From contig NC_092692.1 in NCBI RefSeq assembly GCF_964275005.1, positions 14,391,584-14,455,583 of the forward strand: DNA of 64,000 nt. Direction: 5' to 3'. Source of the stretch: Diadema setosum. Lineage: Eukaryota; Echinodermata; Echinoidea; Diadematoida; Diadematidae. Position numbers and translations under genes: made by a program. Every line of letters starts with the position of its first letter. Position 1 is the stretch's first letter. The notes beneath the pieces were generated by a model. That model was given only the letters and a program-made list of their open reading frames with translations. It was not told where the DNA came from and did no database searches. Shown piece by piece: positions 1 through 64,000 of this stretch.

Positions 1-536
1 AATATGGGCATTAAGCATTCATATATGGGAAAATCTTTGTTAAATTATGCTCCCCTCCCTAATATTTTGCCATACCACTCTAAACTACCCTTCCCTTGGC
101 TTTTATCCTGTTGAGGATGAGTCCCGAGTATACTTGGGCAAGTGTTTATGGGAAATGCGTGTTGTAGCAAAATCAAACCGTCCTCAACGGGTTAAAAGAT
201 GCACACATGCATGCACACATATTTGTTCTTGTTTTCATGACTTTCAGTGCAGTGTACAAATATCAACTTCAAGTGCTGTGAAACTTTGGCAAAAAAAAAA
301 AATCATTAGGGCCTATTATTGTGATATCCATCACCTTCATTGTCAAATGTACTTTGTACAAATCAAAATTATCACGAGTCTGTGAACATTCAGAGGCGTT
401 TTGTTGTTTAATTGAATGTTCATTATACAGTATTGTAGCATGTCACTGTTTGAAAATTGAAAGTGAAACGGAGTGAAATGATGCTCGTTGCCTAGTACTG
501 GAAGATATATCAACACACACATTTTTAAGCAATTAA
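1..536. other. CANT1 intron sequence, no feature recognised
   Basis: AT-rich intron DNA downstream (on the minus strand) of the CANT1 exon. I found no coding similarity and no clear repeat apart from a short A-run near 290. Confidence 0.5.
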
Positions 537-540
537 TTAA

Positions 541-999
541 AGAGATGGTATAGTGATTGGTGGATATAATGAATTTGGCTTTTAACTTGTTGCGAGATAC
601 CAAGAAACCACTTATGAAATAATATCAAGCATACCATTCGAGAAGAATTCAAAGTTTATTCAATGAAAATCAGTTTTGGAATGATTGCAACATCCAAAAA
701 CAAACTAAATCAAAGCGATCCCAATAAAAGGTGAGCCCCACCTTTTATTACTATTAGTAGGATTGCTCTCTTTTGGATATCTCAGCCATTTCAAAACCAA
801 TTTTCAAAAAGGCAAAATACTACATGTAGTTGGCCTTAGCTTTGAATCCCTCTTGGCATTTACAAGTAAACTTATAGTAGATCATAAATGCTCTTTCATA
901 TGATCTATATTGAAGAGGTTTCCCATTTTCTAATCTAAAAAGAAAAAAAAATGTTAGAAACCTGAAGTGACGTCTCAACCCAAACTAAAAACAATCCCT
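541..999. mobile_element. TTAA-flanked palindromic MITE, family A, old copy inside the CANT1 intron
   Basis: TTAA lies on both sides (537-540 and 1000-1003). The ends (AGAGATGGTATAGTGATTGG on the left, CAATCCCT on the right) are diverged versions of the cleaner copy at 54304-54701. The interior matches that copy segment by segment: a TTGCGAGATA-type string, AAACCACT, then GATCCCAATAAAAGG...CCTTTTATTA. A TTAA target is typical of piggyBac and Kolobok elements; TA (Tc1/mariner) is also compatible. No coding capacity. Confidence 0.75.
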
Positions 1000-1048
1000 T
1001 TAACATCAAAGAAATGTTCCCAGTTTGTGACTTGACTGAGAATTGCAC

Positions 1049-1676
1049 CTTTTGTATTCTTGCCATCTCCGTCAGCGAGAATGGTCCAGGGGTAAACCTT
1101 GTCCCCGGCCACTTCGTAGATGATTCCCGTGCGGTCGTCCACAGTGTACAGCTTCCCATTGAAAGTGACCAACTCCGAGAGTTCCATGCCCCGCCCACCT
1201 TGGGAGAGCTGAGACTTTAACTTCACAGGAGTCTCCTCTAAGTCTACCGTTATCTTGTCTCCGTACGAGCTGATGGACAATGTTCCTCTTCTCAGGTAGC
1301 TGAGCCACTGGTTTTCTTTGTCCGGATCTTTGTTGGTGGTGTCTGGGTCCGATATGACGGCAATTTTGTATTTTCTGCCGTCGACTGTTCTCTCGACCGC
1401 AGAAATAGGATAAGTTGAATTGTACACCAGCGCTGCTGGAGCGGCTTGGAATGGAAGATGGTTGTCCATATGATATGACGCCTGTGAGCTTGGAAGAAGC
1501 AGATAGACTAGGAACAACAACATGATTACAACAAGGAGAACTGCAAATTTCGGTCGAATAAATGATGTCATGAAGCGTGTCCAAGGAGGAGAAGGAGCGC
1601 CTGACTTGCTACCTGACGAGGAGCGCGAATCGAAGACCGGTGTTCTCACGTAGCTAGCGCTGCTGGCATTCGGCAT
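1049..1676 (-). CDS. CANT1: CANT1, soluble calcium-activated nucleotidase 1, N-terminal coding exon (gene runs off the left edge)
   Basis: Apyrase-family Ca2+-dependent nucleotidase of the ER/Golgi, which hydrolyses UDP and GDP. This exon gives about 209 residues. It has a short Ser-rich cytoplasmic tail, one signal-anchor membrane segment at residues 44-61 (type II membrane protein, as in vertebrate CANT1), then the start of the lumenal propeller domain with the family strings VYNSTYPIS, GRGMELSELVTFNGKLY, VDDRTGIIYEV and PWTILADGDG. The exon ends at AAAAG|GTGCAA (phase 1), where the vertebrate protein also reads DGDGxxxKG. The ATG at 1674-1676 is the first in frame. The frame stays open upstream to about 1727 and a possible acceptor (TTGTTCAG) lies near 1720, so a further 5' exon cannot be excluded. 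The remaining exons must lie left of the window; nothing in 1-1048 continues the protein. Family call is firm. Confidence 0.93.
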
Positions 1677-2209
1677 GCTGTGTTGTGCCTGTGCCGCTGC
1701 CGAGGGTGAGGTCGAGTTTCTGAACAAATCTCTCGAAATCAGATCTCAGTGGAGATCCACACGTGAAGGCAGATATGCCGGTATTGTGCAAAGATATGTA
1801 ATCTGGCTTGAACTTCGCAGGGCAAAGGTTACTAAGGACGGATAAAGCTATCTCGGTCAGATCCTGCCACGGTCCATGGACTGTTTTCTCACACTCTTGT
1901 ACACCGTAACACGACGCACTGCACTGCAAGCATGCATCAACGAAGGTTGACTACGTGTACGTGTCCATGTGTACCTTTCGGCTTGGAAAGGTATCACTAC
2001 TATTAGACTGATTTTAGTATGATCTTTATATACTGTGTTTAAAACATATTCTATATTCCATAAAGATGTACTTAACATAATACTGATATTATTGATATAT
2101 GATTTTATTCTCATTAAAGACAAAAAATACATTGTACGCTTAATATATGGATTTTTATCTTTTATTGCCGAATCACTTACTTAAGAACGTTTAGCACAAG
2201 CCATCCTAA

Positions 2210-2275
2210 TTAAAGGGCCTGGGGAGGAGTGTTCGGTTGTGCAAAACATGCGAAAGAGAAGGTGTTTTGGGTATA
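2210..2275. repeat. TTAA-bounded repeat end (TTAAAGGGcCTGGGGAGGAGTGTT type)
   Basis: A single-ended match, in opposite orientation, to the segment ending at 10135 (AACACTCCTCCCCAGTCCCTTTAA). Both carry the same terminal 20-odd bases next to TTAA, so they are ends of one non-autonomous family. I could not place the other end of either copy. Confidence 0.5.
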
Positions 2276-2574
2276 AAATGAAAGGTAGATATTTAACTTA
2301 ACATGTGTCAAAATATCTTGGATATCGAAATCTTCTCAAATGTTTTAAAAAGCGAAAAACAAAACATACTTTTCTGGAAAAAGTTCCTTCGATACGATGG
2401 CGATACGTATTTGAATTGCGGAATACTGCTTGTTGACTGCGGACATCAAGCCAACTTACAGCGAAATCAAGCCAACATGCCGAGTGAGCTGCGGAACTAC
2501 AGCTGTACTAGTAGAGCACGTTAGAGCAAGCTAGCTCTGACGGCTGGCTGTGCCTATGGGCGCGGCGGCGAGCG

Positions 2575-2665
2575 CTGGCCGCATCACTTGCCATAACTCG
2601 CAGCAGTGCTATGCAAGCTCGCGCGAGAGCTAGCTAGCTAGCTTGCTGTACGATCTTGCATGCTG
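2575..2665. repeat. GC-rich hairpin with AGCT tetramer run
   Basis: GCAAGCTCGCGCGAG... and ...CTAGCTAGCTTGC are complementary arms around a run of AGCTAGCT units. Together with the CpG-rich flank (GGGCGCGGCGGCGAGCGC) it stands out from the AT-rich surroundings. It may be part of a promoter region or a decayed foldback element. Confidence 0.35.
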
Positions 2666-2901
2666 TGTACGAGTGTATGAGTTCGCGTTGTGTTTTCATT
2701 TGATGAGAGCGCAAACCTAAAATCAAAGGACTCCTAGATCCTCCGATTCTGATTCACATGTCCTTCTTCCAAGATACTATGAGAGATAGTTCTATCGTCG
2801 GAAGACTCGGTAGGCTACGTATCCTAAAAGCCATCAAACTCCATTACAAGATTCTTCATTGAGAAGTACGAGTACCGAAAGCGGGATAGGTGAACGCGGT
2901 A

Positions 2902-3066
2902 CTACGTAGCCCGACCAGACGCCGGGCTATCTATACAGCGATCGACTGGGCTGTGCCTGTAGCTGTACGTAGAAACTTTTCCGGGTAAGGACACAGCCCA
3001 GTACGCAGTTACAGTTGCAGCTACCGTGCTTCGCACGGCGTCTGGTGACCTGGTCGGGCTACGTAG
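2902..3066. mobile_element. 165-bp foldback element with CTACGTAGCCCGACCA inverted ends
   Basis: The left end CTACGTAGCCCGACCAGACG is inverted at the right end (...GGTCGGGCTACGTAG). Inside it a second inverted pair, CTGGGCTGTG / CACAGCCCAG, nests in the first. An A-run follows the right end. A shorter relative of the right half (CACAGCCCAG then GGTTGGGCTA) lies at 22651-22691. No coding capacity. Confidence 0.65.
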
Positions 3067-6000
3067 AAAAAAAAAAAAAATCAACGAAATCTCAATTATT
3101 GATTACAATTACACGAAACACAAACGGGTTGTGTTATTACATGTACATGTAATTCAATACATATCTTAAACTTTTCATGCACATTGTCAAGAAATGCAAT
3201 CTTCATGGCAAACCCATTTTTTTATTTTTTTATTTTTTTTTTGTTCTTCAAAGATTTGAAACACAAGTAGGCTAGAGAAGTACCAGGTACCATGTTATAT
3301 CTAAACTTGCATTGGATCTAACCAATAGTTCATTTTTATTACCAGTACAACTTGTCATTTATTCGTAATTTCAAATGTGACTTAGTTGTAACATTTATTG
3401 TGGATGATTTTCTTCACAACTGACACATGCACTGAATTTGGTCATTGGTATGGCTTAGGCCTACCTTTTTTTCTGTATGAATAGGGTTAATTGGAATTAT
3501 TTCACAGATACACACAAAAATGTTGGGAATCAGATCATTTTCAGTCTTCTAGACTGAATAATGTGACACCTGTAATAGTCTAATAACTAATCCAGCAATT
3601 TCTGAGGGTACCTTACACATTTTCTTATTCATCATGCAATGCAACCACGCATGATGCAATATGTCTCGTTCACCTACAAGGCGAAAAGACACAAGAAATA
3701 ATCTGTTCAAGTCAATTATTTCCACATAGGCCAACAACATTCACTCAGTTTTATCTAGAACCCTGATTAGGTTTTTATCATCAGAACACATTTTTTTCTC
3801 AGTGGTAAATTGATGCTTAACAATTAGACCTACACAGGTATAAATATCTTGTTCTGATATTTCAGTGAATAAAAATCTAACACATTTCTTATGTAAGGGC
3901 TCGGGTTCGCTTAGCTCTCTAGCACTCGTCACACTTAAAGCAAACTAGGGCAGCACACGTGTTACTTAGAAGGAGTCCCTTGGCTAACTAATTTGTAGCC
4001 AGTTTATTCTACACATAATTTGGCATGGGTTTACATGTAAATGTGGGTTGTAACAAATATTCATACACAAAATCAACATAACAAAACATGCAAATAAGGA
4101 AACAAAGGTTTAAACTAAATATTCATAATATGTAAATGGTGTGTAGGCGTGGGTGATTTAGGCATTATTTCAGTATTACAGGGAACAATGGGTGAGAAGT
4201 GAAAGAGTGGAAAATGTCATGTGATAATGGTGGTGTGTCTGTGATAGGTGGGATGCGTGGATGAATGTAAATGTGAATACTACTGTATGTGTGGGTTGAC
4301 GTATTTATGTGTAGAGGGGTGGTACCTGTTATAACAGAAGGGGGATACACTTATAATAAATGGTTCAAAGTAAATCCCTACACTTACACTGTACATTATA
4401 CTACCATGCATACATATACAAATTTCATGTGTACATATGAATTGCATGTGTACATGGGACCTACATTAGAAGTTGTGTGTACCAGGGTACACTGACCTTA
4501 CATTTTCTTTTATCTTTGCATGAATATTTGCATTTGGTGTTGCATCATGAGCACAGGTTCTAATTGCAAATGTGCTACATGTAGAAACTGCTCTCACAGT
4601 AATGTGATGTGATATACAATGTAGAGATAACAAATCTGTGCTGACGCCTTGCATGTAGGCCTATATCTTTTAAATATGAAATGTCATAATAGAAATAGTT
4701 GTATGGCAAAGATTGCCAATTTACACAGGTAAGGTAGTCATTTGAAAAAACAACAACAACAACACTGCTCAGCATTCTGTCATTAGTCAATTTTGGCATC
4801 TACACATTATACTCCTATCATATTGAACAATTATGATAACAATGATATAACATGTAAATTAAAAAAACCAAACAAATGCAACCACTTTCAAATAACTTGC
4901 ACATTTGCAGGGGAAAAAAAATTAAGTGAAGGTCCAAGAATCAATGTCACATGGTTTAATGACTTCAAGTACAAAGAACACTATACTATTTCAGTGTGGA
5001 GACCTTCTACATATTGCATTGTCAAAACACATTCAGTTTAGGGTTTCAGCGTATACAATTATATCAGTAGAACATCATGTAGGGACCTACCAAATGTATA
5101 TTACAATGTATTTTTATATCTATGTGAATGAAAACTGAACATCTTGTTTGAAGTACTTCCAACACATTTGTTTATCAAAATTCATACCTATTTTTGGCTA
5201 TAAAATATAGATGCAATGAATATTACAAGGGCACAAACTCCATTTACCACAAAAATATTGTCCTCATAATAATGTGATTTGATAGAGTTATCACAAAATT
5301 ATGTGCTGAAAAGTGTCTTCCAAAATGCTGATGGACAATGCTACTGTGTAGGACCTGCTGTGCCACTTGAATGTAACACATGGCATGATATCAGTGATCA
5401 CATATATGATGATGAGGATAATAATCATTATGAAGATGATGATAGTAATAAAAACATTAGCAATAACAACAATAGTAGTTGTAGTAATAATAATAATAAC
5501 AATTAGAGCAATAATGAAATTTGTGAAAGGCCCTTTCAGTGATGTACACTGCTGTGCATGACAGCCCTGCTTAAGTTCACTTTAAAACACTGATGCAATA
5601 TTTTATTGTAACGGAGTAATTGTAGCTTTTCACCACTGAAACACCTGGGAAACACAGGGGGGAAAAAGACCAAATGAAAAAATAAAAGGACAAAACACTT
5701 TGTGCCTGGTTATTGCAGCCCTTTCAGTTTCCAGTAACAATTTAAGCACATGCAGTTTAGGAGTTTACAGGATTTATATTCCCTACTTGCCACATGGGGC
5801 AAGAACAAATTTTCTATGCAATCAATTCAATGTTTCATTCTGATTCACACATTTGAGTACTAACATGTTTGTTGTTACCTCACAGAAAAGACAGAAATAG
5901 AGAGTTCAGAAATATGAATGTAGTGTCATATCAGTTAGTATTGCCATCACATGAATGTAGGTCTATGATTGGAATTGATGTTATTCATGTTCAATGTGCA

Positions 6001-6224
6001 TTTATCAGAATCCCCAACAATCCTGGTACAAAGGTGCAGCTTTTTCATTACTAACATGTCTTTTGCTATTATACACAATGAAGGCATAAATTGACAGTAG
6101 GCCTACAGGAAGAGCTGGTGTCAGAGCTATTATCATTGCCATCACTTGGATGCACTCAACATAATTATGATATTGACGTCATCCAAGTTCAGTTTTCAAA
6201 CATTTGCCAGCCACAAAGAAGAAC
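3067..6224. other. Intergenic AT-rich DNA without recognised genes
   Basis: Between CANT1 and the 6.2-kb repeat block I see no exon with family similarity. It holds T-runs near 3220, short purine and CAA microsatellites near 4750, and a GATGAT/AATAAT-type microsatellite at about 5405-5505. Short open stretches here have no supporting splice or homology evidence. Confidence 0.45.
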
Positions 6225-6497
6225 ATGAGAGGGGATGTCACTGGCTTCATGGAGCTACATGTAAGTAGCTGGGAGGGCTGGTTCTGATTAATGAGAGGGG
6301 ATGTCACTGGTTTCACTGAGTTTGGTGGTAGAGAGGGCTGGTCTCCACTGGCGAGATGGATGTCACAGGTCTTGCTGAGCTGCGTAGCCTAGAAGAGGCA
6401 GTCTTATTTGGCGAGAGGGGGTGTCACTGGCTTCAACAACCTGGATATCTGGGATGGCACTTGGATGTGATGCTAGCTGTTCCACTGCAATAGAGGC
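6225..6497 (-). repeat. Degenerate about 57-60-bp repeat block, copy 1 (possible exon on minus strand)
   Basis: Four to five imperfect units carrying GAGAGGGGATGTCACTGG then CTTCA..GAGCTG. On the minus strand a unit reads roughly EASDIPSRQ.RPALPATQL. The minus-strand start has an acceptor-like CTCTATTGCAG just before GGAACAGCTAGCATCACAT. The same arrangement occurs at the start of the block at 7735-8124, so the two blocks look like a duplicated repeat-coding exon. The frame is interrupted within the block, so current coding is doubtful. Confidence 0.5.
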
Positions 6498-7734
6498 CAA
6501 CAAGCACATTCTATTGATCTCTCATCTAATGACTGAATGTTGGTAATATAGTAACTACTACACATTTACAATGAAAAATTATTTTACTACTCATATAGAC
6601 TCAATTAACTATTCAGTATTACACATAGTAAATATTCTCTTTAATGACTAACATTCAAGCAATGACAAGTTTAGTACCGATGAAAGTAATTATGTTAGAT
6701 GCTGAAAGTCCAATGAAAATACTTAGTAGCCCACTTTATTTATGATATTTACATAAAAATTCCTAAATATGCATGCCAAAGGGACGTCTTCATCATCTAA
6801 CCTGTTATCTTCTAACATCTGCCCAGGCTCTGATAAAATCAATATCTGTCAGCACTCTCACCAGGTTTTGATCCACTTCAATCTGACCCAAGTCCTTTCC
6901 TCAGAGTAGCATTTTCCTCCACAACTAATTGGAGAAGGCAACGGCATTCACGAACTTTTCCATTTCACAGGGGCATCTGGACAGGAGTTCATCTGTATAT
7001 CAGACACAATGAAAGGCATTAACACTGACTTACAATTAGGATAGTTGCATTAGTTCTTCACCACTCTGTAAATTTAGTCACAGAACTTGCTATCCCTTTT
7101 ATTTCAGTGTAGAGTCTACCAGGTAGCTTTATCTTGTAGTGCTCACATATATGCAACAGAGAAAACTCCATGAAATATGTTAGAAATAGACTGTCTACTG
7201 TAGAAGTTGAATAGCAAAAAGGAAAATAAGACCTACAGACCCTAGCCAAATTTTTGATGAGTTGACACTGCACATGACGTCGGGATGACCTCAGCCTCTC
7301 ATTGTGCATCTACAAAGTAGGCCCTATTTATACAAGCTCATATAGGGCCTATGTCTTTAAATCCAGCCACATACATGGGATTTGGGGGTCTGTAATTCCA
7401 CATACAATCATATAGGAGGCCTATATGTGGCTGCAATGTACAAACTATCTAACTTGTAACCCTAAAAGTAATGATCAAGACAACCATAATCTTATTAACC
7501 ACTACCACAGCTATGGGTTCAAAAAAAAATGTTATCAATTATTACAGCAAGAATAATAACAGCATCGTTTGAGAACACAGAGTTAAATCGAACAATTTAT
7601 TGATGTTTTGTTTACTAAATATCAACATTAATTTTCATTTGCAGGTTCAAAACAGTTGTTGGATCTAGCTGTCTTAAAACAAAATGTACCAGGTAATTAA
7701 AGACAGTTTGTACAAACCTTTTGTACCAGTGCAA
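6498..7734. other. Spacer between the two repeat blocks; possible decayed coding stretch near 6790-6990
   Basis: Mostly AT-rich. On the minus strand around 6990-6790, short open pieces such as QLVVEENATLRKGLG and NLVRVLTDIDFIRAWADVRR sit in different frames. They look like coding sequence interrupted by frame breaks or introns, but I could not assemble a supported exon. Confidence 0.3.
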
Positions 7735-8124
7735 TGGCTGGTTTTAATGGGCAAGAGGGGATGTCACTGGCTTCATCAAGCTGGGTAGCTGATAGGGCTG
7801 GTCTCGACTGATGAGAGGGGACATCACTGGCTTCACCAAGCTGGGTATAGCTGGTCGAACTGACGAGAGGGAATGTCACTGGCTTCATCAAGCTGGTTAG
7901 CTAGGTCTAGGAGGGCTGGTTTCAACTGATGAAAGGAGATGTCACTGGCTTCACCGAGCTGGGTAGCTGGTCGAAACTGACGAGAGGGAATTTCACTGGC
8001 TTCTGACATCAAGCTCGGTAGCTGGGAGGGCTGGTCTCAACTGACGAGAGGGGATGTCACTGGCTTCACTGAGCTGCCTAGTAAGGATGGTCCTTGAATG
8101 TGATGCTGGCTGTTGCCCTACAAA
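7735..8124 (-). repeat. Degenerate about 57-60-bp repeat block, copy 2 (possible exon on minus strand)
   Basis: Six or so units of the same repeat as 6225-6497. The shared minus-strand beginning (acceptor-like TTTTGTAG, then GGCAACAGCCAGCATCACAT) shows that the two blocks are paralogous, not just similar satellites. Minus-strand units read LSEASDIPSRQLRPALPATE and similar. Small indels shift the frame several times. It may be a repeat-coding exon in decay or an untranslated minisatellite. Confidence 0.5.
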
Positions 8125-8337
8125 AGATACCCACATTTGCCACAATAATATCTGACAGACCTTTCTCAACAACTAGCACCTACTGTGTTACAAAGCATAC
8201 ACCATTAACCACTACACTAGGGACTGAGTGAACTGCGCTGCAATGCATATACGCCATTAGCCACTTATGTATACGCACAATAGATACACTTCAATCAACA
8301 TTTTTGCAATGCCATGTGTACCGGAGACAATAATTAG

Positions 8338-8490
8338 GTACCTTACCAAACATGTGAATTCACGTTTTTGGTCCGCGATCATAGCTGCCGTGACAACATA
8401 TACACGGTTGACTCTCCACAAACTATTTGTAAAAACCGAGAGTGACCAGATGATCACTCTACGCAGCTCTTCGCTGACACTTTCACTCAT
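8338..8490 (-). CDS. Possible first coding exon, unknown protein
   Basis: From an ATG at 8488-8490 the minus strand encodes 51 residues beginning MSESVSEELRRVIIWSL. It ends in frame at a strong donor, TTTG|GTAAGG. The surrounding 200 bases are richer in CpG than the neighbourhood, as expected near a promoter. No family is recognised. It lies between the repeat blocks and the exon at 9473-9643 on the same strand, so it could be an alternative first exon of the same gene. It could equally be a chance open frame. Confidence 0.25.
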
Positions 8491-9007
8491 TCAGAGTCGT
8501 TTCGTAATATTGGATTTCTCGCCTATCGCCGATTTGTAACAAACGGCAGTTCTGATGAGTGTCGTAACTTTCTTATTTCGAAATTTTGAGACCCATAATT
8601 TGACATGAAGGTAGAATAGGGCAACATAATCCAGAATATGGTAAAATATTAATTCGCGTATTTACATGCAAAACACTTTAGCGTGCCATTTCTGAATGTG
8701 AACAGCGATTTTGTGCAATTGCCAGAAGCACATTTCAAAAAGGAGAACTGTTGAGCCAAATTTGGGATATGTCATTACGCAGAAAAAAAAAAATTCCAGT
8801 TATCTAATATATTGGCAGAGAAAAAGGGCCTCGGACTAGGAATGGTAGAACATTGGTCTAGGATACCTACCATACTACCTCAATCGCATTCTGAATACCG
8901 GTACACCTTTGGCTTTGTGAATCTGCATGTGGCCTTTCTTCAAATGTCAGTAAAATCTCAGGCAAATTGTGATATATCTTTTAGTTTACCATAATAGAAA
9001 CAAGTTA

Positions 9008-9287
9008 GGGTGTGGGGAAAGAGTTCCTTATGTCCCCCCCCCCCCCCCACTAGTTTGCACAAATATGGTTCGATAGGTTGCTGTTGTTTTTTTGTTGTTG
9101 TTTTTTGTTTTTGTTTTTGCTAATGGTGGACTAAATAAAGGTTTAATAATATGGAAGTCTTCCCATAAATGGCATAACCTTTATTTAGTTTATTATCGGT
9201 AAAAAGGAATGGTAGGCCTAGTTTGTTTGTTTTGTGCAAGTTGGTGGGGGGGGGGGGGGGACATAAGGAACTCTTTCCGGGTGGGGC
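9008..9287. mobile_element. 280-bp foldback element with poly-C/poly-G arms
   Basis: The left arm GGGGAAAGAGTTCCTTATGT followed by a C-run and AGTTTGCACAAA is inverted on the right as TTTGTGCAAGTT, a G-run, then ACATAAGGAACTCTTTCC. A second inverted pair (CTAAATAAAGGTTTA / AACCTTTATTTAG) lies in the loop. No coding capacity; superfamily not determined. Confidence 0.6.
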
Positions 9288-9472
9288 ATAGGACACCTAA
9301 CAAAACTACTAATCTAGATTCTAGGCCTACTCATAACAATAGTATAGTGTGTGTAGATCCTCTAAGTGACATCTCTATCAGCAATATACACTAACATTGT
9401 AGGTCCTAACTGAAGTTAACTGTTACTCACACTGAACTGAATGAAGTCTTCCGAGTTTCACAAATTCATTAC

Positions 9473-9643
9473 CGATCCAGCAGAAGTGAAATGACATCTC
9501 TGTCGTTCAGCCCCTAGTGTCTTGAGGGGAATTGGGATTGACTTCATTTTATTTTTCTGTCGCCATCTCCATACTCTGTCACTGGTTTTCATGGTCTTCC
9601 TCTTCTTGGAGACAGATCTCTCGCTCTCCTCCTGCGGCTCCAT
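9473..9643 (-). CDS. First coding exon of an unrecognised basic protein
   Basis: Fifty-seven residues from ATG 9641-9643. The sequence is strongly basic with an Arg/Lys-rich segment (KKRKTMKTSDRVWRWRQKN) and ends GAERQRCHFTSAGS at the donor GGATCG|GTAATG in phase 0. The basic DRVWRWRQ.. and AERQR strings resemble the short basic regions at the start of some DNA-binding or nuclear proteins of marine invertebrates, but I recognise no family. It sits about 730 bp from the TEFM start, transcribed away from it, with CpG-richer DNA between, which supports a real bidirectional promoter. Downstream exons on the minus strand were not identified with confidence. Confidence 0.5.
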
Positions 9644-10373
9644 TGTTGTGTGGATGGAGTGGTACGGTAAGTAGGCCTATATACGCAGCCAGCAGAGTTC
9701 GAGCGGACCCGTGCTAGCTAGCTGCCGGGCGGATGCCGGGAAATGCACCGATAACGCTCGCTAGCCAGTGAACAGGCACCCGGGTTTCGCCTCGCGATCG
9801 CGGCGCGTCGATGTACAGCTGTACACTCTATCTTGGGCTTGCTTTTCGCCGAGGAGAAGGCAACAAATCAACGCTGTGCCAAAATCGGACAAAAGAGGGA
9901 GGCAAAAACAACACTTGAACGGAGAGCCTCTAAGCCGACCCCCTGTGATTTTGACAAGCGTTACATGTAACGCTCTTCACAAAATCATAGATATCTTCAT
10001 AATGCCGTATTTTTCATCGATTCTTTTTCATTGCTTAGTCCTTTCATAGGCATTGACCCTTGTTTTTGCCTGTTTCACTTCATGAAATAGTACTTTTGCA
10101 TTTTGGGTTCCAACACTCCTCCCCAGTCCCTTTAAAGGGACACACTGCAAGTGCAGTAGTGCAAACACCTGCATGCGGCGCTACCACTGGACGCTACACA
10201 CTTGCTACGTACTTTGTACGTGGGCGCTACCCGTGCGGCGCGGCGCTACGGGCCACGGGCGCTACACACACAAGCAAAGATCCTACACACTGCACTCAAA
10301 AGTACTCTTTGCGACCGAACGGATGTTTACTCTGCGGAGCTCGGAGCGAAGTGTCGTTTAACATGATGTCGAT
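9644..10373. promoter_or_regulatory. CpG-rich divergent promoter region between the 9.5-kb minus-strand gene and TEFM
   Basis: This interval separates two divergent start codons and is clearly richer in CG dinucleotides than the rest of the window. It contains GCGGCGCGGCGCTACGGGC-like stretches and repeated GCGCTAC motifs at 10175-10265. It also holds an 18-bp perfect palindrome at 9957-9974 (AGCGTTACATGTAACGCT) and a TTAA-bounded repeat end at 10105-10135. No TATA box stands out. Promoter function is inferred from position and composition. Confidence 0.45.
10105..10135. repeat. TTAA-bounded repeat end, same family as 2210-2275
   Basis: AACACTCCTCCCCAGTCCCT followed by TTAA. This is the inverted counterpart of the end at 2210-2275. 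Confidence 0.5.
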
Positions 10374-13300
10374 ATGATGTCTCTCGGGAGTCTCGCTCGG
10401 ACACGTTTTCTCCAGTGCTGGCCAAAGATTGCATGGGTGAGATTTGGATGGAAATGGAGACAATGAGAAGAGAAAAGCTCAGTAAATAGACCATAACGCA
10501 TCGGCGGAATGGAGGCCGAGGGGGGAGTCAAGCTAGAGTCATGTTGCATCGTCCTTTAGACCCACTAACTGAAATCCATGTAGAGAGTTGTGTAGGATTA
10601 TATTTGGGAAACGTGGGCACGTTAATTTACACTAATAAGTCTAGAGCTGGTCACTATATGCACTAGAAATATGTCTTTTACTAGATATCTAAGAAATATA
10701 AGAGTCTAACGTTATTAGTTGAAATTATGGCAGCCTATTATCTGGCTTTGGGTATTGTATTTACCTTTCCTTTTGCTATTTCAGTTGCTTTGTAAATTGT
10801 ATTTGTGTATTTAAATCCACACATGCACGAAATCTGCATTGCCAAAATTATGCCACTGAATGAGCGTTGCCATTGGCATTGCTACATTATGCGACCAGGG
10901 AGGTGCGTTAGAGAAGGAGTGGATTCTCTTTCCACTTTGTGCAAATTTATGCATACATGTAGGTTCTAGTATTGAGCATTCCACTGTTTTTTATGCTCTA
11001 AATTTATGCCCCAACTCCCAAGTGCAAGCTGCTGTTCTAAATGGTTTTGATATGCAGACCAAATACAATGTAAGAGGTTCTTGACTTTAACAATGTTTAA
11101 TGCGCTTTATTTCAGAGAAAATGTTGAAATCCTATGTGGAGATTTTTTTTTTTTTTTAAATACAGAACCAATCCTTGTCAGTTTTTCTTCATATCTTCTT
11201 ATCAATACACTGTCACTGCACCTCCGGACTGATGAAGGAGATAATTAATATTATTGCATTAAAAGTGAGCATTTTACCATTATGTGCATATTCATGCATA
11301 CATTACACGGATCAAATAAAGTATTTGGCTATTCATTTCCTTGTATTTAATAGCATTTTACAATTAAAGAAGTACATTTTTTTTTCCCGAATTTGGGAGT
11401 ACATGTATTTTCAAGTAGGATATGTAATGATGTATTCTCAAGTAGATATTCAAAGGAAAAAGCAAAATCTGTTTTTCTTGGTGTGACAGGCTGATATCTG
11501 ATGTGACCTTATATGATGTTCATTCTCGGAAGAAACTTTGAAAGTAGAATCTACTGTACGTCCTGTGTTTCTGTATGATTTACATGTTCCTACAATTGTA
11601 CAAGATTGTAGCCTTCACTGATGCTCGTTCAGAAGAGTTAACAGCAGATGTCCAGCCATAATGGTAAAATGATGAACTTTTTAGTTGGAATTTTTTTTCG
11701 CAGAATTGATTTAGCCTGAACAACCATTAAAATAGAACACTTTTAGGATATGGAGAATGTGATAACTTGTATTAATCTTCAATTCTACATCTTAAAGTCC
11801 CAGAGCCAGCCATGTTCCCTGTGCAGCACTGGCATGTTCACACCAACCTCATCTTCAGAGGCAGCAACCTCATCTTCAGTGGCAACATCCCCAGAGACTC
11901 GCTGCTCCTCTGGAAGCGATGCAACAGGTTTGGCTAGCTCAGAGGAAAATGACACCGCTGCCCTCTTGGGTCTGTTGAACACATTGCCTGAATCTGAGCT
12001 GAGGATGCTCAAGTTTGTCAGTAGCAAGACCGCGGAGGGGATAGTGCTGCACAGAGAGAAGCACGGATTATTTGAGAAGCTGGACGACATCCTGCTCATT
12101 CCTGGCATTGGAAGGTGAGTGAATTTTTTCATAAAGCTTGTAGTTGTACAAGAACAGTAATCACTTCATAATGGTCTTTAATTATGAGAATGATGATACT
12201 ATTAGGGATGATGATTTTACTACTACTGCTACAACCAGATTTAGCTTACATATATAGGATCTGATGATGTATACAGTGGACTCCCATTATAATGAAGTCC
12301 ACAGGACCGGCAGTTTTCTTTCTTTATATCAAAATTTTGTTATAACTGAACAAATGAACAATAAAAAACAGAGAGCCGAGTATGTTGCAGCCTGAATTTT
12401 TCCTTCGTTGTAACCAAAATTTCATGATAACTGTGTTTGTTTTAAATTTTTAATGGCGTGCACTGTGATATGAATCCTCATTCAAAGCTAATTAATGTTT
12501 ATAAGATCATGATATTTTATTTTCCAGCACTGGTAGTGACCTATGAGGTGTGTGTCAACAACTGTTTCTCATCCTGTGATGCCAGCATATCAATGTGCAG
12601 TAATGTAAGAGGTGGTGGAATTAAAAAAACAAAACAAAAAACAAACAAACAAACATTGGTGGTTTGCATTATCTTACAACAAATTACATGTACATTGTGC
12701 ATGTATGTGTGTGCCTGTGACAAAATTACTCTCTTGCAGTCTTGCTGTACCACAGTGTCTCAGTGAGTTTCACCTCTTGCATTACTTTTTCTATCTTGTG
12801 CAGGAGAACACTAGACAATCTGAGGAAGGATCTCTGTAGAGGGGTTCAACAGAGGACCACTAGAATTGAAACACAAGGCACCAATCACCTAACCTTGACA
12901 AGGGAAAGACTCCAGGTACATTCCTGATGTTATACCATTAAGAAAAATCTGTATTAAAAGCTTGTGTAAATGTGCCACCCAACAAACTACATGTTGGTAT
13001 GTATGTACATGTACAACATGTACATGTATGTGATGTGATATAGAGTAGGTGTGTGGTGTTTGTTTGTTCAGGTAAGGTTCTTCCCCCCCCCCCCCCCCCC
13101 CCCTCAAAAAAATAAAAAATAACAAATCAATAAAATAAAAAAAGTGAAATAACACGAGGAAAGAACAAAAAACATAAGTTGTACTTATCATACTTTGGAA
13201 GGGGGCTTAAAGTTTATACTTTTGATTATTATCATTCTGATCATTTGACAAATTAGTAGTCTGTACATAAAGTTTAATGGGCCAGAACTTAGTTCTATGG

Positions 13301-15658
13301 GAATATAATCATTGGTAAAACGTATGATGAAAATAAATTTATATCAATATTTATAGAAATGATTATTTAAAAAGGTAGGTAGTCTCTAAGGCACACATCC
13401 GGAGAATTGTGTACTGCCATGGGGGATTTTCATCCAGTCCCATTCGTACAATCGATTACACACTGATGGCAGCTAGAATATGTTTGTCTGACGATCATGA
13501 ATCCATATTGGTTGTGACAGTAAGAGTTTATTCTTTTATACAGCCCTATTCTGCTGTGTTCTAGTTCTCAGAGCTCTTGCCAACACATTGTTTCACTGGT
13601 CGCTGGAATCAAACCTGCAGTAGTGTAACTCCACCTTGCAGGTGCAGCATTCCACCCAGGTTGCCATACTGTGCCCACATACAATGTATATGCTATTAAA
13701 ATGCAATTCATTGATTTTCAACTTCCGTGGTGATCATGCTTTCATCAAACGCTCTTTTGCAGAGAGGAATATTGTTGGTAAAGTGTCTTGTGTAGAACAA
13801 ACACTCTTGAATTTGGGGCCAAAATCAAGCTTTGGACCTCCTTATTGAAAACATACTGTGAACTTCTGTTTCTATGACGCAGCCACAGTTTATCTTTGCT
13901 CACTTTCAACTCGCAGAATTTACAGGATATTACTGCCATTGATGTGGGACTGAAGCACGTAGCTTGGTCACACATGGACCGACAGAGATGGGTCCACCAG
14001 TGGCGCTTCCAGCCAATTGAGGGGATTTCACCTGGCAAGTGGGACCCACTCAACTACCTTAGACTGGTAAGTTTTCTTTGCCTTGTACATTGTTACCAAA
14101 ACACTAATCTTGTGGCTTGATGGTTCCAGGGCTCTTCTGCACATAATCTTGTTTGAAGGAAATTTATTCCATTGAGATACTTTTTTAAAGGAACTCTAAA
14201 CCCTTTGTGAAAGCTATTTTGGAGTAAACCCCACATATTTGAAGGCATTGACGCATCTCTCTCTCTCCTTTTTTTTTTTTTTAAACCCAGTGAGAGGACT
14301 AGAGAGGACTATTCACTTTCTCAGAGAGGATTTGTTTTTGAGGTGCTCTTTCAGCTTTATATTATCATTTTGTGATACAGAGGAAACTCGATATTCAACG
14401 AACACTGGTATAATGAGATATCGATTATTACGAGGAAATTTTCCAAGTCCAAAATTTCCATCAACACAAGTCTATGTAAAAACGCTACTCAACTCTTATC
14501 GCGAGATTGGCCATTACAAAATAAATGCTGTAACAAAATAAATTTGGGATTTCCAAAGGAAAACATAGAGATAATGTGGTCAAATTCAAAAATATCACTT
14601 GGGAATTCATTTCATGAAATATGATATTAAAGTCTTAGAGACTGATATGTATTGATCAATTTGTAGCAAAATGTGACATGTGTATACACTTTCATGAATT
14701 TTTGTGAGAGACATCTTGGTTTAGGGCAGCAGATAAGATTTTATTGCATGATGTCAGATGTTACATTTGTATTTTTTAAATTTGTTATGTTTAGATTTAG
14801 AATGCAAGAGTGTAAGGTCATGCATATACATTGTATTGGCTTGCTATAACAGGCCAGTAATCTACTTGAAGACTGCAGTGCAGTGGTGTGAATTTTGTTA
14901 TGGGATTCAACCACATAACATGTAATTTTGATAACAATCATTCACATATACACAAACAATACGGGTTGGACACCTGCTGAAAGTCTGTATTCTCAAAAGA
15001 CTTGATTTTTTTTTCTTATAGGGAGATGATAAATTTGTAGCAATGCACAGAGAAGCCTGTTTATAAGTACTGTACTTTGGATTTGCAATCTTAGTCTAAT
15101 CAAATGACAAACTAAAGCGCACTGTACAGCTTGTATTATATACAGTAATTAGTGGACTCATTTCATCACATTATAAAGACAGGTTTGCCTTGATGTACCT
15201 TTCGTACTCCTCAGGTATCCAGCCTCATTGACGAGATGCCTCATACTGACCTGTATGTCCTGGAGCACAAGTCTTTCACCTCCCTAAACAAGGGCACCTT
15301 CCAGACCATGCTCTTCATCCGTTGCCTAGAAACGATGTTCTACACCAGTCTCAACAGCAACATCCACGACTCAGGAGAGGTGCGAGCCATCTCCCTTCCG
15401 CAAAACGCTGTCGGAAAGCACTTCGGTCTCCTCGTGGGCAGCCAGCGTAAGAGTGGCCAGAATCTTGTCAGGACGTTACTAAGCGAGGGAACAGAGCGCA
15501 GAAATGCCTGGTTCCCCGTCAGGATTCTGTACGAAAATGCCCTCACCTTTGAGGAATCCAGCAAGTACGAGAGGGAGCATCTCGCAAACTGTCTCCTGAG
15601 AGCCGTCGCTTTCTACGATATCTACATGGACTCAAAGCCTGGATTTAAGTTAAAATGA
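10374..15658 (+). CDS. TEFM: TEFM, mitochondrial transcription elongation factor (five exons, complete)
   Basis: TEFM binds mitochondrial RNA polymerase and makes it processive. Coding exons: 10374-10436, 11804-12114, 12804-12915, 13917-14066, 15215-15658. Phases agree at every junction and all introns are GT-AG. The product is 359 residues; human TEFM is about 360. Exon 1 is only 21 codons and gives an Arg-containing, acid-free presequence (MMSLGSLARTRFLQCW), as expected for mitochondrial import. An in-frame TAA at 10359-10361 fixes the start. Exons 2-3 hold the helix-hairpin-helix region (GLFEKLDDILLIPGIG then RRTLDNLRKDL). Exons 4-5 hold the RNase H-like resolvase fold (ITAIDVGLKHVAWSHMD, DLYVLEHKS, NAVGKHFGLLVGSQRKSG). 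The gene converges on COX19. Gene identity is firm; exon 1 is inference from frame, splice sites and presequence character. Confidence 0.92.
12274..12465. mobile_element. Tc1/mariner-type MITE, CAGTGGACTCCCGTTATAACG family, copy 1 (TEFM intron 2)
   Basis: It starts TACAGTGGACTCCCATTATAA and ends GTGCACTG, and has the same interior landmarks as the copy at 17828-18020 (GGACCGGCAGTTTTCTTTC, then ACAATAAAAAA). The left TA is intact and the right one has drifted. Diverged, so older than the 17.8-kb copy. Confidence 0.8.
12950..13190. repeat. Simple repeats in TEFM intron 3
   Basis: An imperfect ACATGTACATGT palindromic stretch near 13008-13030 and a C-run of about 20 bases from 13083, followed by an A-rich tract. 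No gene content. Confidence 0.6.
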
Positions 15659-16322
15659 TTTCTACCAAACCTCTATCTCTCAAAATTCATAAGTGAATAC
15701 TCATGATGCAGCTTTCATGCATGGATAGCTCAAAGAGTAAGCCATAACCAAAGGCCTGATGATGCACCAGCAGTGGATGCAAATGCAGTTTGATTTATAT
15801 TGATGGGTTCTTGGTTGTGTTTGGCAAAAGCTTCAACTGATTTCTGATTTTTTTACCAAGATCATCCACTTTTTACCATCTTTTCTAGCATTATGATAAC
15901 CTTGCTGAAATGTAACGATTGTCGCGCTACATCTATAGGATGCAGGAAATTATTCTGAAGAATATTTTTATGGTGCAGTATGTATGATATACGTATAAAA
16001 CCTGACAAAGACTAGTGATATAAAGAGAAATCAGCTTGCATTTGCAGAATAATGGGTAGTAAAGCAGTTATTACTTGACTGATTTGCAGGTTTTATTTTG
16101 ATCAAAACATTAAAATTGTTATGAATGTGTGTGATTTTCATCGGGTTTATAATACTTGCCTCCTGATTGGGTTATTCCATACGGTTGCAGATTGCTTCGT
16201 CATTTTACATTCTGAAATAATATGCAAATGACTTGCACACCTTGTGCAATGTAAATTGCAAAAAAAAAAAAAAAAAAAGAACAAAAAAAAAAAAGGGACC
16301 CAGAAATATCTATGAGGCAATG
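15659..16322 (+). other. TEFM 3' flank and probable 3' UTR
   Basis: AT-rich DNA following the TEFM stop. An ATTAAA at 16109-16114 is a possible variant poly(A) signal, and an A-run of about 18 sits at 16261-16278. A canonical AATAAA does not occur until about 18875. The transcript end is therefore not fixed. Confidence 0.35.
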
Positions 16323-16533
16323 TAGTGGACTCTTGTTATAAAGAACACTGGTACAAAACCCGTGTAGCAACATGATTTTTGTTGTCTCTTTGCCCTTGAG
16401 TTAATTTTTTTTTTTTCAAACCTTGTCATGAAGTAAAATTTACAAAGTGATGTCACTGGTTCCAAAGAGCTCTCCCCTCCACCCCCCTTTTTTTTTGGGG
16501 GGGGGGGGGGAGGTGGGTATTGAGAGTCCATTG
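16323..16533. mobile_element. Tc1/mariner-type MITE remnant, CAGTGGACTCCCGTTATAACG family
   Basis: Decayed ends GTAGTGGACTCTTGTTATAA and GAGAGTCCATTGTA can be recognised around an interior now dominated by T- and G-runs. Identified by comparison with the clean copies at 17828-18020 and 18541-18718. Confidence 0.5.
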
Positions 16534-16718
16534 TATTTGTGTGTGTGTATGTATGTGTGTTTGTGTGTGTATTTTGTTTTTTAGAGAAAAAGAAGAGATA
16601 ATGTTTTGTCAGTTGTAAATTGGCATACAATGTATGTAAAGAAGAGACAAATCCCCTCCGTTCCCCATTGTTTGCCAGTCTAAGGTATTATTGTCTTCCA
16701 CACAGGTATGATTTTTTT

Positions 16719-17575
16719 AGCTCACCTGAGATGAAGGCTCAAGTGAGCTATTGTGATAGCTCTTCATACGGCATCCGTCGTCTGTCATGTGTCATGCGTA
16801 AACTTTTTACATTTTCATCTTCTTCTTGAAAACCCCATGACCGATTTTCACCAACGTGGTACGTAGCATCCCTACAGGGTAGGATCTCAATTTGTTCAAA
16901 TCTTTAAAAATTGTCTTCGTATGACTCTAGTTTCAAGTTTGTTTATGGTGGAATCAGGGGTGCGAAGGGTTGTAATGGGAGCCTAAAGTATACATTTTCA
17001 TCTTCTTGAAAACCCCACGATGAGTTTTCACCAAACTTGGCAGGTAGCATCCCTACAGGAATAGGATCTCTATTCCTTCAAATGGGCACCCTGCCCCAAC
17101 AGGGGTAATACCACGAGTTAGTACATTGATGACTGTAGTTTCAAGTTTGTTCATTGCAGATCCGTGGGGGTTGAGAGGGGCCAAATGCAGGCCTAAATTG
17201 TACATTTTACTCTTCTTGAAAAACAACATAATGGATTTTCACCAAACTTGTTTGAATGGGCACCATGCTCCCCTCGGGGCCCAATTCTTGTAACATGTTG
17301 ATAGGAATACCGGTATTCAATAACATTCTTCTCTAGAATCAGAAGTGATAGAGCTTGAAGTCTTTTTTTTTTTTCCAAACAGCATAGTCCAACTTTATAA
17401 GTACAGTGTACTTGGCAGGTAGTTTTATCAGTGTGATGGAATATGCAAATGGACACCTTGTCCCTAGCTGCCCCACCCCAAGTTTCCCATATTCTCACGC
17501 AAGAGCCTGCAAGAATGCATGGAAAGTGAATTGCGACATACTCTGATGAGCGCGAGACCCCCAGGTCTCTTGTTA
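16719..17575 (+). mobile_element. Hairpin-start interspersed repeat, type 1 (AGCTCACCTGAG...)
   Basis: Begins with an imperfect hairpin, GCTCACCTGAG - ATGAAG - GCTCAAGTGAGC. This is followed by CATCCGTCGTCTGTC and then about three units of roughly 200 bp. Each unit carries CTTCTTGAAAACCCCA, TTTTCACCAA.CTTGG and GTAGCATCCCTACAGG. It ends near GATGAGCGCGAGACCCCCAG, whose GCTCATCAGAG complement is similar to the start. Repeats with this opening are common in marine invertebrate genomes. I see no protein-coding frame and know no established superfamily. Confidence 0.6.
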
Positions 17576-17827
17576 TTTGGTTGGTATAGACTTGGACTGT
17601 AATGGCTCTTAAACTCATTACAGTGTAATTATTCAAAGCAGAAGCAGATATCCAATTGTCGCTCAAAGTTGTTGGTGGCATTTGTCGAGATTACATGAAA
17701 AGTATGCAGGGACTGAAGGAAACGTACCCTAGTCCCAAGTTATGCAGCTGTATGCATTTGCAGAAAAGTCTAGATTTTTGTGTTTTGTTTTGTTTTGTTT
17801 TGCTCTTTGAATGTATATTTGAGAATA

Positions 17828-18020
17828 CAGTGGACTCCCGTTATAACGAAGTCCTCGGGACCGGCAGTTTTCTTTCGTTATAACGAAATTTCGTTATAAC
17901 CGAATGAATAAACAATAAAAATACATACACTGTAGAGTTGATAATGTTGCGGCCCTAAATTTTATTTCGTTGTAACCGGAATTTCGTTATAACCGTGTTT
18001 GTTATAACGGGAGTGCACTG
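17828..18020. mobile_element. Tc1/mariner-type MITE, CAGTGGACTCCCGTTATAACG family, best copy
   Basis: 193 bp flanked by TA on both sides (17826-27 and 18021-22). Ends are CAGTGGACTCCCGTTATAAC and GTTATAACGGGAGTGCACTG. The sub-terminal GTTATAAC motif recurs several times in both orientations, a plausible multiple transposase-binding arrangement. TA target and CAGTG termini fit Tc1/mariner (pogo-like). Non-autonomous. Confidence 0.88.
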
Positions 18021-18540
18021 TATGTGCAGTGTGTTGTTGGTGGGAAGTTGGTACTAATGCTATATATACTGGTTGTACTGCTAAAATATATGTAAGAAAT
18101 CTAATCCACCTGTAGGGCAGGGGGGTTTGTCGCTGTCCTACTGTACTTCAGTCCATTTAGTCTCATTTTGGTTTTTGCTCTTACTGTTTTCCTGTGGCTT
18201 GTCCTTATAAATGTTTTTGATTTTGGATAAAATGACCCTCTGTTGCAGCTGGTACTTCCCGTGATCCCATTCCCAGGAGAAAGATGAAGACATTAGGATG
18301 GGTACATGTACAATGCATCTTTTAGAACACTGATGACATAAAATGTCATCAACACCTTCCTCCCCTCTACCTCCCAAAATCATGACTTGGCAGACATCCT
18401 CTAAGCTTTTTACCCCCTGTTTTGAAAGTAATTTTAATGATGTAATCACAGAGTACTATACAAATTAGTTCTTAACTACATGTACATCTGAAACAACCAA
18501 GTTCTTTCTCCGTTAGTGTGCATCAAAATATTGCATGATA

Positions 18541-18718
18541 CAGTGCACTCCTGTTACAATGTATAACAAATTTCTGGTTACAATGAAGAAAAAATTCATG
18601 CAGCAACATTATCCACTCCATGTATTTTACTGTTTATTTGTTCGGTTGTAACAAAATTCCGATATAACGAAAGAAAAAAAGTTAGTCCCAAGGACTTCGT
18701 TATAACAGGAGTCAACTG
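18541..18718. mobile_element. Tc1/mariner-type MITE, CAGTGGACTCCCGTTATAACG family, inverted copy
   Basis: 178 bp with TA on both sides (18539-40 and 18719-20). Ends CAGTGCACTCCTGTTACAAT and TTATAACAGGAGTCAACTG. Its GGACTTCGTTATAAC segment lies on the right, so it is inverted relative to the neighbour at 17828-18020, 520 bp away. Confidence 0.85.
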
Positions 18719-19893
18719 TACCATCATAACAAATGTGTGATTGACCTCATAATAGGCTTTGTTGGTGTACACTGTACATGTACAGTTTGTATTCAACTGA
18801 AGAACTAACCACGGAATCAGTTGTTATTTAGTAGATCATGTATTATTTTAATCTCCATGCTGTCATATTTTGACAATAAAAAAGTGCAATGCAATTGTTA
18901 ACTTCATATACATTTGTAATTGTTCTTCTTTGGATTATTAATGTCATTTATGAAATAAATTTTTACCTTATTTAGCCTGCTACTGTATAGTAACTTTGTA
19001 ATGCGATTAATATCATCATGTATTTATTTACCATATCATTCTTTTATCAGTACAATGTATAATAAAGAACATTACAATGTAAGGTGTATGACATAAATCA
19101 ATGTTCTGAAAAAAACAAACAAAAATGTGTGGGGTAGAGCAAAAAAATAATAATACAGCTGTAATAATAATCTAGATGTGTACAGGTATCTACCGGTATA
19201 AGTCAATTTCCTTATGGTTCTTTCTTTTCCCATAAAAGTGAAATCTGTTAAGTTAAGACTTTACCACTCTTACCATGGTAATAGACTGTACCACCAGTGT
19301 TCACAGACACATTTATACATTACATCAATAGAAATAGTGTTCATGCAATTGGGAAATACAGTACACTACATATGACGTTAGATACAATGCCATTCCTAGG
19401 CTTTGAGTCAACATTTTGATACGCCATACATAAAGCATAGAATGAGGAAATGCGACGCATACATTTTATGTCCTATAAAAGACAAGATCACATATTATGT
19501 ATCATAATTACAAAGCACAACCCGATTCATATCCAGTGTCATACTTCTACCATCCATAGCCTTCTCGGTACAAAACCCTACACTGAGAACTCCCATGAGC
19601 CACACTGAACAGCTGCCTCTTTGGAAGGTGGAAATCATCACTACTTGCACACAGCCATCTTGCAAACTAGCTGCATATGCTGCTTTGAATCCCCACAACA
19701 TCATGCCATGAACTGCGGACATAATCGAGGGAATTAAATCAGTTGTTGGCCGTTGATTGCACTGGATCTCTTCTATTTCACCAAGTCCACCATTCGTTGT
19801 AGCTAGGCGCAAACTTTGACCTTGCGTTCGTTGATTTGTAGGTGGAATCTACATCAGAGTAGACCAGCCATCAACAGTTTTTGGGGCCATTCA
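18719..19893 (-). other. Intergenic/3' region between TEFM and COX19
   Basis: This is the convergent space of the two genes. It contains AATAAA on the plus strand at 18875-18880 and near 19061, and TTTATT (AATAAA on the minus strand) near 19023, any of which may end transcripts. No coding similarity. A minus-strand open stretch at 19495-19812 is probably COX19 3' UTR read by chance. Confidence 0.4.
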
Positions 19894-22885
19894 TCATGAC
19901 GTCTTGGGCATTGACTTTGATTCTTCCATGTCGGCAAATCCAAGTTTTGCTAAAGGCTCTCTCTTCATGAGATCCCTGGAGTGGTGTAGAATGTGAAGCA
20001 AATTGAACACAAGAATATGAGTTATGCGAACTGACCAAAGACAGACCAAGAGGGCGATATTCATGGAAACAGATACGGTGTGGCATCATCAAGTATGTAT
20101 GTATCAATCATGGGTTTAGTACAAGATATCATCTACAGCAAAAACACAGAGAGGAGATGATCATTAATCTAATTCTCGAACTCAGTAGTACAAATGTCAT
20201 GACAATACCCAGTACTGTAGATGTAAACTTTCTTTGATACATGTACACTGTACAATGTATTTAGTAATACATTAGGACTCAAATTTGCTGTACTACATTA
20301 TATGAGGGAGGTGTGAGAGTGTGGTATTAATGAATTATGTAATTTGGTGAGAGAGAGAGACAAGAGAGAAAAAGAAAAATTGGAGAGACGGCCATGAGCA
20401 ATGAGATTTATGATTTTTGTTTTGGTGTGATAATGTCAGAGGTACATAGAGCAATTCTGCGTGTTGCGTACAGCCGAGAGGGATGCCCCTGCTTTTCATG
20501 TAGTCACATTGTCTGTCATAATAGAATACGCATCTAGATGCGTATTGATGAAGCTAAAGGGAATTGACCTCAAACATAAAACTGCCGAAACAGTACAGCT
20601 GTAGTACCATACAGTGTAGTACATATTAGAGGTGTTTGAGGGAAATCAAGACAATCTGTTCAAAAGTTATGAATTTTCAATTTTGGTTGAATGGTTAAAT
20701 CCATGTGCCATTATCACTGGAAGAGACTACAGTACAACAATTCTTGATGTCACAGTACTTTAAATAGTGGAATTATGATATAAAGAAAATATAACAACAA
20801 CCCCAAAAAATGTATTTTTAAAAATAAAACATACACATTCCTTTGACTTGTTACTGACACAGATTGAGGTCAATATTAATCCTGGATTCTGAAAGAGGTA
20901 GTAAGTCAAGTGCTCTTTCATTTATAATATGCTTAGAAACAATGTGAAAGTCTATGTTGATATATATGCTATGTAAGTGCAAATTTAACAACTTTGAAAG
21001 ATTTTTTGTTGTTCTAGATATAAAAGAAAGACAAATGTATCGCTGATGTCTAACTGCATTGTGATTTTTGTCGAGCCCACCGGAGGTGAGGGCAGACTAA
21101 GGGATCGCCTGCGGCGTCTGTCCGTCCATTCATCGTCTGTCTGTAACGCTACAAAAACTTCAATAACTCTTTACTCTGGGCTTCAATTGCAATCAAACTT
21201 TGAGGGAAGAGGGGGCATACAAAGTTTCACATTTTACCATATATGGAGGTCACCTCAAGGTCAAAGCTCACAGGCAGGGGTCAATGAACTTTCGGGCCCA
21301 ATGTTAAGTTTTTATGGCGCGTTTCTATTATGGGTCATAACTTCTGATCCATAACTCCATTTGTAACCAAACTTGGATGGTAGATGTCCCTTGGGGAGTG
21401 GATGGTCACCACAAGGTCAATGGTCACAAGCATGGGTCAACGAACTTTTAGAGCCCAATGTTAAGTTTTTATGGCGCATTTCTATTATGGGTCATAACTT
21501 TTGATCCATAGGTCAGTTTGTGACTAAACTTGGATGGTATATGTCCCTTGGGGAGTGGATGATCACCACAAGGTCAAAGGTCACAAGCATGGGTCAACGA
21601 ACTTTTAGAGCCCAATGTTAAGTTTTTATGGCGCGTTGTATGGGTCATAACTTTTGATCCATAGGTCCGTTTGTGACTAAACTTGGATGGTAGATGTCCC
21701 TTGGGGAGTGGATGATCACCACAAGGTCAAAGCTCACAAGCAGGGGTCAACGAACTTTTAGAGCCCAATGTTAAGTTTTTATGGCGCTTTTCTATTATGG
21801 GTCATAATGTTTGATCCATAACTCCATTTGTGACTAAACTTGGATGGTAGATGTCCCTTGGGGAGTGGATGGTCACAAGGTCAAAGGTCACAGGCAGGGG
21901 TCAACAAATTTTAAGGGCCCAATGTTAAGTTTTTATGGCATGTTTCTTTTTTTGCCATAAATTTTTACCCTTTTATATATCTATTTTTCTCTGTTATATC
22001 CCTTTTTTTAAAATCTGTTATATCCCATTTGCATACAATTTCTTGTACGCGAATGGGCGAGATATGGCACTTGCCTTGTTCTAATGTTTTGTTGTCTATA
22101 TCTCACATTACATTCTGCTCAGTCAGGAATAAAATGAAAATGATGAGGATTTACTCTTCTTAGTTCATGAGAATTGTCACTTTCAGTCAGTCTCCATTCA
22201 AGTAAAACAGGAAGATTTGGTAGCTCTGCATACCTCTCCATTCTGCATTCCAGATAGTCTTTGGACTCAAGTCGGCATTTGTGTGAGTCATGGTTCTTCT
22301 CCCTCAGACAGTCCATGAACAGCTCTTTGAATTTCTTGCATTCTCCTGTAAAGAATATGGGAAGTATAATACAGTGTACTACAGCTTAGTGTATGTAATA
22401 GATATGTTTACATCACCTCTGAGATCATGGATTCTCAAATCAAGATTGATGATTATTCACTGTGATGATTTAGTCTTAGATCTCAAATTAGGGAAATGCT
22501 GGGTAACACAATTTCAAGCCACTGAATGAATAATGATAACAGTGATGATGATAATAATAAATAGATAATGATAATAAATACAAAACTTTTTACTGATATT
22601 TTATTATATGGTAATGCTGCTATTACTACTACATGTACTTTTGTAACTGTACACAGCCCAGTCGCTGTTTCACAGCATCTGGTTGGGCTATTACTTCTGC
22701 TACTTCTAGTACATGATGTATAATAATAATATTGTTAATGGATTGTTGTTCAAATAAAGTGGAGTTTTGGAGAAGAAATTAATAAGGTGTTAAACGAATT
22801 AATGGGTAATGGAGTAAGATAAAAGGTACATGTATAAGAAAGGAAGGAGATGTGTAAAATAAGGAGGGGAAGGTAGAGAGAGCAA

Positions 22886-22920
<35 letters not shown>

Positions 22921-23896
22921 GGAAAAAGAGAATGACTTAGTAAGAGGCAAAGAGAAAATAAATACAGAGATAAAGTTGTATTATTATGATAGAAATGCAT
23001 GTTATAGAATCAAATATTGCAAATTGTAATTTATGTATAAATGTACTTTCTGGTCAATTTGTTTGTGATCATTTATTTAACTGTAATTGTTGACTGTATT
23101 TTTTTTATCATGTAAGATGTATTTTACTATCTACATGTTTTTCTGTATTATAATGTACTTTGTCTTTGCCTCGTGTCTCCTGTTTAAATCCAGGAGACAA
23201 CCTAGGCTTTCATGTTACTGTACATTGTTTATTTAAATGATAGAGAATGTTGGACAACAACATTAAGAACAGAGGAAAGAGTGACCTGAGACTGACAAGA
23301 TCAAGGCTCACTTTATTAGTCAATTTTAACTGACTGAATTAATGTTAATTGACTTTAGTCTTGACAACAGTATAAAACAAACATTCCAGTTATTGTAGCT
23401 AAGTGTTAGATATTCTAAGACTCATTATTACTACTATTATTAACTGACTAAAATGTTGAAAATGCCTTAAACTTAGTCTAATTAAATTTTACAAGTGGTG
23501 GAAGACAATAAACAAATAAATTTAATTTCATTTAAAAAGCAAAGAATGACGATTTTATGTCATACAGTTAGCTGTAATCAAATCGTCTTGGCTCTGCAGG
23601 TCTGAAGTGAGCTGAATGGAAGGCCCTATTCCCAAGCCTACGCTAAGATTAAAGGATAGACCTCTTGAGCTGAGCTCTTCGACTTCCAGAGTGCGAGTGA
23701 TTGACAAAACTACAATTTGTAAGCTTAACACGTACACACCACACAGGAAGCAATAGATGGGGCTACGAATTAGGTCTTTCTTTAATACAGTGAACGTTAG
23801 CCTTTTTTGCGTACCTTCGTGATCCAGTGGAAAGCTGCCTTTATCCGGAGGCCTTGGCTTGAAGCTCTTCACTCCGAAATTCATTGCAGTGGACAT
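19894..23896 (-). CDS. COX19: COX19, cytochrome c oxidase assembly factor (three exons, complete)
   Basis: A small twin-CX9C protein of the mitochondrial intermembrane space and cytosol, needed for copper delivery to cytochrome c oxidase through COX11. Exons on the minus strand: 23815-23896 (27 codons + 1), 22234-22345, 19894-19975. Phases 1 and 2 match and all introns are GT-AG. The product is 91 residues; human COX19 has 90. It starts [20 protein letters not shown], almost identical to the vertebrate N-terminus. The helices carry C30-X9-C40 and C51-X9-C61 ([11 protein letters not shown]) followed by RMER. The last exon, only 26 codons, supplies [20 protein letters not shown]. Intron 2 contains the type 2 hairpin repeat. 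A short MITE fragment lies 5' of exon 2. Convergent with TEFM. Confidence 0.95.
20525..20546. repeat. 22-bp perfect palindrome in COX19 intron 2
   Basis: The sequence centred on CATCTAGATG, extended by AATACG and CGTATT, is its own reverse complement over 22 bases. No spacer. Function unknown. Confidence 0.8.
20620..20960. mobile_element. Diverged fragment of TTAA MITE family B
   Basis: It shares ordered landmarks with the intact element at 33721-34279: GAGGGAAATC..GACAAT.TGTTCAAAA.TTATGAATTTT, CATTCCTTTGACTTGTTACT, and GAAAGAGG..AGTCAAGTGCTCTTTCATT. Ends are lost. Confidence 0.6.
21068..22080 (+). mobile_element. Hairpin-start interspersed repeat, type 2 (GTCGAGCCCACCGG...), with internal 155-bp tandem units
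   Basis: Opens GTCGAGCCCACCGGAGGTGA and GTCTGTCCGTCC. It then has four to five tandem units of about 150-160 bp between about 21288 and 21950. Each unit contains GCCCAATGTTAAGTTTTTAT, GGGTCATAACTT.TGATCC, AAACTTGGATGGTA and CCCTTGGGGAGTGGATG. It closes near GCGAATGGGCGAGATATGGC. Same general plan as the repeats at 16719 and 31882. No coding frame. Confidence 0.65.
22651..22691. repeat. Fragment related to the 2902-3066 foldback element
   Basis: CACAGCCCAGTCGCTGTTTC then GGTTGGGCTA corresponds to CACAGCCCAGTACGCAGTTA ... GGTCGGGCTA of the 2.9-kb element, with the middle shortened. Confidence 0.45.
22700..23260. other. COX19 intron 1: simple repeats and a 24-base hairpin
   Basis: A GA microsatellite at 22880-22925 is embedded in purine-rich DNA. 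At about 23179-23202 the arms GTCTCCTG and CAGGAGAC face each other across TTTAAATC. No coding evidence. Confidence 0.55.
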
Positions 23897-24084
23897 TTTG
23901 GCACAATATTCGAGATTCTGGAGATTAAGAAAGTGGGAGCAGCGGAGCGGAATTATTGCAAAATCTCTGTCTCTACACTTGAGTTTATTGCGAAATCTCC
24001 TCTGTTGCTCAACACAATAATCGAAGCGCCTCGATCTTCGTCCAAAAATAATTCGCCCTACCAATGAGTTATTAGTACTTGTAC

Positions 24085-24320
24085 TTGGCCCAACAAGAAC
24101 GGCGAAACACAACACTCTATCCCATCTCTCGTTTGCTCCCCCCCCCCCCCTCCCTCTCTCTCCCCCTCTCTCTCTCTTTCTGACATAGATTTGGTTAAGA
24201 TTTAATTTTACTTGTAACAAACAAGTAGATCTAGAATATTTATAATACCTCTGCAGGGGGATTGACGGGGTGGGGGGGGGGGGGGGTGCAGGGAGGGGTG
24301 GGATGACACTACTAGTAAAT
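24085..24320. repeat. Pyrimidine and G-run simple repeats upstream of COX19
   Basis: C-run and CTCT tract at 24136-24180, then a G-run at about 24270-24288. The COX19 promoter presumably lies just upstream of 23896, but no specific element was identified. Confidence 0.5.
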
Positions 24321-24759
24321 TCTTCAGTGTAGTACGTCAGGGAGGATATGAATACCGAAGAATGCAATCTCTTCATTTTTCCTATAAAGGAGGATGTACC
24401 ATAAACTTGAATTGAACTAAAATGGTATTCTGTATTCTGCAAACTATGGCATCCTGATGCTGTCGTTCGATCTTGTTTTTCACCTGATTTTTGCATATAA
24501 AACTGCAAGGATAAAGTATTGCTTTCAATGCCTGTTTTAATATAAACTCACAAATTTACATGTTGTATCATCTATATGTAAATACAGTGCATCCTCGACA
24601 GTTTTTTTTTTTTTCTCTCTCATTTGGTGGCTCGTTCGGGCGACTGGTATCTTTGAATTTGATATTTTGTTGGCCCAAAATAAAAGGAAACATAACGCTC
24701 CATTTAAAATCTTAGTTGCGCGCCCAATGGGGCCTCTATTAGATCTAGGCCTATACCTT

Positions 24760-24850
24760 TTGGAAGTTTTGTGCTATGGCCCGACATCAATTTTTGGCCA
24801 GTGTCCCCTGGCCAACGGGCCACAGCTAATGTTGAGCCCTGATATATTTC
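24760..24850. mobile_element. Fragment of the CAGGGCTCGACACTAAC MITE family
   Basis: The string GGCCCGACATCAATTTTTGG...GGGCCACAGCTAATGTTGAGCCCTGATAT parallels the right half of the element at 35680-35844 (GGCCACCAAAA..AGTTAGTGTGGAGCCCTGATAT). Confidence 0.5.
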
Positions 24851-25549
24851 GTCTGTCTTCTCTGTGCAGTGCACAAAGTCTTTCAAAACTTTCACTCTTC
24901 TTTTGGTAATTTGTAATTTACAATTTACCATGTTCATACGTACACATTATGTATCATGTAAAAATGATTTATTAAAAGGTGGTATGCAGAAATGCAGTTT
25001 TTGATGCTCAATGGGCCAACCCTGAAGTAAAGAAAAGGTAAATAATCTTTATCATTAGGCTATATACCACTGATGCCCTAATCATTATCTTCTCAATGGA
25101 CTCTGCCAGTTGTGCTTAATTGCTAGCTTAATGCACACATCACAGATTGCCTTGATGGAGCTTCTACAGTTAAATTCCATATGCTGCAATAAAAAAAAAA
25201 AAAAAATATGCATTTGATAGTGCACAATTTGTTCAACTATTGTTAGTCAGAGCCTAGAAGAAGCCGGGGGCAAACCCCCCCCCCCCCAAAAAAAAAAAAA
25301 AACAAAAAAAAAAACAAAAAAAACAAACCAAAAACCCCGAAAAATGAAAATAACTTCATTGGCTAAAATGCATTTAACTGTAAAATACATTCTGAGCCTC
25401 TGTACATTTATACAGGCCCTATGTGTGTAGCCCTAGTAAATATCCCCTCTTAATCATGATGTGGGATATGCCCGAATGATCAAAATTTCACTGCTCTTGC
25501 AGTTCTTAATCGAAGGATATACTCTACATTTCAATCAGTATAACCGCGA

Positions 25550-25931
25550 TGTGCTGGTAAAGTAGGTCGGCGAAAAAGTATTGGGATAGGCCAAATTGCC
25601 ACTGGCCGATTTTCACATGGTTACCCTTTTATTCCGCGAAACGTGAAATCGCGAATCGTATCGTGCCTTCTAGTAATTCTGTCTGATCTGGATCGCACTT
25701 AGCAGCAGGATCGTGAGAACTGCAGGACGCTGGACGTTGTGAAAGTGGATGCTGGCTGGTCACCCCGCATGCTACAATTGCTAGCTTGCTGTCATTGCAT
25801 TCTGCTCTGACACTCTAATCATTTGATCAGTGGATTCATGTAGCTGAAACTGACAGTGTCGAAGCCAGCCTTAGTCAACCACAGCATAACACACCAACGC
25901 CAACTGCGCTGGTTGCAGGATCACGCAGTCG
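25550..25931 (+). promoter_or_regulatory. Probable promoter and untranslated first exon of the RRM/RG gene
   Basis: CpG-richer DNA (GCGAAACGTGAAATCGCGAATCG near 25636) leads to an exon-like segment ending at a good donor, CAGTCG|GTAGGT at 25931. Joined to the acceptor at 27358 it continues an open frame without a stop back to a TAG near 25850 and without a start codon. It therefore fits a 5' untranslated exon. Inferred from sequence only. Confidence 0.4.
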
Positions 25932-26539
25932 GTAGGTAACACCATATTTTATTGAATTGACATTGCCGGTCATGCCGGTATCTATTATTGTGATATTATT
26001 GATGTTTAAAACAATGTTCATTAGCTTGTAAATAGACCAGGCGCAGATCCAGGCATTTCGTAAAGAGGGGGCGACTTTACGAAATTAGGGGGGGGGGGTG
26101 CACGCACCTCCCCATTTTTTCTTTTTATTTCTCCTGTTTATGCCTCCCATACATCCCAATTCCTTTCCCGACACCTTGTTCCTTACACATTCCAGTAAAT
26201 TTACCTTCTCTACTTCTCACCCATGTCCACAGCTACAGGACTCTGTCTCTATTGTTCTGTTCCCATTCATGTTTAAATTCAGCTCATGATCATCTCATCT
26301 TTTACAAAGCACTTTCCATTGGTTCTTTCTTTGACCTCTGAATAGGTCACACTTTTTCCTTATAGCATTTTGATTGGTTTGTGTAGTCTACGATTCAAAT
26401 ATAATATATGCAAATGGAAATAACCCTGTGGGTTCTTAATAAAGAATCAGTCTACCACTGAAACTCACTGAGAGAGGACCTCCTTCTCCTGCCTCTCCCT
26501 TTTTGCCATGAATGTTTGTTGGAGCTTGACTAAATGTTG

Positions 26540-26683
26540 ACTGAAAGATCGGTCTGTATCTGGTCGTCAGGGATATGTTCCGCGGAGACTGTGTCTGGCT
26601 TCACGGATCTCCTACCTACGGAGGAGAGTGATAAGGTCAAAAAAATAAAAGACTTCTCCGGACAGACTGATCTTTCTGTCTAG
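26540..26683. mobile_element. Short foldback/MITE with AGAAAGATCAGTCTGTCC ends
   Basis: TGAAAGATCGGTCTGTATCTGG on the left pairs with CCGGACAGACTGATCTTTCT on the right over about 144 bp. No coding capacity. Confidence 0.45.
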
Positions 26684-26974
26684 ACTAAATGCTGCCCAGC
26701 ATTTGGAGTGCTGAGTGACTAGCTGATGATGATTTTGGATACCAGAATGAGTGTTACATAATCATTGATCGATTGATGCCAGATAGCCTATAGACTCTAA
26801 GTATCCCTTCTGTCTCCAATCGTATTCTGAATGTTCCTTTACTGGTGGCCATAGTTTCCTTTCATAACTTTCATAATTTATAAACTTTTTTTTTTTTCAT
26901 TATTGAAGTTGTGCTATCTTTTGACTTTTCAGATCATACATTCAAATGTGAACATTCTTCATTCAGGCGGACGC

Positions 26975-27180
26975 TCACCCTGGCCTTACAGGGAATAATT
27001 TTCCAACTCAAATTTGATTAGCAATTTCAGCTGATGAACAATATTTCACATGGTATCCTGTACATTTCTATAGAAGAAAACTGCTACACAAAAGATAGTT
27101 TGTGTAGCAGTGGTGTAAAAGTGCATAGCAAATTGCGTTGCAATGCCAGGAAAATTATTCCCTGCCTCAGCATTGATGCA
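26975..27180. mobile_element. Short foldback/MITE with CAGGGAATAATTTTCC ends
   Basis: CCTGGCCTTACAGGGAATAATTTTCC on the left is inverted as GGAAAATTATTCCCTG on the right. An internal hairpin (CTGCTACACAAA / TTTGTGTAGCAG) sits between them. Confidence 0.45.
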
Positions 27181-27390
27181 GTGTGAATTACATCTTTATG
27201 TGTCAGCCTTTCATCCATACAGGCTGATATAAACTTGGTCTGAGTTCATTCAGGGTCTAAGGTTGTCTGTCTGAAATACATTAAAGCTAAGATTAGTGAG
27301 ACGATGTCATGAATATTTAAAATGCATATTGAATAGCTTTTCTCTAATTTTTCTGCAGTCAAGGGGCCTTATCCTGTCTGTCGAAGTAAG

Positions 27391-29198
27391 ATGAAAGGAA
27401 AGGTCGGCGATGAAGAGCATGAGAAAAAGCTTGAGAAACTGGAGGAAGACTTGTTCCTGGATGTCACATTTGATGTTCAGACCAATGATGAACCTCAGCA
27501 GTCCGTCGCTACAGCCCCGGTCTACATAACGTCCATTGGTAGAGGGGAAAAGAAAGCCCTGAATCCCCTGGATATACCTCTTCCATGGCAGTATTACGAA
27601 CAGGTTGGTTGCTTAGTAATGTTTCCTGTTGAACATTTATTGTTTGTTTCTGACAGAAAAGATTATGCAATCTTGATTATTGCTCCTCCAAGTGTTGTGA
27701 ATTTTCAGAATTAAGTCAAATTTGCCTGATTTTTTTTTTAAATGTAGTGATGTTTGGTCATTTATCTTTTAGGATACTGTTTCACACAGTTTGTGTTTTG
27801 TTAGTGCTTTGCTCTAGACTGTATGATTTTTGTCTCAAATGCTATGTACCACTTATGCTCTAAGAAAAAAAAAACTGCTTTATCTCCATTAGCTCCTCTA
27901 GAAAAGGATAGTGTAATTTAGGCATACTTGGTATTAGATCAAACACTATTGCCTACATGCTATAGTATTTGTGAATGAATTCATTTATAATTCAATCCTC
28001 AATGCTTCCATCAATGGCATCCTTATTTGGCAATAATGTCAACCCTTTCAAGTTTCTTCTTGCCATTTGTTTGGGATTTTACGTTTGTTTATGTTATGGT
28101 AGCTGTCAAAATTACAGAGCTGCCAAGGAAGGGAGGGAGATGGAAGACGTGCCACACCTCCGAGACCTGCCTATCCTGCGCAGCCCCAACTGAAGACAAA
28201 CGGGAAACAGTCTGCGCCCATCGCCTCAAGAGAGAGGGAGAGGGGATGCGGTGGAGAGGGCAAGCCGAGAACAAGGGGGCGTGGCAGGGGGAGAGGAAGG
28301 GACCTCCAGGAAATTCCGCCTTCTTGGAAGCCAAAGCCGTCTGTCGTGCAAATACGAGATCTTGGCAAGAATGGCCTCCCCAATGGTGAGAAAATAGAGT
28401 TCAGGTGATTTCATTTGCAGTTAAGTTACTTCAATAATAAGATTAGTTTAATATAGCAAATTCAGTGCTAGAGTTTTGCCCTACAGAAGCATGCAAATGA
28501 TGAAAATAGCTTTTGCATGGAGATCAAAGTTTGAGATTTTGTGTTGTCCTGAGAGTAATGTGCTTTGAGACTAGGAGGTTTTTTTATATATATAAAAAAG
28601 GTAAATTGGCACCTCGTCTACACCCACCCTGTCCACTGTCCACCTAGTCTAATGCCATCTCGTCTAAACCCACTTCGTCTACTACCAACTCGTCTACTAA
28701 CCATTTTGTCTATATGCCAATTAGTCTAATTGTCATTTTGTCTACTAGCCATTTTATCTAATGTCCAATTTGTCTAAGTCACATTTCGTCTAACACCCAT
28801 TATGTCTATTGACCATTTCGTCTAGTAATCATAAGGTCTATGAATAGAATAGTCTACAGCTCATTTTGTCTAATACCCAATTGGTCTACAACTCATTGTC
28901 TAATAGTCAATTAGTCTAATAACCAGTCAGTCTACTGTCAACTAGTCTACTGCCAACTGGTCTACTCCCAACTCGTCTACTCCCAATTGGTCTACACCCA
29001 ATTGGTCTACTCCCAACTCGTCTACTCCCAATTGGTCTACTCCCAACTCGTCTACTCCCAACTAGTCTACACCCAACTTGTCTACTGCCAACTCGTCTAC
29101 TCCCAATTGGTCTACACCCAACTCGTCTACTGCCAACCCATATCTACTGCCAACTCGTCTACTGCCAACTAGTCTACTCCCAACTGGTCTACTACTAG

Positions 29199-29237
<39 letters not shown>

Positions 29238-32200
29238 ATTTAAGTTTACTTCATCCATTTTCTTTTTTCCCAGTTAAATAGGTTGAACACTCTTGGTGCC
29301 CCATTTGGTTTAAATTTTTATGTTCTAATTATGACAATTTTTTTAGGAAAAAAAGATAATGTCACAGTGTGAAAAACTTGCTGTGTTATTTTTGTGTTGG
29401 ATGTGTAATTTATATCAGAAGCAATCATGCAGCATTTATATGTCCAAACTTCAACACTCCATCCATTCAACTTTGATACACAATCATAAGTATGGTAAAA
29501 ATGAAAAGGAACACATTAGAAGTACATTATCAGTATTCTTTATTCTGTGTGCCACGTACTGATGTATGTAAACGTTTAAATGCACAAAAAAGGTTGAAAC
29601 ATATACACAAAAATATGATTCATGTACAATTTATAGCTACTACTAAGATGAATAATTTACTTGCCTACAATGTACTCAATACACGTTTCGCGAGGAACCC
29701 TAAATAAGCATTTATATGTCCAAACTTCAACACTCCATCCATTCAACTTTGATACACAATCATAAGAATAATAATCCATCCAACTACACGCCCACATCGT
29801 AACAACTAGAATAGTCTAATATTGATTTTTGTGCTAATCAAGGGCAGGGTTTGATATGAATAGTTCATGACAGTGAGACGGACTAGACACTAGACAAAGT
29901 GGTATATTCATTATTAGCATGACCAGATGGAAATGATCATTTTGGGTAAATTGTTGAGAGTAAAACTATATCAGTTGGGAGTACACCAATTGGGTATAGA
30001 CGAGTATAGACCAATTGGGAGTAGACCAGTTGGGAGTAGACCAGTTGGTAGTAGACCAGTTAGGAGTAGACCAATTGGGAGTAGACCTATTGGGAGTAGA
30101 CCAATTGGGAGTAGACCAATTGGGAGTAGACCAATTGGGAGTAGACCAATTGGGAGTAGACCAATTGGGAGTAGACGAGTTGGGAGTAGACCAGTTGGTA
30201 GTAGACCAGTTGGGAGTAGACCAGTTGGGAGTAGACCAGATGGGTATAGACCATATTGGGTATGGACAAACTAAGGGTTGGACGATATGATAACTAGACA
30301 AAGTGAATGTAGACTGAATGACTTGTAGACGAGGTGGGAGTAGACTAACTAGTAGTAGACAAAATAGATATTAGACGACATGGCAAATAGACATTGTGAG
30401 TGTAGACGATTTGGCTATTAGATCAATTGTTTTGTAGACGAAATGCTCCTTAGACGAGTTGGGTATTAGACAATACGGGTAGTGGGCAAAGTGACTATTA
30501 GACAATATGGGTACTGGACAAAACGAGTTGTAGACCAAATGGGTATTAGACTAATCGGTAATAGACGATATGCCAGTAGACCAATTGGAAAATAGACATA
30601 GTGGCTGTAGACGAGGTTACTATAAACCATAAAAAATATACTTCCAGAAGTTAAAGATATTTAAGTGAATGCTAGGGCTGAATGAAAAGAAAAAAAAAAC
30701 AAAACAAAACAAACACACAACCAACAGCAAAAAACGGACAAGAAGGCCTTGTCCTATCATTGCAAATTAGAACAATTATTCAGTTGCTTTTCAGCAAGAA
30801 ACACCAGTTCCTCTATCTTTCAGTCACTTCAATAAACTGGACTCGTCTGAATTTCATTGTATGCTTGTGATTTCAATGTTGCCTAGATTTTTTTGTCATT
30901 CTGCAAACCAACAAACCCTTGATAGCATGAAGAAAGACTGTGTGAGGTATCTTTGATACATGTGGCAACAAATTTTGCATTTGGAATAGGCATGGTGATC
31001 ATAGCACTATGATGAATTCAAAATTTTCTGGAAACCAAGTTAGCTAGTGTAATGGTAATACATCAAAAGAGGGTATATTGTTTGAAAGTTTGCATAATGA
31101 TGAAAACAAGGAAGGGAAGTTTGCAATAGCACCTATGAAAAGAGAGGTATTGTTCAGATGATATGTGATGACTATTGTAAAAAGCACCCATGCGCAAGAT
31201 GTTCCAGAAATTGAATTGTCCTTAAATCCATTCAACTCATGTACTGTAAGACAGCCTTTGTATACATCGTAGCAATTATACGGTCTGATATTTTGTGTTC
31301 ATGATATCCAGGTGATGCTGAGCTGGAGGAGGGTAAAGCTCACCTCATGCAAATGTTTCTCGGTAAGCGGTCACAGTTTGAGCCAGAACGGGAAATCTCC
31401 TTTCAATGCTCTGATTCCTCGGTGCGTACCTCCCAGACTGCACCAAACTTTGACCTCCGCAATGAGGCAGACTTTCCGGCGATAATCTCCAAGGGGATGC
31501 CCTTCAAGTCGGCCCGGTCGGCCGGGGATGCGTCACCGGGGCGGAGGAAGCCCAAGAGGCAGGAGGACATGGACGGATGTCTCGGTCCGGCTGGGAGCAG
31601 AGGAGAGGACAACGCCTCCTCCAGTTGCAGATCAGAGAGGCGGGGCAAGCCGACTGCAAACCACTATGAGCAGCAGCATCCTGATGGTGTGGAGGTGTGT
31701 GTTTGAGTGGAGGAAGGAGAATGCTCTGTCACTATGGCAACAGAGCCTACAAAGTTCTTTGGGTTTTTTTGTTTTGTTTTGTTTAAGTTTTTTTCACCAG
31801 ATTCTATTTGCATGATGGACATGAAAATGTTCTTGTCATTGCTCTGTTTGTATGTTATTTTATTTGTGTGTTTGTTTTTTTATGCCTCCGCCACGAAGTG
31901 GTGCCGGAGGCATTATGTTTTCGGGTTGTCCGTCCGTCCGTCCTTCCGTCCGTCCGTAATGAATTTTGTGGACAAGGTAACTATCGAAACCTGTTAAGGT
32001 ATCCTAATGAAACTTGGCATGTATGTGTATTAGGGGGTGAAGTTGTGCCTATCAACTTTTGGGTGCACATGCTCAAGGTCAAAGGTTAAAAGGTCAAGGT
32101 CAAATACATAAAATTTCACTATTTCCACCATATCTATTGAATGCCTGAAGATATTTTCTTGAAACTTAGTGTATACATGTTTTACCCAATTAAGATTCTC

Positions 32201-35200
32201 TGGTGAAAGTTTGGATCATGAGGTCAAAGGTCAAAGGTCAAAAGGTCAGGGTCAAATACATAAAATTTCACTATTTCCACCATATCTATTGAATACCTGA
32301 AGAGATTTTCTTGAAACTTAGTGTATACCTGTATTACCCAATTAAGATTCTTTGGTGAAAGTTTGGGTCATGAGGTCAAAGGTCAAAGGTCAAAAGGTCA
32401 AGTAAAAATATTAAAACTTCTTTTTTTTCTCCGTACCTTGGAAAATTGTCCAAGGAATCTTCATGGAACATAGTATATACATGTACTGACTGGAAGTGAT
32501 TATCTAGAGAATGTAGGGTTCATGGGGTCAAAGGTCAGGGGTCAAAGGTCAAGTGCAACACTTCAAAATTTTACTATTACCCTCATATTTATGCAATGCC
32601 AGCAGGGTTATTTTTTTACACTTGGTGTATGCGTGTGTAACCTAATAGAAATTCTCTGGAAAGTTTTTTTTTTCTCTTTTTGCCTCAAAGGTCAAAAGGT
32701 CAAAGATCAAGTGAAAATGCTGAACTAACTTTTTCCTCCATATCTCGGAAGTGGCTCAAGTTACCTTGAAACTTAGTACATATTGTGCATGTTCTACCTG
32801 AAAGTAATTATCTTATGAATTTTAGGGTCAAGGGCCAGATGAAAATGGTAACAATTTACTATTCAATTCAGAAATTGCACTTTTTCTCCACACCTGTACC
32901 TTGAAAATTACTCAATGCCTAAATGTATGAATGGGTCAAAGTCAAGTTAAAGTCCTTAAATCCCTAGATATATGCTCTCCTATTCATCCAATTAAACCTA
33001 CGTCAAGGAAGGTGAACATTCAACACATTTGTGACAAACTTGTCATTCCAATATTTTTGCCAATTTTGTGAAAATGTAATCACACAGTGTCCACATGTAC
33101 TATCTAGACCTACTGGGAAAATCATGCATTATGGCGGAGGCATACCAGTCGCCAAAGCGACATTTCTAGTTTTGTGTGAAATTTATATCTTGTAAAAGAT
33201 ATGTGATGTTGTCAACCAAACTTTGGCTTTAGGATAGAAGTGGTCTTCAACAAGTTTATACGATCCGTAATGTTTCAATTTTTCTGAGGTGACTGCCTTA
33301 TTTTATAAGTGTCTTTGAAATGTATGCATGAGGCATGAGGGGCTTTTTTTTTTTACATAAATTCATAAATGTTGCAGGTCTCTTTTGTGTGTATACTTGT
33401 CCACTTTGAACCAGATAGTGTTGCACAGTCATCTCCTTTTGGTCAAAACTTGCAAAACTAAACTTCTTTTATAAATTTTGTGATACTTTAGTTACCAAAA
33501 CTTCCACGCCTAGAAATCATCATGAAGTAAACACAGGATTGTATTTTGTAATTTTATCAAAGATAGAAATAATGATAATAAAAAGGCTTTCATTAAGTTA
33601 CTGCCTTGACAAGTTACTATTGATTTAGTTTTTGAAATAATACCCTTGTGGTAATTTTCAGCCTACCCAAGGAATCTGTGTGCACATTTTGCAACGAGTG
33701 CCCCAAGTTGTCGAAATTAAAGGACAAGTTCACCTTCATTAACATAAGGATTGAGAGAATGCAGCAATATTAGTAGAACACATCATTGAAAGTTTGAGGA
33801 AAATCGGACAATTTGTTCAAAATTTATGAATTTTTGAAGTTTTTGTGCAGTCACCGCTGGATGAGAAGACTAGTGCAGTGTATGATGTCACATGCGTACA
33901 ACAGTATAAGGAAAATATAAAGAGAATTTCACAAAATTTCATCTTTTGAAAAAAGTACACATTCCCTCGACTCGTTACTGACATATATTATGGGTTATAT
34001 TATTTCCATTGCCTTTAGAAAGAGGCAAGTCAAGTGCTCTTTTATTATGCGAAAAAAGTGAAAATATGTTGAATTTTCTTTACATTTTATTTATACTGTT
34101 GTACTCATATGACATCACAAGCCTTAGTAGTCTCCTCATCCAGAGGTTCCAACACAAAAATTTTAAAAATTCATAACTTTTGCATCGATTGTCCAATTTT
34201 CCTCAAACTTTCACTGATGTGTTCTACTTATATTGCTGCATTCTCTCAATCCTTATGTTTATAAAGGTGAACTTGTCCTTTAAGAAAAATGTATAGAATG
34301 AGATTTGCCATTAGATCCATCTTTATGTCCATCATGATCCAGCGTATGTGTTATGAATGTGAAAACATAGTTCCCACATGTCTGCAGAGAGTTTAATTTT
34401 AACTCTAAAATGTACACATATCATATGCATAAGAAACTCAGGCGGATCCAGGAATTCCGTAAAGGGGAGGTGCCTTTACAAAATTAAAGGGGGCACAAGT
34501 GCCCCCCCCCCGTCATTTTTTCCTTTTTATTTCTTTTGTTTTGACAAAAAACAAAGAGGGGGCGCGCCTTGTGCCCCCCCCCCCCCTGGATCTGCCACTT
34601 AAACTTGTGAAATAAGATACTAATAACACAATTTCAGTTGGATAAAAAACAAAAATGTGAAATATTAGCCAAAAAGGTATGCCGACAGTATGCTGTCTAT
34701 GAGCATATCAGATTGTGATTGCTATGTAATGTTTTAGAATTGATTACCAACAGGGCCATAGCAGGGTCCATTGATCTTCCTTATGAGAGTAAATCCATCA
34801 TCAAGTGACATTCTACCTACCCACAATGTCACTACTGAATGCGGAGGGTGCTTCGGGAATAAAAGTTGTCTACTATGATCAAAACTATTTTACAGTTTTG
34901 ATCCAAAACTGCAAGGAGAAAAGACAAGATTCATTGTGGACCCTTTTGGTGTATTGAAAGCAAATTTCAAATGGTGGAAGAAGAATTTTGAGCCCTTCTA
35001 AAAACCACGTTTTACCTCTAACTTTTCCACTTAGCCTCTGGAGGGGCCCAACGTCCTGGAACTATCTGGTCTTCCAGCGGGGCTAAAGAGGAGTGACCTC
35101 GGTGACCTGCTGATGGGATGTGGACACATTGTGGCCATGAAATTCCTAAAAGATACTGACACACAGTTGTGCATAGGACTGGCCTATGTCAGGTTAGTAC

Positions 35201-38200
35201 TCTGTATATCTCTATTTATCAATTATCATTTATCTTTGGCACGTTCTAATGCATATATGCTTATGATATGATTCCTGATTTATTCTGTGTTATGTTTTGC
35301 TGGAAGGAAAATGAGAATGAAAATAAATGAATTAAATATTGAATATTTTGATGGATTTACTGCAACACATTTCAACCTCTTGGTTCTCGTAGTCTTTTGC
35401 CACAAATGGTGACAAGAAAAATAATGATTTGAGGAAATCTTGATGCAGTTATCAGGGATGTGAGAGTTCAGAGTTTAATCTGATTTCAGACTTTTCTATT
35501 CTGCCCCAAACCCATTTTTCAGACTTTTTGGTCAGTTCAAATGCATTGAAATGTTAATAGCTTTATGCACTTCAGAATATATATAAGATAATAATATATG
35601 ATATATAATATATAATGTATATTATATAATATATTAGTATGTAATATATAATTATATATATATATATATAGTATATATGCAGGGCTCGACACTAACGGTG
35701 GCCCGGTGGCCTGGGGCCACCAAAAATGCACATCGGGCCGCCAAAATTTCAGAAATGAAGAATTTGGTGGCCTGATTGGGCCACCAAAAAAGGTCGGATG
35801 TTTGCCTTTGGGCCACCAAAAATAAAAGTTAGTGTGGAGCCCTGATATATGTATATTGTATACATATATATAAATTTTTTTTTTGATAAGTTCAGAACTT
35901 TTCAGAGTTTTTGCTGCAAGTACTCTCACACTTCTGAATCATGTTTGTGTGACTTTTAGTGACTTGACTTCTCTATCCTGAAGGATATAAAATTTCACAA
36001 TTGCTTCGTGATATAATTTCACAAATAGTGCACTATCCAGTGACATCAATTTCCAAATAGTATACAGTGGAGTGTCAAGCAGGCCAGGATCTTGAAATAA
36101 TCGAAAATGCATTTAATCATGTAAAACGCTTTCAACCAACTAGAGGATCGATTTTATTATCCCAAATATAATAGGCAATACATTGTATGTGAAATTAATA
36201 ATTGCAATATCTTTCATGTTTGTTTGTTTGTTTGTCTTTGAAAGGATGGAGACTGCAGAAGCCTGTGAGCTAGCCATCGCATCGTATGACAATGTTGAGT
36301 CTCCTTTTACTGGTAAGATTCTGCAGTTCGTACATGTTTAGTAATATGGTAGTTGATGTTTAGCTATGGGTATTCACATACTATATTCTGTATCATTTCT
36401 TTTTAGTTAACTTTATTGAAGTGGTTTTATTGATATTTGTTGCCTTTTTTCTTGTTTCTTTTTCTTTCTTTCTTTTTCGGTGGGGGGGGGGGGGGAGGTA
36501 GAGGGTGATTTGCATATCTTAGCCATGTTTCACATGATTGCATCACTTCAAATTTTATGTTGAATCTAACAACTGGTATAATATACCGAAGTATGATGTC
36601 GTGGGCATTCACTACCATGGAAACTGGTTCTGAACAAGTAGCCACGTAACCAGAATATTATGAACACATGCTAACCATACTCAAACAAAAGACTGCGACA
36701 TCATCACTTTGGTACTCTATATTGATTGAAATTCAAAGTATTTTTGTGTGATATTTTAATGAGATTAGATATTGTGTGGCAACACCTTCCCAGCAGATGA
36801 TAAAAGTGGGAAATAATTCAGTGGTGTACTAGTCACTATGGCCTGTTACCAAGATAAATGAATGCATCAAGAATATAGTGATTACTCAAGAAGTCAGAAG
36901 CATTTCAGTTGTCGACATGCTGCAGTTGAGTAATCTATTTTGTCAGAGTCAAGAGATTTTTTAATGGTTAAATTTCAGGTGAACGTGATGATGAAATCAT
37001 ATCCATATATTATGATTGGATTTATGAAATAGTATCGTTGTCCTATGCTGATGTGCTTCCATCGTCGGTCTCATGAAATATCTCTGTGTACTACCTCATT
37101 CTTTCTTAGAAATGTATGATGGAGAGGTGCCAAAACTCAGCGTGCGTCTCTGGCAGTCGTCATGACCGCACAGGAGTGACCACTCTTCCACGTCCATTTG
37201 TCTTCTTCCAACACTCTTACCAGGAATGACCACCTGGATCTAGAGTCCCATCTTTTCCTGTCAAAGCACGCTTAATAGTGTTCATGACAGGCAGAATTCT
37301 GTAAGTGCTAGATGTTGCATTCAATCGAAAAAGAACAAGAGGTTGAGATGATTTGTAAGTGAACTTATATTTGTCAGTACTGTCATGCTGTTCAGGCAAG
37401 TAGTCTAAAGTTATGAATATACAGCACACTTTGTTTTTGTTCTTGTTTCATTTGGTTTCATTTTGTTACGTAGCGAGCCTTCCTTGCATTGATGAGCTGT
37501 GAGCCACAAACCATGCTGTAAGAAAAAAAAGTGGTCAATTGTTTTAGGAATGCTTCACGAGTACTTACAGTTGCAAAGATGCCACTGTTGAATTATTGCT
37601 GCATTCATGCAGACAGTATGTGTGTGTGATTCACATTTTATAAAATAGGTTCAAGAACGTAGCCAATAGGAAGCACTGAAATGAGTCACGTGGGCTCTGA
37701 TTACTTTAGTAGCATTGCACTGCAGTACCAGTGTGCACTCAATCAGTTGTTACAAGTGCGTCGCACGCTACTTATACGCGCTGTCAATACCTGTAAACAA
37801 CTTCTAGTTCGGTCTGCGTATGCCGGCCGGCCTTTTTTTGTGTGCATAGCATATTATGTGGCGTACGTATACAGTACTCGATACGTACAGTACTTACATG
37901 TGCGGGATTTCCGAGTGCGACAGTGCTTGACTCGACTCTCGATCTCGAGCGAGTACTACATGTAGCTGACTGGACTATTGACCCATAAAGGTACGTGAAA
38001 ATGCTGTTAGTTTTCGACCCATTTTATAAAACAAATGATGCACAGCATTATTTCGTGGCGTTAGTGGAGACGCAGCTCACTCTCGGGTATTTACAATGTA
38101 GTGCAACATGCACTCGGCTTCGCCTCGTGCATGTTTCACAATTGTAAATACCCTTGAGTGCGCTACGCCTACACTAACGCACTCTATCCTGTGCATCATT

Positions 38201-40512
38201 TGTATATTGGTACATTGTAAATCTACTGCCAGTTTGTAGAGGGAAGGGTGAAGTTACAAATGTCTACAACTAATGAACTTTGCTCAAACACTACACTCAT
38301 TTAGTGGTTTATGCAGCCGAATTGAGTGATTCAAGTACAGTATACAATCAACTAATAATGAATAAAATATTTCATCAGTCTTGAACAGTAGACGGCAGTG
38401 CTTTGCCAATGTTATGCTGCTCTTTCTTGCGACAGTGTAAGGTTCGTATGTAGTACATTATATTGCCAAAGACTAGGGCAATTAATGATTTTTTTTTTCT
38501 TGAGATTCATTGCACAAGCAGATAAATATGTCACACCATGACCTGTCTACCACACATTAATAGTGTGAAACATAACCATGCATGGCGAGAAGAGAGATTT
38601 TGCATTCAGTGAAACATGTTATCGTTTCTATGGAAACTGTTAATTGCTACCCAGCCAAAATCTGGGCTCACTGATAGTTACACTGTGCAATACAGAAGTC
38701 GTGTTCAACAACTACAGCATTTTATTATTGTTTTCTTCCAGCATATCAAAAATTCCGTGCACAAATTAAGATCATATTGAATATTCAGATTTCATATAGA
38801 ATAGTCCATTGAATATATGCCATGAATTTAATAAACAATTATCAGCCAGTAATCACAATTTCATTTCATTCTTGCGAGCTGGATGTGGACATCGCTGCAT
38901 ACACCTTGCAAGTCTGATTTTCAAAGAAAGAAATTGGAATCAGGGCACAGATGTCAAACTGAAAAATTCATCAGTTCTCCACAAAGTGCTGCAGTATATT
39001 CTGGAGTTGTACCATTTTGCTTTCCCTCTGTTCCTCTACATGTATATATGATTACATTAACAGAATGTTTAGGCATTTTTTGCCCAAATGGCTCCATGTG
39101 AGATTTTCCTCTCATCTTGAAAGAACACCAACACATTCTGGATTAGGGCCCGGGAGTATCAGAGCTTTAGCGTAGGGATTCCTATGCCTCAATTATATTT
39201 GAAAGGTAAATATTGAATGAACTATTGCATTTGTGTATACCAATTGGAATCCTTCAGTACAAATTTCAGAGAATGATTCCCTTTCCATGGAGTGTTTTAC
39301 CATAAAAAGGTTGTCCTAGTAGTCAACCTCATAATCATACTGACCCCGCAGCTTCTTAATTGCTGGAGGGTTGGTTCCCATTTAGCACAAATTGAATGAT
39401 GGAAGTACATACATATATGCTGCATATCTTTTTTGCCATGTGTACATATCATGTTGCATATTCAATCATTGTACTGTACCACTGGTATTGACCTTTGCAA
39501 TTCAATGTGTGTATTTATATTTTGCATCCCTTATAACAAAAGTTGTTTGACTATAAGACATCCTGCTTGCCCCCCTTCCCCATATGATATCAGAAACTTG
39601 ATGCTAACTGGCTTCCAAGTACTGAAATTCTTGACTGTGTACAGGTGGAAGAAATACAGTATTTTGTCTCTAGATTTTTCAGAGTGAAAAAAAAAGAAAA
39701 TTAATGCATTTAAAATAATCTAGTAAAGTGGCATATCATGGAGATTTTGCTCTTTGAATATCAGAATTCATATGAAAGAAACAAAATAAATGAATTCATC
39801 CTTCTTTTTTCACTAATTGTTTTTTTTTTCTTTTTGTTCATGTTTAGTGTTAAAATCTTATAAGTGTGAACTTATTATATAGTATATGTACTTGATGCAT
39901 GTACACTGCAGCACGACACACTGTTCATATACTAGTTATCAACCTAGTGTAAGTTGAATTAGCTTGGGCAACAGAATGTATGTGTACAATGTACGTGAAC
40001 TCATGGAGAAATGGATTTGTTCATATTCATTATTCATTTATTTTATTGGAGTCAGTTCATGTGATTGTTTTTGTGGGGTGTTTCAAGTAGGCTTTGTGTG
40101 CCCTGCTACACAATGTTGACTGTACTTGTGCTGTGCTGAAATACGAAGCATGTGTCGAACATTTCAAGATGTACTGGGGTGAGTGGCTGGAACACTGTTG
40201 ATCTGTATACTGTGTTGTCATGGTAACAATTTGATCAAATATTAACATAATCTGATATGAGATGATGACATTGATTTGATGTCTTTGAAATTGTGTGATT
40301 TCTTGCTATGTCGTCAGTCAGCTGGAATATCAACAATATCAGGTCACTGCCTTTTTTTGTGGTGGACAGGATAGTGTATGAAATTTTGTTCATGTTTTAA
40401 TCAATTTTCAGCAGAATCTGCAATTGATCTGGAAAGATGGGTCGATGCCTGTCGAGATCCGTACTTGAACAAATCTGAATGGGGAAGTGCAGATGAAATT
40501 TACATGCAGTGA
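27391..40512 (+). CDS. RG-rich RRM-domain protein, family not recognised (six exons)
   Basis: Coding exons 27391-27603, 28118-28385, 31312-31694, 35035-35192, 36245-36312 and 40412-40512. All are GT-AG with phases 0, 1, 0, 2, 1, giving 396 residues. Residues 1-71 are acidic and end NPLDIPLPWQYYEQ. Residues 122-133 form a TRGRGRGRGRG tract, the type of Arg-Gly sequence often dimethylated and bound by Tudor domains. NEADFPAI at 211-218 resembles short FPA(I/L) motifs of RNA-binding proteins. Residues about 293-362 look like an RRM, with VLELSGLP as the RNP2-like strand and CIGLAYVRM as the RNP1-like strand. The tail is LERWVDACRDPYLNKSEWGS. Probably an mRNA- or germ-granule-type RNA-binding protein, but that is inference. 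Intron 2 carries the TU-like element. Extra exons between 36312 and 40412 are possible. Confidence 0.72.
28600..30628. mobile_element. TU-like foldback element with 15-bp tandem repeats in long inverted arms, apparently intact
   Basis: An exact 8-bp duplication, ATAAAAAA, flanks the element (28592-28599 and 30629-30636). The ends GGTAAATTGGCACCTCGTC and (inverted) GGTTTATAGTAACCTCGTC are imperfect inverted repeats. Each arm is an array of 15-bp units, TCTACTCCCAACTGG and variants: left arm 28610-29195 and right arm 29950-30615 in opposite orientation. The middle holds about 740 bp of AT-rich DNA. Long inverted repeats made of 15-bp tandem units with 8-bp target duplications were described for TU elements of Strongylocentrotus purpuratus. 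It lies wholly inside intron 2 of the RRM/RG gene. Open frames inside the arrays are a by-product of the 15-bp period. Confidence 0.9.
29431..29766 (+). repeat. Exact 60-bp direct repeat in the core of the TU-like element
   Basis: 29431-29490 and 29707-29766 are identical over 60 bases (AGCATTTATATGTCC ... CAATCATAAG), 216 bp apart. The core contains no recognisable protein-coding frame. Confidence 0.85.
31882..33170 (+). mobile_element. Hairpin-start interspersed repeat, type 3 (ATGCCTCCGCC...GGCGGAGGCAT)
   Basis: Begins with the hairpin ATGCCTCCGCCACGAAGTGG / GCCGGAGGCAT, followed by GTCCGTCCGTCC repeats. Internal units of about 185 bp follow at 32090-32400 (TAAAATTTCACTATTTCCAC, TTCTTGAAACTTAGTGTATA, GAGGTCAAAGGTCAAAGGTC). 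It closes with ATGGCGGAGGCATACCAGTC and GCGACATTTCTAG. The terminal 11-12 bases are inverted repeats of each other. It lies in intron 3 of the RRM/RG gene. Confidence 0.7.
33721..34279. mobile_element. TTAA-flanked palindromic MITE, family B, intact copy
   Basis: 559 bp between TTAA (33717-33720) and TTAA (34280-34283). The ends AGGACAAGTTCACCTTCATT and ...AAGGTGAACTTGTCCT are inverted, and the complementarity continues for roughly 200 bp per arm, so the element is nearly one large palindrome. TTAA fits piggyBac/Kolobok-type targeting. In intron 3 of the RRM/RG gene. Confidence 0.85.
34441..34600. mobile_element. Short hAT-like MITE with GGCGGATCCAGG ends and C/G-runs
   Basis: GGCGGATCCAGGAATTCCGT at the left and CCCTGGATCTGCC at the right are inverted. 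Both ends are followed internally by GGGGGCACAAGTGCCCCC-like and GCGCCTTGTGCCCCC strings. A decayed relative begins near 26043 (GCAGATCCAGGCATTTCGTA). No clear target duplication. Confidence 0.6.
35550..35880. mobile_element. 165-bp MITE (CAGGGCTCGACACTAAC family) inserted in an AT microsatellite
   Basis: The element runs from 35680 to 35844: CAGGGCTCGACACTAAC at the left, GTTAGTGTGGAGCCCTG at the right. ATATATG is present on both sides (35673-35679 and 35845-35851). Its interior has several GGCCACCAAAA/GGCCCGGTGGCC repeats. A 7-8-bp duplication and CAGGG end are hAT-like, but the flank is itself an AT repeat so the duplication is weak evidence. Flanking TATATA tracts are included in the span. 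Confidence 0.7.
36313..37640. other. Intron 5 of the RRM/RG gene, first part
   Basis: T-rich tract and a G-run near 36482-36495. The rest is AT-rich with no repeat or exon that I can support. Confidence 0.4.
37650..37990 (+). promoter_or_regulatory. Possible alternative promoter/first exon ending in a strong splice donor
   Basis: A CpG-enriched stretch (GTGCGTCGCACGC, GCCGGCCGG, CTCGATCTCGAGCGAG) ends at CATAAAG|GTACGTGAAA, a near-consensus donor at 37990. It lies inside the long last intron of the RRM/RG gene. It could start a short transcript that splices to the exon at 40412 or serve another gene. No homology supports it. Confidence 0.3.
38031..38203. mobile_element. 173-bp foldback element with ACAAATGATGCACAG ends
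   Basis: The left arm (ACAAATGATGCACAG, CGTTAGTGGAGACGCAGC, GGGTATTTACAATG) is inverted in the right arm. The loop is CTCGGCTTCGCCTCG. The whole sequence is an imperfect hairpin. No coding capacity. Confidence 0.6.
38204..40411. other. Intron 5 of the RRM/RG gene, second part
   Basis: AT-rich sequence with short T-runs and TGCATG-rich stretches. I recognise no exon, repeat family or RNA gene here. Confidence 0.4.
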
Positions 40513-40770
40513 GGATTCCCCTTTTGACTGACTTCAAATTGGACCAGGTGCGCAGTATAATGCGAAGATGTGTATTGAGACGTGAACGACATATCAGTAA
40601 AGATTTGAAGTTATGTCTCATGTGGTATGAAGAAAGATCTGTGAATAAACCTAGAATTTCAGGGAAAACTATCAATTCTGAGATTTAAATGACTGATGTG
40701 TAAAAAGAAAAGAGGTTATATATTAGTAGGTGGTGAGTACAGTATTTAGCCTTGTTGGTAAATGCCAAGA

Positions 40771-40776
40771 AATAAA
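40771..40776 (+). terminator. Poly(A) signal of the RRM/RG gene
   Basis: AATAAA 259 bases after the predicted stop codon, at a normal distance for a 3' UTR. It supports the exon at 40412-40512 being terminal. Confidence 0.5.
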
Positions 40777-40859
40777 GCGAGGAAGGAGAGAACCAGAGAA
40801 GTGACACTTTGTGCAATTAACATGACAGTTGAGTATTTGTTACAAATTGCCAGCATGTA

Positions 40860-42908
40860 GAGTATGAAACCCCGTTATAACGAGGTCCTTGGGACCGGCG
40901 ATATTACCTCGTTATAACCGGTACCTCGTTATAACCGTACGCATCAAAACAAAGAAAAACATAAGCACGACATCGGAATATACCCATCCTGTGCGTTGTT
41001 ATTACACAATTATGGATCATTATTTTTGAGATAATAAAGGGAAATTATTTGTGAATCAGACGAAAAAGTAGATGTTGAAATGAGATAATTCTTTATTGTA
41101 ATTCTTGTTTGTTAATTTTTCCTAACACCAAGCAGCGCAAATAGAGTAAAATACAGGCGTTGTTCACCATAACTTGCGAGGTATTTTTACGCTGTTGTAC
41201 GTAGTGTTGGTGCCCAGCGGGAATGCGATGATTTCATGAATCATTTCGGCTGTAATCTTGTACAATATAATCTTATGATCGTTGCGCTCGAAGGGATTAA
41301 AAATGCGTTCTTTATTTTCTTCCGAAAATTTCTTCACGTTTTGTACATCCGTTCTTGAAAAATATGCGACAGGATTGAATGTGGAAGGTTACGTTGTGAT
41401 CCTTTTTACGCAAATCTGTACCTCATAGACCATTCTGAAAGAAAGAAAAATCTTCATTGTGAAATGCAGTGTTAAAATTGTGATAATGAACAAACCCAGA
41501 TCTATTCAAACTAATAAATACGTTTGTTTCTTTTTCTGATTTAGGTTAACATGCTTATTCAACTATTTTTACGCTATACTGTCACCTGGCGAGATCGCGA
41601 TAATTTCAGATTAACATACATGCGTTATTTACCGTTAGTGGTATTTTACGCTGTTGGAGCCCAGCGGGAATTCGATAATTTCATGAATCATTTCGGCTGT
41701 AATTTTATACAATGTATGATCGTTGCGTCCGACGGGATTAAAAATGCGTTCTTACTTTCTTTCGAAAATCTCTTCGCGTTTTGTACATCCCTTGAACTGT
41801 TAAATGCGTTTCTTTTTCCGAACACCGATTAAGTAGGTTAATATGCGTTATTCAACTATTTTTACGCTACTGTCACCCGTCGAGATCGCGATGATTTCAT
41901 TAATTATTTCGGCTTTAATCATACACACTCGTATTTAAATTATCATTTGTTAAATGATAATGACAAATCCAGATCTATTCAAATTAATAAATGCGTTTGT
42001 TTCCTTTTCTGACACCGATTAAGTATGTTAACATGCGTTATTCAACTATTTTACGCTACTGTCACCCGACGAGATCGCGATGATTTCATTAATTATTTCG
42101 GCTTTAATCATACACCTCATATTTAAATATCATTTGTTAAATGATAATGAACAAATCCAGATCTATTCCAATTAATGAATGCGTTGTTTCTTTTTCTGAA
42201 CACCGATTAAGGAGGTTAGCATGCGTTATTCAACTATTTTTACGCTACTGTCACCCGACGGGATCGCGATGATTTCATTAATTATTTCGGCTTTAATCAT
42301 CCACACTCATATTTGCTAAGCAGCAAAAGAACTGGAAGTCGGAACTAAAAATGGAAAGGATATAATAATGAGTTGCACACGCATTCCAAGGTGTCCATTT
42401 TTGGCCACAAGTGTCGCTACATGAAAAGTTTTGATGCGTTATCTTTTTTATTTCTCGTTGCGGTGTGGTCTGCCTAATATCACGCCACGCGTATCTCGCG
42501 GAAAAGAAAATCGAATGATTATGTTTAATGATTTAGTAGGAACATCGGAAGACATTCCTGTGTGCTTATCGCGTGATTTAGAAGGAACATGGAAGGAACG
42601 GTCTCTGCAAAACGGAAAAAGACGTGGATAGCGTGATTTCGGTTTTCAGGGTTTCGTTTGTCGCGTGTTTGAAAGCGGCAATTTAGTCAAGAAATGGAAC
42701 CTCGTTATATCCGATCAAATTGCTTATGTTTTGTTTATCATGATGCACCGAAAATTGTCCTCGTTATAACGGAATCTCGTTATAACCGAACTCGTTATAA
42801 CCGATTCGTTCTGCATAGGTTTACACGCAAAGAAAACGGGACCGACGCGATCACCTCGTTACAAGCGGTTCCTCGTTATAACCGAACTCGTTATAACGGG
42901 TTTCACTG
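40860..42908. mobile_element. 2-kb Tc1/mariner-type element with reiterated CTCGTTATAACCG ends and internal tandem units
   Basis: The ends GAAACCCCGTTATAACGAGG and (right) GTTATAACGGGTTTCACTG are inverted, next to TA at 42909-42910. Each sub-terminal region repeats CTCGTTATAACCG-type motifs: at least three copies on the left by 40940 and seven or more on the right between 42765 and 42900. The interior has units of about 190 bp (near 41835, 42030 and 42215) with CATGCGTTATTCAACTATTT and CGATGATTTCATTAATTATT. A separate pair of related 160-bp segments lies near 41190 and 41650. No transposase frame is recognised; non-autonomous. Confidence 0.75.
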
Positions 42909-42929
42909 TACAGAGTGTAGCCATTATGC

Positions 42930-42930
42930 T

Positions 42931-42990
<60 letters not shown>
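42930..42990. repeat. (TA)n microsatellite
   Basis: About 25 TA repeats immediately beyond the right end of the 2-kb element. Confidence 0.95.
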
Positions 42991-43782
42991 TGCCTGCAAC
43001 TAGTCTCTATTCTGAATAACGCTAAGACACAATGAGACTGGTTTGGGAGATGTAAATATTCACCTCGCTTATTTTATTCAAACATACAATGCAATTGCAA
43101 TAAGACATTTGGGTACACATAATGACACAAAACCAGTGCAACAATGCAATCGAAGAAAGTACTGTGAACTGAAATCAAATCAATGTTGTGACTTTTACGA
43201 CAAATACCGAATCAAAATTGTTGGAAATGGGGGGGGGGGGGCGCTAAGATTAGGGTTTGTAGCTTGCAGCCTCCTCATAAGCGATAACTAATTGCTGAAC
43301 TAGCAAAGCCAGGCAAATTGCCTTAGAAAAAAGAAAAGAAATAAATATTTACACTCCAAACCAATACCAATCAGTCTCTATTCTGAAGTATATAACGCGT
43401 GAGAAAGGCACGGTGAAGACTTTCACCCTAAATCAACCTGGGCGAGTGATGAGTGTGCAAACAAAACTTAAACATTAAGCAGTATTGGTACGAGGGCATT
43501 CCTTAGTCATTTAATTTGATATCATTTTGTCACCTCGCTCGTTTATTACAATACACACAAAACATGCCCTGTTATGTTCTCCAAGAAACCAGCAATAGTA
43601 GGACATTATCATACGAAGAAATAACACAGTATAGGAAGGTTGCGAAATCCTGTGCAAGCAACGTGATTATAAACGATAAACATTGTAATACTGTACCTGT
43701 AGAAATCATAAAGAGCAACAGAGCAGAAGTTAAAGTATAGGCAGGCACATAGGCGTACCCAGGATTTTTAGAGGGGGGTGTT

Positions 43783-43940
43783 CAGTGGCGTACCGTGGGT
43801 CAAGACATGCTATTATGGGGGGGGGGGGCGCACCTCATGGAAGCAACATTAGAATTGCATAACTGTACAATTAAATGCGAGCTAGCGGAGCGAGCGAGCT
43901 TGAAAATTTTGACATTTTACAGTCCCCAAACTGCCGTTTA

Positions 43941-43993
<53 letters not shown>

Positions 43994-45364
43994 ATGTATT
44001 TGCTTTGGAAATAAGGGGGTTGCAGCGGGTGCAACTGCTGCAGTTGCTGGCAGTAACATCAAGAGAATGTCATAACGATTAAATGCGAGCGAGCGAAGCG
44101 AGCGAGCTTGAAAATTTTGACATTTTAAGTCCCCAACTGCCGTTGGCAGGTATATTTTTTCGCTTTAGAAATTAAGGGGAGGGGGTGCACCGGGCGCAAC
44201 TGCTGGCAATTACTGACAGCAACATCAGGAGAATTGGATAACGATAAAATGCGAGCGAGCGAAGCGAGCGAGCTTGAAAATTTTGACATTACCCCAAACT
44301 GCCGTTTGTAGCTATATTTTTTCACTTTAAAAATTAAGGGGAGGGGGCGCACCGGGCGCAACTGCTGGCAATTACTGACAGCAACATCAGGAGAATTGCA
44401 TAACGATTAAATGCGAGCGAGCTTGAAAATTTTGACATTTTACAGTCCCAAAACTGCCGTTTGTAGCTATATTTTTTCGCCTTAGAAATTAAGGGGAGGG
44501 GGCGCACCGGGCGCAACTGCTGACAATTACTGACAGCAACATCAGGAGAATTGCATAACGATAAAATGCGAGCGAGCGAAGCGAGCGAGCTTGAAAATTT
44601 TGACATTAAAACTGCCGTTTGTAGCTATATTTTTTCGCTTTAGAAATTAAGGGGAGGGGGTTGCACCGGGTGCAACTGCTGGCAGTTGCTGGCAGTAACA
44701 TCAGGAGAATGGCATAACGATTAAATGCGAGCGAGCGAAGCGAGCGAGCTTGAAAATTTTGACATTTTACAGTCCCAAAACTGCCGTTTGTAGCTATATT
44801 TTTTCGCCTTAGAAATTAAGGGGAGGGGGCGCACCTGGCGCAACTGCTGGCAATTACTGACAGCAACATCAGGAGAATTGCATAACAATAAAATGCGAGC
44901 GAGCGAAGCGAGCGAGCTTGAAAATTTTGACATTACCCCAAACTGCCGTTTGTAGCTACATGTATATTTTTTCGCTTTAGAAATTAAGGGGAGGGGGCGC
45001 ACCGGGCGCAACTGCTGGCAATTACTGACAGCAACATCAGGAGAATTGCATAACGATTAAATGCGAGCGAGCGAGCTTGAAAATTTTGACATTTTACAGT
45101 CCCCAAACTGCCGTTTGTAGCTATATTTTTTCGCTTGGGAAATTCGGGGGGGGGGGGGGGCGCACCGGGCGCAACTGCTGGCAATTACTGGCAGTAACAT
45201 CAGGAGAATGGCATAACGATTAAAATGCGAGCGAGCGAAGCGAGCGAGCTTGAAAATTGTGACATTTTACCGTCCAAAAACTGTCGTTTGTAGCTACATG
45301 TATATATATTTTTTTTCGCATTGGAGGGAGGGGACGCCCGGTGCGCCCCCTGGATCCGCCACTG
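43783..45364. mobile_element. hAT-like element with CAGTGGCGTACC / GGATCCGCCACTG ends, filled by a 165-bp satellite
   Basis: It starts CAGTGGCGTACCGTGGGTCA and ends CCCCTGGATCCGCCACTG. Between are about nine tandem units of 155-210 bp from 43873 to 45262. Each begins AAATGCGAGCGAGCGAAGCG and contains TTGAAAATTTTGACATT, AAACTGCCGTTTGTAGCTA, TTTTTTCGC.TTAGAAATTAAGGGG, GGGCGCAACTGCTGGCAA and AACATCAGGAGAATTGCATA. A TA microsatellite interrupts the first unit. No clear target duplication, because both borders lie in repeated sequence. Confidence 0.7.
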
Positions 45365-46027
45365 CGTCAAGGGTGTCGATTTATGTTCATGATTGGGGGA
45401 GGTATGACCAGCGAGGGGGCGTCGAAGTGACCAAGCGGGAGAAGGATGTCCAAAATCTGCACTTTATATAGAGCATCCCCTAATTTGTTTGTGTTTGTGA
45501 GTGTGTGTGTTTCATATAGATGGAAAAGTTAGGAAATAGCCAAGGTAAAGTCTTATTATTGGCAATGCAAGGCATTTTAATATAGATTAGTATGTAAAGC
45601 AACACTGCAAAATCAATGATCAAGCTTTGATAGCATATGTACAACCTATCAAACATTGCGCAACATTGCAGCGACTCTTTTTGCCATTCCGATATTCTGA
45701 GTACACTGCGCACATCCTGCTTGTATTCAAAATGCCAACCAGGAATCACGCTGAATCACAATCTTTTGTCGTCTCCGGGCTTTTTGAACAATGTTACACC
45801 TCTTTAATTATAATATGGTTAAAAGAAATCTTAGAAAAATATCTTTTTTTCTTGATCATCCTTTCATGTCGATTTCAAAAGCAGTTTACTAACCCTTGAA
45901 TTACCATTTTCGTAGGTTTTTCTTTCTTTTTTTTTCTTTTTTTTTCCTTTTTTTTTCTTTTTTTTCACCAGCGGATTGGGGGGGGGGGGGGCACGTGCCC
46001 CCCATGCCCCCCGTAGTTACGCCACTG
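45365..46027. mobile_element. Interior of the outer element and a truncated third hAT-like end
   Basis: This piece ends GCCCCCCGTAGTTACGCCACTG at 46027, the right terminus of another CAGTGGCGTAACTACG-type element whose left end I cannot find. A (T)n C tract covers 45918-45966. Upstream, 45480-45900 is AT-rich with no gene. Confidence 0.5.
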
Positions 46028-46028
46028 T

Positions 46029-47305
46029 CAGTGGCGTATCTAGGGAAAACGGCGCCCGGGGCAAGCGCGAAAATTGCGCCCCTAATTTCTGAAAAAGTGT
46101 TCAACCCCAACCCCATCCCGGTAGGGACTTTAACGAAGTCCTCATGATCATGCTTTTTGAAGCACTTAAGAGGGGTCTTTTGAGGGTGATTTAAATGTAA
46201 TAGGCCACCCTAAATTTTGATATATTTTTGACGAGCGAGCGCAGCGAGCGAGCCGAAAATTTTTATATTTCAGCTTTATACATAACATGGAATTCTTGTC
46301 ATTTTTGGTTATTAAATCTTCGAATTACAATTCTAATCAACATATAGTGACGGCCTTATAGATAACGATTTATACCAACAGTGTCCAACCCCATCCCGGT
46401 AGGGACTTAAAAAAGGTCCACATGATATGCTTTTTCAAGCACTTAGAAGGGGTCTTTTGAGGGTGATTTAAATGTAATAGATATTGAAGAATTTTGGCGA
46501 GCGAGTGCAGCGAGCGAGCCGAAAATTTTTGTATTTCAGCTTGCAAAACATGGAATTCTTGTCATTTTTGGTTATCAAATCTTCGAATGACAATTCTAAT
46601 CAAGATATAGTGACGGTCTTATAGAAAACGATTTATACCAACAGTGTTCAACCCCAATCCCATCCCGGTAGGGACTTAAAAAAAAAAGTGCACTTGATAT
46701 GCTTTTTCGAGCACTTAAAAGGGTTTTTTTTTGAGGGTGATATAAAATCTGATAAATTTTGGCGAGCGAGCGCAGCGAGCGAGCCGACAATTTTTGTATT
46801 TCACCTTACAAAACATGGAATTCTTGTCATTTTTTGGTTATTAAATCTTACAATTCTAATCAAGATATAGTGACGGCTTCATATAGATAACGATTTATGC
46901 CAACAAACTAAGGACTTGGAAAAATACTCTAAATTACTACGAGTGAGTGAGCCGAAATTTTTATATTTCCACGTCATCATTACGTTTTGTTCTTCTTATT
47001 TTTTATTTTATTTTTTTTTGGATAAATCTTGGCGAGCGGGCGCAGCGAGCGAGCCGAAAATGTTTATATTTCAGCGTTACAAAACATGGAATTCATGTTT
47101 TGTTTTTATCTTGTTTGATTTGGTTTTCCTCCCCCCCCCCCCCCCCATTCTCCTTCCTCCCGTCCGGGCGAGGGTTTTTTCTTCTTCTTCTTCTTCTTCT
47201 TCTTCTTCTTCTTCTTCTTGTTATTCTTTTTCTTCGTCGGTTTTTTTTTTTCTCGTTTTTTTTTCACGTGCCCCTCTTGCCCCCCCCCCCCCAGATACGC
47301 CACTG
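46029..47305. mobile_element. hAT-like element with CAGTGGCGTATCTAG ends and a 265-bp satellite
   Basis: It starts CAGTGGCGTATCTAGGG and ends CCCAGATACGCCACTG. Three to four interior units at about 265-bp spacing contain CCCCATCCCGGTAGGGACTT, GATATGCTTTTTCAAGCACT, GAGGGTGATTTAAATGTAAT, GCGAGCGCAGCGAGCGAGCC, AACATGGAATTCTTGTCATT and ATATAGTGACGG. The last unit is interrupted by C-run and TTC microsatellites. It begins one base after the truncated end at 46027, so the two are abutted. Confidence 0.7.
47183..47235. repeat. (TTC)n microsatellite
   Basis: About twelve TTC/CTT repeats between T- and C-runs. Confidence 0.9.
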
Positions 47306-48407
47306 TTGGTAGTTGATACTACTAACTTAGCATGCAATGTGCCTATAATAGGCTGCAGCGCAGCATGCATTGTACACACATAATATTATGCATCATACAC
47401 AATTTACGGTATACCGCTTACGGTATATTACCGGTAAACGGTGAACATTATGCGCAATGTATCTTCGCGATTCGGTCAGAAAGCAAAGCAGGGATCGCGA
47501 TCGGGAATGTCTACTGTTTGCGCGTCAGCTTCGCGCGCGGTGCACGTAGTATTAACACGTACTGTACACGAGTTCTTTAGTGCGTATGATATTATGTAAC
47601 TCCATAATGTATCATCATCCACACAAACATTAAAACAAGGAAGAGAGAGAGAGAGAGAGAGAAATGAACGCAAAAGAAATGAAAGGCGGAATTCAAAACG
47701 GAAATAAAAGCGGTAAAGACAGCTTTTGTTTCATTTGTCAACATCTAAGCATTGCTGAAGAGGGGTGTTGAATAGCTCAAACACCTCCCTTTTGCCCAAG
47801 GGGGGTGTTTGAACACCTTAAACACCCCCCTTTTGGCAAAGGGGGGTGTTTGAACACCCAAAACACCCCCCCCCCCCCCCCCCCTCGGTACGCCCTTGGG
47901 CAGGCATTAGAGTAAGGTAGAAGCTGGGGAGGATGGAAGTATAGTGCACAAACATACATAGTAAGAATTGACAAATTTTCATTAAATTCTATCATCGAAG
48001 CCAAAATGACATACGAATTCTATGATACATGTATTATGCATTGTCAAAGTTATCCATCCATGAAACTGTGAGCACGTTCCAACTTTTCTTTGCTTGTAAA
48101 TAGCGCACATTTTGATAGATTCGTGCGAGAAACGTGACCACCTTCTAAAATTCGGCATTTGTTGCTGATTCAACTAGGGAGATGGAATCACCTCCCTGAT
48201 TCAGCAAAGCCATCAGATTCATGCAAGCATGTCACGGCTGTGTTAGGAAATGAGAGAATCAGAATGATTTGGGAGGTGGGGAAAAGGAGAAATGGGAAGG
48301 CAGAAAGAGAGAGAGAAAGATAGGGATGGGATAGAGACATAGTAGTGAGGAAAGGTCTGAGAGAGAAGAGAATGGTGTAAGCTTTCGAGGAGTAGACCTA
48401 CGTCATT

Positions 48408-48437
48408 ACAATGATGATGATGATGATGATAATAATG

Positions 48438-48503
<66 letters not shown>

Positions 48504-48505
48504 TG
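48408..48505. repeat. (ATG)n/(ATA)n microsatellite
   Basis: GATGATGAT grading into about 25 AAT units. Open frames over it are artefacts. Confidence 0.95.
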
Positions 48506-48601
48506 AAAATAAAAAAATAATAACAATAGAAGCAACAATATAGGGTTCTTATAATGCGCCAGTTCTACATGACTCGACTGCACTATGAATCCGAATAGGG
48601 G

Positions 48602-48858
48602 AAAGTGGGGTAAGACGGACCCCTTAACATTGGAGGCTCGTAATTCGTAGATTGATTTGAATATTGTTCTTTGGTGTATATGATGTGGCTGCATATTTCT
48701 ACCCACCTACCTTGACAAAATTGAGCAATATGCTTTATTATTGGAATAAAATCCAGAAATATAGTTTTCTTACCGTGGGCCCTTTAACCCAAGGCCTCGG
48801 GTAAGAAGGGTCATGGGGGTGGCAAAACGGACCACTAGGTCCGTTTTGCCCCGCGAGC
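48602..48858. mobile_element. Repeat fragment with GGGGTAAGACGGACC / CCGTTTTGCCCCGC boundaries
   Basis: GGGGAAAGTGGGGTAAGACG at the left is a terminus I have seen on repeats in other invertebrate genomes. The right part has GGTAAGAAGGGTCATGGGGG and GGTCCGTTTTGCCCC, a loose inverted counterpart. It lies just beyond the stop of the METTL27-like gene and may contribute its AATAAA (minus strand, 48734-48739). Confidence 0.4.
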
Positions 48859-48960
48859 ATTGAAAAAGCAAATTATGCCTATTACACACAGTGACAGAGG
48901 TGATATCGGTGGTGTGATCATGTCGACATAATAAATATTTGATGTCGTCATCACATTCAG

Positions 48961-51900
48961 CTAGCGTTTCCGGTATGTGATTATCAGGCCTTCAACGATC
49001 TCGGGAGTTTCATAATAATTCGCTTCCTCGATGTCGATCAGGTCCCATTCCCCTCTCTCCACGTACTCGTTGAGCCACTCCTTGATTTTGTAATCCCCCG
49101 TATCGACGGCATCGTATACCTTCTTCCGCACGGCCGCTATGAGTAAGGCACCTGTAACAGTGTGAGGGATTTTTGCGAACGAATATTCCTTATAGGTTTC
49201 GCATAAAACTCTGTTTACCTTTATGTGGTAATAGATTGTACTGCTGTGTAATCATCTAACCAATTATACTATCTCGTATATACTCAGCAAAAAAAGAAGT
49301 AAACACTTTTTCCAGTTGATATTTTTCATAGGAGATTTTGATGAAAATCATTGTGTCATATACCATATTAAAGATTATTTAATTGGCTATCAACCTGGTA
49401 GGCTTAAATACAAAGGGTAAACTTTACGCATGAGTGAAAAATTGCAAAAATTGGCATATTGAAATTCATTTGCAAATGCCCTCCAAGATAACAATGATAA
49501 CAAAATACCAATTTAATGCAATGAGAGACATGAATGAAATTGTTAATAGTAGAAATAAGTTTCCGCTCCCTCGTTTCTCTTCATATTCTAAAACAAACAC
49601 ATAGTGGGGATACGATACCGAAGGTGGAACACAAGAATTTTCTGTCAATTCAAACTTTAAATGACTTGGGGAGTAAGCCGCGAAGGTGATAAAATCGACG
49701 GAATTTCTTCATTTCACCTTTTAATTAAGAAATTTAATGATGCATGAAACAAATTTAGGAACCAAATACTATTTTAGTCAAATTATCTTAATTTGGAATA
49801 ACGCTTCATATTCAACCTTCTTTGTTACCATTACTTTTTCTCTTATGTCTTTTGACTATGCATGGATTTGACAGAAGATTCTTCAATTTCTTCCATTATT
49901 TTTTGTCTTTTTTATCTTTGGAGGGTTACAGAGACATTATAGAGATGAGTTTTGCTTTTTTTTTTATTGTGTTGAATTTGTCTTTTGTTCTCATTGTTGT
50001 ATAAACGCTTGAATAACAACTCCATTTTTGCAATTTTTACTTTTGTGCCTTGGAAGAGAAAAACGAATGTGTTCACTCATGCGTAAAGTTTTCCTTTTTA
50101 TTGACCTATTGGGTTTATAGCCGACTGAAATACCTTTAACATGGTACATAAAACACCATTATTAGCCAAATAGTCTATGAGAAAGATGAACTCGAAAAAG
50201 TGTTTACTTTCTTCTTCTTCTTCTTTTTTTTTTTTTTTTTTGCTGAGTGTATATGGTATATATATCAAAGTGAGACTGAGTAAGTAAATCTCACTATTTT
50301 TTTTCTCAGTCAGTTTTCTTCATAGAGCAGCAGCGTACTAACAACATTAGTGTTCTCCGCCAAACTTTATATGCATCTGGTAATAGAACTAATGATGAAT
50401 TTTAGCGTCATGTATGGCACACAAAGTGGATCCCTCCCTCCCCCCCCCCCAAAAAAAAAAAAGAAAGTTCAGAATGACTTTCTTCAAACATAAAGAAGTT
50501 TTTGTAACCTGTAAACTCTGTAAGTCTCACCCGGATGTTCCCTTAATTCATTGATCCGTTTCATTTATCTCCACTGATAGGAAGAAGGAGGAAATAACCG
50601 TCATGACAAACAAACAATGGAAAATGCAATTGAAATCTTGCAATTTTCTGCCGTTTCATGGTCATCGAGTCAGTATATGTCTCATATATATGTATTTGTA
50701 TGATCAACTCTTGCGGAAAAAGTAATTCGTGAACAAAAAAGTTTTGCAAAAACTTCGAATCTTCACCCATTTTCATACAGAGAAATTAATCTCCGAAAAC
50801 GAAAAGAAAGTGCATGCATACTAATGAACCTTCGGAATTACGAGCCGTATTTCGGCTTCGGATCAACAAACTTTCGGAATAATGAACCTTATTTTATTTA
50901 TTTATTTATTTTTTTTTTTTTGGTTGTTCAACGAATTGGCTTAAGGAATCTTCGGAATTTGCTGGAATCCTCGAAATACGCGTGTGTGTGTGTGTGTGTG
51001 TGTTTTTTTTTCAAAGTCAAGTAGAAGCTCTTGGAGCCCTCATCTTGGATCTGATGTACATGATCTGAAAAATCCACTTATCTTTAAGAACAGATATGCG
51101 TGCTTCTGACAACGTATTTTAGCCGAAATCAGAAAGAGCTGAAAATCGTTTAAAAAAATCGAGTTGCAGGCAAAATTTTTGACAGACAAGATACCGGACA
51201 TGTTAGTAATCAATGTACAGTGCACTCCCGTCATATAACGAACACGGTTATAACGAAATTCCGGTTAATAGAACGAAGCAAAAATTCAGGCCGAAACATT
51301 ATTCGCTCTATGTTTTTTATTGTTCATTTGTTCGGTTATAACAAAATAACGAAATAAAACTGATGGTCCCGAGGACTTCGTTATAACGGGAGTCCACTGT
51401 ATGAAAACTTAAAAACCTTGAATTTGTCGAGATTAGAGAAGCGTAGTTCTAACTATGCACTCACGGCCGCAGTATATAGTGCAGTCCGAGCATACAGGCC
51501 TATATACTGACCTTTCCCGAGGACGCGATTGATCTCGGGAATGCCAGATCGGTCCACGCACTGGGGTGAAAAGATCCCGACAGCCGCCACCATGCCAAAA
51601 TATCCTGGAGGAATGAATGACGAATGTGATACGAAAAGAAGTAAGCAGAATATCATTTCCCTTCTTTCACTTTCACTTTCTCTTCCTTCATCTGTTATGT
51701 AACCTTTTGAGATTTGCTTCACACATCATTAAAAGACTGGACAACATTTCGTCGGAGCTGGAGAGACGAAAACTTGATAATGTTTTCTCCCGTCCCCATA
51801 ATGGCACTATAGTAACTCTTCTCTTTTTTCACAACTTAAATCCTTTGTGGTCATCATAGTTTTTTTTTTTTTTGATTGTCTTTGAGTCAATGTTTTGTTT

Positions 51901-53213
51901 TTTTACTCTCTCATTTAAAAGCAACAGTGAAATGTAATGTGACTGATTTTATACGTACAGCTCATTTCGATCTTACATCGTTCATTTTCTTTCTTTATAG
52001 ATATAGTAGCGGAAAAACGCCAATTCATGTCCCTTAAAAGTTATGTTCCGAAAACGTGTGTTCCTCTGGTCATTCGTTTATATTGTTCTCTTTTTATTAT
52101 TTCTATTGCAGACTATATTGTTCATGGTCGTTATACAGTACAAGGGTGAACTTTTTGGCAAATGAGCAACTTATTTTACCATAAACTATCTACTACTCTC
52201 CTGGATAATATGTACTGACATTGATTCGTAGAGATTTTTTTTTTTTTTTTTTTTTTACATGTTTGTTTCTTCCTCTTCTTTTTTCTATCAATTTCAATAC
52301 GTGTGTCGACGGAGAATCATTTACAAACTGTGAAACTTCAAGCATTACTTCCATACCGTTATCAAAGGGCATGCGCGAATTTTGTCCCAAATAGCAGACT
52401 TGCAGTTGCTTGTACAAGCCTTTCTCCCGGCACTTTGCTGCCAACGCCCCATTCCCGTCGACCGCATACATATTGGTGTAGCCCAGAGATGCGAGCTGGA
52501 TGATATAAACAGATTGATTGTTGCAACTGATTTACAAATTGCCCTACATCGACTGGAGCTTGTTTAATTGCACAAAATACAACTCTAAAATTCAAGGAAA
52601 CAAATGACGTTTTAATGTGTTTCATTATTCACTATACATTCTACATCAACAGCAACATGAAATCTTGCTTGAATAGATGTGCTGACGTTGTTGCGTGGGC
52701 TAAGACAAATATGCTAGAAGTCAACGCCCGAAAGACTGAGTTTTTGCATTTTTCATCAAGGTTCAATCCATCCACTTGTCCGAATCGCTGTAATTGCCGA
52801 TGGTTTCACGGTAATTGAAATATACATGGCACGAAACTTGGGTGTTCACATGGATCAGCACCTATACAACTGAAAAACCATGTGAAAAAGGTCTGGTGTC
52901 CATTTATAATGCTGCTCTTTAAAAGAAAGTGACACAAATTCGCACTTTTTAAATAAAAAAAAAAAAAAAACTGCAGAGAAATTGATACATTAATTTGTTT
53001 CATCTAGAATAGATTCATGTAACGCTCTCCTGCATTGCCTCCTTGAAGGGGAAATAGGAAAATGCAGATAGTCCCAAATAGTGCTGCTCGACCGGTGGAA
53101 CGTGCAAAGGGTCGGGATCCAATTACGTCCATGTTGAATCGCCTGCATTTGTTGCCCGTATAGAGAATATTTTACATTATGCGCTATATAAGATTTATTA
53201 TTATTATTGTGAC

Positions 53214-53258
<45 letters not shown>

Positions 53259-55885
53259 ACCAATGCTTCTCAACCTTTTTTTCAACCTGAGACCCACTTT
53301 GGCTCCTCTGATTTTGTTTTTCGAGGCCCAGTTAGAAAGACTAGAAATATATTTTTCTAATGTTTTAGCCGACATCCTGGCACGCCTGTAAAGAAGTGGG
53401 ACTCTGTATACACGACACTAATGTCTTGCACTATACACCCTGGTTTTTGAAACAGAAGACTTACCTTCGGAGTAGAAATTTATATGCACGAGTGGGAAAT
53501 TCAATGCTACACATCGGACGGAAATCGAATGCATTGATCATTACAGATTTCTATTTCACCGTTTTGGGATTTGAGCTTTGGTAAGAATTCGATTGCTGGC
53601 AGTCTTAAAGTTGAATGATCCAATTTGCGAGCTTGGTGAATTAAATGCACCTTCATGAATTTGATTGTGAAATCGACATCATGAAATCGACCAAATAATT
53701 GATTTTATATGTGCACTCGTGACGTAGATTAAGTGCCAAGAGATGCATCATCACCTGCTAAAATCAATTTTCTCCCAGAGGTATTTGTTACACTGCTTCG
53801 CGGGGACGAGGGGACAAGTCCCAGCGAGCGTTCACATTATGGTTTTCGAGGAGAAAGTCCCACAGCTCGGGACTTTCCCCGGGACGCGGGGACCAATCAG
53901 TAAGATATTATTCAGTGCCGTGGGGATTATGAGTGATAAAATTTTGGTCTAGGAATAAAATCCCGAATCTCATAACAGGGCTGGCGGAACCGGGCGGGGG
54001 GTGGGGGTGGGGGCGGGGGGCTTTCCTCCCCCCCCCCCCACTTTAATGCATACATAGGAATACATAGGATGTCACCACTCTGGGGCCCCCACTTTTTGTA
54101 CCCCGGAAGTGATTGTTGTCAATCACTGCATTGCAAGCCTACACAAAATGACCATACGGATATGAAATATTAAATTTCGTGCGAAGTTTGCCCCGAAAAA
54201 AAAAAAAATGTTCTCAAAAGTCCATGAACTTCAGTGAGCAAGTTTACAGATCGTCATAATACCCGCACCACACTCGACGACTAAACGAAGATTTTAATCT
54301 TAAAGGGATTGTACAGTTCTGGTTGAGGTGAGGATTTAGCTTTTAACGATTTGCGAGATATTCAGAAACCACTCTATGAGATGTCAAAGAGCATGCAATT
54401 CTAAGGGGTGTCAAAAGTTTATTTGGTGAAAATCGGTTTTAAAATGGCTGAGATATCAAAAAACAATGTGAAACAAAGAGATCCTATTTAAGGCGTGGCC
54501 TGTCGCCTTTTATTATTACCACTTTTGGGGATATCTCGGCCATTTGAAAACCAATTTTTATCGAATAAACGTTGAATCCTTCTTAAGATGCTCTTACATG
54601 CTCTTACATGCTCTTTCATATTTCAAAAGAGGTTTCTCATCATCTTACTTAGGAATGTTATAAACCTGAATCCCCACCTCAACCAGTACTGTACAGTCCC
54701 TTTAATTAGGAAGCCAGTTTACCTGAAGAATCGATACATAAAGGAAACACAATGGGTCGGCCTACATACCACCGTTTTCGAAATTGCTGTTGGAGCCTGT
54801 AAGAAACTCCTCCGGTGGTCGTGTGAAAGCTCAAGATTTCCTCATGAATGACCCGATGTTTAACATTTTCTTTATCTTGTGTCCATATCTTTGTTCAGGT
54901 TTGGAACAGTGTGAAACTACAGCTCTACGCGATGTGGCCCTTACGTAACGAAATTTGATCAAGAGCAAAATGAAGAGAGAACGCAATCCAAGGTTTCTTT
55001 TATCATGGAGGTACTACCTCCATGCTTTTACCGAAAAAAGGTACCTTTTCTCCAAGCAAGCCAGTTCCACATCCGACGTCGAGAATCCGTGTCGCCTTGT
55101 CTTTCACTAGGTCCGCAATCTTCGCTGCAACACCATCAGGTAGAGAATAGGAGAGAGTGGCCATGTCCTATATCCAAGTGTTCGCATATGAGAAAATAAG
55201 AGGTTGTTTGGTTCCAATCATATCTTTATATTCATTAAAAAGTTTGATTCCTATCAGGCATATCATCAACTGGCTAGTTGATGTGGGAATATGAGCCTTC
55301 TTTATCTTTGAGTAGGCCGATCATGTTTGAGAGCGAACGTGGACTCATGATGTTGTGCGACGTCACTGAATTATCTTAAAAGTGAAATGACCGCCTGTTA
55401 AAATATGGCAAATTCAAAGCCTGTGGGAGTTTTGGCCTGAACGTATTAGGCCTAAACGTTTAGTGTCACTAAAGGAATTAGAGTATCAAATCAACTCTTT
55501 AATAGAGACCAATCATAATAGCCGCGTCACTTTGGTGATACACACTGAATTTCATGTTTGATAATGCATCGCACAACATTAGCCACATAATATTTCTCCT
55601 TGTGGTTATAAAGACTTTTTTTTTTTGCAGGTTGTGATCATTGTTTCAAACTCAAGTCGCTCTGTGTAAATGTGTGTGTAGCATCGCAATTTCAGTGCAT
55701 TTAGTGTGAAAATATATAAGTGAATGTAAAATATCACTGACTGACTGAGGACGTCGAGATTACATTACCGTGTCGTAATCAGGAGCCCATACGTCATATT
55801 GCTTTGATTTCTCTTCCACCGTGATAAAGCGTTGCCTGCAAGTAGCGACCCTCTTTAAGGCGTCCATTGCAGGAGGAGTTGCCAT
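48961..55885 (-). CDS. METTL27: METTL27-like SAM-dependent methyltransferase (five exons, complete)
   Basis: Class I methyltransferase similar to vertebrate METTL27 (WBSCR27); the substrate is not established. Minus-strand exons: 55769-55885, 55045-55167, 52357-52495, 51512-51604, 48961-49151. All are GT-AG, phases 0, 0, 1, 1, giving 220 residues (human about 245). The N-terminus YDVWAPDYDTDMATLSYSLP matches the METTL27 YDRWAPDYDxDxAxLxY signature. Motif I is ILDVGCGTGLLG (67-78). The motif II acidic residue is D93 in MYAVDGNGALAAKCREKGLY. A motif III-IV-like strand is VAAVGIFSP with EINRVLGKGGALLIAAVRK after it. The tail GEWDLIDIEEANYYETPEIV is typical of the family's end. Intron 4 carries the Tc1-like MITE. 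Intron 2 carries a LINE fragment, a hAT fragment and MITE A. Confidence 0.88.
49283..50249. mobile_element. Tc1/mariner-like MITE with CTCAGCAAAAAAAGAAG ends (970 bp)
   Basis: The left end TACTCAGCAAAAAAAGAAGT and right end TTTTTTGCTGAGTGTA are inverted. The arms remain complementary for about 190 bp (GTAAACACTTTTTC...TACCATATTAAAG against its inverse) and share GCATGAGTGAAAA / GTTCACTCATGCGTAAAG deeper in. TA occurs at both borders. It lies in intron 4 of the METTL27-like gene. No transposase frame recognised. Confidence 0.75.
51218..51399. mobile_element. Tc1/mariner-type MITE, CAGTGGACTCCCGTTATAACG family, copy near METTL27-like exon 4
   Basis: 182 bp with TA at both ends (51216-17 and 51400-01). 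Ends CAGTGCACTCCCG and CGGGAGTCCACTG. GGACTTCGTTATAAC lies on the right. It ends about 110 bp from exon 4. Confidence 0.88.
52630..53258 (+). mobile_element. 5'-truncated LINE fragment (CR1/L2-like) with (ATT)n tail
   Basis: The reverse-transcriptase thumb and C-terminal region is still readable in pieces: CADVVAWAKTNMLEVNARKTEFLHF, then a NLGVHMDQ-type segment, then NSAARPVERAKGRDPITSML and NRLHLLPV. It ends GCGCTATATAAG followed by (ATT)n, a typical 3' tail of this LINE group. The frame is broken several times. It lies in intron 2 of the METTL27-like gene on the opposite strand. Confidence 0.75.
53262..53400. mobile_element. hAT (Charlie-like) fragment
   Basis: CAATGCTTCTCAACCTTTTT followed by CAACCTGAGACCCACTTTGG closely resembles the CAGTGGTTCTCAACCTTTTT end of Charlie-type hAT elements. 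Only one end is recognised. Confidence 0.45.
53960..54110. repeat. G-run/C-run rich repeat fragment
   Basis: GGGCTGGCGGAACCGGGCGG followed by G-runs, a C-run, then GGGGCCCCCACTTTTTGTA. It resembles the poly-G bearing hAT-like MITE ends elsewhere in the window, but no inverted terminus was found. Confidence 0.35.
54304..54701. mobile_element. TTAA-flanked palindromic MITE, family A, intact copy
   Basis: 398 bp between TTAA (54300-54303) and TTAA (54702-54705). Ends AGGGATTGTACAGTTCTGG and (inverted) AGGGACTGTACAGTACTGG are followed by TTGAGGTG on both arms. The interior is an imperfect palindrome with GATATCTCGGCCATTT.AAAA / its inverse. The 541-999 element is an older copy. Confidence 0.88.
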
Positions 55886-56233
55886 GGTTACGTCCGTACC
55901 GTTAAGTTATGTTTTGTCCTACCCTATAGTATGTAAAGATGAAGTGTGAAAACACATATGTATATAAAACGCGCTATTCTTCATATAGACGTTTGTCACG
56001 GAGCAGACTTCCCGAGCTTGGCGCCAATTTGAAGGGAGGAGCGAGATGCCCCAAGATGCCCTTGATGTGGAGATTCCTGGCTCGAGCTCGATATGCTCGA
56101 TAAATCTCACAAAATATTGTAGGAAATGTCAGTCTGTATTTGAAGCTTTAGAATCTTTACTTTGGGCCATCTGTTGGGAATAAGGACGATTTCATATAAA
56201 CCTTCAGTACATCTTTTAACGGGATTTCATTCT
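55886..56233. other. 5' flank of the METTL27-like gene
   Basis: Short region between the METTL27-like start codon and the 3' tail of the LINE. The promoter must be here or 5' of it, but I see no distinctive element. Confidence 0.35.
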
Positions 56234-59200
56234 AATTCAATTCAATTCAATTCAATTCATTTATTTTTCTTTCTTCTTTTTTTCAACAAAACATAACGCA
56301 TAATAAATTTGGAATTACATCATAAACATAAACATTCAACTTTGCAAAAGATAAATGATACAGATAAACAAAAGAATGCATACTGGCAAAAAAGTACAAA
56401 GTTATGCTTTAGTTGAGAAAAAAAAAAGAATTGAGAGGTCCACTAAAAAGCAAGCTTGTATGTTGTGAACCACTCAAAAATGAACAAACTTATGAATTAA
56501 TTATTTACAAATACTTATCACAGATATAATTTACGACAGAACGGAACAAGACGGGAGAAATACAAAAGATATGACACGACTTGACAAAAAAGACGGAAAG
56601 AATGGAGGGAGAGAAAGGGGAAAAAAGAGAATGCCTACACGCTGAACTAGGGAAATGGAACAGGGGGTGATTGAGAATGTGCTTCAGAGGGCTGGTACTG
56701 GACGCAGCTGTGCAAGGATTTGATGGCTATTACATAATAATCCACGTAATCCATTACGTAATGCGAAAGATTGGTGGATGGATGATGAACCCTGGGGTTG
56801 ATGAACTAATAAAGAAATATATCAGAGAGGATTTAACAAAAATGCGATTAAAAGACTTGCGCTTAAAAGAATGCAAAGATGGGGAATTTTTTATTTCACA
56901 GCTTAATGAATTCCAAAATCTAGGACCGGTCTTTATAAATGTACTCTGAGCTAATAAAGTTCTCAGGAGGGGCAAATGAAACTCATTAGATTGCCTAGTG
57001 GGATAATTATGAAAAAACTGGTTCCATGGAAACATTGAATTAAAAATACTGGGAAGTGCATTTGCATTGTAATTAAACATAAACTGACCAAGCTGAAAAA
57101 AAATACAAATCTTTAATTTTCAAAATCTTATATTTAGTAAACAATGGCTCTGAATGGGAACGCATGGCGGGACGCCGCAAATAATACGAAGTGCCTTTTT
57201 TGCAGTAACAGTAATTTATCTAGTAAAGTTTGATGGGCACTACCCCATGCTAGGAGTCCGTAATTAAGATACGGTAAAATTAGAGAAAAATACAAGGTCA
57301 ACAAAGAGGACATTGGAATATGAGACTTGAGTCTATTTATGATACCAATATTACGTGAAATTATTGTACTAATGTTGATAATGTGCGGTCTCCATGAAAG
57401 TTTATCGTCCACTATAATACCAAGGAATTTTATATGAGATACACGTTCTAGCAGAGTGTCATCAAAAATGACATTTTGTGCGCAAAGCTTCTATGGAATT
57501 ACTAAAAAGCATATATTTAGTTTTCTGGAGATTAAGTGATAATTTATTTGCTCTTATCCACTGAGTTACTTTTTTCAATTCGGAATTAACAATGCGTACG
57601 AGAGTATCTGGATATCGGTGAGATAAGAAAACATTGGAATCATCAGCAAAAAGTATAAATGAGAGAATATCAGATGATCTACAAAAGTCATTAATATAGA
57701 TAATAAAAAGTAAAAGTCCTAATAAGCTACCCTGTGGGACGCCAAATTTAATAAATTCTAGATTTGAGTCATTCTCATTCAGAGATACATATTGTTTTCG
57801 ATTTTGTAGGTAACTCTTGAACCACTCCAAGGCCTTCCCCCGTATTCCATAATGAGACAATTTATATAATAAAATTTCATGATTTATCGTATCGAAGGCC
57901 TTGGAGAAGTCCAGGAAGATACCAATAAGATGAGAATGATTATCAACAGTATGCGCGGCGTGGTCAGTAAACTTCAGAAGGGCATGAAAGGTGCTATGTT
58001 TCTGACGAAACCCAAATTGAGAATTTTTAAAAACATTATGAAAATTAAGAAAATTAATTGTTCTTACAAATACCAATTTTTCCAAAATTTTAGATAAGGA
58101 TGAAAGCAAAGAAATGGGTCTATAGAATTACTTACATCAGATTCGTCTCCTTTTTTAAGTAAAGGAAAAATCTTAGATATTTTCATAAATTCAGGAAAAA
58201 CACCACTTATTATAGATTTATTGAAAATATGTGAAAGTGGGTCAGCAATTGATGATATAATTCCCTTTAAAATAAAATTACTTATATCTACAACCAGCAC
58301 TTCGCTTATTATTCATTGCGGTAACAATATCTATTATTTCATATTCTGTAGTTGGAACAAAAAAAAAAAATGGAACTAGAATTAGGTTGACCTAAGAATT
58401 TAGAAAAATGCGTATTTGACTGTGGTACTTTTTCTGCCAGATTTTCCCCAATCATTGTAAAATAAGAGTTCAAAATATTAACTATATCATTAGGGTCTTC
58501 AAAAATTTTATCATGTTTTAACTTTGAAATATTTGATTTCTTTTTTTGATATATTATTCATAGCCTGCTTCAATACCTTCCATGTATTCTTTATATCATG
58601 TTTATATTTTTCAAACTGAATCATATAATATTTCCTCTTTTCCAACCGTATAATCTTCGTTAAAATATTTTTATACGAAGTGTATTTATTTTTTGACTTC
58701 TCAGTTTTTTTCATTTTGAATTTATAGTATAACCTATTTTTCCAATTTATTGAACGAAGAACAGATTTTGAAATCCATGGAAGTTCAGGAGCCGTTTTAT
58801 ATTTAACTGACTTATATTTTAATTTAGGAATATATTAATCTAAATATTTATTCATAATCCCTGAAAAATTTTCAAATGATATATTTACATCATCGTTATC
58901 ATAAACACTAGACCAGTCAGCCCTATCTAAGCAAGCACCAAGGCTAGCCAAATTTTCCGGTGAAGCTCTACGTCTAAGTGACAAAAATTGGAAATTATTA
59001 ACCAAATATTTAAGACCAAAACATGCTATAATAGGGAAATGATCAGTTATATCAGATAAGATTATTGCAGAATTTAAAATCTGCACAGAATTAGAAAAAA
59101 TGTTATCAAGGAGGGTTGCGGAGTGATTTGTAACACGAGTTGGTTTCGAAATTAATGGCAAGAAAGAGGCTGACAAAAACATTTCAAGAAATTCTTGAGA

Positions 59201-59946
59201 TGTATTATCATCATTCTTAATCAAATCAATATTAAAATCACCCATTATGAAAATGCTTTTATTGATAAATAGAGGGCTTTTTAATAAATTTGTCATACAA
59301 TTCAAAAAATCTTTGGAACTAGAACTTGGGGGTCTATAAACAATACCAATTATAATATTCTTACTTTGCGGAATACAAATTTCCACGAACAAAGTCTCTA
59401 CAGTTTCATTCATTACATTTAATTCATCACAAACATTAAATTCAAATTTTTTAGATAAATAGAAAGCGACCCCACCACCCGTCCTGTTTATTCTATCAAC
59501 AATAAAATCATAACCATTTAATGCATACGGTAAATTAACGTCAAATGATAACCATGTTTCAGTTAAACCTATTACTGAAATTTGTTGTTTATTTTGATTA
59601 TCTAATAATATCTGTAACTCATCAAAATATTTATTAATACTCCTTATATTTAAATGTAACATGGAAAATATACTTTTTGAAAAACTTTTTGTATAATCTT
59701 TAAATTGATCAACAGTTACATATTTAGAAGGAATTTGAATGGAGTCATATTCAAAATCAAAATCATTATATATATCTTTAGAAGATGAGTTTACATTATC
59801 GGCAATAAGATCGTCAAAAAAAAAGCAGACGATTGTGGCTTGTTCCGACTTAATTCCGAAGGGGAGCGTCTAAACAGATCAAAGAGTTCATCATCATCAA
59901 GGGAATCAAATGCTACATTAAGTCGATTATCCATAAAAAGAGGCAT
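56234..59946 (-). mobile_element. CR1-like LINE, ORF2 with endonuclease and reverse transcriptase, interrupted
   Basis: Read on the minus strand. An ORF2 start, MPLFMDNRLNVAFDSL, lies at 59946. An APE endonuclease follows (59662-58835: LHLNIRSI, LTETW, YRPPSSS, IMGDFNIDL, DHFPI). The reverse transcriptase comes next (58300-57462: FPLLKKGDESDVSN, QFGFRQKHST, IFLDFSKAFDTI, GVPQGSLLG, catalytic FADDSNVF). The C-terminal region continues to about 56754 (NYGLLAWGS, YPTRQSNEFHLP, GPRFWNSL). It ends in a (AATTG)n-type tail at 56234-56259, characteristic of CR1-group LINEs. About five frame breaks; one is at a T-run near 59820 and another lies between the first two RT motifs. Not autonomous now. Confidence 0.88.
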
Positions 59947-60584
59947 AACGTATATGAAGGCATGTCAACTGACGAGTTAGCAGAGGAATGAAAATTTTTG
60001 GCACAAAAGATGCACGAACAATTCCAGGTTCACGGATAGTACAGCGAGTAGGAAAATTCACGAAAACATAGACTTTAGGCAACATAATCAAAGAACACAG
60101 AATACATAAACAACACAGGAAGAAATCGTACACACAAATAGTCAAAGCCTGTAAAAGAACTTTGACAGAACCAGTGCAAAGCATATAAACTTTCAAGGGC
60201 AGATATGTCTTTGTGATGGTAATTACTTTTCGGTATCCCTTCTTATAAAAGGTAGGTAGTACAGACACGAGGATGCGCCAACAGAAATTGAGGAAAAATG
60301 CTGAAATGAAGATGAAAATTACTCGACTGGGCATACGCGGGCACTAATCTGATATATCTATCAATAAAGAATTATACTTGAAGATTATTGCATATTAGTT
60401 TCATTTGGGCAAATTAAGTCGAAAAGTTATAAAACCAGCTTTCCAGGATGATACAGTTTTAAACATTTTCACATAATACAGCTCTGATTTACACTTTTGC
60501 GCAATTTTCTGAACGGAATTGACTTTTATTTTACATGCTTTATTATTAATAAATAAATAAGCAAAATAGATTATGGCCAACATC
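59947..60584. other. 5' flank or 5' UTR of the LINE; no gene recognised
   Basis: A minus-strand open stretch at 59927-60334 is hydrophobic and overlaps the ORF2 start. It lacks the features of a LINE ORF1 (zinc knuckle, coiled coil, esterase), so I treat it as untranslated. AT-rich otherwise. Confidence 0.35.
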
Positions 60585-61077
60585 AGGCGTTTTCACATCA
60601 GCCCGATGTTTCGAGATAGCGCGCTATCTTCTGACTTGGGAAATTTTCCCGATAGCGAGATAGCGCGCTATTTGATAATGTGAACACAAATTAACGCGCT
60701 AGTTGTATCGCGCTGATCGAGATAATTTCTCGAGTCCAACTCGGGGAATTTCTGAAATAGCTGGATAGTAGCGCGCTATTTGATAATGTGAAAACGACTC
60801 GAGAAATTTGCGCGATGAATTCCATCATTCCTAGCGTGTGTGACCCGATCGACCGAGGCAAACTGCACACAAAGCATGAGGAATTTTTGAGAGGGCACAC
60901 ACATTACTGATGCAGTTTGCACATACTCAGCTGTCAAATTAGCTATTTTAAAATTTTAACTATTCGGGCTACCCCCTCTTCGGGCTGATGTGAACAAGAA
61001 ATGAAATAGCGCTCTAATTCGCAATCGCGGAAAATTTTTCGAGCTTGGATTTTCATCGGGCTGATGTGAAAACGCCT
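60585..61077. mobile_element. 493-bp TIR element with AGGCGTTTTCACATCAGCCC ends
   Basis: Perfect inverted ends of at least 22 bp start AGGCGTTTTCACATCAGCCC and finish GGGCTGATGTGAAAACGCCT. The interior repeats the motifs TAGCGCGCTATTTGATAATG, TCGAGA/TCTCGA and TTCGGGCTGATGTGAA several times in both orientations. I find no convincing target duplication. No coding capacity. Confidence 0.8.
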
Positions 61078-61082
61078 ATTAT

Positions 61083-61333
61083 GATAACGTCCAAAATGAA
61101 TCTTCAGATTGCTCAGCAAGACGGCGGCTTGGAATATCGATCTTCAAAGGCACAAGTGCACCTGTGGAATTCTTTTGTACATCAATAGAAATCTGACAAC
61201 TGTTTGAATAATTACAGCCAGTTGGAACTCCATGTATAAAACCTCCTTGATTAAACACAGTCCCACCTCCCTGATATACAATCCAGTTTTTACAGGGTGG
61301 GCGAACTTGCGTGCAACCAAGGCAGATTAACAA
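61083..61333 (-). CDS. Possible coding exon, unknown cysteine-containing protein
   Basis: A minus-strand open frame containing PPCKNWIVYQGGGTVFNQGG, then TGCNYSNSCQISIDVQKN, ending RRLAEQSEDSFWTLS at a stop next to the TIR element. It has spaced cysteines and an N-glycosylation-like NSTG, so a secreted or lumenal segment is conceivable. A hydrophobic stretch (GFTLSVLSIPILMFSVVFFF) follows 5' on the same strand near 61720-61640. No family is recognised and the frame has no verified splice partner. Confidence 0.25.
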
Positions 61334-61560
61334 CCTTCTCGGTCAAGTGTTAGCCTCCATTGGCTTACAAAAGAAGAGTGAAAAAAAAAATGTGAAAACA
61401 ATTCTCGTGCAATGTTACATAACAAGGAGGGGTACACAGGGGTTACATAGGGGTATGCAGGACGCATCAGAATGCAGATTAAAATTATAGTTGATCTGAC
61501 GGTAAGTGCATGGCTGAGGTGACTATACTCTCGATAGTTGTGGGGGGTGGGAATAAAGAG
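61278..61560. repeat. Duplicated segment, copy 1
   Basis: CAGTTTTTACAGGGTGGGCGAACTTGCG ... ACCTTCTCGGTCAAGTGTTA ... ATTGGCTTACAAAAGAAGAG ... GGAGGGGTACACAGG ... GTTGATCTGACGGTAAG matches 62380-62665 in the same order and orientation. Confidence 0.75.
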
Positions 61561-62379
61561 AATTAAATAAAGAGAACATACACGTAATGACCCTCTGGTC
61601 GTATTTTAGCTCGGATTGAAACAGATACATTCGATTTTTTAAAGAACCACGGGCATATTGTGAAAAAGAATACCACTGAAAACATGAGTATTGGGATCGA
61701 TAATACCGACAAGGTGAATCCAAATGGGGGTACACATGTACATACATAGAATATTATTATCATAATATCATAGTATCATAGTATCATAGTGTGTGAATAC
61801 CAGTACGTGAGTGGAACAGGTTTAAATTAATTTGCAGACAATCCGCATTACGTATGTCGGACAACTGCTGTAATGAGTGGACAATATATAGTACTGTACT
61901 ACTGAAAACCCTCGCATGGGCAAATGGGACAACAGCTGTATGCGAACTGAATACCATACTTACAAAAGGGAAGGGAAAAAAAAAACCAACAACAACAGAT
62001 CATTTCAACGTCTCCGGGAAAGCGCTGTTCATATAATATATTATTTGGATGCATGAATAAACCGGTCCTATTATTCAGAAAAGGATGTACTGTATGTCCC
62101 ACCTCCGCTCCCGATTCAACCTTCCCGGAGTTTTAAACGCACTGGTTGCATGTGTAATTTGTATTGTTTGACAAGGTGGGGGGGGGGGGGGGGGGGGGAG
62201 TGGGGAAACAGTGGAAATCATAGGCGTTCATGCATAAAAAGAGTAAAAAGAAATGAAACAAACAAGTGTTTGTTGAGGAGGGTGAAGAGGTCGGAGATGG
62301 AATAGACAAATATTTCATAGGCATGTATTAAAAAAAAAAACATCATGTGAAATGCTAGACTGTTTAAACACATGCATAT
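61561..62379. other. Sequence between the duplicated segments
   Basis: Contains ATCATAGT repeats near 61765-61795 and a G-run of about 25 at 62176-62200. A minus-strand acceptor-like tract (pyrimidines then TTTTGTAAG) near 61970 is followed by a short cysteine-rich frame ending at a stop (SCCPICPCEGFQ). It is too short to call. Confidence 0.35.
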
Positions 62380-62665
62380 ACAATTCAGTTTTTACAAGGT
62401 GGGTGAACTTGCGAGGAATTTAGTCAGACAAACGACCTTCTCGGTCAAGTTTTACCGGGCATTGGCTTACAAAAGATGAGAAAAAATGTGCAAAACAGTT
62501 CACGCGTCCTGTTACATAACAAGTTTTATAGAAAAAATGTGAAAACAGTTCACGCGCAATGTTACATAACAGGGAGGGGTATACAGGACGGATTGAAATT
62601 ATAGCTGATCTGGCTATAAGCAGGGAGGTGTTACAGAGATGGAGTGGCAACTCTTCGTAATTCAT
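62380..62665. repeat. Duplicated segment, copy 2
   Basis: Same order of motifs as 61278-61560. It also carries an internal repeat of about 55 bp (AAAAATGTG.AAAACAGTTCACGCG..CTGTTACATAACA), present twice here and once in copy 1. Confidence 0.75.
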
Positions 62666-63342
62666 CCAAACACATGTTTGGGTTGAAGGCGTTACGATGG
62701 GATGTCTAGCATTCCATTACGCTTTGAAGTCATGCTCGGCACCGCTCTGGTTTGCAAGACGAAGTTCAGAGACGAAGAACGCATTTCACCTTTCGTTGAA
62801 TTACAAGTTTTATTTCACCGTAAAATTTTTAATGAAATACTCGAATTGATTTAGAATAGTTTAGGAAAGAATTCAATATCATAAACATGTATTTCTAGTT
62901 TCTTCGTAATGCGCAAATCAAAATGAAATGAAAATTGTCTCTTAGGCCCTCTTAAAATCCTAATATTTTTCTATAATGCGCATATTTGTGCATGTTAGTT
63001 TTTTAATCTTTTAATCTGGGATATTTTGATCTTTCAAATACAGTACTCCGCTAAAGCGTATTCCAGCGTGCTTTTGAACTATTTGCTGTTAAAATTATTA
63101 GTTTTACACTGCATTTTGGTTCGCTGCTCCAATTCAAGTTACACAAATTCATTGTTGCCATCACATTGAAAGAGAGAGCGAATTGCAGTAGGGGCAAGTA
63201 TTTCTAGATGTGAAAGCGCTAGTCCCGATTATTGATGCCCTCTTTTGTCAAAGCACATGGGTAACACCTGTAGTTGAACGCATAACTTCTCGGCGGCGCC
63301 GCGCATGACTTCAAAGGAGAACAGTAGTTGTCTCTCCTTCTC
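62666..63342. other. Intergenic DNA without recognised features
   Basis: AT-rich with a few short pyrimidine runs; no exon, RNA gene or repeat family identified. Confidence 0.4.
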
Positions 63343-63345
63343 TAG

Positions 63346-63946
63346 GACCCCGTTTACAGTGCGAGGCTCGGCCGCGGCCGAGCCGCGGCCGAGCCCAGCC
63401 CCGCTTCAGTGTAAACGCGCAAAAGGCCAAATGCGAGGCCAAAATTGGCCTCGCATTTGGCCTCGCTCTGGAGGTGGTCTCGGCTGTGGCCGAGCCGCGG
63501 CCGAGCCCTGCCTCTTCTTGGTGTAAACGCAAACTGGGCCAATTGCGCGGCCAATTGCGCGGCCAATTTTAGTCTGGCTTCCAAACCCTCTGCCTGTATC
63601 TTTCGCTATTCAGGATATTAACCCCCTCAACGTCGAAAACTAGTATAGTTTAAGGTGGTTTTGTCCTGCAAAGGATTTTTTCCTTCGGCAAAGGCCTTTG
63701 CCCGAACGGCGACTTCGTCGCCACGGAATTCATTTGGCAAAGGGTCTGAAAACCAGACAATACAAAATTGCGTTTGTTTACAAGCAGAGCGCCACTACGA
63801 CAAAATATTGAAAGGTTTGAATCAAAAGCGCGGCCGAGCCCAGCAGTGTAAACGGACAAAATTGCGAGGCTCGGCCGCGCAATTGAGGCCGGACTCGGCC
63901 GCGGCCGAGCCGCGGCCGAGCCCGGCCCGGCACTGTAAACGGGGTC
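63346..63946. mobile_element. 601-bp GC-rich foldback element with GACCCCGTTTACAGTGC ends and TAG duplication
   Basis: The ends GACCCCGTTTACAGTGC and GCACTGTAAACGGGGTC are perfect inverted repeats. TAG lies on both sides (63343-63345 and 63947-63949). The interior is a lattice of GGCTCGGCCGCGGCCGAGCC-type palindromes, with GTGTAAACG / CGTTTACAC motifs repeated internally near 63410, 63523 and 63848. A 3-bp duplication is compatible with Harbinger- or Chapaev-type elements, but the superfamily is not settled. It interrupts a third copy of the 61.3/62.4-kb duplicated sequence. Confidence 0.8.
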
Positions 63947-63954
63947 TAGCACCT

Positions 63955-64000
63955 CCCTGCTATAAGGTAAGGGGTGGAGGTGACTGCACTCGATTAGTGG
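63955..64000. repeat. Partial third copy of the duplicated segment
   Basis: CCTGCTATAAGGTAAGGGGTGGAGGTGACTGCACTCGATTAGTGG parallels ACGGTAAGTGCATGGCTGAGGTGACTATACTCTCGATAGTTGTGG at the end of copy 1 and GGCTATAAGCAGGGAGGTG in copy 2. It runs off the window. Confidence 0.5.

What the first reader, a model, noticed from the sequence alone, without database searches (positions are those of the whole stretch)
28592..30636. Apparently intact TU-like foldback element with 15-bp tandem-repeat arms inside an intron
Both ends, both arms and an exact 8-bp duplication (ATAAAAAA) can be read. Long inverted arms made of 15-bp direct repeats plus 8-bp duplications were reported for sea urchin TU elements, so this looks like a member or relative. 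That is a useful marker for the source lineage. TU elements are old literature with little modern classification, and their transposase source remains unclear to me. No coding frame is visible, so it must be mobilised in trans.
Basis: partly seen in the sequence, partly recalled or inferred. Interest (0 to 1): 0.75.

Follow-up and report, generated by a model that had tools for sequence, protein, structure and literature searches.

The report
Sea-urchin foldback transposon, probably MULE-type
This is a 2-kb jumping-DNA element without genes of its own in a long-spined sea urchin, whose two ends each carry about forty evenly spaced copies of a short motif that is probably the landing pad for a transposase made elsewhere in the genome.

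Summary
A 2029-bp element lies at 28600-30628, with GGT...ACC ends, an exact 8-bp duplication (ATAAAAAA), two inverted arms of about 600-660 bp and an AT-rich 770-bp middle with no recognisable coding frame.

Correction: only the inner half of each arm is a clean 15-bp array. The outer half steps by 15 or 16 bp with near-random linkers, yet keeps a bipartite motif, YCANNTNGTCTA. About 80 copies point inward. Homogenisation would not keep a motif while linkers randomise, so the motif was probably selected, most likely as a transposase-binding site.

A 12-bp motif with 3-4-bp spacers, an 8-bp duplication and foldback form match the published anatomy of Muta1, an active Phantom-type Mutator-like element of Aedes aegypti. 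I favour a non-autonomous Phantom/Muta-type MULE. Merlin is the main rival. TU membership could not be tested: no TU sequence or paper was reachable, and the host genome could not be searched. New member of a known kind, with a concrete lead on the transposase behind sea-urchin foldback elements.

The parts
28592..28599 (.). Left copy of the 8-bp target-site duplication ATAAAAAA
   Evidence: Sequence; chance estimate
28600..28615 (+). Left terminus GGTAAATTGGCACCTC, before the first GTCTA core
28616..28929 (+). Left outer arm: 20 steps of mostly 16 bp; motif YCANNTNGTCTA conserved, linkers near random
28930..29196 (+). Left inner arm: homogeneous 15-bp array GTCTACTCCCAACTS (16 of 18 parsed steps are 15 bp)
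29197..29966 (.). Middle segment, 770 bp, 30% G+C, no recognisable coding frame; TA and poly-T runs at its left edge; holds a 60-bp exact direct duplication
29967..30251 (-). Right inner arm: homogeneous 15-bp array in inverted orientation
30252..30612 (-). Right outer arm: 23 steps of 15-16 bp, inverted; motif conserved, linkers near random
30613..30628 (-). Right terminus; reverse complement GGTTTATAGTAACCTC
30629..30636 (.). Right copy of the 8-bp target-site duplication ATAAAAAA

Best explanation
A non-autonomous cut-and-paste DNA transposon of foldback form, most likely of the Phantom/Muta branch of Mutator-like elements (MULEs), in the sea urchin Diadema setosum. Shown: the ends, the 8-bp duplication, and about 80 inward-pointing copies of a 12-bp motif (YCANNTNGTCTA) separated by 3-4 bp on two inverted arms, the motif conserved while the linkers are near random. 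Inferred: the motif binds the DNA-binding (zinc-finger) domain of a transposase encoded by another element; many sites per end recruit several transposase molecules and give specificity; the transposase cuts at the GGT ends and inserts at staggered cuts that yield 8-bp duplications; the inner halves of the arms grew later, each on its own, by unequal exchange or replication slippage; the middle segment is cargo.
For: Exact 8-bp duplication directly outside matching termini. Motif at 9 of 9 positions: 28 plus-strand and 23 minus-strand copies in the element against 1 and 1 in the other 62 kb; at 7 of 9, 38 inward copies in the left arm and 43 in the right, against 2 and 1 on the opposite strand. 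In the outer steps CA..T, columns that the parser does not use, have 17 of 129 mismatches against 130 of 258 in linkers, P about 2e-13. Muta1: 8- or 9-bp duplications, 12-bp repeats with 3-4-bp spacers, foldback form, non-autonomous derivatives with unrelated middles, active in yeast; Muta5: 15-bp repeats (PMC5225508, passages). Tm1: foldback arms of about 14-bp units with a Phantom-type transposase (PMC3169594, passages). Arm repeats of Galileo bind its transposase domain (PMC3688188, passages).
Against: No transposase, no second copy and no empty site could be examined. Classification rests on anatomy from one copy, and the papers say that foldback form arose in several superfamilies. The Phantom host list in PMC6446971 names no echinoderms, and a survey of 100 animal genomes calls MULEs rare in animals, median 0 (PMC8277862). 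Muta1 and Muta5 have 9 repeats per end, not about 40, and Muta1 has a 10-bp palindromic terminal motif that I do not see here. MULE duplications are more often 9 bp. The split into a 12-bp motif plus 3-4 bp was made after I read about Muta1, although the column table came before. The GG start and 8-bp duplication fit Merlin equally.
Confidence: 0.62

Rival explanations
1. A non-autonomous Merlin element: the same kind of anatomy and cut-and-paste movement, but moved by an IS1016-type (DDE_Tnp_IS1595) transposase in trans.
For: Merlin elements start with GG, have TIRs of 24-462 bp and 8- or 9-bp duplications, and some have very imperfect TIRs or internal tandem repeats (PMC8101967, passages). 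The ends here start with GG and the duplication is 8 bp.
Against: The passages seen describe no ladder of 12-bp motifs with 3-4-bp spacers in both arms; the arms here (about 600-660 bp) exceed the stated TIR range.
Confidence: 0.15
2. A foldback element of another or undescribed superfamily (P-type like Galileo, hAT-type, or a TU lineage with its own transposase), convergent in form.
For: Foldback arms arose in several superfamilies; Galileo is a P-type element.
Against: From recall, P and hAT ends start with CA, which is not met here. The Galileo repeats seen are about 210 bp, not 15-16 bp.
Confidence: 0.19
3. Not a transposon: two minisatellites made by local inverted duplication, with a chance 8-bp match in A-rich flanks.
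For: The inner arrays alone look like a minisatellite pair, and ATAAAAAA is a simple A-rich word that occurs 10 times in the window.
Against: Matching termini stand directly inside an exact 8-bp duplication (0 of 61,946 at other positions); motif orientation flips across the middle; full 9-of-9 motif matches are nearly absent outside the element.
Confidence: 0.04

Closest known systems
Muta1 and Muta5, Phantom-type MULEs of Aedes aegypti (PMC5225508, passages seen)
   Same: 8- or 9-bp duplications; long TIRs made of a terminal motif and subterminal repeats; Muta1 12-bp repeat with 3-4-bp spacers, Muta5 15-bp repeat; called a type 2 Foldback; derivatives without transposase, with unrelated middles and variable repeat numbers
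   Different: 9 repeats and 145-151-bp TIRs per end, here about 38-39 steps and 600-660 bp; Muta1's 10-bp palindromic terminal motif not seen here; mosquito host; letters of the repeats not compared (not given in the passages)
Sea-urchin TU elements (from recall; papers not held)
   Same: Recalled: sea urchin, long inverted arms with 15-bp direct repeats, 8-bp duplications, variable middles
   Different: Sequence not compared; different and distantly related urchin genus
Tm1 of root-knot nematodes (PMC3169594, passages seen)
   Same: Foldback arms with variable numbers of 13-15-bp units; Phantom-type transposase in one class; units more conserved at one end
   Different: 9-bp duplications most common; 1-9 units per arm; arms on average 93% identical; asymmetric 7-bp terminal motifs
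Galileo and Tetris of Drosophila (PMC3688188, PMC3573991, PMC4079207, passages seen)
   Same: Long internally repetitive arms; in Galileo the repeats bind the transposase THAP domain; Tetris has 8-10-bp duplications and is assigned to Mutator by its authors
   Different: Repeat units of about 210-220 bp; [quoted passage not shown] different hosts
Merlin (PMC8101967, passages seen)
   Same: GG ends, 8-9-bp duplications, some families with very imperfect TIRs and tandem repeats
   Different: Stated TIRs 24-462 bp; no motif ladder of this kind in the passages seen

Membership tests
TU elements (sea urchin) | Found in a sea urchin | tested here: met
   Apyrase exon 100% identical to Diadema setosum
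TU elements (sea urchin) | 8-bp target duplication (recalled) | tested here: met
   ATAAAAAA on both sides
TU elements (sea urchin) | Long inverted arms built of 15-bp direct repeats (recalled) | tested here: met
   Inner arms clean 15-bp arrays; outer arms mostly 16-bp steps
TU elements (sea urchin) | Sequence homology of ends and unit to published TU | not testable with these tools
   No TU sequence reachable; papers not held
Phantom/Muta MULE | Target duplication of 8-10 bp | tested here: met
   8 bp; range from PMC6446971
Phantom/Muta MULE | Subterminal tandem motif; in Muta1 12 bp with 3-4-bp spacers (a feature of part of the group) | tested here: met
Phantom/Muta MULE | MULE transposase, usually with FLYWCH finger, in an autonomous partner with the same ends | not testable with these tools
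   The genome search gave no answer in 11 tries (listed in Tried and rejected)
Phantom/Muta MULE | Palindromic terminal motif (Muta1 only) | tested here: inconclusive
   The terminal 14 bp pair as GGT/ACC on the left and GGTT/AACC on the right, an imperfect palindrome unlike the 10-bp motif described
Merlin | Ends start with GG | tested here: met
   GGT on both ends
Merlin | 8- or 9-bp target duplication | tested here: met
   8 bp
Merlin | IS1016-type transposase in a partner | not testable with these tools
   Host genome not searchable
hAT or P superfamily | Ends starting with CA (recalled) | tested here: not met
   Ends start with GGT
Foldback form (structural class, not a lineage) | Long inverted arms with internal tandem repeats around a middle | tested here: met

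The most novel reading that the evidence does not exclude
Sea-urchin TU elements, for which I know of no identified transposase, are foldback members of the Phantom/Muta MULE branch. Their arm repeats are an amplified array (here about 40 per end) of a 12-bp transposase-binding motif with 3-4-bp spacers, held by selection while linkers and arms diverge freely; the hairpin form is then a by-product of many binding sites and not itself what is selected.
Probability: 0.35. Interest if true: 0.55.

Novelty: new member of a known kind. Interest (0 to 1): 0.4.

Why it matters
It gives sea-urchin foldback elements a testable transposase candidate and a precise search key: GGT-N8-ACCTCGTCTA at both ends, inverted (each found once in the window, at the two ends of this element), and YCANNTNGTCTA every 15-16 bp. 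It also suggests, from one copy, what the arm repeats are for. The motif is kept while the linkers are near random and the outer arms have largely lost their likeness, which speaks for selection on binding sites and against selection for a perfect hairpin. In the Diadema setosum genome paper 25.87% of the assembly is unclassified repeat (PMC11066563, passages), where such elements could hide.

Tried and rejected
Other copies. The unit pattern GTCTANNNNCCANNTNGTCTANNNNCCANNTNGTCTA gave 0 in viral contigs and 0 in genome contigs; a narrower variant gave 0 in viral contigs, so did a 22-base piece of the middle. The end pattern gave 1 viral contig (L001), which I take as chance: 17 specified bases, and no periodic GTCTA around it. 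These collections are viral, bacterial and archaeal, so the zeros say nothing about copy number in the urchin. Within the window blastn found no second copy: outside the element the left arm had no match at E up to 1, the right end one 15-base match (E 0.37), the middle only TA/poly-T runs and matches of 20 bases or fewer.

Spurious proteins as a test of distribution: the open frame of the left inner array against 5.8 billion proteins had 4 candidates and no hit. Intron test: two exon candidates joined; the one hit covers the downstream exon only.

Hairpin energy: the strand folds with DNA parameters to -402.2 with 421 of 722 pairs between the arms; no shuffled control was run, so it carries no weight.

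Set aside: arm-to-arm gene conversion (inner units slightly more alike within an arm, 0.878, than between arms, 0.858, p = 0.008); plain minisatellites; Rehavkus (9-bp duplications, minisatellite before the 3' TIR).

TU in print: library searches showed me no held paper on TU elements themselves; PMC7986276 cites one and PMC4079207 names the sea-urchin foldback. The library lacks most subscription papers.

Full report
What is there. Between 28600 and 30628 lies a 2029-bp element, flanked by ATAAAAAA at 28592-28599 and 30629-30636. At the same spacing no other position of the window (0 of 61,946) has identical 8-bp flanks. The termini are GGTAAATTGGCACCTCGTCTACA and, on the other strand, GGTTTATAGTAACCTCGTCTACA. 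Inward run two inverted arms and then a 770-bp middle of 30% G+C.

Host. The apyrase exon at 975-1742, minus strand (Pfam PF06079), is 100% identical to a Diadema setosum protein over 82% of the query; Strongylocentrotus and Lytechinus proteins are at 71-72% (the best 120 of 296 hits were listed). The window is therefore Diadema setosum or a very close relative, order Diadematoida.

Anatomy of the arms. Split at the GTCTA core, the left arm gives 38 steps and the right arm 39. The inner 18 and 16 steps are nearly uniform, GTCTACTCCCAACTS; 16 of 18 and 16 of 16 are 15 bp. The outer 20 and 23 differ: 31 of 43 are 16 bp, 11 are 15 bp, 1 is 14 bp, and 36 of 43 keep an exact GTCTA. In the outer steps the four bases after the core have a mean pairwise identity of 0.34, the core 0.93. 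Three more columns, CA..T, are kept at 88%, 88% and 84%. Read in the other register this is a 12-bp motif, YCANNTNGTCTA, with 3- or 4-bp spacers. The column table came first; the division into 12 plus 3-4 was made after I read about Muta1.

Controls. With 9 of 9 scored positions matched, the element has 28 plus-strand and 23 minus-strand copies and the other 62 kb has 1 and 1; with 8 of 9, 35 and 38 against 14 and 9; with 7 of 9, 43 and 47 against 163 and 165, which is over 8 times denser in the element per base. At 7 of 9 the left arm has 38 plus-strand and 2 minus-strand hits, the right arm 43 minus-strand and 1 plus-strand; at least one of these, at 28899, is off register. Markov-1 versions of the arms give means of 4.4 and 4.8 and maxima of 12 and 13 in 1000 each, against 38 and 42. 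The parser chooses steps by GTCTA and so favours it. On 2000 Markov-1 versions of each outer arm it gave about one step on average (maximum 12) and at most 3 exact cores. The CA..T columns, which the parser does not use, still differ from the linkers: 17 of 129 against 130 of 258 mismatches, P about 2e-13.

What the pattern means (inference). Homogenisation would keep linkers and motif alike; neutral decay would lose both. Keeping the motif while the linkers go to near random points to selection on the motif while the lineage was still moving. The intact duplication suggests that most of the divergence is older than this insertion, though eight A/T bases are weak evidence of age. The outer arms keep a faint common register: ten-column identity 0.54 against a permutation mean of 94.8 of 200 (0.47), p = 0.013. 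With linker columns only, four uncorrected tests gave: units 1-20, 0.43 against 0.36, p = 0.054; units 1-6, 0.47 against 0.34, p = 0.072; units 1-12, 0.50 against 0.36, p = 0.007; units 13-20, 0.33 against 0.36, p = 0.68. So the arms may have begun as one inverted pair and drifted apart; this is suggestive only. The inner arrays seem to have grown separately: 15 of 16 right-arm units end in G against 6 of 16 in the left, and likeness within arms exceeds that between arms (0.878 against 0.858, p = 0.008).

Mechanism. Eight of the 17 frames listed in the region were scanned and none reached a Pfam cut-off, so the element is probably moved in trans. The likeliest reading is that each arm is a ladder of transposase-binding sites. 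In Galileo the THAP domain of the transposase binds sites in the arm repeats, and the authors suggest that many short sites supply specificity; they note that repeats of Foldback and Phantom elements were untested (PMC3688188, passages).

Which transposase. Muta1 of Aedes aegypti transposes in yeast, makes 8- or 9-bp duplications, and has TIRs of a 10-bp terminal motif plus 9 copies of a 12-bp repeat with 3-4-bp spacers. Muta5 has 9 copies of a 15-bp repeat. Ten of 12 long-TIR families there have such repeats, and derivatives carry unrelated middles and varying repeat numbers (PMC5225508, passages). A phylogeny places Muta within Phantom (PMC6446971, passages). Tm1 of nematodes combines a Phantom-type transposase with foldback arms of about 14-bp units (PMC3169594, passages). 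The agreement in duplication, motif and spacer length is the main argument for a MULE. Against it: foldback form is convergent; the Phantom hosts tabulated include no echinoderm, although the same paper reports echinoderm MULEs in another clade; MULEs are called rare in animals (PMC8277862, passages). Merlin, with GG ends and 8-9-bp duplications (PMC8101967, passages), is not excluded.

TU. The recalled hallmarks (sea urchin, long arms with 15-bp repeats, 8-bp duplications) are met, but no TU sequence could be compared and the papers asked for are not held. I call the element TU-like, not TU.

Intron. The exon from 31312 has a homologue. The upstream candidate, 27359-27607 on the same strand, has none. 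The element lies between them; an intronic position is likely but not shown.

Limits. The host genome could not be searched: the genome search did not answer in 11 tries. Copy number, autonomous partners and empty sites remain open.

Noticed in passing
29431-29490 and 29707-29766: A 60-bp exact direct duplication inside the middle segment, 276 bp apart, with unlike flanks; perhaps a trace of templated gap repair.
   Followed up: partly
28580-28599: The insertion lies at the edge of a 20-bp perfect palindrome, TTTTTTATATATATAAAAAA, whose right 8 bases are the duplicated target. A plant MULE family targets TA microsatellites (PMC4486113, passages).
   Followed up: no
40860-42925: Probable non-autonomous element with inverted ends of the GAAACCC(C)GTTATAACGAG kind and repeated CTCGTTATAACCG motifs near both ends; looks like a pogo/Tc1-type element (from recall).
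   Followed up: partly
12271-12445, 17825-18022, 18538-18720, 51216-51402: Four copies of a short dispersed repeat with ends of the ACAGTGGACTCCCGTTATAACGAAGTCC kind, two on each strand; looks like a related MITE family (from recall).
   Followed up: partly
33717-34283 and 54300-54705: Two near-palindromic elements with TTAAAGG ends; TTAA targets recall Kolobok or piggyBac MITEs (from recall).
   Followed up: no
38031-38203: A 173-bp imperfect palindrome with ACAAATGATGCACAG ends.
   Followed up: no
57134-59869, minus strand: Pieces of a LINE-type retrotransposon: endonuclease (PF03372) and reverse transcriptase (PF00078) domains in separate frames.
   Followed up: no
11747-12118, plus strand: Exon with a helix-hairpin-helix domain (PF12836), perhaps of a TEFM-like gene with the frame at 15194-15658 (guess from recall).
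   Followed up: no
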